A stretch of DNA of 64,000 bases from Sipunculus nudus (Eukaryota; Annelida; Sipuncula; Golfingiida; Sipunculidae), in assembly GCA_026874595.1 (NCBI GenBank), contig CM049308.1, positions 96,520,624-96,584,623 on the forward strand, written 5' to 3'. Below are positions 1 through 64,000 of this stretch, one piece after another. Below the pieces are notes generated by a model. The model saw only the letters and a program-made list of their open reading frames with translations. It did not search any database and had not been told where the DNA came from. The stretch's first letter is position 1. Every line of letters begins with the position of its first letter. A program made the position numbers and the translations under genes.

Positions 1-533
1 GGCAAAAATAAATTAGGGACCCATGGGTCACTGTGCTCAGCTGAAGTTGACCTTGAAGTTAAAAATCTAAAATAATATCAAATGGGGATAATGTCTGAGA
101 GGAACAGGTAATATAGGGTATGGATGGTTGATATAATTGAAGATATTGTTGCAAATTATATTTTGTGATCTGCCCTTATGCTTCCTAATGCTGAAACTGA
201 AGCATGTAGGCAGTTTGTGAATTTAAGATCTATACTACTACCATGCTCATTGGTTGGCTTTTTGATAAGCTGTTGACAATTCAGCAGTTTACACATTTGT
301 TCAGTTAAAACTATTTTTTTTATTAAACCATTTTTTTCAATTTTATAAAATGCAGTGGGGGGGGGGGGTTGATACAGATGGGAGTTAAGGAGTCAATGGG
401 GGAGGGCAGGGGGGATGGTGGGAGTTACAACACCTTTGCATATACATACAGGATATGAAATTTAATTCAACAGTGCTTACAAGGGAAAAAATAATAAATA
501 ATTATAAAATGTTTAAAACAGGCAGATAGATGG
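1..533. repeat. Element 5' terminus (diverged) and AT-rich non-coding
   Basis: Positions 12-43 carry the recurrent terminus seen elsewhere in the window: the palindrome GACCCATGGGTC followed by GCTCAGCTGA. The next roughly 250 bp resemble 14122-14400, so the two are copies of one repeat. A run of about 12 G lies near 357-368. No coding region is supported. Confidence 0.55.
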
Positions 534-1133
534 AACAAGGGACCCATGGGTCACGGCGCTCAGCTGTTATATATGATAAAAAATATGATTTGGGAAAGAG
601 GCATATGCTGGTTTTGTGTGGTAATAAATATAAGCTTTATTATGAGTTGTTGGTGTTTAGCTTATGTATGATTTTGATAGTATTTTTGGAGACAGGGAAG
701 CGGATTGATTTCATTTATTTTATTAACAAATGGAGTGCTATTGTCACACAGATTTTGACCTGGCCATATAACTTATAAGCAGCACATAAAATAAAAGAGT
801 TCAACTATTTATTAAAATTTAATAACAAATGTTGTGCCAATATAATATTTATTAAAAATAATAAGAGAATCATATGATTTTTTTAATAAAATATAACTGA
901 ACTAATTATTAAAATAATATTATAGAATATATGCATTCATGAATACATTTTGAAAGTATTTGCACTGGTATTCAAATACTTTCATTTTTACCTGAATTCC
1001 CATTCTTATGCAAGAAATTTTATAATGGAGTACATATTCATATTCATATTCATAAACATTTGCAAAGTATTTGCACCATGTCTGGTATTTATTCAGTTTT
1101 ATCCAAACAATGATGTGGAGAATCCAGAATATA
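534..1133 (+). repeat. Interspersed repeat module, copy 1
   Basis: The module starts with ACAAGGGACCC, the GACCCATGGGTC palindrome and GCTCAGCTG at 534-566. It is closely similar to 3931-4540 over about 600 bp. A short open frame (530-778) is partly shared by the two copies, but it begins inside the terminal palindrome and resembles no known protein, so I treat it as non-coding repeat. Confidence 0.6.
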
Positions 1134-3015
1134 AACAAAGGACCCATGGGTCATGACAAAAGTTTGAAATTTTTGCAAATGCAAAATATGAAAAATATTC
1201 TATTGTAATGTTTTATATTTATATAAGCATATGAGAAGCTAAGAGGAAAGGGTCCTCCTACTTGGTTATAGTAAAGTTCTCAATATATGATTGCAAACTA
1301 ATACTCTGACAAGACTGTCATGAAGAAAAACAGTAAAAGTTTTGAGATACTGTGATGCATATGAAAAATTTACAGATGGACAGGCAAGTGGACAGAATGG
1401 ACTAATACCTTCATTTCACTTTCAAAGGAATAATGCATTTAAGTTTATATACAAGCCTATTTTTTTAGCATTTCCACTTTTTTCATTAATAGTTTTTATC
1501 TGATTCATTTTTTTTATTTACAAGTGTTATAAATTTGTAATATAAAAGTGAAAATATAAGTTTAAAATATTAGAATTCTAAGTTGCAATCATTATATATC
1601 CAGATTGTATCTCACATTGGGTCATATTATGCATACACATATATTTTATTATTTTTAAATCAAATGTTTAAACTGAATGTAAAAGAAAATAATGCCACAA
1701 CATGGCATCTACAAAATTATTCCTTGAATTCCTATTAAAAAGTTTTGCACATTGGAGTTTTCAGGACAAGCTTAATTTTATTCACCGAAATAAAATAAAA
1801 GATTCAGTAAATTTGATAAAATAAAAACATCTTTTCAAATAAAGTATACACACTGTTGGTTGAATGAGGGACAAACAATATCATTATGTTAATTACAATC
1901 TAAGCTATAATTAATAACTGGAATTAATAGTCAATTTCACACCTGGTGAAGTTTTACTCTTCTGAAGTAAAGCATTACTTATCTGATGAACATCCATACT
2001 TTCATAGCAATACATCACTTTGTGGACACAATTAAATGTGCACTTTAATCATTGTAACCCTGGTGGTACAATCCAAAATCTAAAATGTAGCATGTCTAAG
2101 AATAAAATAAAATACAGAAAATTATAACATTTATCTAGTTTATGCACCAGCTGGGGGGGGGGGGGGGGTTGAGTGCAGGGCAGAGGAGAAGCCTGCTAGT
2201 AGTGGCCAAGCTGGGTCAAGGCAAGCTGCCTGGGGTGGGTTATATAATGCAAGTGAAGGCTGTACTACTAGGTGGGCCAGATATAAACAACACTAGACAT
2301 GGTGTATGAAAACTTGAATAAAAGCTACTCTTTTCAAACAATTTCTTTGAAATTTCAGATTTTAAAAGATTAAATCCTTATGTATATATGCTGTGAAAAT
2401 TAAATCAACAGTGCTTACAGGGAAAAAACGTGCCACTGCCAAAGTTGGACAAAATTTAAGGTATTAATTTTTTATTTATGCTAATACTTGAAAAATTTGC
2501 AAAATTCAGATCTAATTTTGGGTAAACAATTTAATCTTGATTAAATAAAGTTATATTCCTGAAAAAAAGTCTTCAGTTTCAGCAATTCTCATGTTAAGTG
2601 AGCAAATATGTTTCCTGATTTTTAAAAAATTGCATTATATTTGGGCCTATAACTTCAAAATAATACCCAATACTGACCTAATTTTTGGTATGTGCACAGA
2701 AAATATATGGAAGAATATGAATACTAAATATGATCAAAAACAGATCAGTGGTTTTGATATTAGTCAGACTTGAAGTGTAACAATTGCTTTTTTTTGGAAA
2801 ACGGAGGTTTTTCCTTAATATCTTGAAGGAACGAAGTTCTAATGACCCAATTTTCGGTATGGTAGGAGATTTTGGGGACATCTAATGGTATGCAGAATTT
2901 TGGATTCGTAGGTCCAATGGTTTTCAAACGTGCCCTGTTAACGGCCGGACGGCCGGACGGACGACGGACAAAGGACCACGACTATAGCTCAGATGACTTA
3001 CAGTCAGCTGAGCTA
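1134..3015 (+). mobile_element. Putative pearl/HINE-like non-autonomous element
   Basis: The left end is CAAAGGACCCATGGGTCA near 1136. The right end is a (ACGG)n-type tract at about 2940-2975, then a hairpin at 2985-3015 with arms TAGCTCAG and CTGAGCTA and an inner TGACT/AGTCA stem, then GCTAA. This layout (terminal palindrome, body, tetranucleotide tract, 3' hairpin) matches bivalve pearl elements and Helentron-associated HINEs. A G-run lies at 2153-2168. Pairing these two ends is inference, because the elements here are often nested. Confidence 0.45.
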
Positions 3016-3930
3016 AAAACAAAGCAAATTCCAATGCCACTGAGGCAGGAGAATAGTTACGCTCCTGAGAAAGAAGCTACTGATTTTCCCACTGCCTGCT
3101 TTGACCTTCACTTCCGAGGCAGCGGAAATCTTGCACTTCTAAAGAAGCTACTGATTTTCCCGCTGCCTGCTTTGACCGTTTATGATGCACTTAAACACCA
3201 GGCGGTGGGCCTGTCTGCTGAAAAAAACTGCTGATGTGACTACCAGCCAACCAAATGCCAGTCAACAAATACTCGACAGGCATCAGGCTCCGCCCAGAAA
3301 CCACGTGTGGGGCCATTCTCTCTGAGCCTGTGGCCTGTTCAAACAGTTGCCGAGGCAATAAGCTGTCACTCAAAACAAAATGAACAACATAAGCTCCATG
3401 TATTCCTCTCTTGGCTGGTAAACCGTTTTGTCTTCCAGCACAGGGTTTCATCTGATTGGACCAAAATACAGTGCTCCCCTCTTGTGTACAGATTCAGGAT
3501 ACGAGGTCAAAACAAACAGCGCTTACAATATAGGTAGTAAGCCTATAGGTAAAGCGCTGTGTAAAGAGCGTAGAGAATAGAAAACAAATGTTTGCATTAG
3601 ATCCTGAAATGAGAATAACTGTACACCTGTGACAGCAGAAGTGCTGGACCAATGTTGCATCACTAATCAGGTTACCCAGGCAGGGCTGTAGTGATGGAGG
3701 TGGGCAGCCTGCCAGTGAGCCTGGAGATGTAAATGAATACAATAAGAGCCTCTGAAAGAAACTTCAATAACTAGCCTAATATTTTAGCTTTCATTAACAA
3801 ATTTCAGAATTTAACAAATCAATTACTTATGTGTACCTGCTGTGAAAATTAAATCAAATGTACTTACAGGAAAAAACGTGCCATGATCAAAATTTAAGAT
3901 ACTGATTTGATATAAATGCTAATAACTTAA
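3016..3930. other. Non-coding intronic segment with short duplications
   Basis: This stretch is richer in GC than its surroundings. A motif of about 35 bp beginning AAAGAAGCTACTGATTTTCCC-like sequence is repeated near 3069 and 3139. A motif around 3611 (AGAATAACTGTACACCTGT) recurs near 15150 and 19155. The last 90 bp match the start of the AT-rich monomer family. Short open frames occur, but none looks like a known protein. Confidence 0.4.
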
Positions 3931-4560
3931 ACAAGGGACCCATGTGTCACAGCGCTCAGCTGTTATATATGATAAAAAAAATGATTTGGGAATGAGGCAC
4001 ATGCTGGTTTTGTGTGGTAATAAATATAAGCTTTATTATGAGGTGTTGGTGTTTAGCTTATGTATGATTTTGATAGTATCTTTGGAGACAGGGAAGAGGA
4101 TTGATTTCATTTATTTGATTAACAAATGGAGTGCTATTGTCACACAGATTTTGACTTGGCCATATAACTTATAAACAGCACATATAACAAAAGAGTTTAA
4201 CTATTTATTAAAATTTAATAACAAATATTGTGCCAATATAATTTTTATTTAAAAAAATAATAAGAAAATCATGATTTTTTAAAATAAAATATAACTGAAG
4301 TGATTATTAAAATAATATTTAGAATATATTCATGAATGCATTCATGAATACATTTTGAAAGTATCTGCACTGGTATTCAAATACTTTCATTTTTACCTGA
4401 ATTCCCATTCTTATGCAATAAAATTTTTTAATGCAGTACATATTCATATTTGTATTCAAATACATTTGCAAAGCATTCACACCATGTCTAGTATTTATTC
4501 AGTTTTAGCCAAACAATGATGTTGAGAATCCAGAATATACAAAATTCACAAATTTAAATA
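3931..4560 (+). repeat. Interspersed repeat module, copy 2
   Basis: This is a second copy of the 534-1133 module. It begins ACAAGGGACCC at 3931, with one change in the palindrome (CATGTGTC instead of CATGGGTC), then GCTCAGCTG and the same AT-rich body. Point differences and small indels show that it is older than the near-identical duplications further right. Confidence 0.6.
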
Positions 4561-4989
4561 ATGATCATAAGTACCTGGTTTTATGGCTTTTATTTATGTT
4601 AAAAAAATAAATGTAATATATTCACTTTGGACAACTTTCACATCAATCTACACACTAGACACAGTAGGAATCTAGATTAATATTAACAACTGCATCTTTG
4701 TCTATCATTAATTTCCTTCATATAATCCCTAATGATTAGTAATGAATAATATGATTTATTTTTTTATCATTAAAATTGAACTGAAAAATACCATAGGTGA
4801 CTGCATGGTGTTATTTGGAATAACACTGATATTGACATTCTTTCCATCCATACAAGATTCTTACATCATCAGTAACTGCAAGTTAATTTCCTGTTACTCA
4901 TCAACTAACAAATTCCTTTTCTATTAATTTTTCTTTAATTTGTTAATAAAAACCAATAAAAATTTATTAATTAATTGTTTATTGTTATG
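4561..4989. other. AT-rich intronic sequence, nothing recognised
   Basis: Highly AT-rich sequence with a 61-codon chance frame (4742-4927). No domain, splice site or repeat family was identified. Confidence 0.4.
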
Positions 4990-5340
4990 TTGTTTTTCAA
5001 AATACAGGTGGTGCCACCAGTCTGCAGAAACTGATGAAACAGTCCATGATCAATATCCATGTAAAGAATCATGGTGATCAATGCATTAGTTGTTCAGACA
5101 CTTGAGCTTTTGTATAAAATTTTTCATTATTGAGGGGGTATGTCGGAACCGCATAGCTTGAAGAATATTGGTAATAGAGACCTAATTCCAGGTTTCGCTG
5201 GAGTCTTTTCATGGACCTCTCTGGATGTAAAGTTAGAAGATTCCAGGTCCAGGGGTTACGATTTGTGCCCTGTTAACAGATGACCACATCTTGAAAGGTC
5301 TCAAAAACCGAGAAAAACAATAGTAAAAAATTTTTAAACC
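4990..5340 (+). repeat. Single ~336-bp monomer (GGTGGCGCCACC family)
   Basis: It begins at the palindrome variant GGTGGTGCCACC with CAGTCTGCAGAAACTGATGA following. It then carries the conserved blocks GGTAACAGAGACCTAATT, GATTTGTGCCCTGTTAACAG and AAAGGTCTCAAAAA. The same monomer is arrayed at 8826-10905, 20936-25596 and 34570-36165. Confidence 0.75.
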
Positions 5341-5489
5341 AGGCCTACAGGCCTAATGCGAACCTGTGCAAAGTTTGGGAGTATGAATGGAGATTTATTT
5401 TTAAAATTTAATATTGATCCTCTTTAAGTCCTGCATATCTACCTTAGTCATTATGATTGCAGCAAAATGGACATTTTGGACCTGCAAGT

Positions 5490-6640
5490 TTCAGACTAGG
5501 ACATTTTAAAACTAGAATATGGATAGTCGACAAGCGACTATGTGTATCCGCAGAAATCAGAGTGGGACAGGTGAAGTGAGGCATGGATTAAGTGGCAAGG
5601 GGAATAGAGTGAGGTGTGTTGCATATTAGCATGGATGTCTGCAGTGTAAATGTGAATATAGGTGGTGCCACCTGTCATAAAATCCAGAAAATTGTCCAGG
5701 ATGTATAAACCTGTAAAATTTCAGGTGGATAAGTCAAACCACTGCTGAAATATGAGTGATTTTATCCCATGGCAGATGAACAGATGGACGCTGTGCATAA
5801 GTGGTTGCAGGTGGTGCCACCAGTTTTGCCTATGATGAAGAGCTATGTGAGTTCTATACACATGCAAAATTTTGGCCCAATCGGTCAAATGGTTCCAGAG
5901 ATATGAGCTTGGATGTCTGCAGAGTAAACCTGAATGTAGGTGGCGCAACCTGTCATAAAATCAAGAGAGCTGTCCAGGATGTATAAACCTGCAAAATTTC
6001 AGGTGGAAAAGTCAAACCACTGCTGACATATGAGTGATTTTATCCCATGGCAGATGAACAGATGGACGCTGTGCATAAATGGTTGCAGGTGGCGCCACCA
6101 ATTTTGCCTATGATGAAGAGCTATGTGAGATCTATACACGTGCAAAGTTTTGGCCCAATCGGTCAAACGGTTCCAGAGATATGAGCTTGGATGTCTGAAG
6201 AGTAAACCTGAATGTAGGTGGCCCCACCTGTCATAAAATCAAGAGCTGTCAAGTATGTATACACATTCAAAATAACAGGTGGATAAGTCAAGCCAATGCA
6301 GAGATATGAGTGATTTTATCCCAAGGCAGATGAACAGATGGACACTGTGCAAAAATAGTGTTTGTTATGAAGCTTTTCAAGGGCTACATTTGTGCAAAAT
6401 TTTTAGCCTGATCGATCAAATGGTTCCCGAGATATGTGGGTTTATGTGTGGAAACAGACGCACAAATGGACGCTGGGCAGAGAGGAAAGGTCAGAGGTCA
6501 ACCAAATATGAGGGGGCAGCAGTTCACATGTGACCGATCATTATTCAGAATTTTAAAAAATTCTGCCCAGTGGTTATGGAGGAGTTCTCTGGAAACCTAT
6601 GCGATGAAGGCGGCAGCATCGGCGTCTGACTGAAAACATA
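5490..6640 (+). repeat. Tandem array of ~277-bp monomers with half-period palindromes
   Basis: The block TGTCATAAAATC recurs near 5675, 5950 and 6229, giving a period of about 277 bp. Variants of GGTGGCGCCACC occur about every 140-150 bp, so each monomer looks like a diverged dimer. The same family lies at 19740-20930 inside the 6.1-kb inserted element. The short open frames over the array differ between units and are not credible genes. Confidence 0.65.
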
Positions 6641-8825
6641 GTATCCACAAAACTCACAAAAAGTGTAGGTGGCGCCACTAGTCTTGTACACTATAAAGCT
6701 ACCCAATATGTATAAACATGCCCAATTTTAGGCTGATGTATCAAATTCCTCTGTAGAAATAAGCAGGCGCATACACTGCAAAAGTCAATGTAGGTGGCAT
6801 CACCTGACTTGTAAATGAGAATACCATCAAAGACGCATAGACAGGTCAAAATATGTCCAATACATCAAACTTACCCAGAGTTTGATGCACTGGGCTGACA
6901 AGGATTAGGTGAGTAAGGCAGTTGTTCACAAGTGACCTGTGACAAATTGCTGCCTCAAGCTACTGCACTGAGTGAACTCTTGACCTGCACCTGGCTAGAC
7001 TGAGTGAACTTTTGACTGGTACCTGGCTGCACTGAGTGAACTTGACCTGTTGCATAATCTAACACAGTTGGCAGTCTGCCAAAGCTATAAATAGATTCAG
7101 GCTGAACTTTGGTGCCAAATATGATGCAGTGAGCAGTCTGCCAAAGCTATAAATAGAATGCAGCTACTGCACTGAGTGAACTCTTGACCTATAGCTGGCT
7201 GCACTTCTTCCAATCCAGGCACTGTGCCAAAACTATTTATGGAGCTGACATCATCTTGGCTAATGGCCAACATCAAGGCACTGGCAATCTGCCAATGGTA
7301 AACCAAGTGCTGCCATCTGTACACAGAAGTGGTCCCTACTTGAAATAACTTTCAAATTTATTTTCCCAATACAAAATGCTTTTCAGCTGACTTATTATAA
7401 AAAAAGAAATCAGGAATATATGTAAAATTATTACAGATGCATACTGAATGCAAAATTAAAATACAGATATTTCTCATTGATGGCAAATTCTTAAATTAAG
7501 TGGAGTAGGGATACCAATAATTTATAATCCACGTACAGTTGTCTTTATATAGTCAAAGAGAGCTGAATATCCATGGTTGTAACATTGCCTGGTATGATGA
7601 ATAACTAAATAATTAATCTAAATTTTTTAAAAGCTTTTAAAAAAAAACTTTCTTGTCAATATTAACCAAAGTTAACCTGAAATCTAAATGTCTAGTGGCA
7701 TAATGAAATAGATGCTGATAAATTGGTGCCAGGCTAGATGTAACAGCATCACACAGCTAACATATATGGTAAAATGACTCAATTCAATCTCCATAATTCA
7801 GCCAAAAATCATTAATGTGGAACCATTAATGACAAATATTATAAGAATTATTGTAGGGGTTATTCTTGTAAAATATTTAACAAACTGGCGTCAGTGACAT
7901 CAGTCGAAAAACGTTTTGCAGGTTTATAACTCATATAGGAAGATACAGCAAACTAGCTAAGTACAGCTTCCCGTAACTCAGCCAAAAAGCACTGAACCAA
8001 AACCATTTGAACAAACTTGAATTATCAACATCTGAGGATAATTATTGCATGAGATGTAAGAAATTGGCCCAGTGGTTTTTGAGAAGAAGATCTTTGTAGC
8101 CACTGAGCTAAAATGGTCTGTTATGGCATATGACTAAATTCAGCTTCAAATAACTTAGCCAAAAGTCACTGAAAGGAGACCATTTGAACATACTTCAGAA
8201 AGCACTATCCTAGGATCATTTCTGTGCGATATTAAACATTTTGGCCATATGGTTTCAGAAAAGAAGTTTTTTGTAGCCCTCAGTGTGATACAGACACTGA
8301 TGACCCCATACAAAAAAGGCCGATGCAGGTGGCGCCACCAATACCTCAATTTCAGATATGACCTACTTGACCAACATTGGCATAAAATTTGGTGATGATA
8401 GCTCCAGCCGTTTCTGAGATTTAAATTTTAATATGCTTTTTTGCACATTTAACAAAGTTCAACCTCCTGTAACTCGGCCAAAAATCTCTGAACTGGGACC
8501 ATTCAAACAAACTTGAGAAAGATTGTTCCAGGGATCATTTCTGTGAAATATTGGACAATTAGGCTGGACAGTTTCGTTGAAGAAGATTTTTAAAGCTTTT
8601 TTAGCTTTTTACCAATAAAATCTAAGAAAATGAAGTTAGAAAAAAAATAAACAAAATCCAATATAGTTTTTTGGATGACTGATTATTTGCAAAAAATTTT
8701 GTGATGCTAGCTCTTGCCAATTTTGAGATAGCTATGGTTAACGTACAGACGACGCACGACGTACAACGTATGACACAAGACGGACAACGCCGCACCATCG
8801 CATAAACTCAAAGGTTCGCTAAAAA
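6641..8825. repeat. Mixed diverged repeats
   Basis: Three kinds of repeat can be seen. At 6880-7320 there are short repeats built on CTGAGTGAACT and CTGGCTGCACT, including two copies of CTATAAATAGA about 64 bp apart. At 7900-8600 three diverged units share blocks of the type TAACTCGGCCAAAA and GGATCATTTCTGTG. At 8735-8820 a CGACG-rich tract resembles a degenerate tetranucleotide element end. No gene was recognised. Confidence 0.45.
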
Positions 8826-9540
8826 TACAGGTGGCACCATTAGTCTGCAGAAACCGATGAAATATTCCATGACAAATATCCATGCAAAGAATCATGGTGA
8901 TCAATGCATAAGTTGTTCAGATACTTGAGCTTTTGTGTCAAATTTTTCATTTTTCTCGTGGGGGCGGGGGTGTATTTCGGAGCCCCATAGCTTGAAGAAT
9001 ATGGGTAACAGAGACCTAATTCCCAGTTTCCATGGAGTCTTCTCATGGACCTCTCTGGATGTAAAGTTAGAAGATTCCAGGTCAAGCAGTTACGATTTGT
9101 GCCCTGTTAACAAATGACCACATCTTTAAAGGTCTCAAAAATGGAGAGAAAAATCGTAAAAAAATAAAAAAAATACAGGTGGCGCCACCAATCTGCAGAA
9201 TCTGTTGAAACACTCCATGATCAATATCCATGCAATGAAACATGGTGATCAATGCCTAAGTTGTTCAGATACTTGAGCTTTTGTATCAAATTTTTTATTA
9301 TTCTGGGGGGTACTTCGGAGCCCAACAGCTTAAAGAATATGGGTAACAGAGACCTAATTCCCGGTTTCCATGGAGACTTTTCATAGACCTCTCTGGATGT
9401 AAATTAAGAAGATTCCAGGTAAAGCTGTTACAATTTGTGCCCTGTTAACAGATGACCACATCTTTAAAGGTCTCAAAAATAAAAAAAAAAATCGTAAAAA
9501 ATAAAAAAAGGTAAAGGTGGCGCCACCAGTTTGCAGAATC
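8826..9540 (+). repeat. ~336-bp monomer array, left part
   Basis: Two consecutive monomers start at GGTGGCACCATTAG (about 8831) and GGTGGCGCCACCAA (about 9179). A third starts at about 9517 and breaks off after some 25 bp, where the tRNA-like composite begins. Monomer sequence resumes at 10437 at a later phase, so roughly 150 bp of the third monomer is missing and the interruption is not a clean insertion. Confidence 0.7.
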
Positions 9541-10436
9541 TGCATTACTACTGTGACTGGTATTATACATTCTACGTGTCGACACGGCGACTTTGCATGC
9601 AGCAGTGATACCAGTCACAGTAGTGACGCCACTTCGCTGGTTCCTATGAAAGTGTGCTGATACACAGAGGCAGTTGGGGATCCCTGTCAGCTCAGTGGTA
9701 GTGCAGACGACCGGCAATCAGAGGGTCATGGGTTCCATTCCCATAGGGGGTGATCTGACTTTTTCTGTGTATTCTTGTTCTATATCTCCATGAGATGGAC
9801 CAGCATGGCCATTCAACATCTTTCTATATAATATTTGATGCACACCATAAAAGGCCATCAGTTTATCACTGCTGCCTGCAAAGTCGCCGTGTCGACACAT
9901 GTAGTATGTATAATACCAGTCACAGTAGTGAAGCCACTTCGCTGGTTCCTATGAAAAATGTGCTGATACACAGAGGAAGTTGGGGGTCCCTGTTAGCTCA
10001 GTGGTAGAGCAGATGACAGGCAATCGGAGGGTCATGGGTTCCATTCCCATACGGGGTGATCCGACTTTTTCTGTGTATTCTTGTTCTATATCTCCATGAG
10101 ATGGACCAGCATTGCCATTCAACATCTTTCTATATAATATCTGATGCACACCATAAAAGGCCATCAGTTTATCACTGCTGCCTGCAAAGTCGCCGTGTTG
10201 ACACATGTAGTATGTATAATACCAGTCACAGTAGTGACGCCACTTCGCTGGTTCCTATGAAAGTGTGCTGATACACAGAGGCAGTTGGGGATCCCTGTCA
10301 GCTCAGTGGTAGAGCAGATGACCGGCAATCGGAGGGTAACGGGTTCCATTCCCATATGGGATGTTCAGACTTTTTCTGTGTATTCTTGTTCTATATCTCC
10401 ATGAGATGGACCAGCATGGCCATTCAACATCTTTCT
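9541..10436 (+). repeat. tRNA-like composite repeat (SINE-like), three units
   Basis: Three units of about 300-307 bp each contain a tRNA-like segment, at about 9676-9757, 9981-10065 and 10285-10370. Each has an A-box-like TTAGCTCAGTGG or CAGCTCAGTGG and a B-box-like GGTTCCATTCC spaced as in tRNA genes. The first unit is preceded at 9545-9610 by the reverse complement of 9865-9930, including GTGTCGACAC, so inverted arms flank the tRNA-like core. The inner sequence (GATGCACACCATAAAAGG) is shared by the first two units; the third is cut short at about 10436. A tRNA-derived SINE or a MITE carrying a tRNA promoter are both possible. No clean cloverleaf or anticodon could be assigned. Confidence 0.6.
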
Positions 10437-10905
10437 AGGTACCAGAGACCTAATTCCAAGTTTCCATGGAGACTTTTCAAAGATGATTTTTCATGAATGT
10501 AAAGTAAGAAGATTCCAGGTCCAGCAGTTATGATTTGTACCCTGTTAACAGATGACCACATCTTTTAAGGTCTCAAAAATAGAGAAAAAAAATCGTAAAA
10601 AATCAACACCAGTCTGCAGAAACTGATGAAACACTCCATGATCAATATTTGTGCACAGAATCATGGTGATCAATGCATTAGTTGTTCAGACACTTGAGCT
10701 TTTGTATCAAATTTTTCATTATTCTGGGGGGTACTTCAGAGCCCCATAGCTTTAAGAATATGGGTAACAGAGACCTAATTCCAGGTTTCCAAGGAGATTT
10801 TTCATGAACCTCACTGGATGTAAAGTTATTTCCAGGTCCAGCGTTTATGATTTGTGTCCTGTTAACAGATGACGGCATCTTTTAAGGTTTCAAAAATATT
10901 GAAAA
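10437..10905 (+). repeat. ~336-bp monomer array, right part
   Basis: Monomer sequence resumes at GGTACCAGAGACCTAATT and continues through one more diverged unit that begins near 10610. The palindrome of that unit is eroded (CAACACCAGTCTGCAG). Confidence 0.65.
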
Positions 10906-11517
10906 TTAATCGACAGCAGTTACAGGAAAAAAACGTTCCATGGTCAAAGTTGGGCAAAATTTAAGGTACCAATTTTTTATTTTTTGCTAATATTATAAAA
11001 AAATTTAAAAGATTTTGATCTTATTTTGGGTATACAATTTAATTTTGATTAATAAAAGTTATATTACTGGAAAAAAAGTGCTTAGCTTTAACAAGTTTTG
11101 TGTTAAGTGATCAAATTTCTTTCCTGATTATTTACAAAATGCATTATGTTTGGGCCCATAACTTTTTTAAATTATATAATACAGACCTAATTTCTTGCAT
11201 GTACACAGGAACTATATAGAGGATTATTTATGGTAAATATGAGGAAAAACAGATGAGTGGTTTTGATATTAGGCAGTCCTGAAGTGTGAAAATAGGTTTT
11301 TAATAAAAAATTGAGGTTTTTCCTTAATTTCTCAAAGGAACAAAGTCGCAAAGACCCAGTTTTCGGCTTAGTAGGAGATCTTGGGGACATCTAACATTAT
11401 GTCAAATTTTGGATTCCTAGGTCTTACAGTTTCTAAATGTGCCACATCTACAGACAGACGGATGGACGGACAATGGACCACGACTATAGCTCAGATGACT
11501 TATAGTCAGCTGAGCTA
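10906..11517 (+). repeat. AT-rich monomer with pearl/HINE-type 3' end
   Basis: Starts with the block ACAGGAAAAAAACG and ends with a GACGGATGGACGG tract at about 11453-11475. A hairpin follows at 11487-11517 (arms TAGCTCAG and CTGAGCTA), then AAAA. Related monomers lie at 2395-2890, 11518-12039, 16240-18037 and 26370-28153. Confidence 0.6.
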
Positions 11518-12039
11518 AAAATTTACAAATTCAGATATAATTTAGGGTATACAATTGAATCTTGATTAAATAAATTTATATACATGAAAAAAGTCTCTAG
11601 CTTCAACAATTATCATGTTAAGTGAGTAAATATCTTTCCTGACTTTTTACCAAATGCATTATAATTGGCCCCATAACTTTTATAAATTAGGTTATACTAA
11701 CATAATATCTAACATGTACATAGAAACTATATAGAGGAATATTAATGGTAAATATGAAGAAAAACAGATGAGTGGTTTTAATATTAGGAAGTCCTGAAGT
11801 ATAATAATAGGTTTTCAATGGAAAATTGAGGTTTTTCCTTAACTTCTCAAAGGAACAAAGTTGCAGTGACCCAGTTTATATTATGGTAGGTGATATTGGG
11901 GACATCTAACAGTATGCAAAATTGTAGATTCGTAGGTCTAATGGTTTCAAAACTTGCAAGTCTAACGGATGGAAGCTAAGACAGACGACGGACAATGGAC
12001 CATGACTATAGCCCAGATAACTTATAGTCAGCTGAGCTA
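11518..12039 (+). repeat. Second AT-rich monomer with 3' hairpin, next to an exon
   Basis: A further copy of the AT-rich monomer. Its tetranucleotide tract is degenerate (CAGACGACGG), and a slightly mutated hairpin occupies 12009-12039. Its terminal GCTAA lies about 27 bp from the splice donor of the ABCB10-like exon at 12069-12148. Confidence 0.6.
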
Positions 12040-12068
12040 AAAATGGAAATAAGGTAGTAACCTCCTAC

Positions 12069-12148
12069 CTGACTGACAGTGCCGATGTTAGACCTCAACC
12101 AAGTTGGATCAAGATCTTTTATGTTGGTGCCATCCACCTTCACCACAC
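12069..12148 (-). CDS. ABCB10: ABCB10-like exon: NBD, Walker A to Q-loop
   Basis: This 80-bp exon of a mitochondrial-type half ABC transporter encodes VVKVDGTNIKDLDPTWLRSN followed by IGTVSQ. That is the stretch between Walker A and the Q-loop of the nucleotide-binding domain, and the last codon is the Q-loop glutamine. The minus-strand acceptor is CTCAG at 12150-12149 and the donor is CAG/GTAGG at 12069/12068. The entry phase matches the previous exon (one nucleotide carried over) and it leaves in phase 0. The DLDPTWLRS and IGTVSQ wording is typical of ABCB10. The next exon should start with the residues after the Q-loop; I could not find it in 1-12068. A pearl/HINE-type hairpin end lies 27 bp into the following intron. 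Confidence 0.88.
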
Positions 12149-12628
12149 CTGAGTATAGAAATATTATCAAGTCAGTTTTGGAGACACATGTTTCTACGTC
12201 AGCCATGGAACTGTTGCAAGTAAGGTCTTGTTAAACACAAAAAGTACATATTGTACATGAAACCAAACAATTATGATAATGAGGGGAAGATGTTATCATT
12301 AATAAAACTGTAAATCACTTCTATAATGTTCATCATAATGATCCTATAGTAATATAAACTGTATACTATAATTATCATGTTTAAAGAATTCCTGGTCCTG
12401 TTTGGGGATAACAAATCAGATCCAAGCAATTTCTTTTTTTATCATCTTGGGTAATTATCCATGTATGTGATTCTTCAAAATGTTAAATACAGAAATCATT
12501 AAAACACAAAATTTTCAAGCCATACCACAAAGAGTGTTTTATATATATGATGTATTCTAATTAAACTAATCTCATAATTATGACCGCACCTCCTTTTTTC
12601 ATGAATCAATAACAAAATTAAGCTGTAC
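12149..12628 (-). other. Short intron, no feature seen
   Basis: A 480-bp AT-rich intron, the only short one among the five seen. It has no tandem array or recognisable element. Confidence 0.7.
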
Positions 12629-12835
12629 CTGAATCTGGGTCATAAAATCGTAACAGTAGAGAAGCGAGAGTGGACTTCCCAGAACCACTTGATCCGACCA
12701 CAGCCATCACAGAGCCCTGAGGGACAGTCAGACTCAATCCAGAAAATATAGGAATATCTTTTCTAGTTGGATAGCTGAAACTGATATCACTAAACTCAAT
12801 GGTCCCAGCTAGGTCTGTATGGGGGATAACACCAC
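12629..12835 (-). CDS. ABCB10: ABCB10-like exon: start of NBD with Walker A
   Basis: This 207-bp exon encodes the start of the ATP-binding domain. In order it shows a linker strand (TIEFSDISFSYP), the A-loop tyrosine in FSYPTR that stacks on the adenine, and the Walker A motif GSSGSGKST that binds the ATP phosphates. It ends in LLLRFYDPDSG, the usual text after Walker A. The acceptor is TTTCAG at 12837-12836 and the donor TCAG/GTACAG at 12629/12628. It enters and leaves in phase 1, matching its neighbours. Walker A is intact, so nothing suggests a dead domain. In the family, two such half-transporters dimerise in the mitochondrial inner membrane and hydrolyse ATP on the matrix side. Confidence 0.93.
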
Positions 12836-14121
12836 CTGAAACAGTAAAGAATACAGGAATATCTGAAGCTGACATCAACTATAGGACAAATCTGTCCAAA
12901 TACAGCCAGGTAAATCAAAGGACACTGCTAGGTCAAAATAAAAAGGTACACATCACCAATGGCTAACTATCTCACTGAATGGTAAAATAATTAATAAAAA
13001 GTTCTACACAAACAAATGTAAGACTATGTACCGATAATGTACAATGTCATGCCTTTATACTAGAACCACTGATGACAAGATTAAAACTGACTCATATTAT
13101 CCACTGCTAAAAGCAGCTTTAAAAAGATCCTGTTTATTCTTAATTAGTTTGAATACAATTAAATAATTATTATCATAGAAATTCAAATTAAAACAATAAA
13201 ATTAGAAATCCGTCTCTTGCCATTGTTTGTGCCATTTTTCTACAATAATTTATGAGTAGACGATAATAACAGAGGTTAAGAGGTAATTATAGCCAAATCA
13301 ACCAGTCATGACAGGCTAATAGCAGTGGGCCTTTATAGCATGGGTTACAAATCTAAGGTCTTTTCCATTCATTGCAGTCCTATCATAACAAACCCAAATA
13401 AGATCTCTACCTACAGGAAAATGCTGATAAGACAGATCAGTAATATATAATTTTCACTCCACCTGCTGAACGTCATATACAGTGGGCCCTGCTTTAAGAG
13501 ACCACAGATAAGAGAACAGTCATTAATTGCAGGTGGTCCAAAACTAAGGAGAATGAAAAATCGGACCCTACATGGCAGTTTAATTGATAATTTGGGTATT
13601 TACCAGGATTCAGAATAAAACTGTTTATGTTTCTTTATTCATTGGTAATGGGTTATTCATCGATATTTTACCTTGTATGATTATTTGCATTGTCAATGTC
13701 CGTCACCATTCATAAATCTGGTCTCAGCCATAATATGTGATCATGCATTATGGGAACTTAATGGGCAGTATTACCAGAAAATTGGCGAAAATTAAACTAT
13801 GCAGAAACATAATGATCAATTTTGAGAACAAAACAAAGTTGTGGACGGGAAAATTTAATTATAACAAAACACTTCACCTGCATTCTTCAAGCGAGCAAAA
13901 TCAGACTGACAAAAAATATGTTTTCATGAATTATAACATTGGATGATGCATGATGGGAGTTTACCAAGAGGGATTACCTAAATACTGCCAGAAATTAAAC
14001 TTTGCATATTCATGTAATGACAAAAATTGGCGAACCAAACAAAGTGCTGATAAAAAAAATTTTTAATTGTAAACAAAATTGATTTCACCAGCAATCTCCA
14101 ATCGGCAAGAACAGTTGATTA
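12836..14121 (-). other. Intron sequence without recognised elements
   Basis: AT-rich intron. Around 13485-13560 a stretch starting GTGGGCCCTGCTTTAAGAGACCAC looks like a degraded DNA-transposon end. Two related segments near 13740 and 13945 share GATG(A)TGCAT(G/T)ATGGGA and an AAATTAAACT block. No exon or RNA gene is supported. Confidence 0.4.
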
Positions 14122-15099
14122 ACAAGGGACCTATGGGTCACTGTGCTCAGCTGACGTTAACCTTGAAGGTAAAAATCTAATATAATATCAAATGGAGATA
14201 AAGTGTAAGAGGAAGAGGTAATAAAGGCCATGGTTGGTTTATATGATTGGTTTGTATTGATGAGCAAGAAATTGTGGCAAAAAATATTTTGTGACCTGAC
14301 CATGTGTTTCCTAATGTTGAAACTAAAGCATGTGAGCAGTTTGTGAAAAAATGATCTGTACAATTACCATGATCATTAGTTGGTTTTTCGATTAACTGTT
14401 GACATTTCAGTAGTTTACACATTTGTTCAATTGAATCTATTTTTTTTGTATAATATATATTATTAAATATATATGTATTTTTTATGAAATGTATACAGTT
14501 GAAATATAGCTAATTAACAACATAAAACAGGGCAAACAAAGCCTGATCTCAAATTCTGCTGAGGCAGAATTTAATGAACAAATCTTTGTATTAAATCCTC
14601 ATTTTTTTATCACATCAATTATATTCTAGTTTAAGTTTATATTTCTATACATTTCCAATTTAACATATATATCTGAATATAAAAGTTGATTCATAATTCT
14701 CAATTGCATCATCATAAATCTCAATCTTGTCAGATAACACCACATCATGCATACAAATGTTTATTTATTTTTTACCACAAAAATATATCTTTTAAATCTG
14801 CAAAACAATAAATATCTAAAAAAAATACTGGATTTAGATTTCAAATTTTTAATTGTGTCCTTATTTATCCATAATGTGCTTCATATTTTATAATAATTTA
14901 AGCATACTGATGGGTTCAATTATATTTGTTAAAATCATTTAAAAGAAATTGATTTCTTTAAAAATGCTACATTACACAACATTGCATCTTCTGGATTACA
15001 CCTTGAATTATTTTTTCAAGGAAAGTTTTTGCATATCGGAGTGGAAACAGCATTACAATTAAGGAGATACAGTGAAAACAATAACAATTACTGCATAAC
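14122..15099 (+). repeat. Element 5' terminus and AT-rich body
   Basis: The terminus at 14122-14153 reads ACAAGGGACCTATGGGTCAC, with the palindrome mutated at one base, then GCTCAGCTGAC. The body resembles 12-350 for about 300 bp. The rest, to 15099, is AT-rich with no coding signal. Confidence 0.5.
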
Positions 15100-18000
15100 A
15101 CTTGGTGGGTTGGGTTTGCTAGGGGGGGGGGGATTGGGGTGGTGATATGAGAATAACTGTACACCTGTCACAGCAGGGGATCTCCCCAAGTGACTGTAAC
15201 AAATCAGAAACCCTGGCATAGCTGACTTCCAGTGACCTGGAGTGGGACCCTGCATCTGTAATCAAAGCAAGTGACTACAGAAACCATTTGAAAAGCTAAG
15301 AGAAAATGGCCCAGCTTAAATGAACCTCTGTAAATTATAGAATAATGGACATGAGCTAAAGCATATGGACTGTGTAATAAATGAAACCTTTGGCCTGAAA
15401 CCATTTAGTGATGCACCAAGGGAAAAAATGAGCCTACAGTAAGTGTCATATAAAAGTTCCATTTCATAAACAAATAATGTGTGAAGGTAATTAAGTTTTC
15501 AAAAGTTAAATATATGGCCATATGAGTTAAAAATTATTCCCACAAAGTTTGACCAATATTCCTAATTTTAAAAACTAGGTTTAACAGTGTTATTCACACC
15601 TAGGCCCCGCCAATTTTAAGAGATATGAATGAAATGCTACCAAGTATTTATATCTTCTTAAATCTTGTCAGTTAGCACTTACATTAGGTCCTTATATTTT
15701 ACCATATTTGAATATTAGGATAAAATTCCAGAAAATTTTGTTCTTTAAAAAAATCAAAATTGTCCAAGTCTCAACAAAAAGAATTTTTTAACATAAAAAT
15801 TATAAGCTTTGTCTTGTATATTAGTCCTGTGTATCGAAGCGGTGGGTCAGGGAGGGGTCTCTGTTGTTACTGTTCATCGCTGAAAAAATGTGAAATTATA
15901 AGATTCATCTTGTTTAGAGTACACGTCTGTCAACAGAATGGGGTGGGGTGGGGGGGGGGGGGGGGGGGGGGAGAGAAAGGCTCCCTGTGGTATTTATGCT
16001 GGCAGCCTGATCAAGCTCAACAAGAGAGAGGGCTTGCCTGAGTGATGGGATTACATAATAGCCTGGGGAGCATTGAGAGTTGCACTGAATGACCTACATG
16101 ACCTCAGTGGACTGCTTGACAATGTAAGGGAATACAACAAGAGCCTCCAAACAAATTAAATCATCAGCCTAATTTTGCAGCTTTTATTTTCAAATTTCAG
16201 ATTTTAACAGATTAAATCCTTATGTGTACATGCTGTGAAAATAACATCCACAGTACTTACAGGAAAAAATCGTGCTGTGGCCAAAGTTGGGCAAAATTTA
16301 AGGTACTGATTTTATATTTATGCTAATAACTTAAAAAAAATGCATTTTTCAGATCTAATTTTCGGTAAACAATTGAATCTTGATTAAATGATGTTATATT
16401 CCTGAAAAAAAGTCTCAGCCATTCTTATTTTAAGTGAGTAAATATATATCCTGATTTTTTACAAGGTGCATTATGTTTGGGCCTGTAACTTCAACAAATT
16501 ATGCAATACTGACCGAAATGTTGGTATGTACATAGGAAATGTATGGAAGAATATGAATATTTACAATTACATCTACCAGGTAAACAAAAGTAGGGTCATG
16601 ATGCTAGAAAATACAAATACATTAAGGCTTCTAAATAACTTCAATAGCTAGACTAATTTTTAAGCTTATACTTTCAAATTCAAAATTCATCAGGTTAAAT
16701 CCACATGTAAACTGGCTGTGAAAATTAAATCAAATGTACTTATAAGAAAAAAACATGACATGGTCAATTTAGGCAATTTTAAGGTACCTATTTTTTATTT
16801 TTGCTAATATTTTAAAAAATTTAACAGATTTTGATCTAATTTTTGGTATACAATTTAATTTTGATTAATTAAAGATATATTACCGGAAAAAAGTCCATAG
16901 CTTTAAAATGTTTTGTTTTAAGTGATCAAATATCTTTCCTGATTTTTTACAAAATGCATTATGTTTGAGCCCATAACTTTTTTTAAATCATATAATACAG
17001 ACCTAATTTCTGACATGTACATAGGAACTATATAGAGGAATATTTATGGTAAATATGAGGTAAAACAGGTGAGTGGTTTTGTTGTTAGGCTGTCCTGAAA
17101 TGTGAAAATAGGTTTTTAATAAAAAATTGAGGGTTTTCCTTAATTTCTCAAAGGAACAAAGTCTCAAAGACCCAGTTTTCAGCTTGGTAGGAGATCTTGG
17201 GGCATCTAACATTATGCCAACAACCTTGGGAGCATAGAGAGCTGCACTGAATGACCAACAGTGACCACAGTGGACTGCCTGACAATGAAAGGGAATACAA
17301 CAAGAGCCTCCAAAAAATTCAATAACTAGCCTAATTTTGCAGCTTTTATTTTCAAATTTCAGATTTTAACAGATTAAATCCTTATTTGTACATGCTGTGA
17401 AAATCAGATCCACAGAACTTACAGGAAAAAAACGTGCCATGGTCAAAGTTGGGCAAAATTTAAGGTACCAATTTTTTATTTTTGTTAATATTTAAAAAAA
17501 TTTAAAAGATTTTGATCTTATTTTGGGTATACAATTTAATTTTGATAAAATAAAGTTATATTACTGGAAAAAAAGTCCATAGCTTTAACATGTTTTGTGT
17601 TAAGTGATCAAATTTCTTTCCTGATTTTTTCCAAAATGCATTATGTTTGGGTCCATAACTTTTTTAAATTATATAATACACACCTAATTTCTGGCATGTA
17701 CATAGGAACTATATAGAGGAATATTTATGGTAAATATGAGGAAAAACAGATGAGTGGTTTCAATATTAGGCAGTCCTGAAGTGTGAAAATAGGTTTTTAA
17801 TAAAAAATTGAGGTTTTTCCTTAATTTCTCAAAGGAACGAAGTCGCAAAGACCCAGTTTTCGGCTTGGTAGGAGATCTTGGGGACATCTAACATTATGCT
17901 GAATTTTGGATTCCTAGGTCTTACGGTTTCAAAACGTGCCACATCTACGGACATACGGACGGACGGACAGACGGACGGACGGACGGCGGACAATGGACCA

Positions 18001-19110
18001 CGACTATAGCTCAGATGACTTATAGTCAGCTGAGCTAACAAAGATGATATGCTAATGAGATTGATCTGCTAGCTAGTACATATAGATAGTGACGATATAT
18101 ACATTGATAATAACAATTTACAATATAAGTTTCAGAAAAAAATTACAAGTCATAATGTAGTATTTATTATAATAATAGTTTTATTATCCAAGCTCTGATA
18201 TTCTTAGTTCACGTTAAACAATAAGACTTTGTATCAGACAACAAAGAAAGTTATGGCTAGATTATTTTATGACATTCATAGAGACTTTTAACAGGTATGT
18301 GCAATAAAATTATTTTTTAAAATTATTTTGTTTGCTTTGACTCTTTGCCCATTTAAAGCAAATGACTGTCAATTTCCTCCATTCCATTGAAAATTTCACT
18401 AAAAAAGAGATGTATTATCTGAATGAACCACAAAGTCCCTCAACTCCGGAAGAATCAGGATTGTTTAGGAAAAAGAAAATGATCACTCCACCAGGAAATA
18501 CCAATCTTGCACAACTGCTAGTTGCAGACAGCTGATCTCTCTCCTACTGCAATAACTTAGAAATGCCTGCCCTAAACTGGTACCCCTCACTATGAAAGCA
18601 CTCTGCTCTCACCCAGTCAGTGGGCCATTATACTGCAGGGTACCTGACAATTATTACCAAATCATTCCACCCTTTCTTATCTGCAACATGAGTCAGTTTT
18701 ATTCTTATTTCATGACATGATATCATGCAGCATCCATATCAAACTTGAGCTTGTTTGGAATATAATTTTTTTCCAGGGAAGCAATAAACATCTATGCTAT
18801 TACTCACTTTTTGCAACAAAACTATATGTCTGTGTGGTGGAACAATGGTAATGCTGTAGAATCAATCATCTTTGTTAAACCTGATCAAGTGGGGTTAGCT
18901 TTTGGTAGGGTGACCTCGTGTACAAAAGTGTGTCCGATCGAGAACAATGGGGAGCAAGAGCTATTTCCAGTGGTATATTTTTTAACGCGCCTTTACTCCC
19001 CACTATTTATTACATATTATGCAAATTAAAGTTATCTGATAATAGCTAGTTATTTTTTATAAAGACTTCTTCTATATATCTTATGTACAGCTGCTTGTCC
19101 CTCTGTCCGC
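15100..19110 (+). repeat. Tandem segmental duplication, copy A
   Basis: The unit runs from about CTTGGTGGGT (15101) to CTCTGTCCGC (19110). It is almost identical to 19111-29226 once a 6.1-kb insertion in the latter is removed. Short frames such as 15204-15404 and 18811-19029 have identical translations in both copies, showing how recent the duplication is. The unit holds a long G-run (15950-15971), AT-rich monomers and a pearl/HINE-type 3' end. At 15563-15581 it preserves the uninterrupted target site of the element inserted in copy B. It lies in the 21.5-kb intron between the 34458-34363 and 12835-12629 exons. Confidence 0.9.
16240..18037 (+). repeat. AT-rich monomers ending in ACGG tract and hairpin (copy A)
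   Basis: Three diverged monomers begin near 16255, 16735 and 17415 with ACTTACAGGAAAAAA or similar blocks. The series ends in (ACGG)n at about 17948-17990 and the hairpin at 18007-18037. The equivalent in copy B is at 26370-28153, so this element predates the duplication. Confidence 0.65.
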
Positions 19111-19739
19111 TGATATCACCACTTGGTGGGTAAACTTGGGATTGGGGTGGTGATATGAGAATAACTGTACACCTGTCACAGCAGGGGATCTCCCCCAGTG
19201 ACTGTAACAAATCAGAAACCCTGGCATAGCTGACTTCCAGTGACCTGGAGTGGGACCCTGCATCTGTAATCAAAGCAAGTGACTACAGAAACCATTTGAA
19301 AAGCTAAGAGAAAATGGCCCAGCTTAAATGAACCTCTGTAAATTATAGAATAATGGACATGAGCTAAAGCATATGGACTGTGTAATAAATGAAACCTTTG
19401 GCCTGAAACCATTTAGTGATGCACCAAGGGAAAAAATGGGCCTACGGTAAGTGTCATATAAAAGTTCCATTTCATAAACAAATAATGTGTGAAGGTAATT
19501 AAGTTTTCAAAAGTTAAATATATGGCCATATGAGTTAAAAATTAATCCCACAAAGTTTGACCAATATTCCTAATTTTAACAAGTGACCCATGGGTCATGA
19601 CGCTCAGCTGACTGGGAAGAGATTCGCAAAAGGAAATTTTATCATCAGAATGGTAGTATATACCCATTCAACTGAAGCATCAAACAGATTAACCAACAGG
19701 CCAAGATTTAGTCTGTATTTATATATCTCAAAAATAGAG

Positions 19740-20930
19740 AAAAATGTGTAAACTTTTAAAACTAGAATACGGGTAACCGACAAGTGACTACATGTATCTG
19801 CCAAAATCGGATAGTGAGGCATGGATTGAGTGGCAAGGGGAAATAGAGTGAGGTATGTTGCATATTAGCATGGATGTCTGCAGCCTAAATGTGTATGTAG
19901 GTTGTGCCACCTACCACAAATCCAGAAAGCTGTCCAAGTTGTATACACCTGCAAAATTTTAGGCAGAAAAGTCAAACCACTACATGTATATGAGCCATTT
20001 TTGCCCATGGCAGACAAACAGACAAACACTGTGCAAAAATCTTTGCAGGTAACCCTTCCAGTTTTGTGTATGATAAAGACCTATGTGAGATCTAAACACA
20101 TGCACAATTTTGGCCCAATCGGTCAAATGGTTCCTGAGATATGAGCTTGGATGTGTCCAGCGTTAACTAGAATGTAGGTGGCGCCACCTGTCATAAAATC
20201 AAGAAAGCTGTCCACGATGTATAAACCTGCAAAATTTTAGGCAGTTATGTCGAACCACTACAGAGAAATGAGTAATTTTAGGCCACGGCAGACTAACAGA
20301 CAGACACTGTGCAAACATTGTTACAGGTGGCACCACCATTGTTTGTGTATGTTACAGAGCTATCAAAGGGCTACATTTGTATAAATTTTATTTCCTGATC
20401 GGTCAAACAGTTCCCGAGATATAAGCTTGGATGTCATCAGCGTGAACGTGAATGTAGGTGGCGCCACCTGTCATAAAATCAAGAAAGCTATCCTGGATGT
20501 ATTCACATGACGAATTTCAGGTGAATTAGTCAATTCACTGCAGAGATATGAGTGATTTTAACCCAAGGCAGATGAACAGATGGACACTGTGCAAACATGG
20601 TTACAGGTGGCGCCACCATTTTTTGTGTATGTTATAAAGCAATCCAAGGGCTACATTTGTATCAATTTTATTTCCTGATCGGTCAAACGGTTCCCGAGAT
20701 ATGAGGGTTTATGAGTGGAAACAGACCCACAAATGGACACTGGATAGAGAGGAAAGGTCAGAGGTCAATGCAAATTGGTTAGGCACCAGTTCACATGTGA
20801 CCCGATAATAGGTGTAAGTTTGGGAAAAATCGGTCCATTAGTCTCCGAGGAGCTCTCTGGAAACGAACGCCCCTGCAGCGGAGGAACTTGGTCAAAAACA
20901 TAGTATCCGCAAAACTTCGTTTTGGTGGAT
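19740..20930 (+). repeat. ~277-292-bp monomers inside the 6.1-kb element
   Basis: Same family as 5490-6640. TGTCATAAAATC recurs near 20190 and 20470, and GGTGGCGCCACC or close variants occur near 20175, 20327, 20457 and 20607. Confidence 0.65.
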
Positions 20931-20935
20931 ACAAA

Positions 20936-23900
20936 AATACAGGTGGCTCCACCAGTCTGAAGAAACTAATAAAAACACTTAATGGTCAATATCCATGCAA
21001 AAAATCATGGTGATCTCTGCATTAGTTGTTCAGATACTTCAGTTTTTGTATTAAATTGTCCATTATTCTGAGGGATACTTCGGAGTCCTATAGCTTGAAA
21101 GATATGGGTAACAGAGACCTAATTTCAAGTTTCCACAGGCACCTTTCATGGGCCTCCTTGCATGACAAGAATGAAGATTCTAGGTCCAGTTGTTGCGATT
21201 TGTACCCTGTTGACAGATAACCACATTTTTAAAGGTCTCAAAAAAAAGAAAAAAATTCGTAAAAATTTGAAAAAAAAATAGAGGTGGCACACCCAGTCTG
21301 CAGAAACTGATGGAACAGATCATGATCAATATGTATGCCGAAAATCATGACCATCAGTGTTGTAGTTATTGAAATACTGCAGTTTTTGTATCAAATTTTC
21401 CATTATTCTGGGGGGGGGGGGGGTATTTTGGACCCATACAGCTTAAAGAATATGGGTAACAGAGACCTAATTTCAAGTTTCCATGGAGACTTTTCATGGG
21501 TCTCCCTGTGTGTCAAGAATGAAGATTCTTGGTCCAGTTTTTATGATTTGTGCCCTGTTAACAGATGTTCATATCTTTAAAGGTCTCAAAAATACAGAAA
21601 AATTTCGTAAAAAAAACCGAACAAATACAGGTGGTGCCACCAGTCTGCAGAAACTTATGAAACACTCCATGATCAATATCCATGCAAACAATTATGGTTA
21701 TCTCTGCATTAGTTGTTCAGTTACTTTAGCTTTTGTATCAAATTTTCCATTATTCTGAGCTGTACTATGGAGTGCCATAGCTCAAAGGATATGGGTAACA
21801 GAGACCAAATTTCAGGTTTCCATGGAGACTTATCATGGGTCTCCCTGTGTGTCAAGAACGAAGATTCTAGGTCCAGTCGTTACGATTTGTACCCTGTTGA
21901 CAGATAACTACATCCTTAAAGGTCTCAAAAATGGAGAAAACAATTCGTGAACATTGAAAAATACAGGTGGCGCCACCAGTCTGCACAAACTGATGAAACA
22001 TCTCATGATCAATATGTATGTCGAAAATCATGACCATCAGTGATGTAGTTAATGAGATATTGAAGTTTTTGTATGAAATTTTTGACTATTCTGGGGGGTA
22101 ATTTTGGGCCCCATAGCTCGAAGGATATGGGTAACAGAGACCTAATTTCTGGTTTCCATGGAGACTTTTCATAGGTCTCTCAGTGTGTCGAAAATGAAGA
22201 TTCTAGGTCCAGTCGTTACGATTTGTGCCACGCTAACAGATGACAGCATCCTCAAAGGTCTCAAAAATAGAGGAAAAAATCTTAAAAAATCAAACAGTAC
22301 AGGTGGCGCCACCAGTCTGCAGGAACTGATCGAACATCTCATGATCAATATGTATGCCAAAAATGAAGACCATCAGTGATGTAGTTATTGAGATATTGAA
22401 GTTTTTGTATGAAATTTTTTACTATTCTGGGGGGTACTTTGGGGCCCCATAGCTCGAAGGATATGGGTAACAGAGACCTAATTTCTGGTTTCCATGGAGA
22501 CTTATCATGGGTCTCCCTGTGTGTCAAGAACGAAGATTCTAGGTCCAGTCGTTACGATTTGTACCCTGTTGACAGATAACTACATCCTTAAAGGTCTCAA
22601 AAATGGAGAAAACAATTCGTGAACATTGAAAAATACAGGTGGCGCCACCAGTCTGCACAAACTGATGAAACATCTCATGATCAATATGTATGTCGAAAAT
22701 CATGACCATCAGTGATGTAGTTAATGAGATATTGAAGTTTTTGTATGAAATTTTTGACTATTCTGGGGGGTAATTTTGGGCCCCATAGCTCGAAGGATAT
22801 GGGTAACAGAGACCTAATTTCTGGTTTCCATGGAGACTTTTCATAGGTCTCTCAGTGTGTCGAAAATGAAGATTCTAGGTCCAGTCATTACGATTTGTGC
22901 CACGCTAACAGATGACAGCATCCTCAAAGGTCTCAAAAATAGAGGAAAAAATCGTAAAAAATCAAACAGTACAGGTGGCGCCACCAGTCTGCAGGAACTG
23001 ATCTAACATCTCATGATCAATATGTATGCCAAAAATGAAGACCATCAGTGATGTAGTTATTGAGATATTGAAGTTTTTGTATGAAATTTTTTACTATTCT
23101 GGGTGGTATTTTGGGGCCCCATAGCTCAAAGGATATGGGTAACAGAGACCTAATTTCTGGTTTCCATGGAGACTTATCATGGGTCTCCCTGTGTGTCAAG
23201 AACGAAGATTCTAGGTCCAGTCGTTACGATTTGTACCCTGTTGACAGATAACTACATCCTTAAAGGTCTCAAAAATGGAGAAAACAATTCGTGAACATTG
23301 AAAAATACAGGTGGCGCCACCAGTCTGCACAAACTGATGAAACATCTCATGATCAATATGTATGTCGAAAATCATGACCATCAGTGATGTAGTTAATGAG
23401 ATATTGAAGTTTTTGTATGAAATTTTTGACTATTCTGGGGGGTAATTTTGGGCCCCATAGCTCGAAGGATATGGGTAACAGAGACCTAATTTCTGGTTTC
23501 CATGGAGACTTTTCATAGGTCTCTCAGTGTGTCGAAAATGAAGATTCTAGGTCCAGTCATTACGATTTGTGCCACGCTAACAGATGACAGCATCCTCAAA
23601 GGTCTCAAAAATAGAGGAAAAAATCGTAAAAAATCAAACAGTACAGGTGGCGCCACCAGTCTGCAGGAACTGATCTAACATCTCATGATCAATATGTATG
23701 CCAAAAATGAAGACCATCAGTGATGTAGTTATTGAGATATTGAAGTTTTTGTATGAAATTTTTTACTATTCTGGGTGGTATTTTGGGGCCCCATAGCTCA
23801 AAGGATATGGGTAACAGAGACCTAATTTCTGGTTTCCATGGAGACTTATCATGGGTCTCCCTGTGTGTCAAGAACGAAGATTCTAGGTCCAGTCGTTACG

Positions 23901-25596
23901 ATTTGTACCCTGTTGACAGATAACTACATCCTTAAAGGTCTCAAAAATGGAGAAAACAATTCGTGAACATTGAAAAATACAGGTGGCGCCACCAGTCTGC
24001 ACAAACTGATGAAACATCTCATGATCAATATGTATGTCGAAAATCATGACCATCAGTGATGTAGTTAATGAGATATTGAAGTTTTTGTATGAAATTTTTG
24101 ACTATTCTGGGGGGTAATTTTGGGCCCCATAGCTCGAAGGATATGGGTAACAGAGACCTAATTTCTGGTTTCCATGGAGACTTTTCATAGGTCTCTCAGT
24201 GTGTCGAAAATGAAGATTCTAGGTCCAGTCATTACGATTTGTGCCACGCTAACAGATGACAGCATCCTCAAAGGTCTCAAAAATAGAGGAAAAAATCGTA
24301 AAAAATCAAACTGTACAGGTGGCGCCACCAGTCTGCAGGAACTGATCTAACATCTCATGATCAATATGTATGCCAAAAATGAAGACCATCAGTGATGTAG
24401 TTATTGAGATATTGAAGTTTTTGTATGAAATTTTTTACTATTCTGGGTGGTATTTTGGGGCCCCATAGCTCAAAGGATATGGGTAACAGAGACCTAATTT
24501 CTGGTTTCCATGGAGACTTATCATGGGTCTCCCTGTGTGTCAAGAACGAAGATTCTAGGTCCAGTCGTTACGATTTGTACCCTGTTGACAGATAACTACA
24601 TCCTTAAAGGTCTCAAAAATGGAGAAAACAATTCGTGAACATTGAAAAATACAGGTGGCGCCACCAGTCTGCACAAACTGATGAAACATCTCATGATCAA
24701 TATGTATGTCGAAAATCATGACCATCAGTGATGTAGTTAATGAGATATTGAAGTTTTTGTATGAAATTTTTGACTATTCTGGGGGGTAATTTTGGGCTCC
24801 ATAGCTCGAAGGATATGGGTAACAGAGACCTAATTTCTGGTTTCCATGGAGACTTTTCATAGGTCTCTCAGTGTGTCGAAAATGAAGATTCTAGGTCCAG
24901 TCGTTACGATTTGTGCCACGCTAACAGATGACAGCATCCTCAAAGGTCTCAAAAATAGAGGAAAAAATCTTAAAAAATCAAACAGTACAGGTGGCGCCAC
25001 CAGTCTGCAGGAACTGATCGAACATCTCATGATCAATATGTATGCCAAAAATGAAGACCATCAGTGATGTAGTTATTGAGATATTGAAATTTTTGTATGA
25101 AATTTTTTACTATTCTGGGGGGTACTTTGGGGCCCCATAGCTCAAAGGATATGGGTAACAGAGACCTTATTTCTGGTTTCCAAGGAGATTTTTCATGGAC
25201 CTCTCAGTGTGTCAAGAATTAAGATTCTAAGTCCAGTCTTTATGATTTGTGCCTTGTTAACAGATGTTCACATTTTTAAAGGTCTCAAAAATAGAGAAAA
25301 AAATTCGTAAAAAATCGAAAAATACAGGTGGCGCCACCAGTCTGCAGGAAGTGATGTAACATCTCATGATCAATATGTATGCCAAAAATCATGACCATCA
25401 GTCAAGTAGTTAATGAGATATTGAAGTTTTTGTATGAAATTTTTGACTTTTCTGGGGGGTACTTTGGGGCCACATAGCTGGAAGGATATGGGTAACAGAG
25501 ACCTAATTTCTGGTTTCCAAGGAGATTTTTTATGGACCTCTCAGAATCCCAAGTTACAAGGTTCTAGGTCCAGCGGTTACGATTTGTGCCTGGTTA
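20936..25596 (+). repeat. ~336-bp satellite array with a 672-bp higher-order repeat
   Basis: Monomers start at GGTGGCGCCACC or variants near 20941, 21283, 21629, 21966, 22302, 22638, 22974, 23310, 23646, 23982, 24318, 24654, 24990 and 25327. From 21966 to 25326 two monomer types alternate (CTGCACAAACTGATGAAAC and CTGCAGGAACTGAT), giving five dimers of 672 bp that are almost identical. Monomers outside this block are clearly diverged, so the dimer expanded recently. Confidence 0.9.
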
Positions 25597-25700
25597 ACGG
25601 ACGGACAGACGGACAGACGGACGGACGGACAGACGGACAGACGGACGACGGACAAAGAGTGATCGCTATAGCTCAGATGACTTTCAGTCAGCTGAGCTAA
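25597..25700 (+). repeat. ACGG/ACAG tract and 3' hairpin of the element
   Basis: A tetranucleotide tract of ACGG with ACAG variants occupies about 25597-25651. A hairpin follows at 25669-25699: TAGCTCAG pairs with CTGAGCTA, and an inner TGACT pairs with AGTCA around a 3-base loop. The same layout ends the elements at 3015, 11517, 12039, 18037 and 28153. Confidence 0.8.
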
Positions 25701-26369
25701 AAACTAGGTTTAACAGTGTTATTCACACCTAGGCCCCGCCAATTTTAAGAGATATGAATGAAATGCTACCAAGTATTTATATCTTCTTAAATCTTGTCAG
25801 TTAGCACTTACATTAGGTCCTTATATTTTACCATATTTGAATATTAGGATTAAATTCCAGAAAATTTTGTTCTTTAAAAAAATCAAAATTGTCCAAGTCT
25901 CAACAAAAAGAATTTTTTTAACATAAAAATTATAAGCTTTGTCTTGTATATTAGTCCTGTGTATCGAAGCGGTGGGTCAGGGAGGGGTCTCTGTTGTTAC
26001 TGTTCATCGCTGAAAAAATGTGAAATTATAAGATTCATCTTGTTTAGAGTACACGTCTGTCAACAGAATGGGGTGGGGTGGGGGGGGGGGGGGAGAGAAA
26101 GGCTCCCTGTGGTATTTATGCTGGCAGCCTGATCAAGCTCAACAAGAGAGAGGGCTTGCCTGAGTGATGGGATTACATAATAGCCTGGGGAGCATTGAGA
26201 GTTGCACTGAATGACCTACAGTGACCTCAGTGGACTGCTTGACAATGTAAGGGAATACAACAAGAGCCTCCAAACAAATTAAATCATCAGCCTAATTTTG
26301 CAGCTTTTATTTTCAAATTTCAGATTTTAACAGATTAAATCCTTATGTGTACATGCTGTGAAAATAACA

Positions 26370-28153
26370 TCCACAGTACTTACAGGAAAAAATCGTGCTG
26401 TGGCCAAAGTTGGGCAAAATTTAAGGTACTGATTTTATATTTATGCTAATAGCTTTAAAAAAATGCATTTTTCAGATCTAATTTTCGGTAAACAATTGAA
26501 TCTTGATTAAATGATGTTATATTCCTGAAAAAAAGTCTCAGCCATTCTTATTTTAAGTGAGTAAATATATATCCTGATTTTTTACAAGGTGCATTATGTT
26601 TGGGCCTGTAACTTCAACAAATTATGCAATACTGACCGAAATTTTGGTATGTACATAGGAAATGTATGGAAGAATATGAATATTTACAATTACATCTACC
26701 AGGTAAACAAAAGTAGGGTCATGATGCTAGAAAATACAAATACATTAAGGCTTCTAAAAAACTTCAATAGCTAGACTAATTTTTAAGCTTATACTTTCAA
26801 ATTCAAAATTCATCAGATTAAATCCACATGTAAACTGGCTGTGAAAATTAAATCAAATGTACTTATAAGAAAAAAACGTGACATGGTCAATTTAGGCAAT
26901 TTTAAGGTACCTATTTTTTATTTTTGCTAATATTTTAAAAAATTTAACAGATTTTGATCTAATTTTTGGTATACAATTTAATTTTGATTAATTAAAGATA
27001 TATTACCGGAAAAAAGTCCATAGCTTTAAAATGTTTTGTTTTAAGTGATCAAATATCTTTCCTGATTTTTTACAAAATGCATTATGTTTGAGCCCATAAC
27101 TTTTTTTAAATCATATAATACAGACCTAATTTCTGACATGTACATAGGAACTATATAGAGGAATATTTATGGCAAATATGAGGTAAAACAGTTGAGTGGT
27201 TTTGTTGTTAGGCTGTCCTGAAATGTGAAAATAGGTTTTTAATAAAAAATTGAGGGTTTTCCTTAATTTCTCAAAGGAACAAAGTCTCAAAGACCCCGTT
27301 TTCAGCTTGGTAGGAGATCTTGGGGACATCTAACATTATGCCAACAACCTTGGGAGCATAGAGAGCTGCACTGAATGACCAACAGTGACCACAGTGGACT
27401 GCTTGACAATGAAAGGGAATACAACAAGAGCCTCCAAAAAAATTCAATAACTAGCCTAATTTTGCAGCTTTTATTTTCAAATTTCAGATTTTAACAGATT
27501 AAATCCTTATTTGTACATGCTGTGAAAATTAGATCCACAGAACTTACAGGAAAAAAACGTGCCATGGTCAAAGTTGGGCAAAATTTAAGGTACCAATTTT
27601 TTATTTTTGTTAATTTTAAAAAAATTTAAAAGATTTTGATCTTATTTTGGGTATACAATTTAATTTTGATAAAATAAAGTTATATAACTGGAAAAAAAGT
27701 CCATAGCTTTAACATGTTTTGTGTTAAGTGATCAAATATCTTTCCTGATTTTTTCCAAAATGCATTATGTTTGGGTCCATAACTTTTTTAAATTATATAA
27801 TACACACCTTATTTCTGGCATGTACATAGGAACTATATAGAGGAATATTTATGGTAAATATGAGGAAAAACAGATGAGTGGTTTCAATATTAGGCAGTCC
27901 TGAAGTGTGAAAATAGGTTTTTAATAAAAAATTGAGGTTTTTCCTTAATTTCTCAAAGGAACGAAGTTGCAAAGACCCAGTTTTCGGCTTGGTAGGAGAT
28001 CTTGGGGACATCTAACATTATGCTGAATTTTGGATTCCTAGGTCTTACGGTTTCAAAACGTGCCACATCTACGGACGGACGGACGGACAGACGGACGGAC
28101 GACGGACAATGGACCACGACTATAGCTCAGATGACTTATAGTCAGCTGAGCTA
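26370..28153 (+). repeat. AT-rich monomers ending in ACGG tract and hairpin (copy B)
   Basis: Counterpart of 16240-18037. The (ACGG)n tract lies at about 28072-28110 and the hairpin at 28123-28153. Confidence 0.65.
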
Positions 28154-29226
28154 ACAAAGATGATATGCTAATGAGATTGATCTGCTAGCTAGTACATATA
28201 GATAGTGACGATATATACATTGATAATAACAATTTACAATATAAGTTTCAGAAAAAAATTACAAGTCATAATTTAGTATTTATTATAATAATAGTTTTAT
28301 TATCCAAGCTCTGATATTCTTAGTTCACGTTAAACAATAAGACTTTGTATCAGACAACAAAGAAAGTTATGGCTAGATTATTTTATGACATTCATAGAGA
28401 CTTTTAACAGGTATGTGCAATAAAATTATTTTTTAAAATTATTTTGTTTGCTTTGACTCTTTGCCCATTTAAAGCAAATGACTGTCAATTTCCTCCATTC
28501 CATTGAAAATTTCACTAAAAAAGAGATGTATTATCTGAATGAACCACAAAGTCCCTCAACTCATGAAGAATCAGGATTGTTTAGGAAAAAGAAAACGATC
28601 ACTCCACCAGGAAATACCAATCTTGCACTACTGCTAGTTGCAGACAGCTGATCTCTCTCCTACTGCAATAACTTAGAAATGCCTGCCCTAAACTGGTACC
28701 CCTCACTATGAAAGCACTCTGCTCTCACCCAGTCAGTGGGCCATTATAGTGCAGGGTACCTGTCAATTATTACCAAATCATTCCACCCTTTCTTATCTGC
28801 AACATGAGTCAGTTTTATTCTTATTTCATGACATGATATCATGCAGCATCCATATCAAACTTGAGCTTGTTTGGAATATAATTTTTTTCCAGGGAAGCAA
28901 TAAACATCTATGCTATTACTCACTTTTTGCAACAAAACTATATGTCTGTGTGGTGGAACAATGGTAATGCTGTAGAATCAATCATCTTTGTTAAACCTGA
29001 TCAAGTGGGGTTAGCTTTTGGTAGGGTGACCTCGTGTACAAAAGTGTGTCCGATCGAGAACAATGGGGAGCAAGAGCTATTTCCAGTGGTATATTTTTTA
29101 ACGCGCCTTTACTCTCCACTATTTATTACATATTATGCAAATTAAAGTTATCTGATAATAGCTAGTTATTTTTTATAAAGACTTCTTCTATATATCTTAT
29201 GTACAGCTGCTTGTCCCTCTGTCCGC

Positions 29227-32200
29227 AACTAATCCCCACATCACAGACATACACAACTAATCCCCATCACAGCAACACACACAATCCCCATCACAGACAT
29301 ACACAACTAATCCCCACATCACACACATACACACACAATCCCCATCACAGACATACACACATAATCCCCATCACAGACATACACACACAATCCCCATCAC
29401 AGACATACACACATAATCCCCATCACAGACATACATAACTAATCCCCACATCACAGACATACACATATAATCCCCATCACAGACATACACAACTAATCCC
29501 CATCACAGACATACACACACAATCCCCATCACAGACATACACACATAATCCCCATCACAGACATACACACACTATCCCCATCACAGACATACACACACTA
29601 TCCCCATCACAGACATACACACACAATCCCCACATCTCACACATACACACACAATCCCCACATCTCACAGACATACACACATAATCCCCATCACAGACAT
29701 ACACACATAATCCCCATCACAGACATACACACACAATCCCCATCACAGACATACACACATAATCCCCATCACAGACATACATAACTAATCCCCACATCAC
29801 AGACATACACACATAATCCCCATCACAGACATACACAACTAATCCCCATCACAGACATACACACACAATCCCCATCACAGACATACACAACTAATCCCCA
29901 TCACAGACATACACACACAATCCCCATCACAGACATACACACATAATCCCCATCACAGACATACACACACTATACCCATCACAGACATACACACACAATC
30001 CCCATCACAGACATACACACATAATCCCTATCACAGACATACACACAATCCCCATCATAGACATACACACACAATCCCCATCACAGACATACACACAATC
30101 CCCATCACAGACATACACACACTATCCCCATCACAGACATACACACATAATCCCCATCACAGACATACATAACTAATCCTCACATCTCAGACATACACAC
30201 ACAATCCCCATCACAGACATTCACACATAATCCCTATCACAGACATACACACAATCCCCATCACAGACATACACACACAATCCCCATCACAGACATACAC
30301 ACACAATCCCCATCACAGACATACACACACAATCCCCATCACAGACATACACACATAATCCCCATCACAGACATACACACACAATCCCCATCACAGACAT
30401 ACACACATAATCCCCAATACAGACATACATAACTTATCCCCACATCACAGACATACACACATAATCCCCTTCACAGACATACACAACTAATCCCCATCAC
30501 AGACATACACACACAATCCCCATCACAGACATACACACACTATCCCCATCACAGACATACACACACAATCCCCATCACAGACATACACAACTAATCCCCA
30601 CATCTCACACATACACACACAATCCCCATCACAGACATACACACATAATCCCCATCACAGACATACACACACAATCCCCATCACAGACATACACACATAA
30701 TCCCCATCACAGACATACATAACTAATCCCCACATCACAGACATACACACATAATCCCCATCACAGACATACACAACTAATCCCCATCACAGACATACAC
30801 ACACAATCCCCATCACAGACATACACAACTAATCCCCATCACAGACATACACACAAAATCCCCATCACAGACATACACACATAATCCCCATCACAGACAT
30901 ACATAACTAATCCCCACATCACAGACATACACACATAATCCCCACATCACAGACATACACAACTAATCCCCATCACAGACATACACACACAATCCCCATT
31001 ACAGACATACACACAATCCCCATCACAGACATACACACACAAGCCCCATCACAGACATAAAAACATAATTCCCATCACAGACATACACACAATCCCCATC
31101 ACAGACATACACACACAATCCCCATTACAGACATACACACAATCCCCATCACAGACATACACACACTATCCCCATCACAGACATACATACATAATCCCCA
31201 TCACAGACATACATAACTAATCCTCACATCTCAGACATACACACACAATCCCCATCACAGACATTCACACATAATCCCTATCACAGACATACACACAATC
31301 CCCATCATAGACATACACACACAATCCCCATCACAGACATACACACATAATCCCCATCACAGACATACACACACAATCCCCATTACAGACATACACACAA
31401 TCCCCATCACAGACATACACACATAATCCCCATCACAGACATACATAACTAATCCTCACATCTCAGACATACACACACAATCCCCATCACAGACATTCAC
31501 ACATAATCCCTATCACAGACATACACACAATCCCCATCACAGACATACACACACAATCCCCATCACAGACATACACACACAATCCCCATCACAGACATAC
31601 ACAAACAATCCCCATTACAGACATACACACAATCCCCATCACAGACATACACACACTATCCCCATCACAGACATACACACATAATCCCCATCACAGACAT
31701 ACATAACTAATCCTCACATCTCAGACATACACACACAATCCCCATCACAGACATTCACACATAATCCCTATCACAGACATACACACAATCCCCATCACAG
31801 ACATACACACACAATCCCCATCACAGACATACACACACAATCCCCATCACAGACATACACACACAATCCCCATCACAGACATACACACATAATCCCCATC
31901 ACAGACATACATAACTAATCCCCACATCACAGACATACACACACAATCCCCATCACAGACATACACACACAATCCCCATCACAGACATACACACAATCCC
32001 CATCACAGACATACACACACAATCCCCATCACAGACATACACACATAATCCCCATCACAGACATACACACACAATCCCCATCATAGACATACACACACAA
32101 TCCCCATCACAGACATACACACACAATCCCCATTACAGACATACACACAATCCCCATCACAGACATACACACACTATCCCCATCACAGACATACACACAC

Positions 32201-34350
32201 AATCCCCATCCCAGACATACACACACAATCCCCATGACAGACATAAACAACTAATCTCCATCACAAACATACACACACAATCCCCATCACAGACATACAC
32301 ACACAATCCCCATCTCAGCAACACACAGAATCCCCATCACAGACATACATAACTATTCCCCACATCACAGACATACACACACAATCCCCATCACAGACAT
32401 ACACACATTATCTCCATCACAGATATACACAACTAATCCACACATCACAGACATACACACACAATCCCCATCACAGACATACACAACTAATCCCCACATC
32501 ACAGACATACACAACTAATCCCCATCTCAGCAACACACACAATCCCCATCACAGACATTCACAACTAATCCCCATCTCAGACATACACACACAATCCCCA
32601 TCACAGACATACACACACAATCCCCATCACAGACATACACAACTAATCCCCACATCACAGACATACACAACTAATCCCCATCTGAGAAACACACACAATC
32701 CCCATTATAGACATACACAACTAATCCCCACATCACAGACATACACAACTAATCCCCATCTCAGCAACACACACAATCCCCATCACAGACATACACAACT
32801 AATCCCCATCTCAGACATACACAACTAATCCCCATCTCAGCAACACACACAATCCCCATCACAGACATTCACAACTAATCCCCATCTCAGACATACACAC
32901 ACAATCCCCATCACAGACATACACACACAATCCCCATCACAGACATACACAACTAATCCCCACATCACAGACATACACAACTAATCCCCATCTGAGAAAC
33001 ACACACAATCCCCATTATAGACATACACAACTAATCCCCACATCACAGACATACACAACTAATCCCCATCACAGACATACACACACAATCCCCATCACAG
33101 ACATACACAACTAATCCCCACATCACAGACATACACAACTAATCCCCATCTCAGCAACACACACAATCCCCATCACAGACATACACAACTAATCCCCATC
33201 TCAGACATACACACACAATCCCCATCACAGACATACACACACAATCCCCATCACAGACATTCACAACTAATCCCCACATCACAGACATACACAACTAATC
33301 CCCATCTGAGAAACACACACAATCCCCATTATAGACATACACAACTAATCCCCACATCACAGACATACACAACTAATCCCCATCTCAGCAACACACACAA
33401 TCCCCATCACAGACATTCACAATTAATCCCCATCACAGACATACACAACTAATCCCCATCACAGACATACACACACAATCCCCATCACAGACATACACAC
33501 ACAATCCCCATCACAGACATTCACAACTAATCCCCACATCACAGACATACACAACTAATCCCCATCTCAGCAACACACACAATCCCCATTATAGACATAC
33601 ACACACAATCCCCATCACAGACATACACACACAATCCCCATTACAGACATACACACAATCCCCATCACAGACATACACACACTATCCCCATCACAGACAT
33701 ACACACAAAATCCCCACATCTTACACATACACACATAATCATCACATCACAGACATACACACATATAACCCCACATCACAGACATATACACATATATACC
33801 CACATCACAGACATACACACATAATCATCACATCACAGACATTTATACCAAATTCCCACATCACAGACATACACACAAATTCCACATCAAGGACATATAC
33901 AAATATAACCCCACATCACAGACATACACACATATAACCCCACATCACAGACACACACACAAATTCCACATCACAGATATATACAAATATATCCCCACAT
34001 CACAGACATACACACCTTATCCCCACATCACAGACATACACACAAATTCCACATCACAGACATACACACAAAATCCCCACATCTCAGACATACACACATA
34101 ATCATCACATCACAGACATACACACATATAACCCCACATCACAGACACAAACACAAATTCCACATCACAGACATATACACATATATCCCCACATCACAGA
34201 CATACACACCTTATCCCCACATCACAGACATACACACATAATCATCACATCACAGACATTTATACCAAATTCCCACATCACAGACATACACACAAATCCC
34301 ACATCAAGGACATATACACATATAACCCCACATCACAGACATACACACAT
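29227..34350. repeat. 26-bp minisatellite, about 200 units
   Basis: Tandem units of the type ACATACACACAC then AATCCCCATCACAG, 26 bp with 20-30-bp variants, fill 5.1 kb with no unique spacers. The last 650 bp (33.7-34.35 kb) consist of a diverged subfamily with CATCACATCACAG and ATATAACCCC. The array starts exactly at the end of duplication copy B. On the minus strand its other edge lies only about 12 bp inside the intron from the donor of the 34458-34363 exon. Confidence 0.95.
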
Positions 34351-34362
34351 GGATTTTCTTAC

Positions 34363-34458
34363 CAGCTGTGGGGATGAGGGGGGGCTTGTCTATGAGTTCC
34401 CATATCCGGGAGCTGGCCCCGAGACCTCTGTTTAACTCTGTGTAGAAAGAGCTGAGTC
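34363..34458 (-). CDS. ABCB10: ABCB10-like exon: end of TM6 and linker to NBD
   Basis: This 96-bp exon encodes [20 protein letters not shown] then [11 protein letters not shown]. That is the end of the sixth transmembrane helix and the linker to the nucleotide-binding domain. LSSFY-EL--GLGA is a strong ABCB10 hallmark and differs from ABCB8 and from P-glycoprotein-type genes. The acceptor is CCTGCAG at 34460-34459 and the donor GCTG/GTAAGA at 34363/34362; phase is 1 in and 1 out. Only about 12 bp separate the donor from a 5.1-kb minisatellite. About 70 bp upstream of the acceptor lies a pearl/HINE-type 5' end (34529), so the exon is closely boxed in by repeats on both sides. Confidence 0.92.
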
Positions 34459-34528
34459 CTGCAGGAAAAGTTTGAAAAGAATCAAACACAAAAAAACTCT
34501 AAATCAACAGAATATAGCATTAGTTATC

Positions 34529-36165
34529 ACAAGTGACCCATGGGTCATGATGCTGTGCCAACTAATATGTCCTTGCACAGACAACTGATTAAGATAGGTG
34601 GCATCATATAGGTCACTGTGACCCAATTTCAGGTGTCTGGGGAGAATTTTTGAGGAACTCTCAGGATATCAAATCAGAAGATTCTGGGCCCCATGGTTAT
34701 GATTTGTGCCCTACTTTGGTATCAAATTTTCAATTATTCTGAGGGGTGCTTATAAGCCCCATAGCTCAGAAAATATGGGTAACAGAGACCTTAATTCAAG
34801 TTTCCAAGAAGACTTTTCACAGATCTCCCTGGATGTCAAGTCTAGGACCAATGATTACAATTTGAGCCCTGTTAAGGGACGATCGCATCTTTGAAGGTCT
34901 CATAAATAGGGAAAAAAGATGTGTTAAAATTTTTAAAATATTTAGGTGACACCACCAGTCTGCAGGAACTGATGAAACACTCCATGATGCATATGCATGC
35001 AAAGATTAATGCTGATCAATGCACTAGTTGTTCAGATACCAGAGCTTTTGTATCAAATTTTTAGTTATTCTTAGGGGTACTTCTGAGCCCCATAGCTCAC
35101 ACAATATGGGTGACAGAGACCTAATTTCAGGTTTCCAAGGAGACTTTTCATGGGCCTCCCAACATGTCAAGAAAGAAGATCCTAGGTCAAGTCTTTACGA
35201 TTTGTGCCCTGTTGTTAACAGAGGATGGCATCTTTTAAGGTCTCAAAAATAGATAAAAAAATTGATTAAAAAATCGAAAAAATACAGGTGGCACCACCAG
35301 TCTGCAGAAACAGATGAAACACTCCATGATCAATATCCATGCAAAGAATCATGGTGATCAATGCATTAGTTGTTCAAATATTTGAGCTTTTTTATCAAAT
35401 TTTCTATTATTCTGGGGGGAGGGGGGATAGAAGCCCCATAGCTCACAGGTTTTGGGTAAAAGAGACCTAATTCCAGGTTTCCAAGGAGACTTTTCATGGG
35501 CCTCCCTGCATGTCAAGACAGAAGATTCTTAGTCCAGGCATTAAGATTTGTGCCCTGTTAACAGACTGGTATCTTTTGAGGTCTTAAAAATAGAAAAAAA
35601 ATTGTAAAAAAATAGAAAAATAAAGATGGTGCCACCAGTCTGCAGACACCAATGTAACACCCCATGATCAATATCCATGCAAAAGATAATGTTGATAAAT
35701 GCATATATTGTTCGGATACTTGAGCTTTTGTATCAAATTTTTCATTATTCTGGGGGGGGGGGGGGGGTACTTCAGAGCCCCATAGCTTGAAGAATATTGG
35801 TAACAGTGACCTAATCTAGGTTTTCAATGAGACTTTTCATGGACCTATCTGGATGTAATGTTAGAAGATTCCAGGTCCAGCGTTTATGATTTTTGTGCCT
35901 TGTTAACAGATGACGGCATCTTTTAAGGTATAAGAATAGAGAAAAAATATTGTAAAAAAATTGAAAAAATACAGGTGGTGCCACCAGTCTGCAGAAACTG
36001 ATATAACACTCCATGATTAATATCCATGCAAAGAATCATGGTAATCAATGCTTTAGTTTTTCAGAAATTTGAGCTTTTGTATCAAATTTTTCATTATTCT
36101 GGGGGGTACTTTAAAGCTCCATAGCTTGAAGAATATGGGTAATAGAGACCTAATTCCACGTTTGC
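34529..36165 (+). repeat. Element 5' end followed by ~336-bp monomers
   Basis: The terminus ACAAGTGACCCATGGGTCA lies at 34529-34548. Diverged 336-bp monomers follow, with palindrome variants near 34945 (GGTGACACCACC), 35287, 35627 and 35973. A G-run of about 16 lies at 35752-35767. No 3' hairpin end follows; the series stops at the LINE fragment. Confidence 0.7.
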
Positions 36166-36700
36166 ACATAATGGACTGTATACGTCTTCCAGATTTCAAC
36201 CATCTGATTGCTCCACTCAACGGATGCTGACTTCTCATCATGGTTTTAAACTTACTCAGTACCTTTAGACAATACATGCTTTCAAAGTTTTCAAAGTCTA
36301 CACCAATAATACGTTCTGCAATTTTCCTTTTCTTTCCAATCTTTCTTTGTTAGCGACACTACCAGATTATACCAAATTATTCCACCAGCAGATAATACTG
36401 ATAATACACTTTGTACAACAGATGTGTAAAACAAAGTAAGTATTTTCTTATCAATATTTTAAAGCATTAATATTTAATAAGAAAGTACATCCTTGACTGC
36501 CTTTTTTACATAAGGCGTCTGTGTTATCTGACCATCTAGTTTATCGTCAAAAACAGTACCAAGCTATTTGTACCAAGGCACAATCTCTACAGCATTGCCA
36601 TCAATGAAAACAGGGTAGTAGCATGTAGGTCTATTTCTGGGTTCAATTACAAGTTCCTTGGTCTTGTTAAAATTAAGTCAATTCTGGTTTTTAGAATATG
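36165..36700 (-). pseudogene. Degenerate LINE reverse-transcriptase C-terminal fragment
   Basis: Minus-strand translation of about 36690-36540 gives KELVIEPRN, then CYYPVFIDGNAVEIV, a stop, then LGTVFDDKLD. This is the text downstream of the catalytic centre in many non-LTR retrotransposon reverse transcriptases. After a frameshift it continues near 36420-36340 as SVVQSVLSVLSAGGIIWYNL and near 36250-36170 as HPLSGAIRWLKSGRR, typical of the extreme C-terminus of such proteins. Stops and at least two frame changes show it is dead. The catalytic YADD region and the endonuclease are absent. The clade cannot be fixed from this fragment. Confidence 0.7.
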
Positions 36701-36811
36701 ATTTCCTAGTACAAGTCGCGACTTCTACAACAACTTTTATGGTACCACAAAGTATGCTTCTTCACAACAGACTCGCTCAAATGAACACAGAAGTATGCAA
36801 AACACTTTCTT

Positions 36812-39800
36812 ACAAACAGACACTCCATCTTATGTGAAGGAATGTGGATCACATGACTTACCTCCAATAGACACTCCCACATATGCTGCTTAGAGGAGGA
36901 ATGTGGATCACATGACTTACCTCAAACAGACACTCCCACATACACTGCGAAGAGGAGGAATGTGGATCACATGACTTACCTCCAATAGATACTCCCACAT
37001 ACGCTGTTTAGAGGAGGAATGTGGATCACATGACTTACCTCCAACAGACACTCCCACATACGCTGCGTTCAGGAGGAATGTGGATTACATGACTTACCTC
37101 CAAGAGACACTCCCACATACGCTGGGTAGAGGAGGAATGTGGATTACATGACTTACCTCCAAGAGACACTCAAACATACACAGCATAGAGGAAGAATGTG
37201 GATCACATGACTTACCTCCAACAGACACTCCCACAAACGCTGGGTAGAGGAGGAATGTGGATTACATGACTTACCTCCAAGAGACAATCCCACATACGCT
37301 GTATAGAGGAGGAATGAGGATTACATGACTTACCTCCAAGAGACACTCCCACATACGCTGCTTAGAGGAGGAATGTGGATCACATGACTTACCTCCAATA
37401 GACACTCCCACATACACTGTGTAGAGGAGGAATGTGGATCACATGACTTAACTCCAATAGACACTCCCACATATGCTGCGTAGAGGAGGAATGAGGATTA
37501 CATGACTTACCTCCAAGAGACACTCCCACATACGCTGCTTAGAGGAGGAATGTGGATCACATGACTTACCTCCAATAGACACTCCCACATACACTGTGTA
37601 GAGGAGGAATGTGGATCACATGACTTAACTCCAATAGACACTCCCACATATGCTGCGTAGAGGAGGAATGTGGATCACATGACTTAACTCCAATAGACAC
37701 TCCCACATACACTGCGAAGAGGAGGAATGTGGATCACATGACTTACCTCCAATAGATACTCCCACATACGCTGTTTACAGGAGGAATGTGGATCACATGA
37801 CTTACCTCCAACAGACACTCCCACATACACTGCATAGAGGAGGAATGTGGATCACATGACTTACCTCCAACAGACACCTAATCTAGGTTTTCAATGAGAC
37901 TTTTCATGGACCTATCTGGATGTAATGTTAGAAGATTCCAGGTCCAGCGTTTATGATTTTTGTGCCTTGTTAACAGATGACGGCATCTTTTAAGGTATAA
38001 GAATAGAGAAAAAATATTGTAAAAAAATTGAAAAAATACAGGTGGTGCCACCAGTCTGCAGACACTGATATAACACTCCATGATTAATATCCATGCAAAG
38101 AAGGATTACATGACTTACCTCCAATAGACACTCCCACATACGCTGCTTAGAGGAGGAACGTGGATCACATGACTTACCTCCAATAGACACTCCCACATAC
38201 ACTGTGTAGAGGAGGAATGAGGATCACATGACTTACCTCCAACAGACACTCCCACATACACTGTGTGGAGGAGGAATGTGGATCACATGACTTACCTCCA
38301 ATTGACACTCCCACATACACTGTGTGGAGGAGGAATGTGGATCACTTGACTTACCTCCAATTGACACTCCCACATACACTGTGTGGAGGAGGAATGTGGA
38401 TCACATGACTTACCTCCAACAGACACTCCCACATACACTGTGTGGAGGAGGAATGAGGATCACATGACTTACCTCCAACAGACACTCCCACATACACTGT
38501 GTGGAGGAGGAATGTGGATCACATGACTTACCTCGAATTGACACTCCCACATACACTGTGTAGAGGAGGAATGAGGATCACATGACTTACCTCCAACAGA
38601 CACTCCCACATACACTGTGTGGAGGAGGAATGTGGATCACATGACTTACCTCCAATTGACAATCCCACATACACTGTGTAGAGGAAGAATGTGGATCACA
38701 TGACTTACCTCCAATTGACACTCCCACATACACTGTGTAGAGGAGGAATGTGGATCACATGACTTACCTCCAATAGACACTCCCACATACACTGTGTAGA
38801 GGAGGAATGAGGATCACATGACTTACCTACAACAGACACTCCCACATACACTGTGTGGAGGAGGAATGTGGATCACATGACTTACCTTCAATTGACACTC
38901 CCACATTCACTGTGTAGAGGAGGAATGTGGATCACATGACTTACCTCCAATTGACACTCCCACATACACTGTGTAGAGGAGGAATGTGGATCACATGACT
39001 TATCTCCAATAGACACTCCCACATACGCTGTGTAGAGGAGGAATGTGGATCACATGACTTACCTCCAATAGACACTCCCACATACACTGTGTAGAGGAGG
39101 AATGTGGATCACATGACTTACCTCCAATAGACACTCCCACATACACTGTGTAGAGGAGGAATGAGGATCACATGACTTACCTACAACAGACACTCCCACA
39201 TACACTGTGTGGAGGAGGAATGTGGATCACATGACTTACCTTCAATTGACACTCCCACATTCACTGTGTAGAGGAGGAATGTGGATCACATGACTTACCT
39301 CCAATTGACACTCCCACATACACTGTGTAGAGGAGGAATGTGGATCACATGACTTATCTCCAATAGACACTCCCACATACGCTGTGTAGAGGAGGAATGT
39401 GGATCACATGACTTACCTCCAATAGACACTCCCACATACACTGTGTAGAGGAGGAATGTGGATCACATGACTTATCTCCAATAGACACTCCCACATACGC
39501 TGTGTAGAGGAGGAATGTTGATCACAAGACTTACCTCCAATAGACACTCCCACATACACTGTGTGGAGGAGGAATGTGGATCACATGACTTACCTCCAAT
39601 TGACACTCCCACATACACTGTGTAGAGGAGGAATGAGGATCACATGACTTACCTCCAATAGACACTCCCACATACACTGTGTAGAGGAGAAATGTGGATT
39701 ACATGACTTACCTCCAAGAGACACTCCCACATACGCTGTGTAAAGGAGGAATGTGGATCACATGACTTACCTCCAATTGACACTCCCAAATACACTTTGT

Positions 39801-42800
39801 AGAGGAGGAATGTGGATCACATGACTTACCTCCAATTGACACTCCCACATACACTGTGTAGAGGAGGAATGTGGATCACATGACTTACCTCCAATTGACA
39901 CTCCCACATACACTGTGTAGAGGAGGAATGTGGATCACATGACTTACCTCCAATAGACAGTCCCACATACACTGTGTAGAGGAGGAATGTGGATCACATG
40001 ACTTACCTCCAATTGACACTCCCACATACACTGTGTAGAGGAGGAATGTGGATCACATGACTTACCTCCAATAGACAGTCCCACATACGCTGCGTAGAGG
40101 AGGAATGTGGATCACATGACTTACCTCCAATTGACACTCCCACATACACTGTGTAGAGGAGGAATGTGGATCACATGACTTACCTCCAATTGACACTCCC
40201 AAATACACTTTGTAGAGGAGGAATGTGGATCACATGACTTACCTCCAATTGACACTCCCACATACACTGTGTAGAGGAGGAATGTGGATCACATGACTTA
40301 CCTCCAATTGACACTCCCACATACACTGTGTAGAGGAGGAATGTGGATCACATGACTTACCTCCAATAGACAGTCCCACATACACTGTGTAGAGGAGAAA
40401 TGTGGATTACATGACTTACCTCCAAGATACACTCCCACATACACTGTGTAGAGGAGGAATGTGGATTACATGACTTACCTCCAATTGACACTCCCACATA
40501 CACTGTGTAGAGGAAGAATGTGGATTACATGACTTACCTCCAATTGACACTCCCACATACACTGTGTAGAGGAGAAATGAGGATAACATGACTTACCTCC
40601 AATAGACACTCCCAGATACCCTGTGTAGAGGAAGAATGTGGATCACATGACTTACCTCCAATTGACACTCCCACATACACTGTGTAGAGGAGGAATGTGG
40701 ATCACATGACTTACCTCCAATAGACACTCCCACATACGCTGTGTAGAGGAAGAATGTGGATCACATGACTTACCTCCAATTGACACTCCCACATACACTG
40801 TGTAGAGGAGGAATGAGGATCACATGACTTACCTCCAACAGACACTCCCACATACACTGTGTAGAGGAAGAATGTGGATCACATGACTTACCTCCAAGAG
40901 ACACTCCCACATACACTGTGTAGAGGAAGAATGTGGATCACATGACTTACCTCTAACAGACACTCGAACATACACTGTGTAGAGGAGGAATGTGGATCAC
41001 ATGACTTATCTCCAACAGACACTCCCACATACACTGTGTAGAGGAGGAATGTGGATTACATGACTTACCTCCAATTGACACTTCCACATACGCTGCATAG
41101 AGGAGGAATGTGGATCACATGACTTACCTCCAATTGACACTTCCACATACACTGTGTAGAGGAGAAATGTGGATTACATGACTTACCTCCAAGAGACACT
41201 CCCACATACACTGTGTAGAGCAGGAATGTGGATCACATGACTTACCTCCAATTGACACTTCCACATACGCTGCATAGAGGAGGAATGTGGATTACATGAC
41301 TTACCTCCAATTGACACTCCCACATGTGCTGTGTAGAGGAGGAATGTGGATCACATGACTTACCTCCAAGAGACACTCCCACATATGCTGCGTAGAGGAG
41401 GAATGAGGATTACATGACTTACCTCCAATAGACACTCCCACATAACCTGTGTAGAGGAAGAATGTGGATCACATAACTTACCTCCAATTGACACTCCCAC
41501 ATACACTGCGTAGAGGAGGAATGTGGATCACATGACTTACCTCCAATAGACACTCCCACATACGCTGTGTAGAGGAGGAATGAGGATCACATGACTTACC
41601 TCCAATTGACACTCCCACATACACTGTGTAGAGGAAGAATGTGGATCACATGTCTTACCTCCAATAGACACTCCCACATGCGCTGTGTAGAGGAGGAATG
41701 AGGATCACATGACTATCCTCCAATAGACACTCCCACATACACTGTGTAGAGGAAGAATGTGGATCACATGACTTACCTCCAATAGACACTCCCACATACA
41801 CTGTGTAGAGGAGGAATGAGGATCACATGACTTACCTCCAATAGACACTCCCACATGCGCTGTGTAGAGGAGGAATGTGGATCACATGACTTACCTCCAA
41901 GAGACACTCCCACATACCCTGTGTAGAGGAGGAATGTGGATCACATGACTTACCTCCAACAGACACTCCCACATACACTGTGTGGAGGAGGAATGTGGAT
42001 CACATGACTTACCTCGAATTGACACTCCCACATACACTGTGTAGAGGAGGAATGAGGATCACATGACTTACCTCCAACAGACACTCCCACATACACTGTG
42101 TGGAGGAGGAATGTGGATCACATGACTTACTTCCAACAGACACTCCCACATACCCTGTGTAGAGGAGGAATGTGGATCACATGACTTATCTCCAACAGAC
42201 ACTCCCACATACACTGTGTAGAGGAAGAATATGGATCACATGACTTACCTCCAACAGACACTCCCACATACACTGTGTAGAGGAGGAATGTGGATCACAT
42301 GACTTATCTCCAACAGACACTCCCACATACACTGTGTAGAGGAAGAATGTGGATCACATGACTTACCTCCAATAGACACTCCCACATACACTGTGTAGAG
42401 GAAGAATGTGGATCACATGACTTACCTCCAACAGACACTCCCACATACACTGTGTAGAGGAGGAATGTGGATCACATGACTTATCTCCAACAGACACTCC
42501 CACATACACTGTGTAGAGGAAGAATGTGGATCACATGACTTACCTCCAACAGACACTCCCACATACACTGTGTAGAGGAAGAATGTGGATCACATGACTT
42601 ACCTCCAACAGACACTCCCACATACACTGTGTAGAGGAAGAATGTGGATCACATGACTTACCTCCAACAGACACTCCCACATACACTGTGTAGAGGAGGA
42701 ATGTGGATCACATGACTTACCTCCAATTGACACTCCCACATACACTGTGTAGAGGAGGAATGTGGATCACATGACTTATCTCCAACAGACACTCCCACAT

Positions 42801-45800
42801 ACACTGTGTAGAGGAAGAATGTGGATCACATGACTTACCTCCAACAGACACTCCCACATACACTGTGTAGAGGAGGAATGTGGATCCCATGACTTACCTC
42901 CAATTGACACTCCCACATACACTGTGTAGAGGAGGAATGTGGATCACATGACTTACATCCAATTGACACTCCCACATACGCTACGTAGTGGAGGAATGTG
43001 GATCACATGACTTACCTCCAATAGACACTCCCACATACAAAGTGTAGAGGAAGAATGTGGATCACATGACTTGCCTCCAACAGACACTCCCACATACACT
43101 GTGTAGAGGAAGAATGTGGATCACATGACTTACCTCCAACAGACACTCCCACATACACTGTGTGGAGGAGGAATGTGGATCACATGACTTACTTCCAACA
43201 GACACTCCCACATACCCTGTGTAGAGGAGGAATGTGGATCACATGACTTATCTCCAACAGACACTCCCACATACACTGTGTAGAGGAAGAATATGGATCA
43301 CATGACTTACCTCCAACAGACACTCCCACATACACTGTGTAGAGGAGGAATGTGGATCACATGACTTATCTCCAACAGACACTCCCACATACACTGTGTA
43401 GAGGAAGAATGTGGATCACATGACTTACCTCCAACAGACACTCCCACATACACTGTGTAGAGGAAGAATGTGGATCACATGACTTACCTCCAACAGACAC
43501 TCCCACATACACTGTGTAGAGGAGGAATGTGGATCACATGACTTATCTCCAACAGACACTCCCACATACACTGTGTAGAGGAAGAATGTGGATCACATGA
43601 CTTACCTCCAACAGACACTCCCACATACACTGTGTAGAGGAGGAATGTGGATCACATGACTTACCTCCAACAGACACTCCCACATACACTGTGTAGAGGA
43701 GGAATGTGGATCACATGACTTATCTCCAACAGACACTCCCACATACACTGTGTAGAGGAAGAATGTGGATCACATGACTTACCTCCAACAGACACTCCCA
43801 CATACACTGTGTAGAGGAGGAATGTGGATCCCATGACTTACCTCCAATTGACACTCCCACATACACTGTGTAGAGGAGGAATGTGGATCACATGACTTAC
43901 ATCCAATTGACACTCCCACATACGCTACGTAGTGGAGGAATGTGGATCACATGACTTGCCTCCAACAGACACTCCCACATACACTGTGTAGAGGAAGAAT
44001 GTGGATCACATGACTTACCTCCAATAGACACTCCCACATACACTGTGTGGAGGAGGAATGTGGATCACATGACTTACATCCAATTGACACTCACACATAC
44101 GCTACGTAGAGGAGGAATGTGGATCACATGACTTACCTCCAATAGACACTCCCACATACGCTGTGTAGAGGAGGAATGTGGATCACATGACTTACCTCCA
44201 ACAGACACTCCCACATACACTGTGTAGAGGAAGAATGTGGATCACATGACTTACCTCCAATTGACACTCCCACATACACTGCGTAGAGGAGGAATGTGGA
44301 TCACATGACTTACTCCAACAGACACTCCCACATACACTGTGTAGAGGAAGAATGTGGATTACATGACTTACCTCCAATAGGCACTCCCACATACGCTGCG
44401 TAGAGGAGGAATTTGGATTACATGACTTACCTCCAATAGACACTCCCACATACGCTGTGTAGAGGAGGAATGTGGATCACATGACTTACCTACAATAGAC
44501 ACTCCCACAAACCCTGTGTGGAGGAGGAATGTGGATCACATGACTTACCTCCAACAGACACTCCCACATACGCTGTGTAGAGGAGGAATGTGGATCACAT
44601 GACTTACCTCCAAGAGACACTCCCACATACCCTGTGTAGTGGAAGAATGTGAATCACATGACTTACCTCCAATAGACACTCCCACATACCCTGTGTAGAG
44701 GAAGAATGTGGATTATATGACTTACCTCCAATAGACACTCCCACATACGCTGCGTAGAGGAGGAATTTGGATTACATGACTTACCTCCAACAGACACTCC
44801 AACATACACTGTGTAGAGGAAGAATGTGGATTACATGACTTACCTCCAATAGACACTCCCACATACGCTGCATAGAGGAGGAATTTGGATTACATGACTT
44901 ACCTCCAATAGACACTCCCACATACGCTGTGTAGAGGAGGAATGTGGATCACATGACTTACCTCCAACAGACACTCCCACATACGCTGTGTAGAGGAAGA
45001 ATGTGGATCACATGACTTACCTCCAACAGACACTCCCACATACACTGTGTAGAGGAGGAATGTGGATCACATGACTTACCTCCAATAGACACTCCCACAT
45101 ACGCTGCGTAGAGGAGGAATTTGGATTACATGACTTACCTCCAATAGACACTCCCACATACGCTGTGTAGAGGAGGAATGTGGATCACATGACTTACCTA
45201 CAATAGACACTCCCACATACCCTGTGTGGAGGAGGAATGTGGATCACATGACTTACCTCCAAGAGACACTCCCACATACGCTGTGTAGAGGAGGAATGTG
45301 GATCACATGACTTACCTCCAAGAGACACTCCCACATACACTGTGTAGTGGAAGAATGTGAATCACATGACTTACCTCCAATAGACACTCCCACATACCCT
45401 GTGTAGAGGAAGAATGTGGATTACATGACTTACCTCCAATAGACACTCCCACATACGCTGTGTAGAGGAGGAATTTTGGATTACATTACTTACCTCCAAC
45501 AGACACTCCCACATACACTGTGTAGAGGAAGAATGTGGATTACATGACTTACCTCCAATAGACAGTCCCACATACACTGTGTAGAGGAGGAATGTGGATC
45601 ACATGACTTACCTCCAACAGACACTCCCACATACGCTGTGTAGAGGAAGAATGTGGATCACATGACTTACCTCCAAGAGACACTCCCACATACACTGTGT
45701 AGAGGAGGAATGTGGATCACATGACTTACCTCCAACAGACACTCCCACATACACTGTGTAGAGGAGGAATGTGGATCACATGACTTACCTCCAAGAGACA

Positions 45801-46240
45801 CTCCTACATACACTGTGTAGAGGAGGAATGTGGATCACATGACTTACCTCCAATAGACACTCCCACATACACTGTGTAGAGGAGGAATGTGGATCACATG
45901 ACTTACCTCCAATAGACACTCCCACATACGCTGTGTAGAGGAGGAATGTGGATCACATGACTTACCTCCAAGAGACACTCCCACATACACTGTGTAGACG
46001 AGGAATGTGGATCACATGACTAACCTCCAAGAGACACTCCCACATACACTATGTAGAGGAGGAATTTGGATCACATGACTTACCTCCAACAGACACTCCC
46101 ACATACACTGTGTAGAGGAGGAATTTGGATCACATGACTTACCTCCAACAGACACTCCCACATACGGTGCTTAGAGGAGGAATGTGGATCACATGACTTA
46201 CCTCCAATAGATACTCCCACATACGCTGCGTAGAGGAGGA
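36812..46240 (-). repeat. 59-bp minisatellite made of an exon end plus splice donor, about 155 units
   Basis: Read on the minus strand, each 59-bp unit is 42 nt matching the last coding nucleotides of the 46337-46202 exon (TTCCTCCTCTACGCAGCGTA, then the codons for YVGVSIGG) plus 17 nt of intron (GTAAGTCATGTGATCCA). The unit boundary sits in CATTCCTCCTCTA, which occurs both in the exon and in the intron. Nearly every unit keeps GGAG/GTAAGT. About 9.4 kb, less a 226-bp patch, gives about 155 units. Most distal units carry the variants ACACAGTGTATG and TCAATTGGAG. Because 59 is not a multiple of 3, the frame changes from unit to unit. Confidence 0.95.
37877..38102 (+). repeat. 226-bp patch of 336-bp monomer inside the minisatellite
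   Basis: This block interrupts the 59-bp array and is practically identical to 35811-36036, about 2 kb away. The one difference seen is CAGACACTG against CAGAAACTG. Both junctions show only 2-3 bases of matching sequence and no transposon termini, so it looks like a templated filler from break repair or gene conversion. Confidence 0.85.
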
Positions 46241-46337
46241 ATGCAGAGAGGTCTCCCACCGTGATCTGAGACTCTGTCATCATCAGACCACCATAGTAAA
46301 ACACAGACAGAACTATCAGGTTTCCTGCCATACCAGT
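46202..46337 (-). CDS. ABCB10: ABCB10-like exon: TM5-TM6
   Basis: This 136-bp exon starts TGMAGNLIVLSVFYYGGLMM, continues with a TESQITVGDLSAF segment and ends LLYAAYVGVSIG. It covers transmembrane helix 5, the short outer loop with the conserved (M/I)TVG-LS-F text, and helix 6. The acceptor used is TTTTAG at 46339-46338 and the first donor GGAG/GTAAGT at 46202/46201; phase is 0 in and 1 out, fitting both neighbours. Two more copies of the acceptor lie at 21-bp steps upstream and about 155 copies of the donor downstream. Reading on past the first donor in frame meets TAA at 46082-46080. Use of the second or third donor shifts frame, so only the first donor gives a normal protein. Confidence 0.93.
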
Positions 46338-46386
46338 CTAAAATAAGAAAGTACCAGTCTAAAATGAGAAAGTTCCAGTCTAAAAC
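46329..46386 (-). repeat. Three 21-bp copies of the splice acceptor
   Basis: On the minus strand TTTTAG/ACTGG occurs three times, with AG at 46381-46380, 46360-46359 and 46339-46338. The spacing of 21 bp would keep the frame. In that frame, however, the next acceptor copy itself reads TAG, so use of either upstream acceptor puts a stop seven codons in. Confidence 0.85.
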
Positions 46387-47272
46387 TAGATTGGCTTTGT
46401 TTTTGCAGTGAGAAAACGGATAAATGCACCCCCTTTGGGCCATCCCAAAACATTAGGATTATAAATATGCACTATCTCAAAACAATGATTCTAGATTTTG
46501 GATATGACCTTGAAGGTCACGTTCAAGGTCACCACTTTTGGAAATTAGATGAGATTTTGGCAGAAAGAACTGTTGTGTCAAATTTGAGGATAAAATGTAA
46601 AAAACTTCAAAAGTTAAGGGGTTCACAAAAATTTCAAATTTTGACAGATTTGACCTTGAAGATTTAAAGATGAAGGTCAAGGTCACCATGTGTCAAACTT
46701 GTCCAAGATTTTTGGATAAACAATTAGTATTTAAAATTTCAAAGGAAAATATTCAGGCCTTTAAAAGTTATCGTATTCACAAGATATCCTACAGACGACA
46801 ACAACTGACCATGATAGATGACTAATCACCAACAGGTGTCGCCAGCAGGGACATAAATTCATTGAACTTTTTGCAGTAACTGCCAGGTGCTCCCATCTGT
46901 TGAGCGTGGTTAAAACTATTTGCACTTAGTCACCAAAGACTTTAAAACCATCCCAGACTTGAAGGCAGAAGTGGAGGATATAAATTCCTTGAACTTGCTT
47001 GTTGTTTCTACAAATGACTTGTTTTTATGACTGTTTTAATGTAACTAGATATGAACTGTTTTTATTCCTGTACTGATTTATACCACCTAAAAAATGTTTT
47101 ATGACTATGATAATGTTTACCATAATTCATCTGTTTTCAAATTGGAAGTGTCTAGGCAGCTGACAATGTGACTGTGGAGCATCAGAGGATTCTATACACA
47201 CTTTTAATTTGTGTTTGATTTTTACAGATTTTAGATTCATAATAACTCATGCACAATACATAGGTCTATATA
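46387..47272 (-). other. Intron with AGGTCA-type half-sites
   Basis: Between 46500 and 46690 TGACCTTGAAGGTCA, TTCAAGGTCA, TGACCTTGAA and GAAGGTCAAGGTCA occur. These match the TCAAGGTCA core bound by oestrogen-related and other orphan nuclear receptors. Such runs may simply be part of an interspersed repeat. The rest of the segment shows nothing recognisable. Confidence 0.35.
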
Positions 47273-47698
47273 TACATATATTTCAGGACTTAAACACACT
47301 TACTTGTGTTCGACAGCTCTGTTACGTTAGGTCCCTTACGGGCCCCTAAGGACCTCAATGTGCAATAAACCATACAATGGAAGATAATCAGCAAAGCCAG
47401 AGCATACTCCACATCATCTAAATCATGTAACCTTTGTTTTGAGGAAAAGTACTTTATTATTCACCACCCCTTGTTATGCACCCTTTACAAAAGAAATGAA
47501 ATCGCAGCAACATGCAGGCACCGATCAAAACACCTCCTGACTAACTACAAATCCCCTGTGTCAACTATTAGGAGCCCCAACAAGACCACTCAGTGTTCCT
47601 GAAGAGTGGGGGCCCGTAGGGGCCCTTAGGAAACAGAGCTGTCAAACACAAGTAAGTGTGTCCTGAAAGTAAGTCAAGTAAGTCCTGAAATATATGTA
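47273..47698. mobile_element. ~426-bp MITE-like element with long inverted ends
   Basis: The left end TACATATATTTCAGGACTTA is the reverse complement of the right end at 47679-47698. Further in, CACACTTACTTGTGTT and GACAGCTCTGTT pair with AACAGAGCTGTC and AACACAAGTAAGTGTG near 47631-47661, and GGGCCCCTAAGG-type arms pair as well. There is no coding capacity. The superfamily is not clear; AT-rich flanks hide any target duplication. Confidence 0.65.
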
Positions 47699-47766
47699 TT
47701 ACAGCTCCTAGTATTTGTTGAGCACTTTAAAACCCCATGATCTTTCAACAATCTTATATATATATA

Positions 47767-48742
47767 CAGTGAAACTCCTACTTGCGGACAACTCACTAAT
47801 GCTGACACTAAATCTCAGTCCCTTCAAATTTGCCTCTATATTATGTTTAACGTAAACTCAGTAAAGCGGACAACTCACTATCCCAGACAACTGACAAAAT
47901 TTCCCGTCCCGCACGCATATCCAGTATATATTTTGACCCTCTAAAAAGGACAGACATCGCGAGTTCTATTTTTGTTCATATATCTGCCGGGAGTTGGCGC
48001 TCTGAGGTTGTAACCTCACATGACCCGTTTGGTCAAAGCAACAGCCTGAGGACAAGTGTAATTTGATAAACCATCATGATGTTACATGTGAATATTCAGT
48101 CGAAATTGTTGTTTATTTCTATAAATGTGTAGATATTACAATCATTACTTTATTAAGACTGACTGGTCAATCAGTAAAAAAACTGAGCTTTCGACAGCTT
48201 AACATTTGACAAAACCTGCATCAAAGACTAAAAGTTTGTGCATTGCGATCAGCGTCCGAACCGGGGAGCCTCCACTAGTTAGCACTTTGTTACTGTGAAT
48301 GCGTGTGAAGGCTATCCTATGTGAAGACAAATAATCATGCTGTCCCAATGCTGTCAATAATCAACCTTCAATATACCTAGTGCAACCATCCATGAACTAT
48401 ACTTACTTAAAAGATGAAGCACTTTACGTTAAAGTGAAACTGCCTAGATTAGTGTGTGAGGCCTAGCTGATGAAGTTGAAAGAGATAAAGAAAATGTTTG
48501 TCTTTTCCTATATATTCCTTAATATTTTATAAATTACAAAGGCATATTTAAGCTATTTTGAAAATTATTAAAATAAAGTTTATGTATTTAAAATTAAGTT
48601 TAAACATAATCAAATCATTGGGTATCAGTAAAATTCAATGAAGAATTGACGCAATATTGCATACTCCTCTAAACAGGACAACTCACTAATACGGACAAAA
48701 TTGTCCAGTCCCTTGGGTGTACAGCTAAAAGGAGTTTCACTA
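47767..48742. mobile_element. ~975-bp MITE-like element, possibly pogo/Tigger-derived
   Basis: The left end CAGTGAAACTCCT and the right end AGGAGTTTCACTA are inverted repeats, flanked by TA-rich sequence (TATATA on both sides). Inside the ends, GCGGACAACTCACTAA-like text recurs near 47784, 47867 and 48668. CAGTG-AACTCC ends with TA target sites suggest the pogo/Tigger branch of Tc1/mariner. No transposase frame remains. Confidence 0.6.
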
Positions 48743-48749
48743 TATATTA

Positions 48750-49482
48750 TGTTACGGTCCCTTTTCACACCAAACAACTCAGGCCGAACCGTAACACATA
48801 TGCTCAGACACGTTCTCTTCAAATGAATACGTAACCAAAATATGGGTGCAAAAACAGTACTATATTACTAGATTACAATATTTACATTCATACACAAATA
48901 ATATAATAGTCAATACATAACGTAATTTATAACCAAGTCTCTGACGAAAACTGAGTCTCTAAATAACGAACTGTAACGAAATACTTAACTGAATCCGGTA
49001 TACGAGAAACTGAAGTCCATCATCAACACATAATTCGGGCACACACAAAACTGAAGTCCTGTATTAATCCATGTGGCACCAAACAAACATAAAGTCTCTC
49101 CTCTTCCTAAATAATAAAGTTCATGGCGTAGTTCATGGCATTCCGTGGGCTTGGGGACCAAGAGCCCACGGTCACGGTCCCCGGGGATAACAGCAACGTG
49201 GCGTAGCAAAGTCAATAGTCCCGCCTCGTACTGCAGGCGAGTTCGTTTTATAGGTTTTCAACAATGGGTGGAAACCGCAGAAGTTTGTGGTTTTGCCTGA
49301 GAGAAACGATAGCGCCGGCAGAACTGCAAAACCAGTACTGAATGGTCCAAGAATAGTTTTTATGTTTCTCAAAGCGCGTCAGTAGTCAATGATAGCGGGG
49401 TGGATCCATAAGAGTGGAAACGGGGGCGGCCACACCACTTCGTGGCGCCATCCTCCGATGTCCGGGTGACGTCCATGCAACA
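48750..49482 (-). repeat. 3' LTR
   Basis: 733 bp, aligning without gaps to the other LTR at an offset of 5947. Read on the minus strand it starts TGTTGCATGG and ends CCGTAACA. Confidence 0.95.
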
Positions 49483-49493
49483 CCCCCACCCTT
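49483..49493 (-). other. Polypurine tract
   Basis: On the minus strand AAGGGTGGGGG lies directly before the 3' LTR, the usual position of the plus-strand primer. The 224 bp between it and the end of the RNase H frame show no feature. Confidence 0.85.
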
Positions 49494-49717
49494 AAAAGAA
49501 AGAAGGTAAGGAGAGCAAAGCATTAGCACTGTATGACGAGTATATGAGTAGTTTGACATCTTAAGCATTAGTTTATGCTTCTTACAGCTAATTAATTATC
49601 ATCATCACAAATAGTATAATCAGCAATATCTTAATACATGTAATATATGTAATACAACTCTTCCAAAAGGACAGAACATATCCGAGGCTATGACAAGAGT
49701 CAATCATCAGATCAAAA

Positions 49718-50497
49718 TTAATGACGTCTTGATAACGTATCAGCGATTATATTATCGGAGCCCTTGATGTGTTTGATAACTAGGTTAAACTCTGACAGGG
49801 CTAGACTCCATCTCATTAATCTCTGATTATTATTCTTCATCTTATGAAGAAATGTTATGGGATTATGATCTGTATAAACAGTTATATCATAAGGCGTAGA
49901 GCCCAAATATACTTCAAAGTGCTGTAACGCCATCAATAGTGACAGAGTTTCCTTTTCAATAGTAGAATAATTCTTTTGATGAGGTAAAAATTTCTTTGAA
50001 TAGTAGCAAACCGGATGACTTATGCTAAAGTCATCGTCTTGGATGAGCACAGCGCCTACACCACAATCGCTGGCATCCGTCATGAGAGAAAACGGTTTAT
50101 CAAAATTTGGAGGCTGTAACACAGGTGCACTTTGTAATATAGCTTTGGCTCTTTCAAAAGCATTTTGACAGTTTTTATTCCAATGGAATTTTCTGTCCTT
50201 TTTCAATAGGTCCGTTAACGGATTCACAACTTCTGCAAAGTTTTGACAAAATTTCCTGTAATACCCAGTCATTCCTAAGAATCGCATTAGTTCCTTGCGA
50301 TTAGTAGGAACTGGAAATTCTACGATAGCAGATACTTTACTGGCAATTGGTTTTACACAACCTTGACCTACTTCGTGCCCTAAATATGTTACAGTTGCAC
50401 GACAAAAATCACTCTTGGCAAGATTAACTGTCAATCCTGCTTTTTTCAGTCTCTCAAAGAATTCTACCAAACTTTGTTTATGATTGTGATTGTGATT
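49718..50497 (-). pseudogene. pol: RT C-terminal part and RNase H of the retrotransposon
   Basis: Same frame as the upstream gag-pol part, separated from it only by TAA at 50500-50498. After a (AATCAC)n-like stretch the frame carries the RT thumb side with FFERLKKAGLTVNLAKSDF, YLGHEVG and FLGMTGYYRKF, all conserved in gypsy-type elements. The RNase H domain follows with TDASDCGVGAVL (first aspartate), KETLSLLMALQHFE (glutamate), VYTDHNPI (third acidic residue) and the terminal IADTLSRRH, ending at a TAA. There is no good start codon just after the stop; the first in-frame near-cognate codon is a TTG at 50470. This half would therefore be made only by readthrough, and this copy is probably non-functional. 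Confidence 0.9.
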
Positions 50498-53400
50498 TTA
50501 TACAACAACATCATCAATATAGCAAGTACAGTTATCTAAGCCAGATAATACACAATTCATAAGTCTCATGAAGCAGGCTGGCGCATTTTTCATTCCGAAG
50601 GGCATAACTTTGTACTGGAACAAACCGTTTGGCGTTACAAACGCAGATATTTGCTTAGCCCGTTCGGTAAGAGGTACCTGCCAATAACCTTTTAACAGAT
50701 CTAACTTGCTAATATACGTAGCAGATCCAATCCTATCAATGCAATCTTCCACTCTGGGCAAAGGGTAAGTATCTGTTATTGTTACAGTGTTAACTTTTCG
50801 ATAGTCTGTACAAAATCTGTAGGTCATATCAGGCTTCTTTATCAACAAACATGGGGAACTCCAGGCACTACTGCTATTTTCAATAATATCATTCTCTATC
50901 ATATACTTTATTTCATTCTTTATGGCTTGTAACTTTTGGGGGCCAGCTCTATATGGTGCCTGTTTAATAGGGGAAGCATCTCCTACGTCTACATCATGCT
51001 GTAGTACATTAGTTCTACTGGGGACATCAGGAAATAAAGAGTCATAATTTAGCAGGATTTCCTTCAACTCTGATAACTGATCGAAATCCAAATGTGACAA
51101 TTTCTGATCTAAATTATTTAAAATATCAGAGTTGTTCAGTTTTACAGGATGTTCAGTTTTCTTCATGAGAACATCCTCTGCATTCTTTTCAGTTTCTTTA
51201 ATGAGTACCAAATTTGTTTGGGGAGGACTAGATTGACATGTTTCCGCTGATCTGTCATGATATTCTTTCAACATATTTATATGACAAAGTTGTTGCGACT
51301 TTCTACGATCAGGAGTATCAATTACATAATTCAAATCTGATTTCTTCTCAACAACTTTGTATGGTCCAGAGTATTTTGCTTGCAGGGGATGTCCTGGAAT
51401 TGGGAATAGTACCAGAACTTTATCACCAAGTTTAAATTCTCTTTTTGTCGTCTTTTTGTCATACCATACTTTCATTTTGTTTTGGGCTTTCTTTAAATGT
51501 TCTTGGGCGATGTCATTTGCCCTACTTAATTTCTCCTTTAATTCCTGAACATATTTTAACAAGCTACTTTGAGAACTGTTTTCCATCCAAGTGTCTTTTA
51601 ACACCGCCAGGGGGCCTCTTACACAGTGCCCATACACTAATTCAAAAGGGCTAAACCCTAAGCTTTCTTGCACTGCTTCTCGGGCTGCAAATATCAGAAA
51701 GGGTAAACCCTCATCCCACTGGTTCCCAGTGTCAAGACAATAAGCTCTAATCATGTTTTTGAGAGTTTGATGAAATCGCTCTAGAGCACCTTGACTCTCA
51801 GGATGGTAGGCACTGGATTTGTAGTGTTTTATGCCTAGCTCTGCCATAACCTGGGCAAATATATTTGACATGAAATTTGAACCTTGATCCGTTTGTATTG
51901 TTCTTGGTAAGCCAAAAGTAGTAAAAAATTTAACCAGAGCTTCAACAATTTTCTTTGCAGATATAGTTCTAAGAGGAATAGCTTCTGGAAATCTAGTTGC
52001 AGTACACATGATTGTTAGAACATATTCATTGCCATGTTTAGTTTTTCTTAGCGGTCCTACACAGTCAAGTATTACTGATTCAAACGCATCATGTGTTGTT
52101 GGTATGGGCGAGAGTGGCGCAGGACTAATTTGGTGGGTTGGTTTTCCAATCATTTGACACACATGACAAGTTTTACAGTATTTCGCCACGTCTCGTTTTA
52201 ACTTGGGCCAATAGAAGTGTTGGAGAATTTTGTGTTTGGTTTTCCTGACACCCAAATGTCCTGCCATAGGATGATCATGTGCAAGTTTTAAGATTTCTGG
52301 GCGATACTCGGGGGGAACTACAATTTGATAAAGAGTTTTCCACGTTTCGTCCGCTGGTACGGTGGGAGGTCTATATTTTCTGACTAGTACATCATTCTGT
52401 AAGGTGAAACAAGTTGGAACTTTATCTGCTTCCTCTTTAGTCAAGGCATTTTCTCTAAGGGAGGCAATATCAGGATCTTTCTTTTGCATTTCTATCAAAT
52501 CATCAGTTTTCATGCTAACTTCTACATTCTTTACACTCCTATCCTTCTTTAACTGTTCATGCCCATTTTGATCAGGCGATTTCACGCCGTTTGTACTCCT
52601 TTGGAGATTTCTATTCAGGGTCTGTTTGCCCTGTACTACATTTGTAGTCGAGTCCTTTGGACTGGGTGTGCCACTTGGGTCACATACGGGCGATTTAATA
52701 TTTACTCGCGTAACGGGCTTTAAGCCACTGACGTCATCGTTTGAATGCGCCATAAAGGTTTGCGAGAGGTCAAGTACAGAACTCTCTGGTTTCAGACTTG
52801 CCTTTTTACTCATCGCTCGAGTCACTACACAGCCTGGAAATACGCCCGGAAACTCCTGCTGGAGCAGGTCTGTGTCCCTATCAGTGCTCGGCAATTTTGT
52901 CATTCTGGGATCAATTTTCACTCTGTCACCAGCTAAATCGTTGCCTAGGAGGAGCGAAACGCCCTCTACTGGCAACTTAGAACAAACTCCTACAGTTACA
53001 AATTCAGAGACTAAATCAGATTCTAGTTTCACTCTGTGTAATGGAACTTCTAAAAATTCCGAATTAACGCCCTGGACTAGAACTGAACACTCCGCGTAAC
53101 TCTCTTGAGAGAAGGGAAGAACAGATTTCAAAACGAGGCTTTGGGTTGCCCCGGTATCCCTTAAGATTTTAACACGGGCCTTTCTTGCATGGTTACCCTC
53201 TAACTGAACAAAGCCATCTGACACAAAGGGCTGAAAGCTCTCGTGGACAGGGCTTTGTGTTTCACCTTTAGTCTCTAGTTTACTGGGCATTGTTACCGGT
53301 TTCATGCTCTGCGTAACAGTCAATGCATTAGGTTTAGGCTTACTTTGACCGTATCTTTTTCTATAACACTCAGATTCTGTATGCCCCTTGAACTCACAGA

Positions 53401-54169
53401 ATGTACAATATTTGGGTCCAGTCCTAGGTTGTCCCTCTTTATGTTGAGCAGGAGAGTCAGATTGACTTTTATACTGGGGTTTACCATGATCGGACTGTGG
53501 TTTACCTGAGCCGGAGTGACCCCGATAGTAGGGACTACCCTTTCTCCGACCCAGTTTTGGGCTTTTGCTACCTTCTCTTTTCTCACCATACCTCCTCCTG
53601 TGACTGGTATAACTGGGGCGGTGCGTCAAGGCAAATTCATCTGCCAGGACACCAGCCTCGTTTACATTTCTTACTTTATGTTCATCCAAAAATATTTTAA
53701 TGTCACTACGGATATGCCTTTTGAACTCTTCTATCAAAATTAGTTGTTTGAGTTTTTCAAAATCCTGATCAATTTTCATAGACTGACACCATCTATTAAA
53801 TGCACTTTCTTTGTCTCTAGCATATTCAACATGAGTTTGATTTTCTCTTTTTGTGGCATTCCTAAATTTTAAGCGATACGCTTCGGGGACTAATTCATAA
53901 GCTCTCAGAATGACCTCTTTTACAGTGTCGTAATCCCTGCATTGTTCGTCTGTGAGCGCAGTGTAAACGTCCTGTGCGCGACCAACCAGAACGCTTTGTA
54001 ACAACAGGGTCCACTGGCCTTTAGGCCAAGCCATTAAAGTGGCCACTCGTTCAAAATAACTGAAATAACGCTCCACTTCCTTTTCATTGAAGGGAGGTAC
54101 TTTTGTCGAATTTCTGAATAGGAATTCAGACGGCTCATGTGCTGTACGATTTTGAGGATTTTGTAACTC
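50498..54169 (-). pseudogene. gag-pol: Gag-protease-integrase-RT (interrupted gag-pol)
   Basis: The frame opens right after a TAA at 54172-54170 and ends at TAA 50500-50498. Residues are counted from the codon at 54076. The capsid region (about 1-150) contains a SCAN-related stretch (VGRAQDVYTALTDEQCRDYD, then FRNATKRENQTHVEYARDKE). A basic region follows, then a zinc knuckle C224-C227-H232-C237. The protease has the DTG triad at 307-309. The integrase has an HHCC zinc finger (about 600-640) and catalytic D671, D730 and E766 (35 residues between the last two). A GPY/F module lies at about 885-940 (SGPYKVV). The RT runs from about 1035, with RFCTDYRKVN, KLDLLKGYWQV and the YIDD box at 1186-1189, just before the stop. 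All catalytic residues seen are intact. Confidence 0.93.
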
Positions 54170-54538
54170 TTACTCTTTCAACTTAATTTGCGTTTCTCTT
54201 TCGATTTCACATCTACGGATTTCTGTTTCAACTTGAGCTTCATATTTCAATTTAAGTTCATACTTTCTCAACTCTAGTTCTATCGGGTCAATAGCTGTTG
54301 CCCCAAGAGGTTCCTTAATAGGTTTTTCCTCCAAATCAGATTCCTCTTTACTATCTATATCACCATATAATGATTTCTTAAGTACATTTCTTAAACCCTC
54401 TACAGTGTATACCTCCATGATGTCAATATTTAAATGTAGAGCAACAATTTCAAGTTCATTTTTCTTTAACGTATACAATAAGCTCCTATTTTCTCTTAAT
54501 TGTGGTATAATTTCATTGGGTTTAAATTCCGTACCCAT
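54170..54538 (-). pseudogene. gag: N-terminal Gag segment
   Basis: This 122-codon frame starts at a true ATG (54538-54536), the first after the primer-binding site, and ends at TAA 54172-54170. It encodes an N-terminal module (MGTEFKPNEIIPQL, then KKNELEIVALHLNID) and a highly charged, probably coiled-coil stretch (KYELKLKYEAQVETEIRRCE). It is in the same frame as the long gag-pol segment downstream. The stop cuts Gag before the capsid domain. No sensible ATG exists for the downstream part, so the stop is more likely a disabling mutation than a normal gag end. Confidence 0.85.
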
Positions 54539-54673
54539 ATTTGCAAAGTATCAAGATAACGTGTCTGAGAAATATACGAGTTCAATTGTAGTTAAATACT
54601 AGTTCAATAACTAGAAGTTATAGAGACCACTGTGAAATTTTACATCCAAATGTAGCCGTTATTACGAAATACA

Positions 54674-54693
54674 GGGTCTCGTCGCGGTCGCCA
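54674..54693 (-). other. tRNA primer-binding site
   Basis: On the minus strand TGGCGACCGCGACGAGACCC starts three bases inside the 5' LTR. It is complementary to a tRNA 3' end of the form GGGTCTCGTCGCGGTCGCCA. From memory, tRNA-Arg species end in a similar CGGTCG before CCA, so tRNA-Arg is the likely primer; a match against the host tRNA set would decide. Confidence 0.75.
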
Positions 54694-54696
54694 TTA

Positions 54697-55429
54697 TGTT
54701 ACGGTCCCTTTTCACACCAAACAACTCAGGCCGAACCGTAACACATATGCTCAGACACGTTCTCTTCAAATGAATACGTAACCAAAATATGGGTGCAAAA
54801 ACAGTACTATATTACTAGATTACAATATTTACATTCATACACAAATAATATAATAGTCAATACATAACGTAATTTATAACCAAGTCTCTGACGAAAACTG
54901 AGTCTCTAAATAACGAACTGTAACGAAATACTTAACTGAATCCGGTATACGAGAAACTGAAGTCCATCATCAACACATAATTCGGGCACACACAAAACTG
55001 AAGTCCTGTATTAATCCATGTGGCACCAAACAAACATAAAGTCTCTCCTCTTCCTAAATAATAAAGTTCATGGCGTAGTTCATGGCATTCCGTGGGCTTG
55101 GGGACCAAGAGCCCACGGTCACGGTCCCCGGGGATAACAGCAACGTGGCGTAGCAAAGTCAATAGTCCCGCCTCGTACTGCAGGCGAGTTCGTTTTATAG
55201 GTTTTCAACAATGGGTGGAAACCGCAGAAGTTTGTGGTTTTGCCTGAGAGAAACGATAGCGCCGGCAGAACTGCAAAACCAGTACTGAATGGTCCAAGAA
55301 TAGTTTTTATGTTTCTCAAAGCGCGTCAGTAGTCACTGATAGCGGGGTGGATCCATAAGAGTGGAAACGGGGGCGGCCACACCACTTCGTGGCGCCATCC
55401 TCCGATGTCCGGGTGACGTCCATGCAACA
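54697..55429 (-). repeat. 5' LTR (promoter LTR)
   Basis: 733 bp, TG...CA bounded, one base different from the other LTR by eye. The element reads towards lower coordinates, opposite to the plus strand and in the same direction as the host gene. Confidence 0.95.
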
Positions 55430-55599
55430 ATATATATACCATTCCTTGCCTATTGACAACTCAAACTTCTAACCCTTTACTGCTCAAAAGGTCACTAAAG
55501 TGTAGTTTTTATTTCTAGGCGAGTAGAACCCCATTATATGGCTATATTTGAGTACATAAAATACAATTAGCTAATTATGGAATACATGTGGTGTAAAGG

Positions 55600-55925
55600 T
55601 CTGTTTCCATGTGTGTGTATATGCGTTTGTGCATATATGTGTGAAAAAAATAGGTGTGTTTCCATGTGCACGTATATGCGTATATGCTAGAACTTGCAGA
55701 CATATATATTTGTACAGTGGATCATGCAGGCCTTCCACAAAAAGATGGTGAAATGATGTTATTTTCCCTGAATCCCTGAGTTCACACAGACCCTATGCGT
55801 GAAAATCGCTCCTGTGGCGATTTTCATGCATATACGCTGACGGACACATGGAAACACCCCAGTTACAAAATCATATAAGCGATTTTTCAGGCATATATGA
55901 ATATACGCGCACAAACGCTGCTTTA
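55600..55925. mobile_element. Nested inverted-repeat (MITE-like) element
   Basis: Inner arms at 55653-55681 (GGTGTGTTTCCATGTG, CGTATATGCG) and 55825-55860 (CATATACGC, CACATGGAAACACC) are inverted. Outer arms at about 55600-55650 and 55866-55920 (TATGCGTTTGTGCATATATG against CATATATGAATATACGCGCA) resemble the inner ones. One copy may therefore have inserted into another. No coding capacity. Confidence 0.5.
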
Positions 55926-56555
55926 GTGTATGTATTTCAGTGCATTAGAAATGAAACATGTTTACTACTGTTTGAATTAAGCTATATGGAATGTAATGCA
56001 GCATTTTGATGTTTTTCTTAAATTTAGCAACTGTATACCTAGTCATTTTTATCCTTGCCATTATCAACTTAGCTATTTTTACCTAGCACTAAATTTTAAT
56101 AAACAGTCTTGTACTTCATAAAAAAATTATATGAATATATCTTAGGTCTGTAATATCAGCAGTACTGTAAATTACAGACACAGTATAAAACATGTGCACA
56201 TATATATACCTACAAAGACAATACAAGTGCTTGTAATATCAGTTAAAGCATTGTCGTCAGCTGTGCAAGGTTAGAATGTGAAAAGTGTCAGCTGCCTAGA
56301 CTTTTCAGGGACTCTAGTACTCGCCGGCCAACATCGGCAGCTGCCCAGACACTTCCTTTCAAATTTTCATGACAATCAATGTTACTACATATTAACTGTT
56401 TTTTTTTTACAATATTAATATTAACTACATATCAATTTCCTGACTGAACTGTTTACTGCATATCAACTGTTTTTGTGACAGCATTAATGTTTACTCTGTT
56501 TCTATGACATGATTTTTAATTAATCTGTGTTCTATGACACTAATTTTTAACATAC
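55926..56555 (-). other. Intron sequence, nothing recognised
   Basis: AT-rich, with loosely repeated pieces near 56395-56545 such as AACTGTTT and TCTATGACA. The donor of the 56702-56556 exon (GTATGT) is at its right edge. Confidence 0.5.
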
Positions 56556-56702
56556 TGATCCCCAGAAGATTCCTCTAGCCATGGCTTCCTTGTAGGATAA
56601 CTGCAGAACATCTTCAATGCGAGATTGATAGGATTTCAATTCTCTTTCCTCTTGGGCAAAGGCCCGTACTGTTCGAATATTACTGATCCTCTCTTCTGCC
56701 AC
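56556..56702 (-). CDS. ABCB10: ABCB10-like exon: intracellular loop 2 coupling region
   Basis: This 147-bp exon of 49 codons encodes VAEERISNIRTVRAFAQEER, then a helical stretch (SYQSRIEDVLQLSYKEA) and MARGIFWGS. The EER-SNIRTVRAF text is the second intracellular loop and coupling helix, which touches the nucleotide-binding domain of the partner subunit in ABC exporters. The acceptor is CATCAG at 56704-56703 and the donor TCA/GTATGT at 56556/56555; phase is 0 on both sides. The joined reading with the next exon (GIFWGS then TGMAGN) agrees with ABCB10 proteins. Confidence 0.93.
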
Positions 56703-56944
56703 CTGATGAAGAAAAACAGTACTTAAGGCCTTGTCCCTGACATTAGGTTTGGGTCACCTGGAACAGTTTCAATGTAGCATTCATGTTTCTGGTCAAAAGG
56801 ATTGTTCTAAGATATAGCAAATCAAAATAAGATAATAACAAGATAAGAACAGAAATACCAAAACTAGGAATTGGTACTAGAAGGATCAGTAGGTACGAAA
56901 AGTCAAGTTGACAAACCATAATAAAATAACAGCTGAGTCTCATC

Positions 56945-58186
56945 AGTGACATCTATGGTTTAACTAATTCCTTCTTGGACTAACAAATCAGTGACATTTG
57001 TGGTTTAACTTATTCTGTCTTGGGTAAACAAATCAGTGACATTTGTGGTTTAACTTGTTCTGTCTTGGATAAACAAATCAGTGACATCTGTGGTTTAACT
57101 TATTCTGTCTTGGGTAAACAAATCAGTGACATCTATGGTTAAACTTATTCCGTCTTGGATAAACAGATCAGTGACATTTGTGGTTTAACTTATTCTGTCT
57201 TGGGTAAACAAATCAGTGACATTTGTGGTTTAACTTATTCTGTCTTGGGTACACAAATCAGTGACATCTATGGTTAAACTTATTCCGTCTTTGGTAAACA
57301 TATCAGTGACATCTATGGTTAAATTTATTCCGTCTTGGATAAACAAATCAGTGACATTTGTGGTTTAACTTATTCTGTCTTGGGTAAACAAATCAGTGAG
57401 ATCTGTGGTTAACTTATTCTGTCTTGGATAAACAAATCAGTGACATCTGTGTTAACTTATTCCGTCTTGGGTAAACAAATCAGTGACATCTATGGTTAAA
57501 CTTAATCCGTCTTGGGTAAACATATCAGTGACATTTGTGGTTAACTTATTCTGTCTTGGGTAAACATATCAGTGACATCTGTGTTAACTTATTCCATCTT
57601 GGGTAAACAAATCAGTGACATCTATGGTTAAACTTATTCCGTCTTGGGTAAACATATCAGTGACATCTATGGTTAAACTTATTCCGTCTTGGGTAAACAA
57701 ATCAGTGACATCTATGGTTAAACTTATTCCGTCTTGGGTAAACAAATCAGTGACATCTGTGGTTAACTTATTATGTCTTGGGTGAACAAATCAGTGACAT
57801 TTGTAGTTAACTTATTCTGTCTTGGGTAAACAAAATACTGACATCTGTGCTTAACTTATTCCGTCTTGGGTATACAAATCAGTGCCATCTGTGGTTAACT
57901 TATTACGTCTTGGATAAACAAATCAGTGAGATCTGTGGTTAACTTATTCTGTCTTGGGTAAACAAAATAGTGACATCTGTGGTTAACTTATTCCGTCTTG
58001 GGTAAACAAATCAGTGACATCTGTGGTTAACTTATTCTGTCTTGGGTAAACAAATCAGTGACATCTGTGGTTAACTTATTCCGTCTTGGGTAAACAAATC
58101 AGTGACATCTATGGTTAAACTTATTTCATCTTGGATTAACAAATCAGTGACATTTATGGTTAAACTTATTCCTTCTTGGATTAATC
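56945..58186. repeat. 44-bp minisatellite, about 28 units
   Basis: Units of the type AACAAATCAGTGACATCTGT then GGTTAACTTATTCTGTCTTGGGTA recur through the 1.5-kb intron between the 58351-58217 and 56702-56556 exons. The array starts about 30 bp inside the intron from the donor of the first of these. Confidence 0.93.
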
Positions 58187-58216
58187 GTAATCCTATTATC
58201 TGATGCCTCCACCTAC

Positions 58217-58351
58217 CTGTGTAGCCTCTGCCAGAGAATCCTGGACATTTCTCGTAATTCTCCGAACATATCGACCATAAACAATGGACAGCAAAGCCAC
58301 AGGAGGAACAATACTCAATGCAATACTAGCCAGCTTGGGAGACATGTAAAA
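58217..58351 (-). CDS. ABCB10: ABCB10-like exon: TM4 and start of intracellular loop 2
   Basis: This 135-bp exon of 45 codons encodes FYMSPKLASIALSIVPPVAL, then LSIVYGRYVRRITRNVQDSL and AEATQ. It is the fourth transmembrane helix followed by the start of the second intracellular loop. The SPKLA--LS-VPPV and YGRY-R--T---QDSLA-ATQ patterns match ABCB10. The acceptor is TTTCAAG with AG at 58353-58352 and the donor ACAG/GTAGGT at 58217/58216; phase is 0 on both sides. It is the most 5' exon in the window. The upstream side of the intron is filled with 23-bp and 35-bp minisatellites to the window end, so the preceding exon lies beyond 64000. Confidence 0.93.
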
Positions 58352-58384
58352 CTTGAAAATAAAAAGAAAAAATAAGCACTGTAC

Positions 58385-58855
58385 AATCCACAGTATTATT
58401 TATGTAGAGTCCACAGCATTATGCATGTACAGTCCACAGCATTATATGTGTACAGTCCACAACATTACACATGTACAGTCCAAAGTATAAGATATGTACA
58501 GTGTACAGTATTAAATATGTACAGTCCACAGCATTATATGTGTACAGTCAACATTATTACATATGTACAGTCTACAACCTTACACATGTACAGTCCACAG
58601 TATTAGATATGTAGTCTACAGTATTACATATGTACAGTCCACAGCATTATATGTGTACAGTCAACATTATTACATATGTACAGTCCACAACCTTACACAT
58701 GTACAGTCCACAGTATTAGATATGTACAGTCCAAAGTTTTACACACGTACAGTCCACAACATTACATATGTACAGTCAACATTATTACATATGTACAGTC
58801 CACAACCTTACACATGTACAGTCCACAGTATTAGATATGTACAGTCTACAGTATT
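58385..58855. repeat. 23-bp minisatellite, block 1
   Basis: Units of the type GTACAGTCCACAACATTACACAT, 23 bp, begin about 33 bp from the acceptor of the 58351-58217 exon. Since 69 nt is a whole number of codons, long open frames without stops arise; they are not genes. Confidence 0.93.
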
Positions 58856-59143
58856 ACTGTCAACACATTACTGACCTCTGGTCATGGTGGCCTGTCAACA
58901 AATTACTGACCTCTGGTCATTGTGGTCTGTCAACACATCACTGACCTATGGTCATGGTGGTCTGTCAACACATCACTGACCTCTGGTCATGGTGTGCTGT
59001 CAGCACATCACTGTCCTCTGGTCATGGTGGTCTTTCAACACATCACTGACCTATGGTCATGGTGTGCTGTCAGCACATCACTGTCCTCTGGTCATGGTGG
59101 TCTTTCAACACATCACTGTCCTCTGGTCATGGTGGTCTGTCAA
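58856..59143. repeat. 35-bp minisatellite, block 1
   Basis: Units of the type CTGTCAACACATCACTGACC then TCTGGTCATGGTGGT. It lies between two 23-bp blocks. Confidence 0.9.
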
Positions 59144-59773
59144 CCACAGCATTATGCATGTACAGTCCACAGCATTATATGTGTACAGTCCACAACCTTA
59201 CACATGTACAGTCCAAAGTATAAGATATGTACAGTGTACAGTATTAAATATGTACAGTCCACAGCATTATATGTGTACAGTCAACATTATTACATATGTA
59301 CAGTCCTCAACCTTACACATGTACAGTCCACAGTATTAGATATGTACAGTCTACAGTATTACATATGTACAGTCAACAGCATTATGTGTACAGTCAACAT
59401 TATTACATATGTACAGTCCACAACCTTACACATGTACAGTCCACAGTATTAGATATGTACAGTCCACAGTATTACACATGTACAGTCCACAACATTACAT
59501 ATGTACAGTCAACATTATTACATATGTACAGTCCACAACCTTACACATGTACAGTCCACAGTATTAGATATGTACAGTCTACAGTATTACATATGTACAG
59601 TCCACAGCATTATATGTGTACAGTCAAAATTATTATATATGTACAGTCCACAGCATTATATATGTACAGTCCACAACATTACACATGTACAGTCCACAAC
59701 ATTACATATGTACAGTCCACAACATTACATATGTACAGTCCACAACATTACATATGTACAGTCCACAGTATTA
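59144..59773. repeat. 23-bp minisatellite, block 2
   Basis: Second block of the 23-bp unit, embedded in the 35-bp array with abrupt edges. Its unit order partly repeats that of block 1 (for instance the GTGTACAGTATTAAATATGT unit near 58500 and 59232), so it was probably copied from there. Confidence 0.9.
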
Positions 59774-62700
59774 CCTCTGGTCATGGTGGTCTGTCAACAC
59801 ATCACTGACCTCTGGTCATGGTTGTCTGTCAACACATCACTGAACTCTGGTCATGGTGGTCTGTCAACATATTACTGACCTCTGGTCATGGTGGTCTGTA
59901 AACACATCACTGACCTCTGGTCATGGTGGCCAACACATCACTGACCTATGGTCATGGTGGTCTGTCAACACATCACTGACCTCTGGTCATCGTGATCTGT
60001 CAACACATTACTGATTTCTGGTTGTGGTGGTCAACACATCACTGACTTCTGGTCATGCTGGAGTGTCAACACATCACTGTCCTCTGGTCATGGTGGTCTG
60101 TCAACACATTACTCCCCTCTGGTGATGGTGGTCTGTCAACACGTTACTCACCTCTGGTCATGGTGGTCTATCAACACATCACTGACCTCTGGTCATGGTG
60201 GTCTGTCAACACATCACTGACCTCTGGTCATGGTGGTCTGTCAGCACATCACTGTCCTCTGCACATGATGGTCTGTCAACACATCACTGACCTCTGGTCA
60301 TGGTGGTCTGTCAACACATCACTGACCTCTGGTCATTGTGGTCTGTCAACACATCACTGACCTATGGTCATGGTGGTCTGTCAACACATCACTGACCTAT
60401 GGTCATGGTGGTCTGTCAACACATCACTGTCCTCTGGTCATGGTGGTCTGTCAACACATTACTGATTTCTGGTTGTGGTGGTCAACACATCACTGACTTC
60501 TGGTCATGGTGGTCTGTCAACACATCACTGACCTCTGGTCATGGTGGTCTGTCAACACATCACTGACCTCTGGTCATGGTGATCTGTCAGCACATCACTG
60601 TCCTCTGGTCATGGTGGTCTGTCAACACATCACTGTTCTCTGGTCATGGTGGTCTGTCAACACATTACTCACCTCTGGTTATGGTGGTCTGTCAACACAT
60701 CACTGTCCTCTGGTCATGGTGGTCTGTCAACACATCACTGACCTCTGGTCATGGTGGTCTGTCAACACATCACTGTTGTCTGGTCATGCTGGTCTGTCAA
60801 CACATTACTCACTTCTGGTCATCGTGGTCTGTCAACACATTACTCACCTCTGGTCAACATGGTCTGTCAACACGTTACTGATTTCTGGTCTTGGTGGTCA
60901 ACACATCACTGACCTCTGGTCATTGTGGTCTGTCAACATATTACTGACCTCTGGTCATGGCGGTCTTTCAACACATCACTTGAATTAAACTAGAAAACCA
61001 AGTCTTACATCCTTTAAAAAGTCAAATGAGCAGTGCTCACACTACAGCAAACACCATTCTTCAGGCAGAAATTTGCTTGTGTGAACAGGTCATAGACATA
61101 TGTTGGGCATGTAACATGGTGGTCTGTCAACACATCACTGACCTCGGGTCATGGTGTGCTGTCAGCACATCACTGTCCTCTGGTCATGGTGGTCTTTCAA
61201 CACATCACTGTCCTCTGGTCATGGTGGTCTGTCAACACATTACTGATCTCTGGTCATGGTGGTCAACACTTAAACATATCACTGACCTCTGGTCATGGTG
61301 GTCTGTCAGCACATCACTGACCTCTGGTCATCGTGGTCTTTCAACACATCACTGACCTCTGGTCATCGTGGTCTGTCAACACATCACTGACCTCTGGTCA
61401 TGGTGGTCTGTCAACACATTACTCACCTCTGGTCATGGTGGTCTGTCAACACATCACTGACCTCTGGTCATGGTGGTCTGTCAACACATCACTGACCTCT
61501 GGTCATCGTGGTCTGTCAACACATCACTGTCCTATGGTCATCGTGGTCTGTCAACACATCACTGACCTCTGGTCATGGTGATCTGTCAACACATTAATGA
61601 CCTCTGGTCATGGTGGTCTGTCAACATATTAATGACCTTTTGTCCTGGTGGTCCGTCAACACACTACTGACCTCTGGTCATGGTAGTCTGTCAACACATC
61701 ACTGTCCTCTGCACATGGTGGTCTGTCAACACATAAGTGACCTCTGGTCTTGGTGGTCTGTCAACACATCACTGACCTCTGGTCATGGTGGTCTGTCAAC
61801 ACATCACTGACCTATGGTCATGGTGGTCTGTCAACACATCACTGACCTCTGGTCATCGTGATCTGTCAACACATTAATGACCTCCGGTCATGGTGGTCTG
61901 TCAACATATTAATGACCTTTTGTCATGGTGGTCTGTCAACACATCACTGACCTCTTGTCATGGTAGTCTGTCAACACATCACTGACCTCTGGTCATGCTG
62001 GAGTGTCAACACATCACTGTCCTCTGGTCATGGTGGTCTGTCAACACGTTACTCCCCTCTGGTCATGGTGGTCTGTCAACACGTTACTCACCTCTGGTCA
62101 TGGTGGTCTATCAACACATCACTGACCTCTGGTCATGGTGGTCTGTCAACACATCACTGACCTCTGGTCATGGTGGTCTGTCAACACATCACTGACCTCT
62201 GGTCATGGTGGTCTGTCAGCACATCACTGTCCTCTGCACATGATGGTCTGTCAACACATCACTGACCTCTGGTCATGGTGGTCTGTCAACACATCACTGA
62301 CCTCTGGTCATTGTGGTCTGTCAACACATCACTGACCTCTGGTCATGGTGGTCTGTCAACACATCACTGACCTCTGGTCATTGTGGTCTGTCAACACATC
62401 ACTGACCTATGGTCATGGTGGTCTGTCAACACATCACTGACCTATGGTCATGGTGGTCTGTCAACACATCACTGACCTCTGGTCATCGTGATCTGTCAAC
62501 ACATTAATGACCTCCGGTCATGGTGGTCTGTCAACATATTAATGACCTCCGGTCATGGTGGTCTGTCAACACATCACTGACCTCTCGTAATGGTAGTCTG
62601 TCAACACATCACTGACCTCTGGTCATGCTGGAGTGTCAACACATCACTGTCCTCTGGTCATGGTGGTCTGTCAACACATTACTCCCCTCTGGTGATGGTG

Positions 62701-64000
62701 GTCTGTCAATACGTTACTCACCTCTGGTCATTGTGGTCTGTCAACACATCACTGACCTCTGGTCATGGTGGTCTGTCAACACATCACTGACCTCTGGTCA
62801 TGGTGGTCTGTCAGCACATCACTGTCCTCTGCACATGATGGTCTGTCAACACATCACTGACCTCTGGTCATGGTGGTCTGTCAACACATCACTGACCTCT
62901 GGTCATTGTGGTCTGTCAACACATCACTGACCTATGGTCATGGTGGTCTGTCAACACATCACTGACCTCTGGGCATGGTGTGCTGTCAGCACATCACTCT
63001 CCTCTGGTCATGGTGGTCTTTCAACACATCACTGTCCTCTGGTCATGGTGGTCTGTCAACACATTACTGATCTCTGGTCATGGTGGTCAACACATCAACA
63101 TATCACTGACCTCTGGTCATGGTGGTCTGTCAGCACATCACTGACCTCTGGTCATCGTGGTCTGTCAACACATTACTCCCCTCTGGTGATGGCGGTCTGT
63201 CAACACGTTACTGATTTCTGGTCATGGTGGTCAACACATCACTGACTTCTTGTCATGGTGGTCTGTCAACATATTACTGACCTCTGGTCATGGTGGTCTG
63301 TCAACACAATACTGACCTCTGGTCATGGTGGCCTGTCAACACATTACTGACCTCTGGTCATGGTGGTCTGTCAACACATCACTGACCTCTGGTCATGGTG
63401 TGCTGTCAGCACATCACTGTCCTCTGGTCATGGTGGTCTTTCAACACATCACTGACCTATGGTCATGGTGTGCTGTCAGCACATCACTCTCCTCTGGTCA
63501 TGGTGGTCTTTCAACACATCACTGTCCTCTGGTCATGGTGGTCTGTCAACACATTACTGACTTCTTGTCATGGTGGTCTGTCAACATATTACTGACCTCT
63601 GGTCATGGTGGTCTGTCAACACATCACTGACCTCTGGTCATGGTGTGCTGTCAGCACATCACTGTCCTCTGGTCATGGTGGTCTTTCAACACATCACTGT
63701 CCTCTGGTCATGGTGGTCTGTCAACACATTACTGATCTCTGGTCATGGTGGTCAACACATCAACATATCACTGACCTCTGGTCATGGTAGTCTGTCAACA
63801 CATCACTGTCCTCTGCACATGGTGGTCTGTCAACACATAAGTGACCTCTGGTCATGGTGGTCTGTCAACACATCACTGACCTCTGGTCATGGTGGTCTGT
63901 CAACACATCACTGACCTATGGTCATGGTGGTCTGTCAACACATCACTGACCTCTGGTCATCGTGATCTGTCAACACATTAATGACCTCCGGTCATGGTGG
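59774..64000. repeat. 35-bp minisatellite, block 2 (runs to the window end)
   Basis: About 117 units of 35 bp, interrupted once at 60985-61115. Longer blocks recur within it: the variant string with GGTCATGCTGGAGTGTCAAC occurs near 60052, 61993 and 62625 in the same local context, showing higher-order duplication of roughly 630 bp and about 1.9 kb. On the minus strand each unit contains GAG/GTCAGT, close to a splice donor consensus. The open frames over it are side effects of the repeat. Confidence 0.93.
60985..61115. other. Unique island inside the 35-bp array
   Basis: About 130 bp of non-repetitive sequence (TTCAGGCAGAAATTTGCTTG and neighbours) breaks the array. No splice-flanked coding frame matching the transporter was found. 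It may be original intron sequence surviving between expansions, or an insertion. Confidence 0.5.

Follow-up and report, generated by a model that had tools for sequence, protein, structure and literature searches.

The window, i.e. the whole stretch of 64,000 nucleotides of Sipunculus nudus DNA that was analysed, contains exons of an ABC transporter gene on the minus strand, one of which runs into a long tandem array. The features are, in the direction of transcription:

56556..56702, minus strand: presumed ABCB10 exon 5' of the array-bearing one, 147 nt, phase 0-0, acceptor TTCATCAG, donor GTATGT (limits read from the sequence)
46331..46385, minus strand: 21-bp tandem duplication, 2.6 copies, of the acceptor TTTTAG/ACTGG (TRF)
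46202..46337, minus strand: array-bearing ABCB10 exon, 136 nt, last 42 nt within the repeat unit (PDB 3zdq, E 6.2e-25)
46196..46201, minus strand: exon-proximal donor GTAAGT, the sole tested donor with an open frame into the next exon (translation)
36845..46243, minus strand: 59-bp minisatellite; consensus unit of a pyrimidine tract up to a CAG, the exon tail (24 nt), GTAAGT and 11 nt of intron
37877..38096 (limits approximate), minus strand: interruption of the array, resembling a neighbouring ~340-bp repeat (read from the sequence)
36804..36844, minus strand: diverged partial unit or original intron, with CATTCCT in common with the exon (alignment)
34363..34458, minus strand: next ABCB10 exon, 96 nt, phase 1-1, acceptor AG at 34460-34459, donor GTAAGA at 34362 (PDB match)
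12629..12835, minus strand: Walker A exon (GSSGSGKST; limits read from the sequence)
12069..12148, minus strand: likely following exon (VVKVDGTNIKDLDPTWLRSNIGTVSQ; limits read from the sequence)

Together, the array-bearing exon and the next exon read as ABCB10, a mitochondrial transporter, and account for the sole two genome matches at E <= 0.001, pointing to a single ABCB10 locus. The match to PDB 3zdq and the AG at 34460-34459 bear out the original prediction that the array-bearing exon is part of ABCB10 and is followed by an acceptor at 34460. The ABCB10 exons flanking the array read as intact and as belonging to a single locus. The exon at 56556..56702 (translation VAEERISNIRTVRAFAQEE...GIFWGS) we assign to ABCB10 by gene order and motifs familiar to us, and we also take the exon at 12629..12835, and likely that at 12069..12148, to be ABCB10.

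From the last 42 nt of the array-bearing exon the minisatellite extends into the intron (46243-36845), comprising the exon's own copy and 154 clean intronic units, i.e. about 155 copies and about 9.4 kb at the start of the intron. TRF called it at 36838-46243 (period 59, 159.1 copies, 91% matches), whereas a wrap-around alignment gave 160 rows (46243-36804), six of which were set aside: the exon's copy (46243-46185), four rows at the interruption (38100-37848) and the partial end (36844-36804). The predicted 9.4-kb minisatellite with exon end and GTAAGT is thus real. The statement that almost every unit keeps GGAG/GTAAGT was somewhat overstated, however, as the GT is intact in 136 of the 154 clean units, the GTAAGT core in 134 and the exact GAG/GTAAGT in 122, and with one more base the count is 120 GGAGGTAAGT. 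Within the 9,399 bases of the array GTAAGT occurs 136 times in sense orientation, including the exon's own donor and one copy in a set-aside row, and never in antisense orientation, as compared to 12 sense and 8 antisense copies in the rest of the window (54,601 bases). Each unit also contains an acceptor-like tract, which had been missed before; its AG is kept in 151 of the 154 units and occurs together with the GT in 133.

The clean units fall into 92 distinct forms, and the recurrence of identical units peaks at lags 3, 6 and 16 (7-9% versus a mean of 2.6% over lags 1-59, without shuffle control), as minisatellite turnover would give. A genome search with three units, of a kind that may miss repeats, returned 72 matches, all 72 inside the ABCB10 array, i.e. 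the unit does not appear elsewhere as an introner or transposed element would. The unique intron beyond the last unit has CATTCCT in common with the exon; a boundary repeat in both exon and intron is thus present as predicted, but it comprises 7 nt, not 13 nt.

Of the 134 downstream GTAAGT donors tested by translation into the next exon, not one was productive, 132 of them being preceded by a stop codon. Thus, the exon-proximal donor must win, in agreement with the original prediction, and we infer that it is the donor used in practice. Translation also reproduced the predicted in-frame stop past the first donor, at 46082-46080, and the frame shifts caused by donors 2 and 3.

Variability in the nine donor columns is below average (distinct forms: 0.023 versus 0.055; 9 of 59 windows are as low), but compared to base-matched columns the difference is not significant (0.17). 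The same holds for the whole GTAAGT (0.25 of random picks as low or lower), and the GT columns are as variable as base-matched ones (0.77 of random picks as low or lower). Moreover, the G+1A form, which destroys the donor, has propagated to 12 units. Hence, the suggested roles of the array as U1 sink or length-dependent regulator gained no support from the GT columns or the G+1A units. The acceptor region shows no conservation either, 47 of 59 windows being as low or lower (distinct forms). Selection on array donors or acceptors was rejected, as neither window ranks nor base-matched columns gave a significant signal.

Based on these findings we consider it probable that the array results from passive minisatellite growth at an exon edge, with the proximal donor being used mostly, a slight leak to later donors and no selected role, and that this outcome is recurrent in the genome. 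The array structure supports the predicted origin, a tandem duplication spanning the junction of exon and intron: the end of the ABCB10 exon may have been duplicated in tandem together with the first 17 nt of the intron, with CATTCCT in exon and intron possibly helping the first duplication. Ordinary minisatellite turnover would then have expanded the intron side to about 155 copies, as the array structure and the recurring forms suggest, while the exon's own copy, being coding sequence, would have been preserved. Splicing of the pre-mRNA would mostly use the exon-proximal donor, since it is nearest to the exon's acceptor and is transcribed first. Transcripts from later donors carry a frame shift or a stop in translation and would therefore be lost or decay, a cost that, judging from ABCA7, may grow with array length.

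Alternatively, the array might be a length-dependent regulator, the extra donors diverting splicing or causing skipping of the next exon so that array length tunes the ABCB10 level. We regard this as unlikely. For ABCA7, longer VNTRs are reported to go along with more skipping of exon 19 and lower expression, and one unit can stay in the transcript, but this retained-unit isoform is unchanged with length (PMC5954066). The non-productive downstream donors of the ABCB10 array would suit such a regulator, but the donors bear no sign of selection. Even less probable are cryptic microexons, each made up of the acceptor-like tract, 24 nt and a donor in phase 1-1, which would insert VYVGVSIG-like 8-residue repeats or allow nested removal of the intron. 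Apart from the frequent AG and the joint presence of AG and GT noted above, this idea can draw on 126 of the 131 units with AG and GTAAGT being frame-neutral and stop-free. The 24-nt pieces are, however, stop-free to a similar extent in all phases (124, 129 and 128 of 131), and coding selection on them was rejected as the phases do not differ; with the acceptor region not being conserved, no coding or splicing constraint is thus visible. In addition, only 35 nt separate the donor of one unit from the acceptor of its neighbour, which is generally too short for an animal intron, and an insert in ABCB10 would presumably hit a transmembrane helix.

We give hardly any credence to a U1 snRNP platform, in which the many GTAAGT sites would bind U1 and shield the long intron from premature polyadenylation or act as a sink. 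The purely sense orientation of GTAAGT over 9.4 kb would fit, but tandem copying entails such a strand bias, conservation of the donor columns stays within base-matched chance, and acceptor-side arrays arise as well, without a U1 site of this kind. An assembly artefact or a pseudogene is just as improbable. Long tandem arrays can be mis-assembled and the copy number may be inexact, but the number of distinct forms, the internal interruption and the position in a 97.9-Mb contig argue against this, as do the open frames and splice sites of the flanking exons at the one ABCB10 locus.

The closest known case is a disease repeat, the human ABCA7 intron-18 VNTR, with a 25-bp unit and a reported allele of 9,711 bp (PMC5954066). 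Both are intronic minisatellites right after an exon that repeat its donor GT in each unit, the next donor shifts the frame in both, and both lie in ABC transporter genes (PMC5954066), albeit of different subfamilies. Likewise, the ABCB10 array lies right next to a coding exon, whose donor it includes, and most units repeat the GT in sense orientation (136 of 154). In contrast, the ABCA7 array is described as starting at the GT, whereas the 59-bp ABCB10 unit includes 42 nt of exon and the acceptor-like tract, and splicing and length effects were measured for ABCA7 (PMC5954066). In potato RdRp, a tandem duplication crossed an intron-exon boundary, and the same paper cites fission yeasts for multiple exonic duplications of 24 bp (PMC4974935). 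As in ABCB10, tandem duplication over or next to an exon junction copied splice signals, but the ABCB10 copies are far more numerous and lie within an existing intron, so that no new intron arises and the protein need not change (PMC4974935). Intron gain by AGGT tandem duplication does not describe the locus, as the copies run from the exon into an intron bounded at its end by a separate ABCB10 exon. CeRep25B of C. elegans is a mostly intronic minisatellite near alternative exons, statistically linked to splicing choices (PMC4039745). It resembles the ABCB10 array as a largely intronic minisatellite, but its units carry regulatory oligomers and cluster along two chromosomes, whereas the ABCB10 unit is a splice site at one junction (PMC4039745). 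A recursive splice site, with AG directly followed by GT, is not present, as the consensus unit has 24 nt separating the two.

The host genome is repeat-rich, and the ABCB10 array is not unique but one of several splice-site arrays in it. Word scans of the genome found 22 other donor-word arrays, 16 of which seem to begin at the donor of a coding exon, with homology confirming 8 of these 16 (PKA RI-alpha, CHTF18 and others). Acceptor-side arrays are present too (USP39, WRAP53); thus, capture is not special to ABCB10 or to donors, and the ABCB10 array would be one case of a recurrent outcome, minisatellites overlapping or abutting exon edges. Most likely, the duplications at such exon edges grew by passive expansion, with a slight leak into transcripts prone to decay. 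Unit lengths that keep the frame are what chance predicts, 6 of 17 being multiples of 3 (chance 5.7). Acceptor flanks were examined for 20 of at least 22 arrays among the matches listed, with PDB searches on three; Pfam on ten acceptor-side candidate exons gave one weak match (0.061). A PDB search with the exon of array L024 gave no match; this exon may resemble PRKDC. Genome-wide, the donor-word total in arrays equals that of a permuted word, which favours the passive reading, and exceeds the lower reversed-word controls, which speaks against it. Three AGGTAAGT words had 1010 matches versus 1070 for the permuted and 664 for the reversed word, with 11 distinct arrays versus 11 for the permuted word, counted by hand among the matches listed; the three-word count of CAGGTAAGT was 400 versus 144 for its reversed-word control. 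Singly, the reversed word is the commoner one in the genome (67,855 versus 45,924).

Exons were scored against background in three versions, each devised after seeing the previous result. At p <= 0.05, version 1 (codon model, 18 ABC exon pieces) picked 6 of 22 arrays versus 2 of 22 singles (two-sided Fisher 0.24), version 2 (average protein composition, acceptor demanded) 9 versus 3 of 22 each (one-sided 0.044) and version 3 (softer acceptor term, 40 genome-wide singles) 11 of 22 versus 7 of 40 (one-sided Fisher 0.009). Version 3 gave 15 of 22 versus 8 of 40 at p <= 0.1 and no difference at p <= 0.01 (4 of 22 versus 6 of 40). At face value, AGGTAAGT arrays lie at apparent exon ends more often than singles, beyond a uniform neutral process, in a comparison that is biased: the 5'-most donor-like copy of arrays L002, L008, L009 and L024 was picked by eye, which favours arrays. 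True exons also escape the models, L025 scoring 0. Of 62 matches, 40 served as genome-wide singles; the 22 left out comprised the window's own array, a dispersed repeat with 11 copies, two look-alike pairs (4 matches), 1 duplicate and 5 others. Homology searching was uneven, covering among the singles 10 ORFs, all from the earlier set of 22 singles, by Pfam (none < 0.01, best 0.019). That exon edges are preferred minisatellite birthplaces here, affecting dozens to hundreds of genes, with the proximal site being picked among up to ~150 competitors and length setting a small leak, is a tentative extension that we deem possible rather than probable.

The ABCB10 array constitutes a natural test of splice-site choice, with more than 130 copies of the same GTAAGT core behind the right donor, and exon-edge arrays offer a test of the cost of minisatellite growth there. 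If they are as common as the sampling suggests, the genome would supply many independent cases of the ABCA7 type that vary in unit length, and gene predictors may be misled into false exon ends at such sites. On its other side, the array-bearing exon has a triplicated acceptor, also missed before, with AGs ending at 46380, 46359 and 46338; use of either upstream AG would bring a TAG into frame.

The splice-donor minisatellite of Sipunculus nudus ABCB10 is genuine and large, apparently passive, and an extreme example of its kind, human ABCA7 being the one close precedent that we found. It is also a sign of recurrent exon-edge minisatellites in this genome. The window (C3:96520624-96584623) lies on a contig of 97.9 Mb in an assembly of 1.43 Gb and 153 contigs, and comprises the following exons:

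46337-46202, minus strand: ABCB10 exon bearing the array, 3' end GAG/GTAAGT
34458-34363, minus strand: next ABCB10 exon, protein match jointly with exon 46337-46202
56702-56556, minus strand: further exon on the 5' side, limits by eye
12835-12629, minus strand: 3'-side exon with Walker A motif, limits by eye
12148-12069, minus strand: second 3'-side exon, limits by eye

The joined translation of the first two matches human ABCB10 over 71 residues (PDB 3zdq, E 6.2e-25) and, at E <= 0.001, has genome matches in these two exons only. The other three we take to be ABCB10 as well. In these five exons the gene appears intact.

The first copy of the 59-bp unit begins 42 nt upstream of the exon end, and the repetition continues down to 36845. 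Six of 160 aligned rows (the exon's own copy, four interruption rows and the ragged end) were excluded before counting, and the 154 clean intronic units comprise 92 distinct forms. Of the 154, 136 retain GT, 134 GTAAGT and 122 the exact GAG/GTAAGT. Within the array the sense strand contains 136 GTAAGT, counting that of the exon copy and one from an excluded row, and the antisense strand none. A genome search with three units, which may miss repeats, gave 72 matches, all inside the array. The interruption resembles the adjacent ~340-bp repeat. Head-to-tail arrays of ~280-340-bp repeats, whose core is a palindromic GGTGGCGCCACC or GGTGGCACCACC, lie at 5623-6356, 8821-9542, 19862-25598 (13.8 copies at 20933-25598) and 34714-36163, a similar piece being the one that breaks up the ABCB10 array. 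A 26-bp minisatellite (29228-34349, ~195 copies) starts 13 nt past the exon 34458-34363 donor, which is not part of the consensus unit, and upstream of exon 56702-56556 the stretch 56942-64000 holds three minisatellites with 45-bp, 23-bp and 35-bp units, the 35-bp array reaching the window edge.

Variability in the GT columns is no lower than elsewhere in the unit: of 59 two-column windows, 45 vary as little or less, and so does a fraction of 0.77 of base-matched random picks. The corresponding fractions are 0.25 for GTAAGT and 0.17 for the nine-base donor. A donor-killing G-to-A change at +1 has spread to 12 units. Recurrence of identical units peaks at lags 3, 6 and 16 (without shuffle control), a pattern that fits what minisatellite turnover would give. 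As to origin, the 13-nt exon/intron match of the original prediction was not seen at the far array end; the unique intron past the last unit starts CATTCCTTCACATAAG and shares CATTCCT with the exon, which would be consistent with a start by short-repeat-mediated duplication. The model of intron gain by tandem AGGT duplication (PMC4974935) has the birth step in common with the ABCB10 array, but a different outcome.

Reading past the first donor meets a stop at 46082-46080, as correctly predicted, donors 2 and 3 shift the frame, and 132 of 134 downstream donors lie behind a stop. None of the 134 GTAAGT donors in clean units, the only sites covered, keeps the frame open across the junction with the next exon, and we infer from the sequence that splicing would choose the exon-proximal donor. 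Frequent use of later donors should favour unit lengths divisible by three; such lengths occur in 6 of 17 arrays (ABCB10 and 16 exon-anchored arrays, the period being uncertain for L016 and L023) against 5.7 expected, and second-donor use would be productive in 4 of 17.

The original prediction did not include that the consensus unit contains TTCCTCCTCTACACAG, an acceptor-like tract that comes from the exon. Of the 154 units, 151 retain the AG of this tract and 133 have both AG and GT. In 126 of the 131 units having AG and GTAAGT, the intervening 24 nt would form a frame-neutral microexon. As these pieces are about equally stop-free in all phases (124, 129 and 128 of 131), this is no sign of coding use. 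The acceptor of exon 46337-46202, as the original prediction likewise did not include, is itself tripled in 21-bp steps (tandem repeat 46331-46385, 2.6 copies; AG ends at 46380, 46359 and 46338), and the exon thus has duplicated splice sites at both ends. Use of either upstream AG (46380 or 46359) would add an in-frame TAG and the later GTAAGT donors would be unproductive, so that at either end an open frame comes from the exon-proximal site only.

The ABCB10 donor array is not unique in the genome. Scans for AGGTAAGT in three copies spaced by 40-70 nt (matches listed reach C2:37.2 Mb) and for CAGGTAAGT in three copies spaced by 16-46 nt (reaching C5:2.3 Mb) gave at least 22 distinct further arrays among the matches listed. 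In 16 of these 22 the 5'-most copy ends an apparent coding exon, as judged by eye, and homology confirms the exon in eight of the 16 (loci L002, L004, L007, L009, L010, L011, L017 and L025):

TPR protein, 4e-9
PI4-kinase, 5.1e-9
CRIP-like LIM, 2.8e-6
CHTF18, 1.6e-11
PKA RI-alpha, 8.6e-25
3-hydroxyacyl-CoA dehydrogenase, 1.5e-5
ABC membrane domain (ABC transporter), 3.4e-5
thioredoxin domain, 1.1e-10

One further array exon has a weak PH domain match (0.016); the remaining seven were read by eye only. At L001, L003, L006, L019, L020 and L021 no exon was seen, although the L006 piece may miss the array's 5' end. In 14 of 17 arrays including ABCB10 the unit and the exon tail have 10 nt or more in common (<=2 mismatches), the script finding 5, 2 and 0 nt at L002, L008 and L023. 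These arrays establish a class of exon-end donor arrays. In the AGGTAAGT scan 8 of 11 listed arrays look exon-anchored within ~148 Mb, or one tenth of the assembly; by extrapolation to its full length, tens of them would be expected from this single word at this single spacing.

That exon ends are favoured as array sites is only suggestive. With single AGGTAAGT sites scored by the same function, exon scores at p<=0.05 were found in 11/22 arrays vs 7/40 singles (one-sided Fisher 0.009), at p<=0.1 in 15/22 vs 8/40 (2.4e-4) and at p<=0.01 in 4/22 vs 6/40 (no difference), a test leaning towards arrays because the 5'-most copy was chosen by eye in four of them. With two earlier versions of the score the figures were 6/22 vs 2/22, which is not significant, and 9/22 vs 3/22 (0.044). 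The three-donor-word total (1010) is similar to that of a permuted word (1070), but exceeds that of the reversed word (664).

Splice-site capture by arrays is not limited to donors. A scan for TTTTGCAG in three copies spaced by 40-70 nt yielded 149 matches, and the 3' flank was read in 20 of the 22 arrays counted among those listed. In two, the last copy opens a homology-confirmed exon, i.e. of USP39 (1.2e-15), where the unit visibly contains the first bases of the exon, and of WRAP53/TCAB1 (2.4e-5). A third array is followed by a PSMD1 exon (4.7e-5), which begins 119 nt past the final TTTTGCAG and next to a stretch resembling the unit. These three arrays are those of loci L111, L123 and L124. 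Several more flanks are exon-like by reading; Pfam on ten gave one weak match, itself USP39. A donor-specific role of the array, e.g. as U1 sink, is argued against by this capture of acceptors.

The ABCB10 array is the same kind of object as the human ABCA7 intron-18 VNTR (PMC5954066), which starts with the exon-18 donor, reaches 9,711 bp in one allele and can have one unit retained, exon 19 skipping being higher and expression lower with greater length. For earthworm intronic minisatellites, splice sites within units are not described in the available part of PMC12783039. Titles and abstract starts in the open literature yielded no description of a genome with many splice-site minisatellites or VNTRs, a weak negative as most subscription literature lies outside this scope.

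Contigs C61-C137 of the assembly (C61, 2.17 Mb) carry uninterrupted bacterial-type ABC transporter genes. A 596-aa frame scores equally at 9 places on 8 contigs, suggesting that they may be symbionts or contaminants in several versions.
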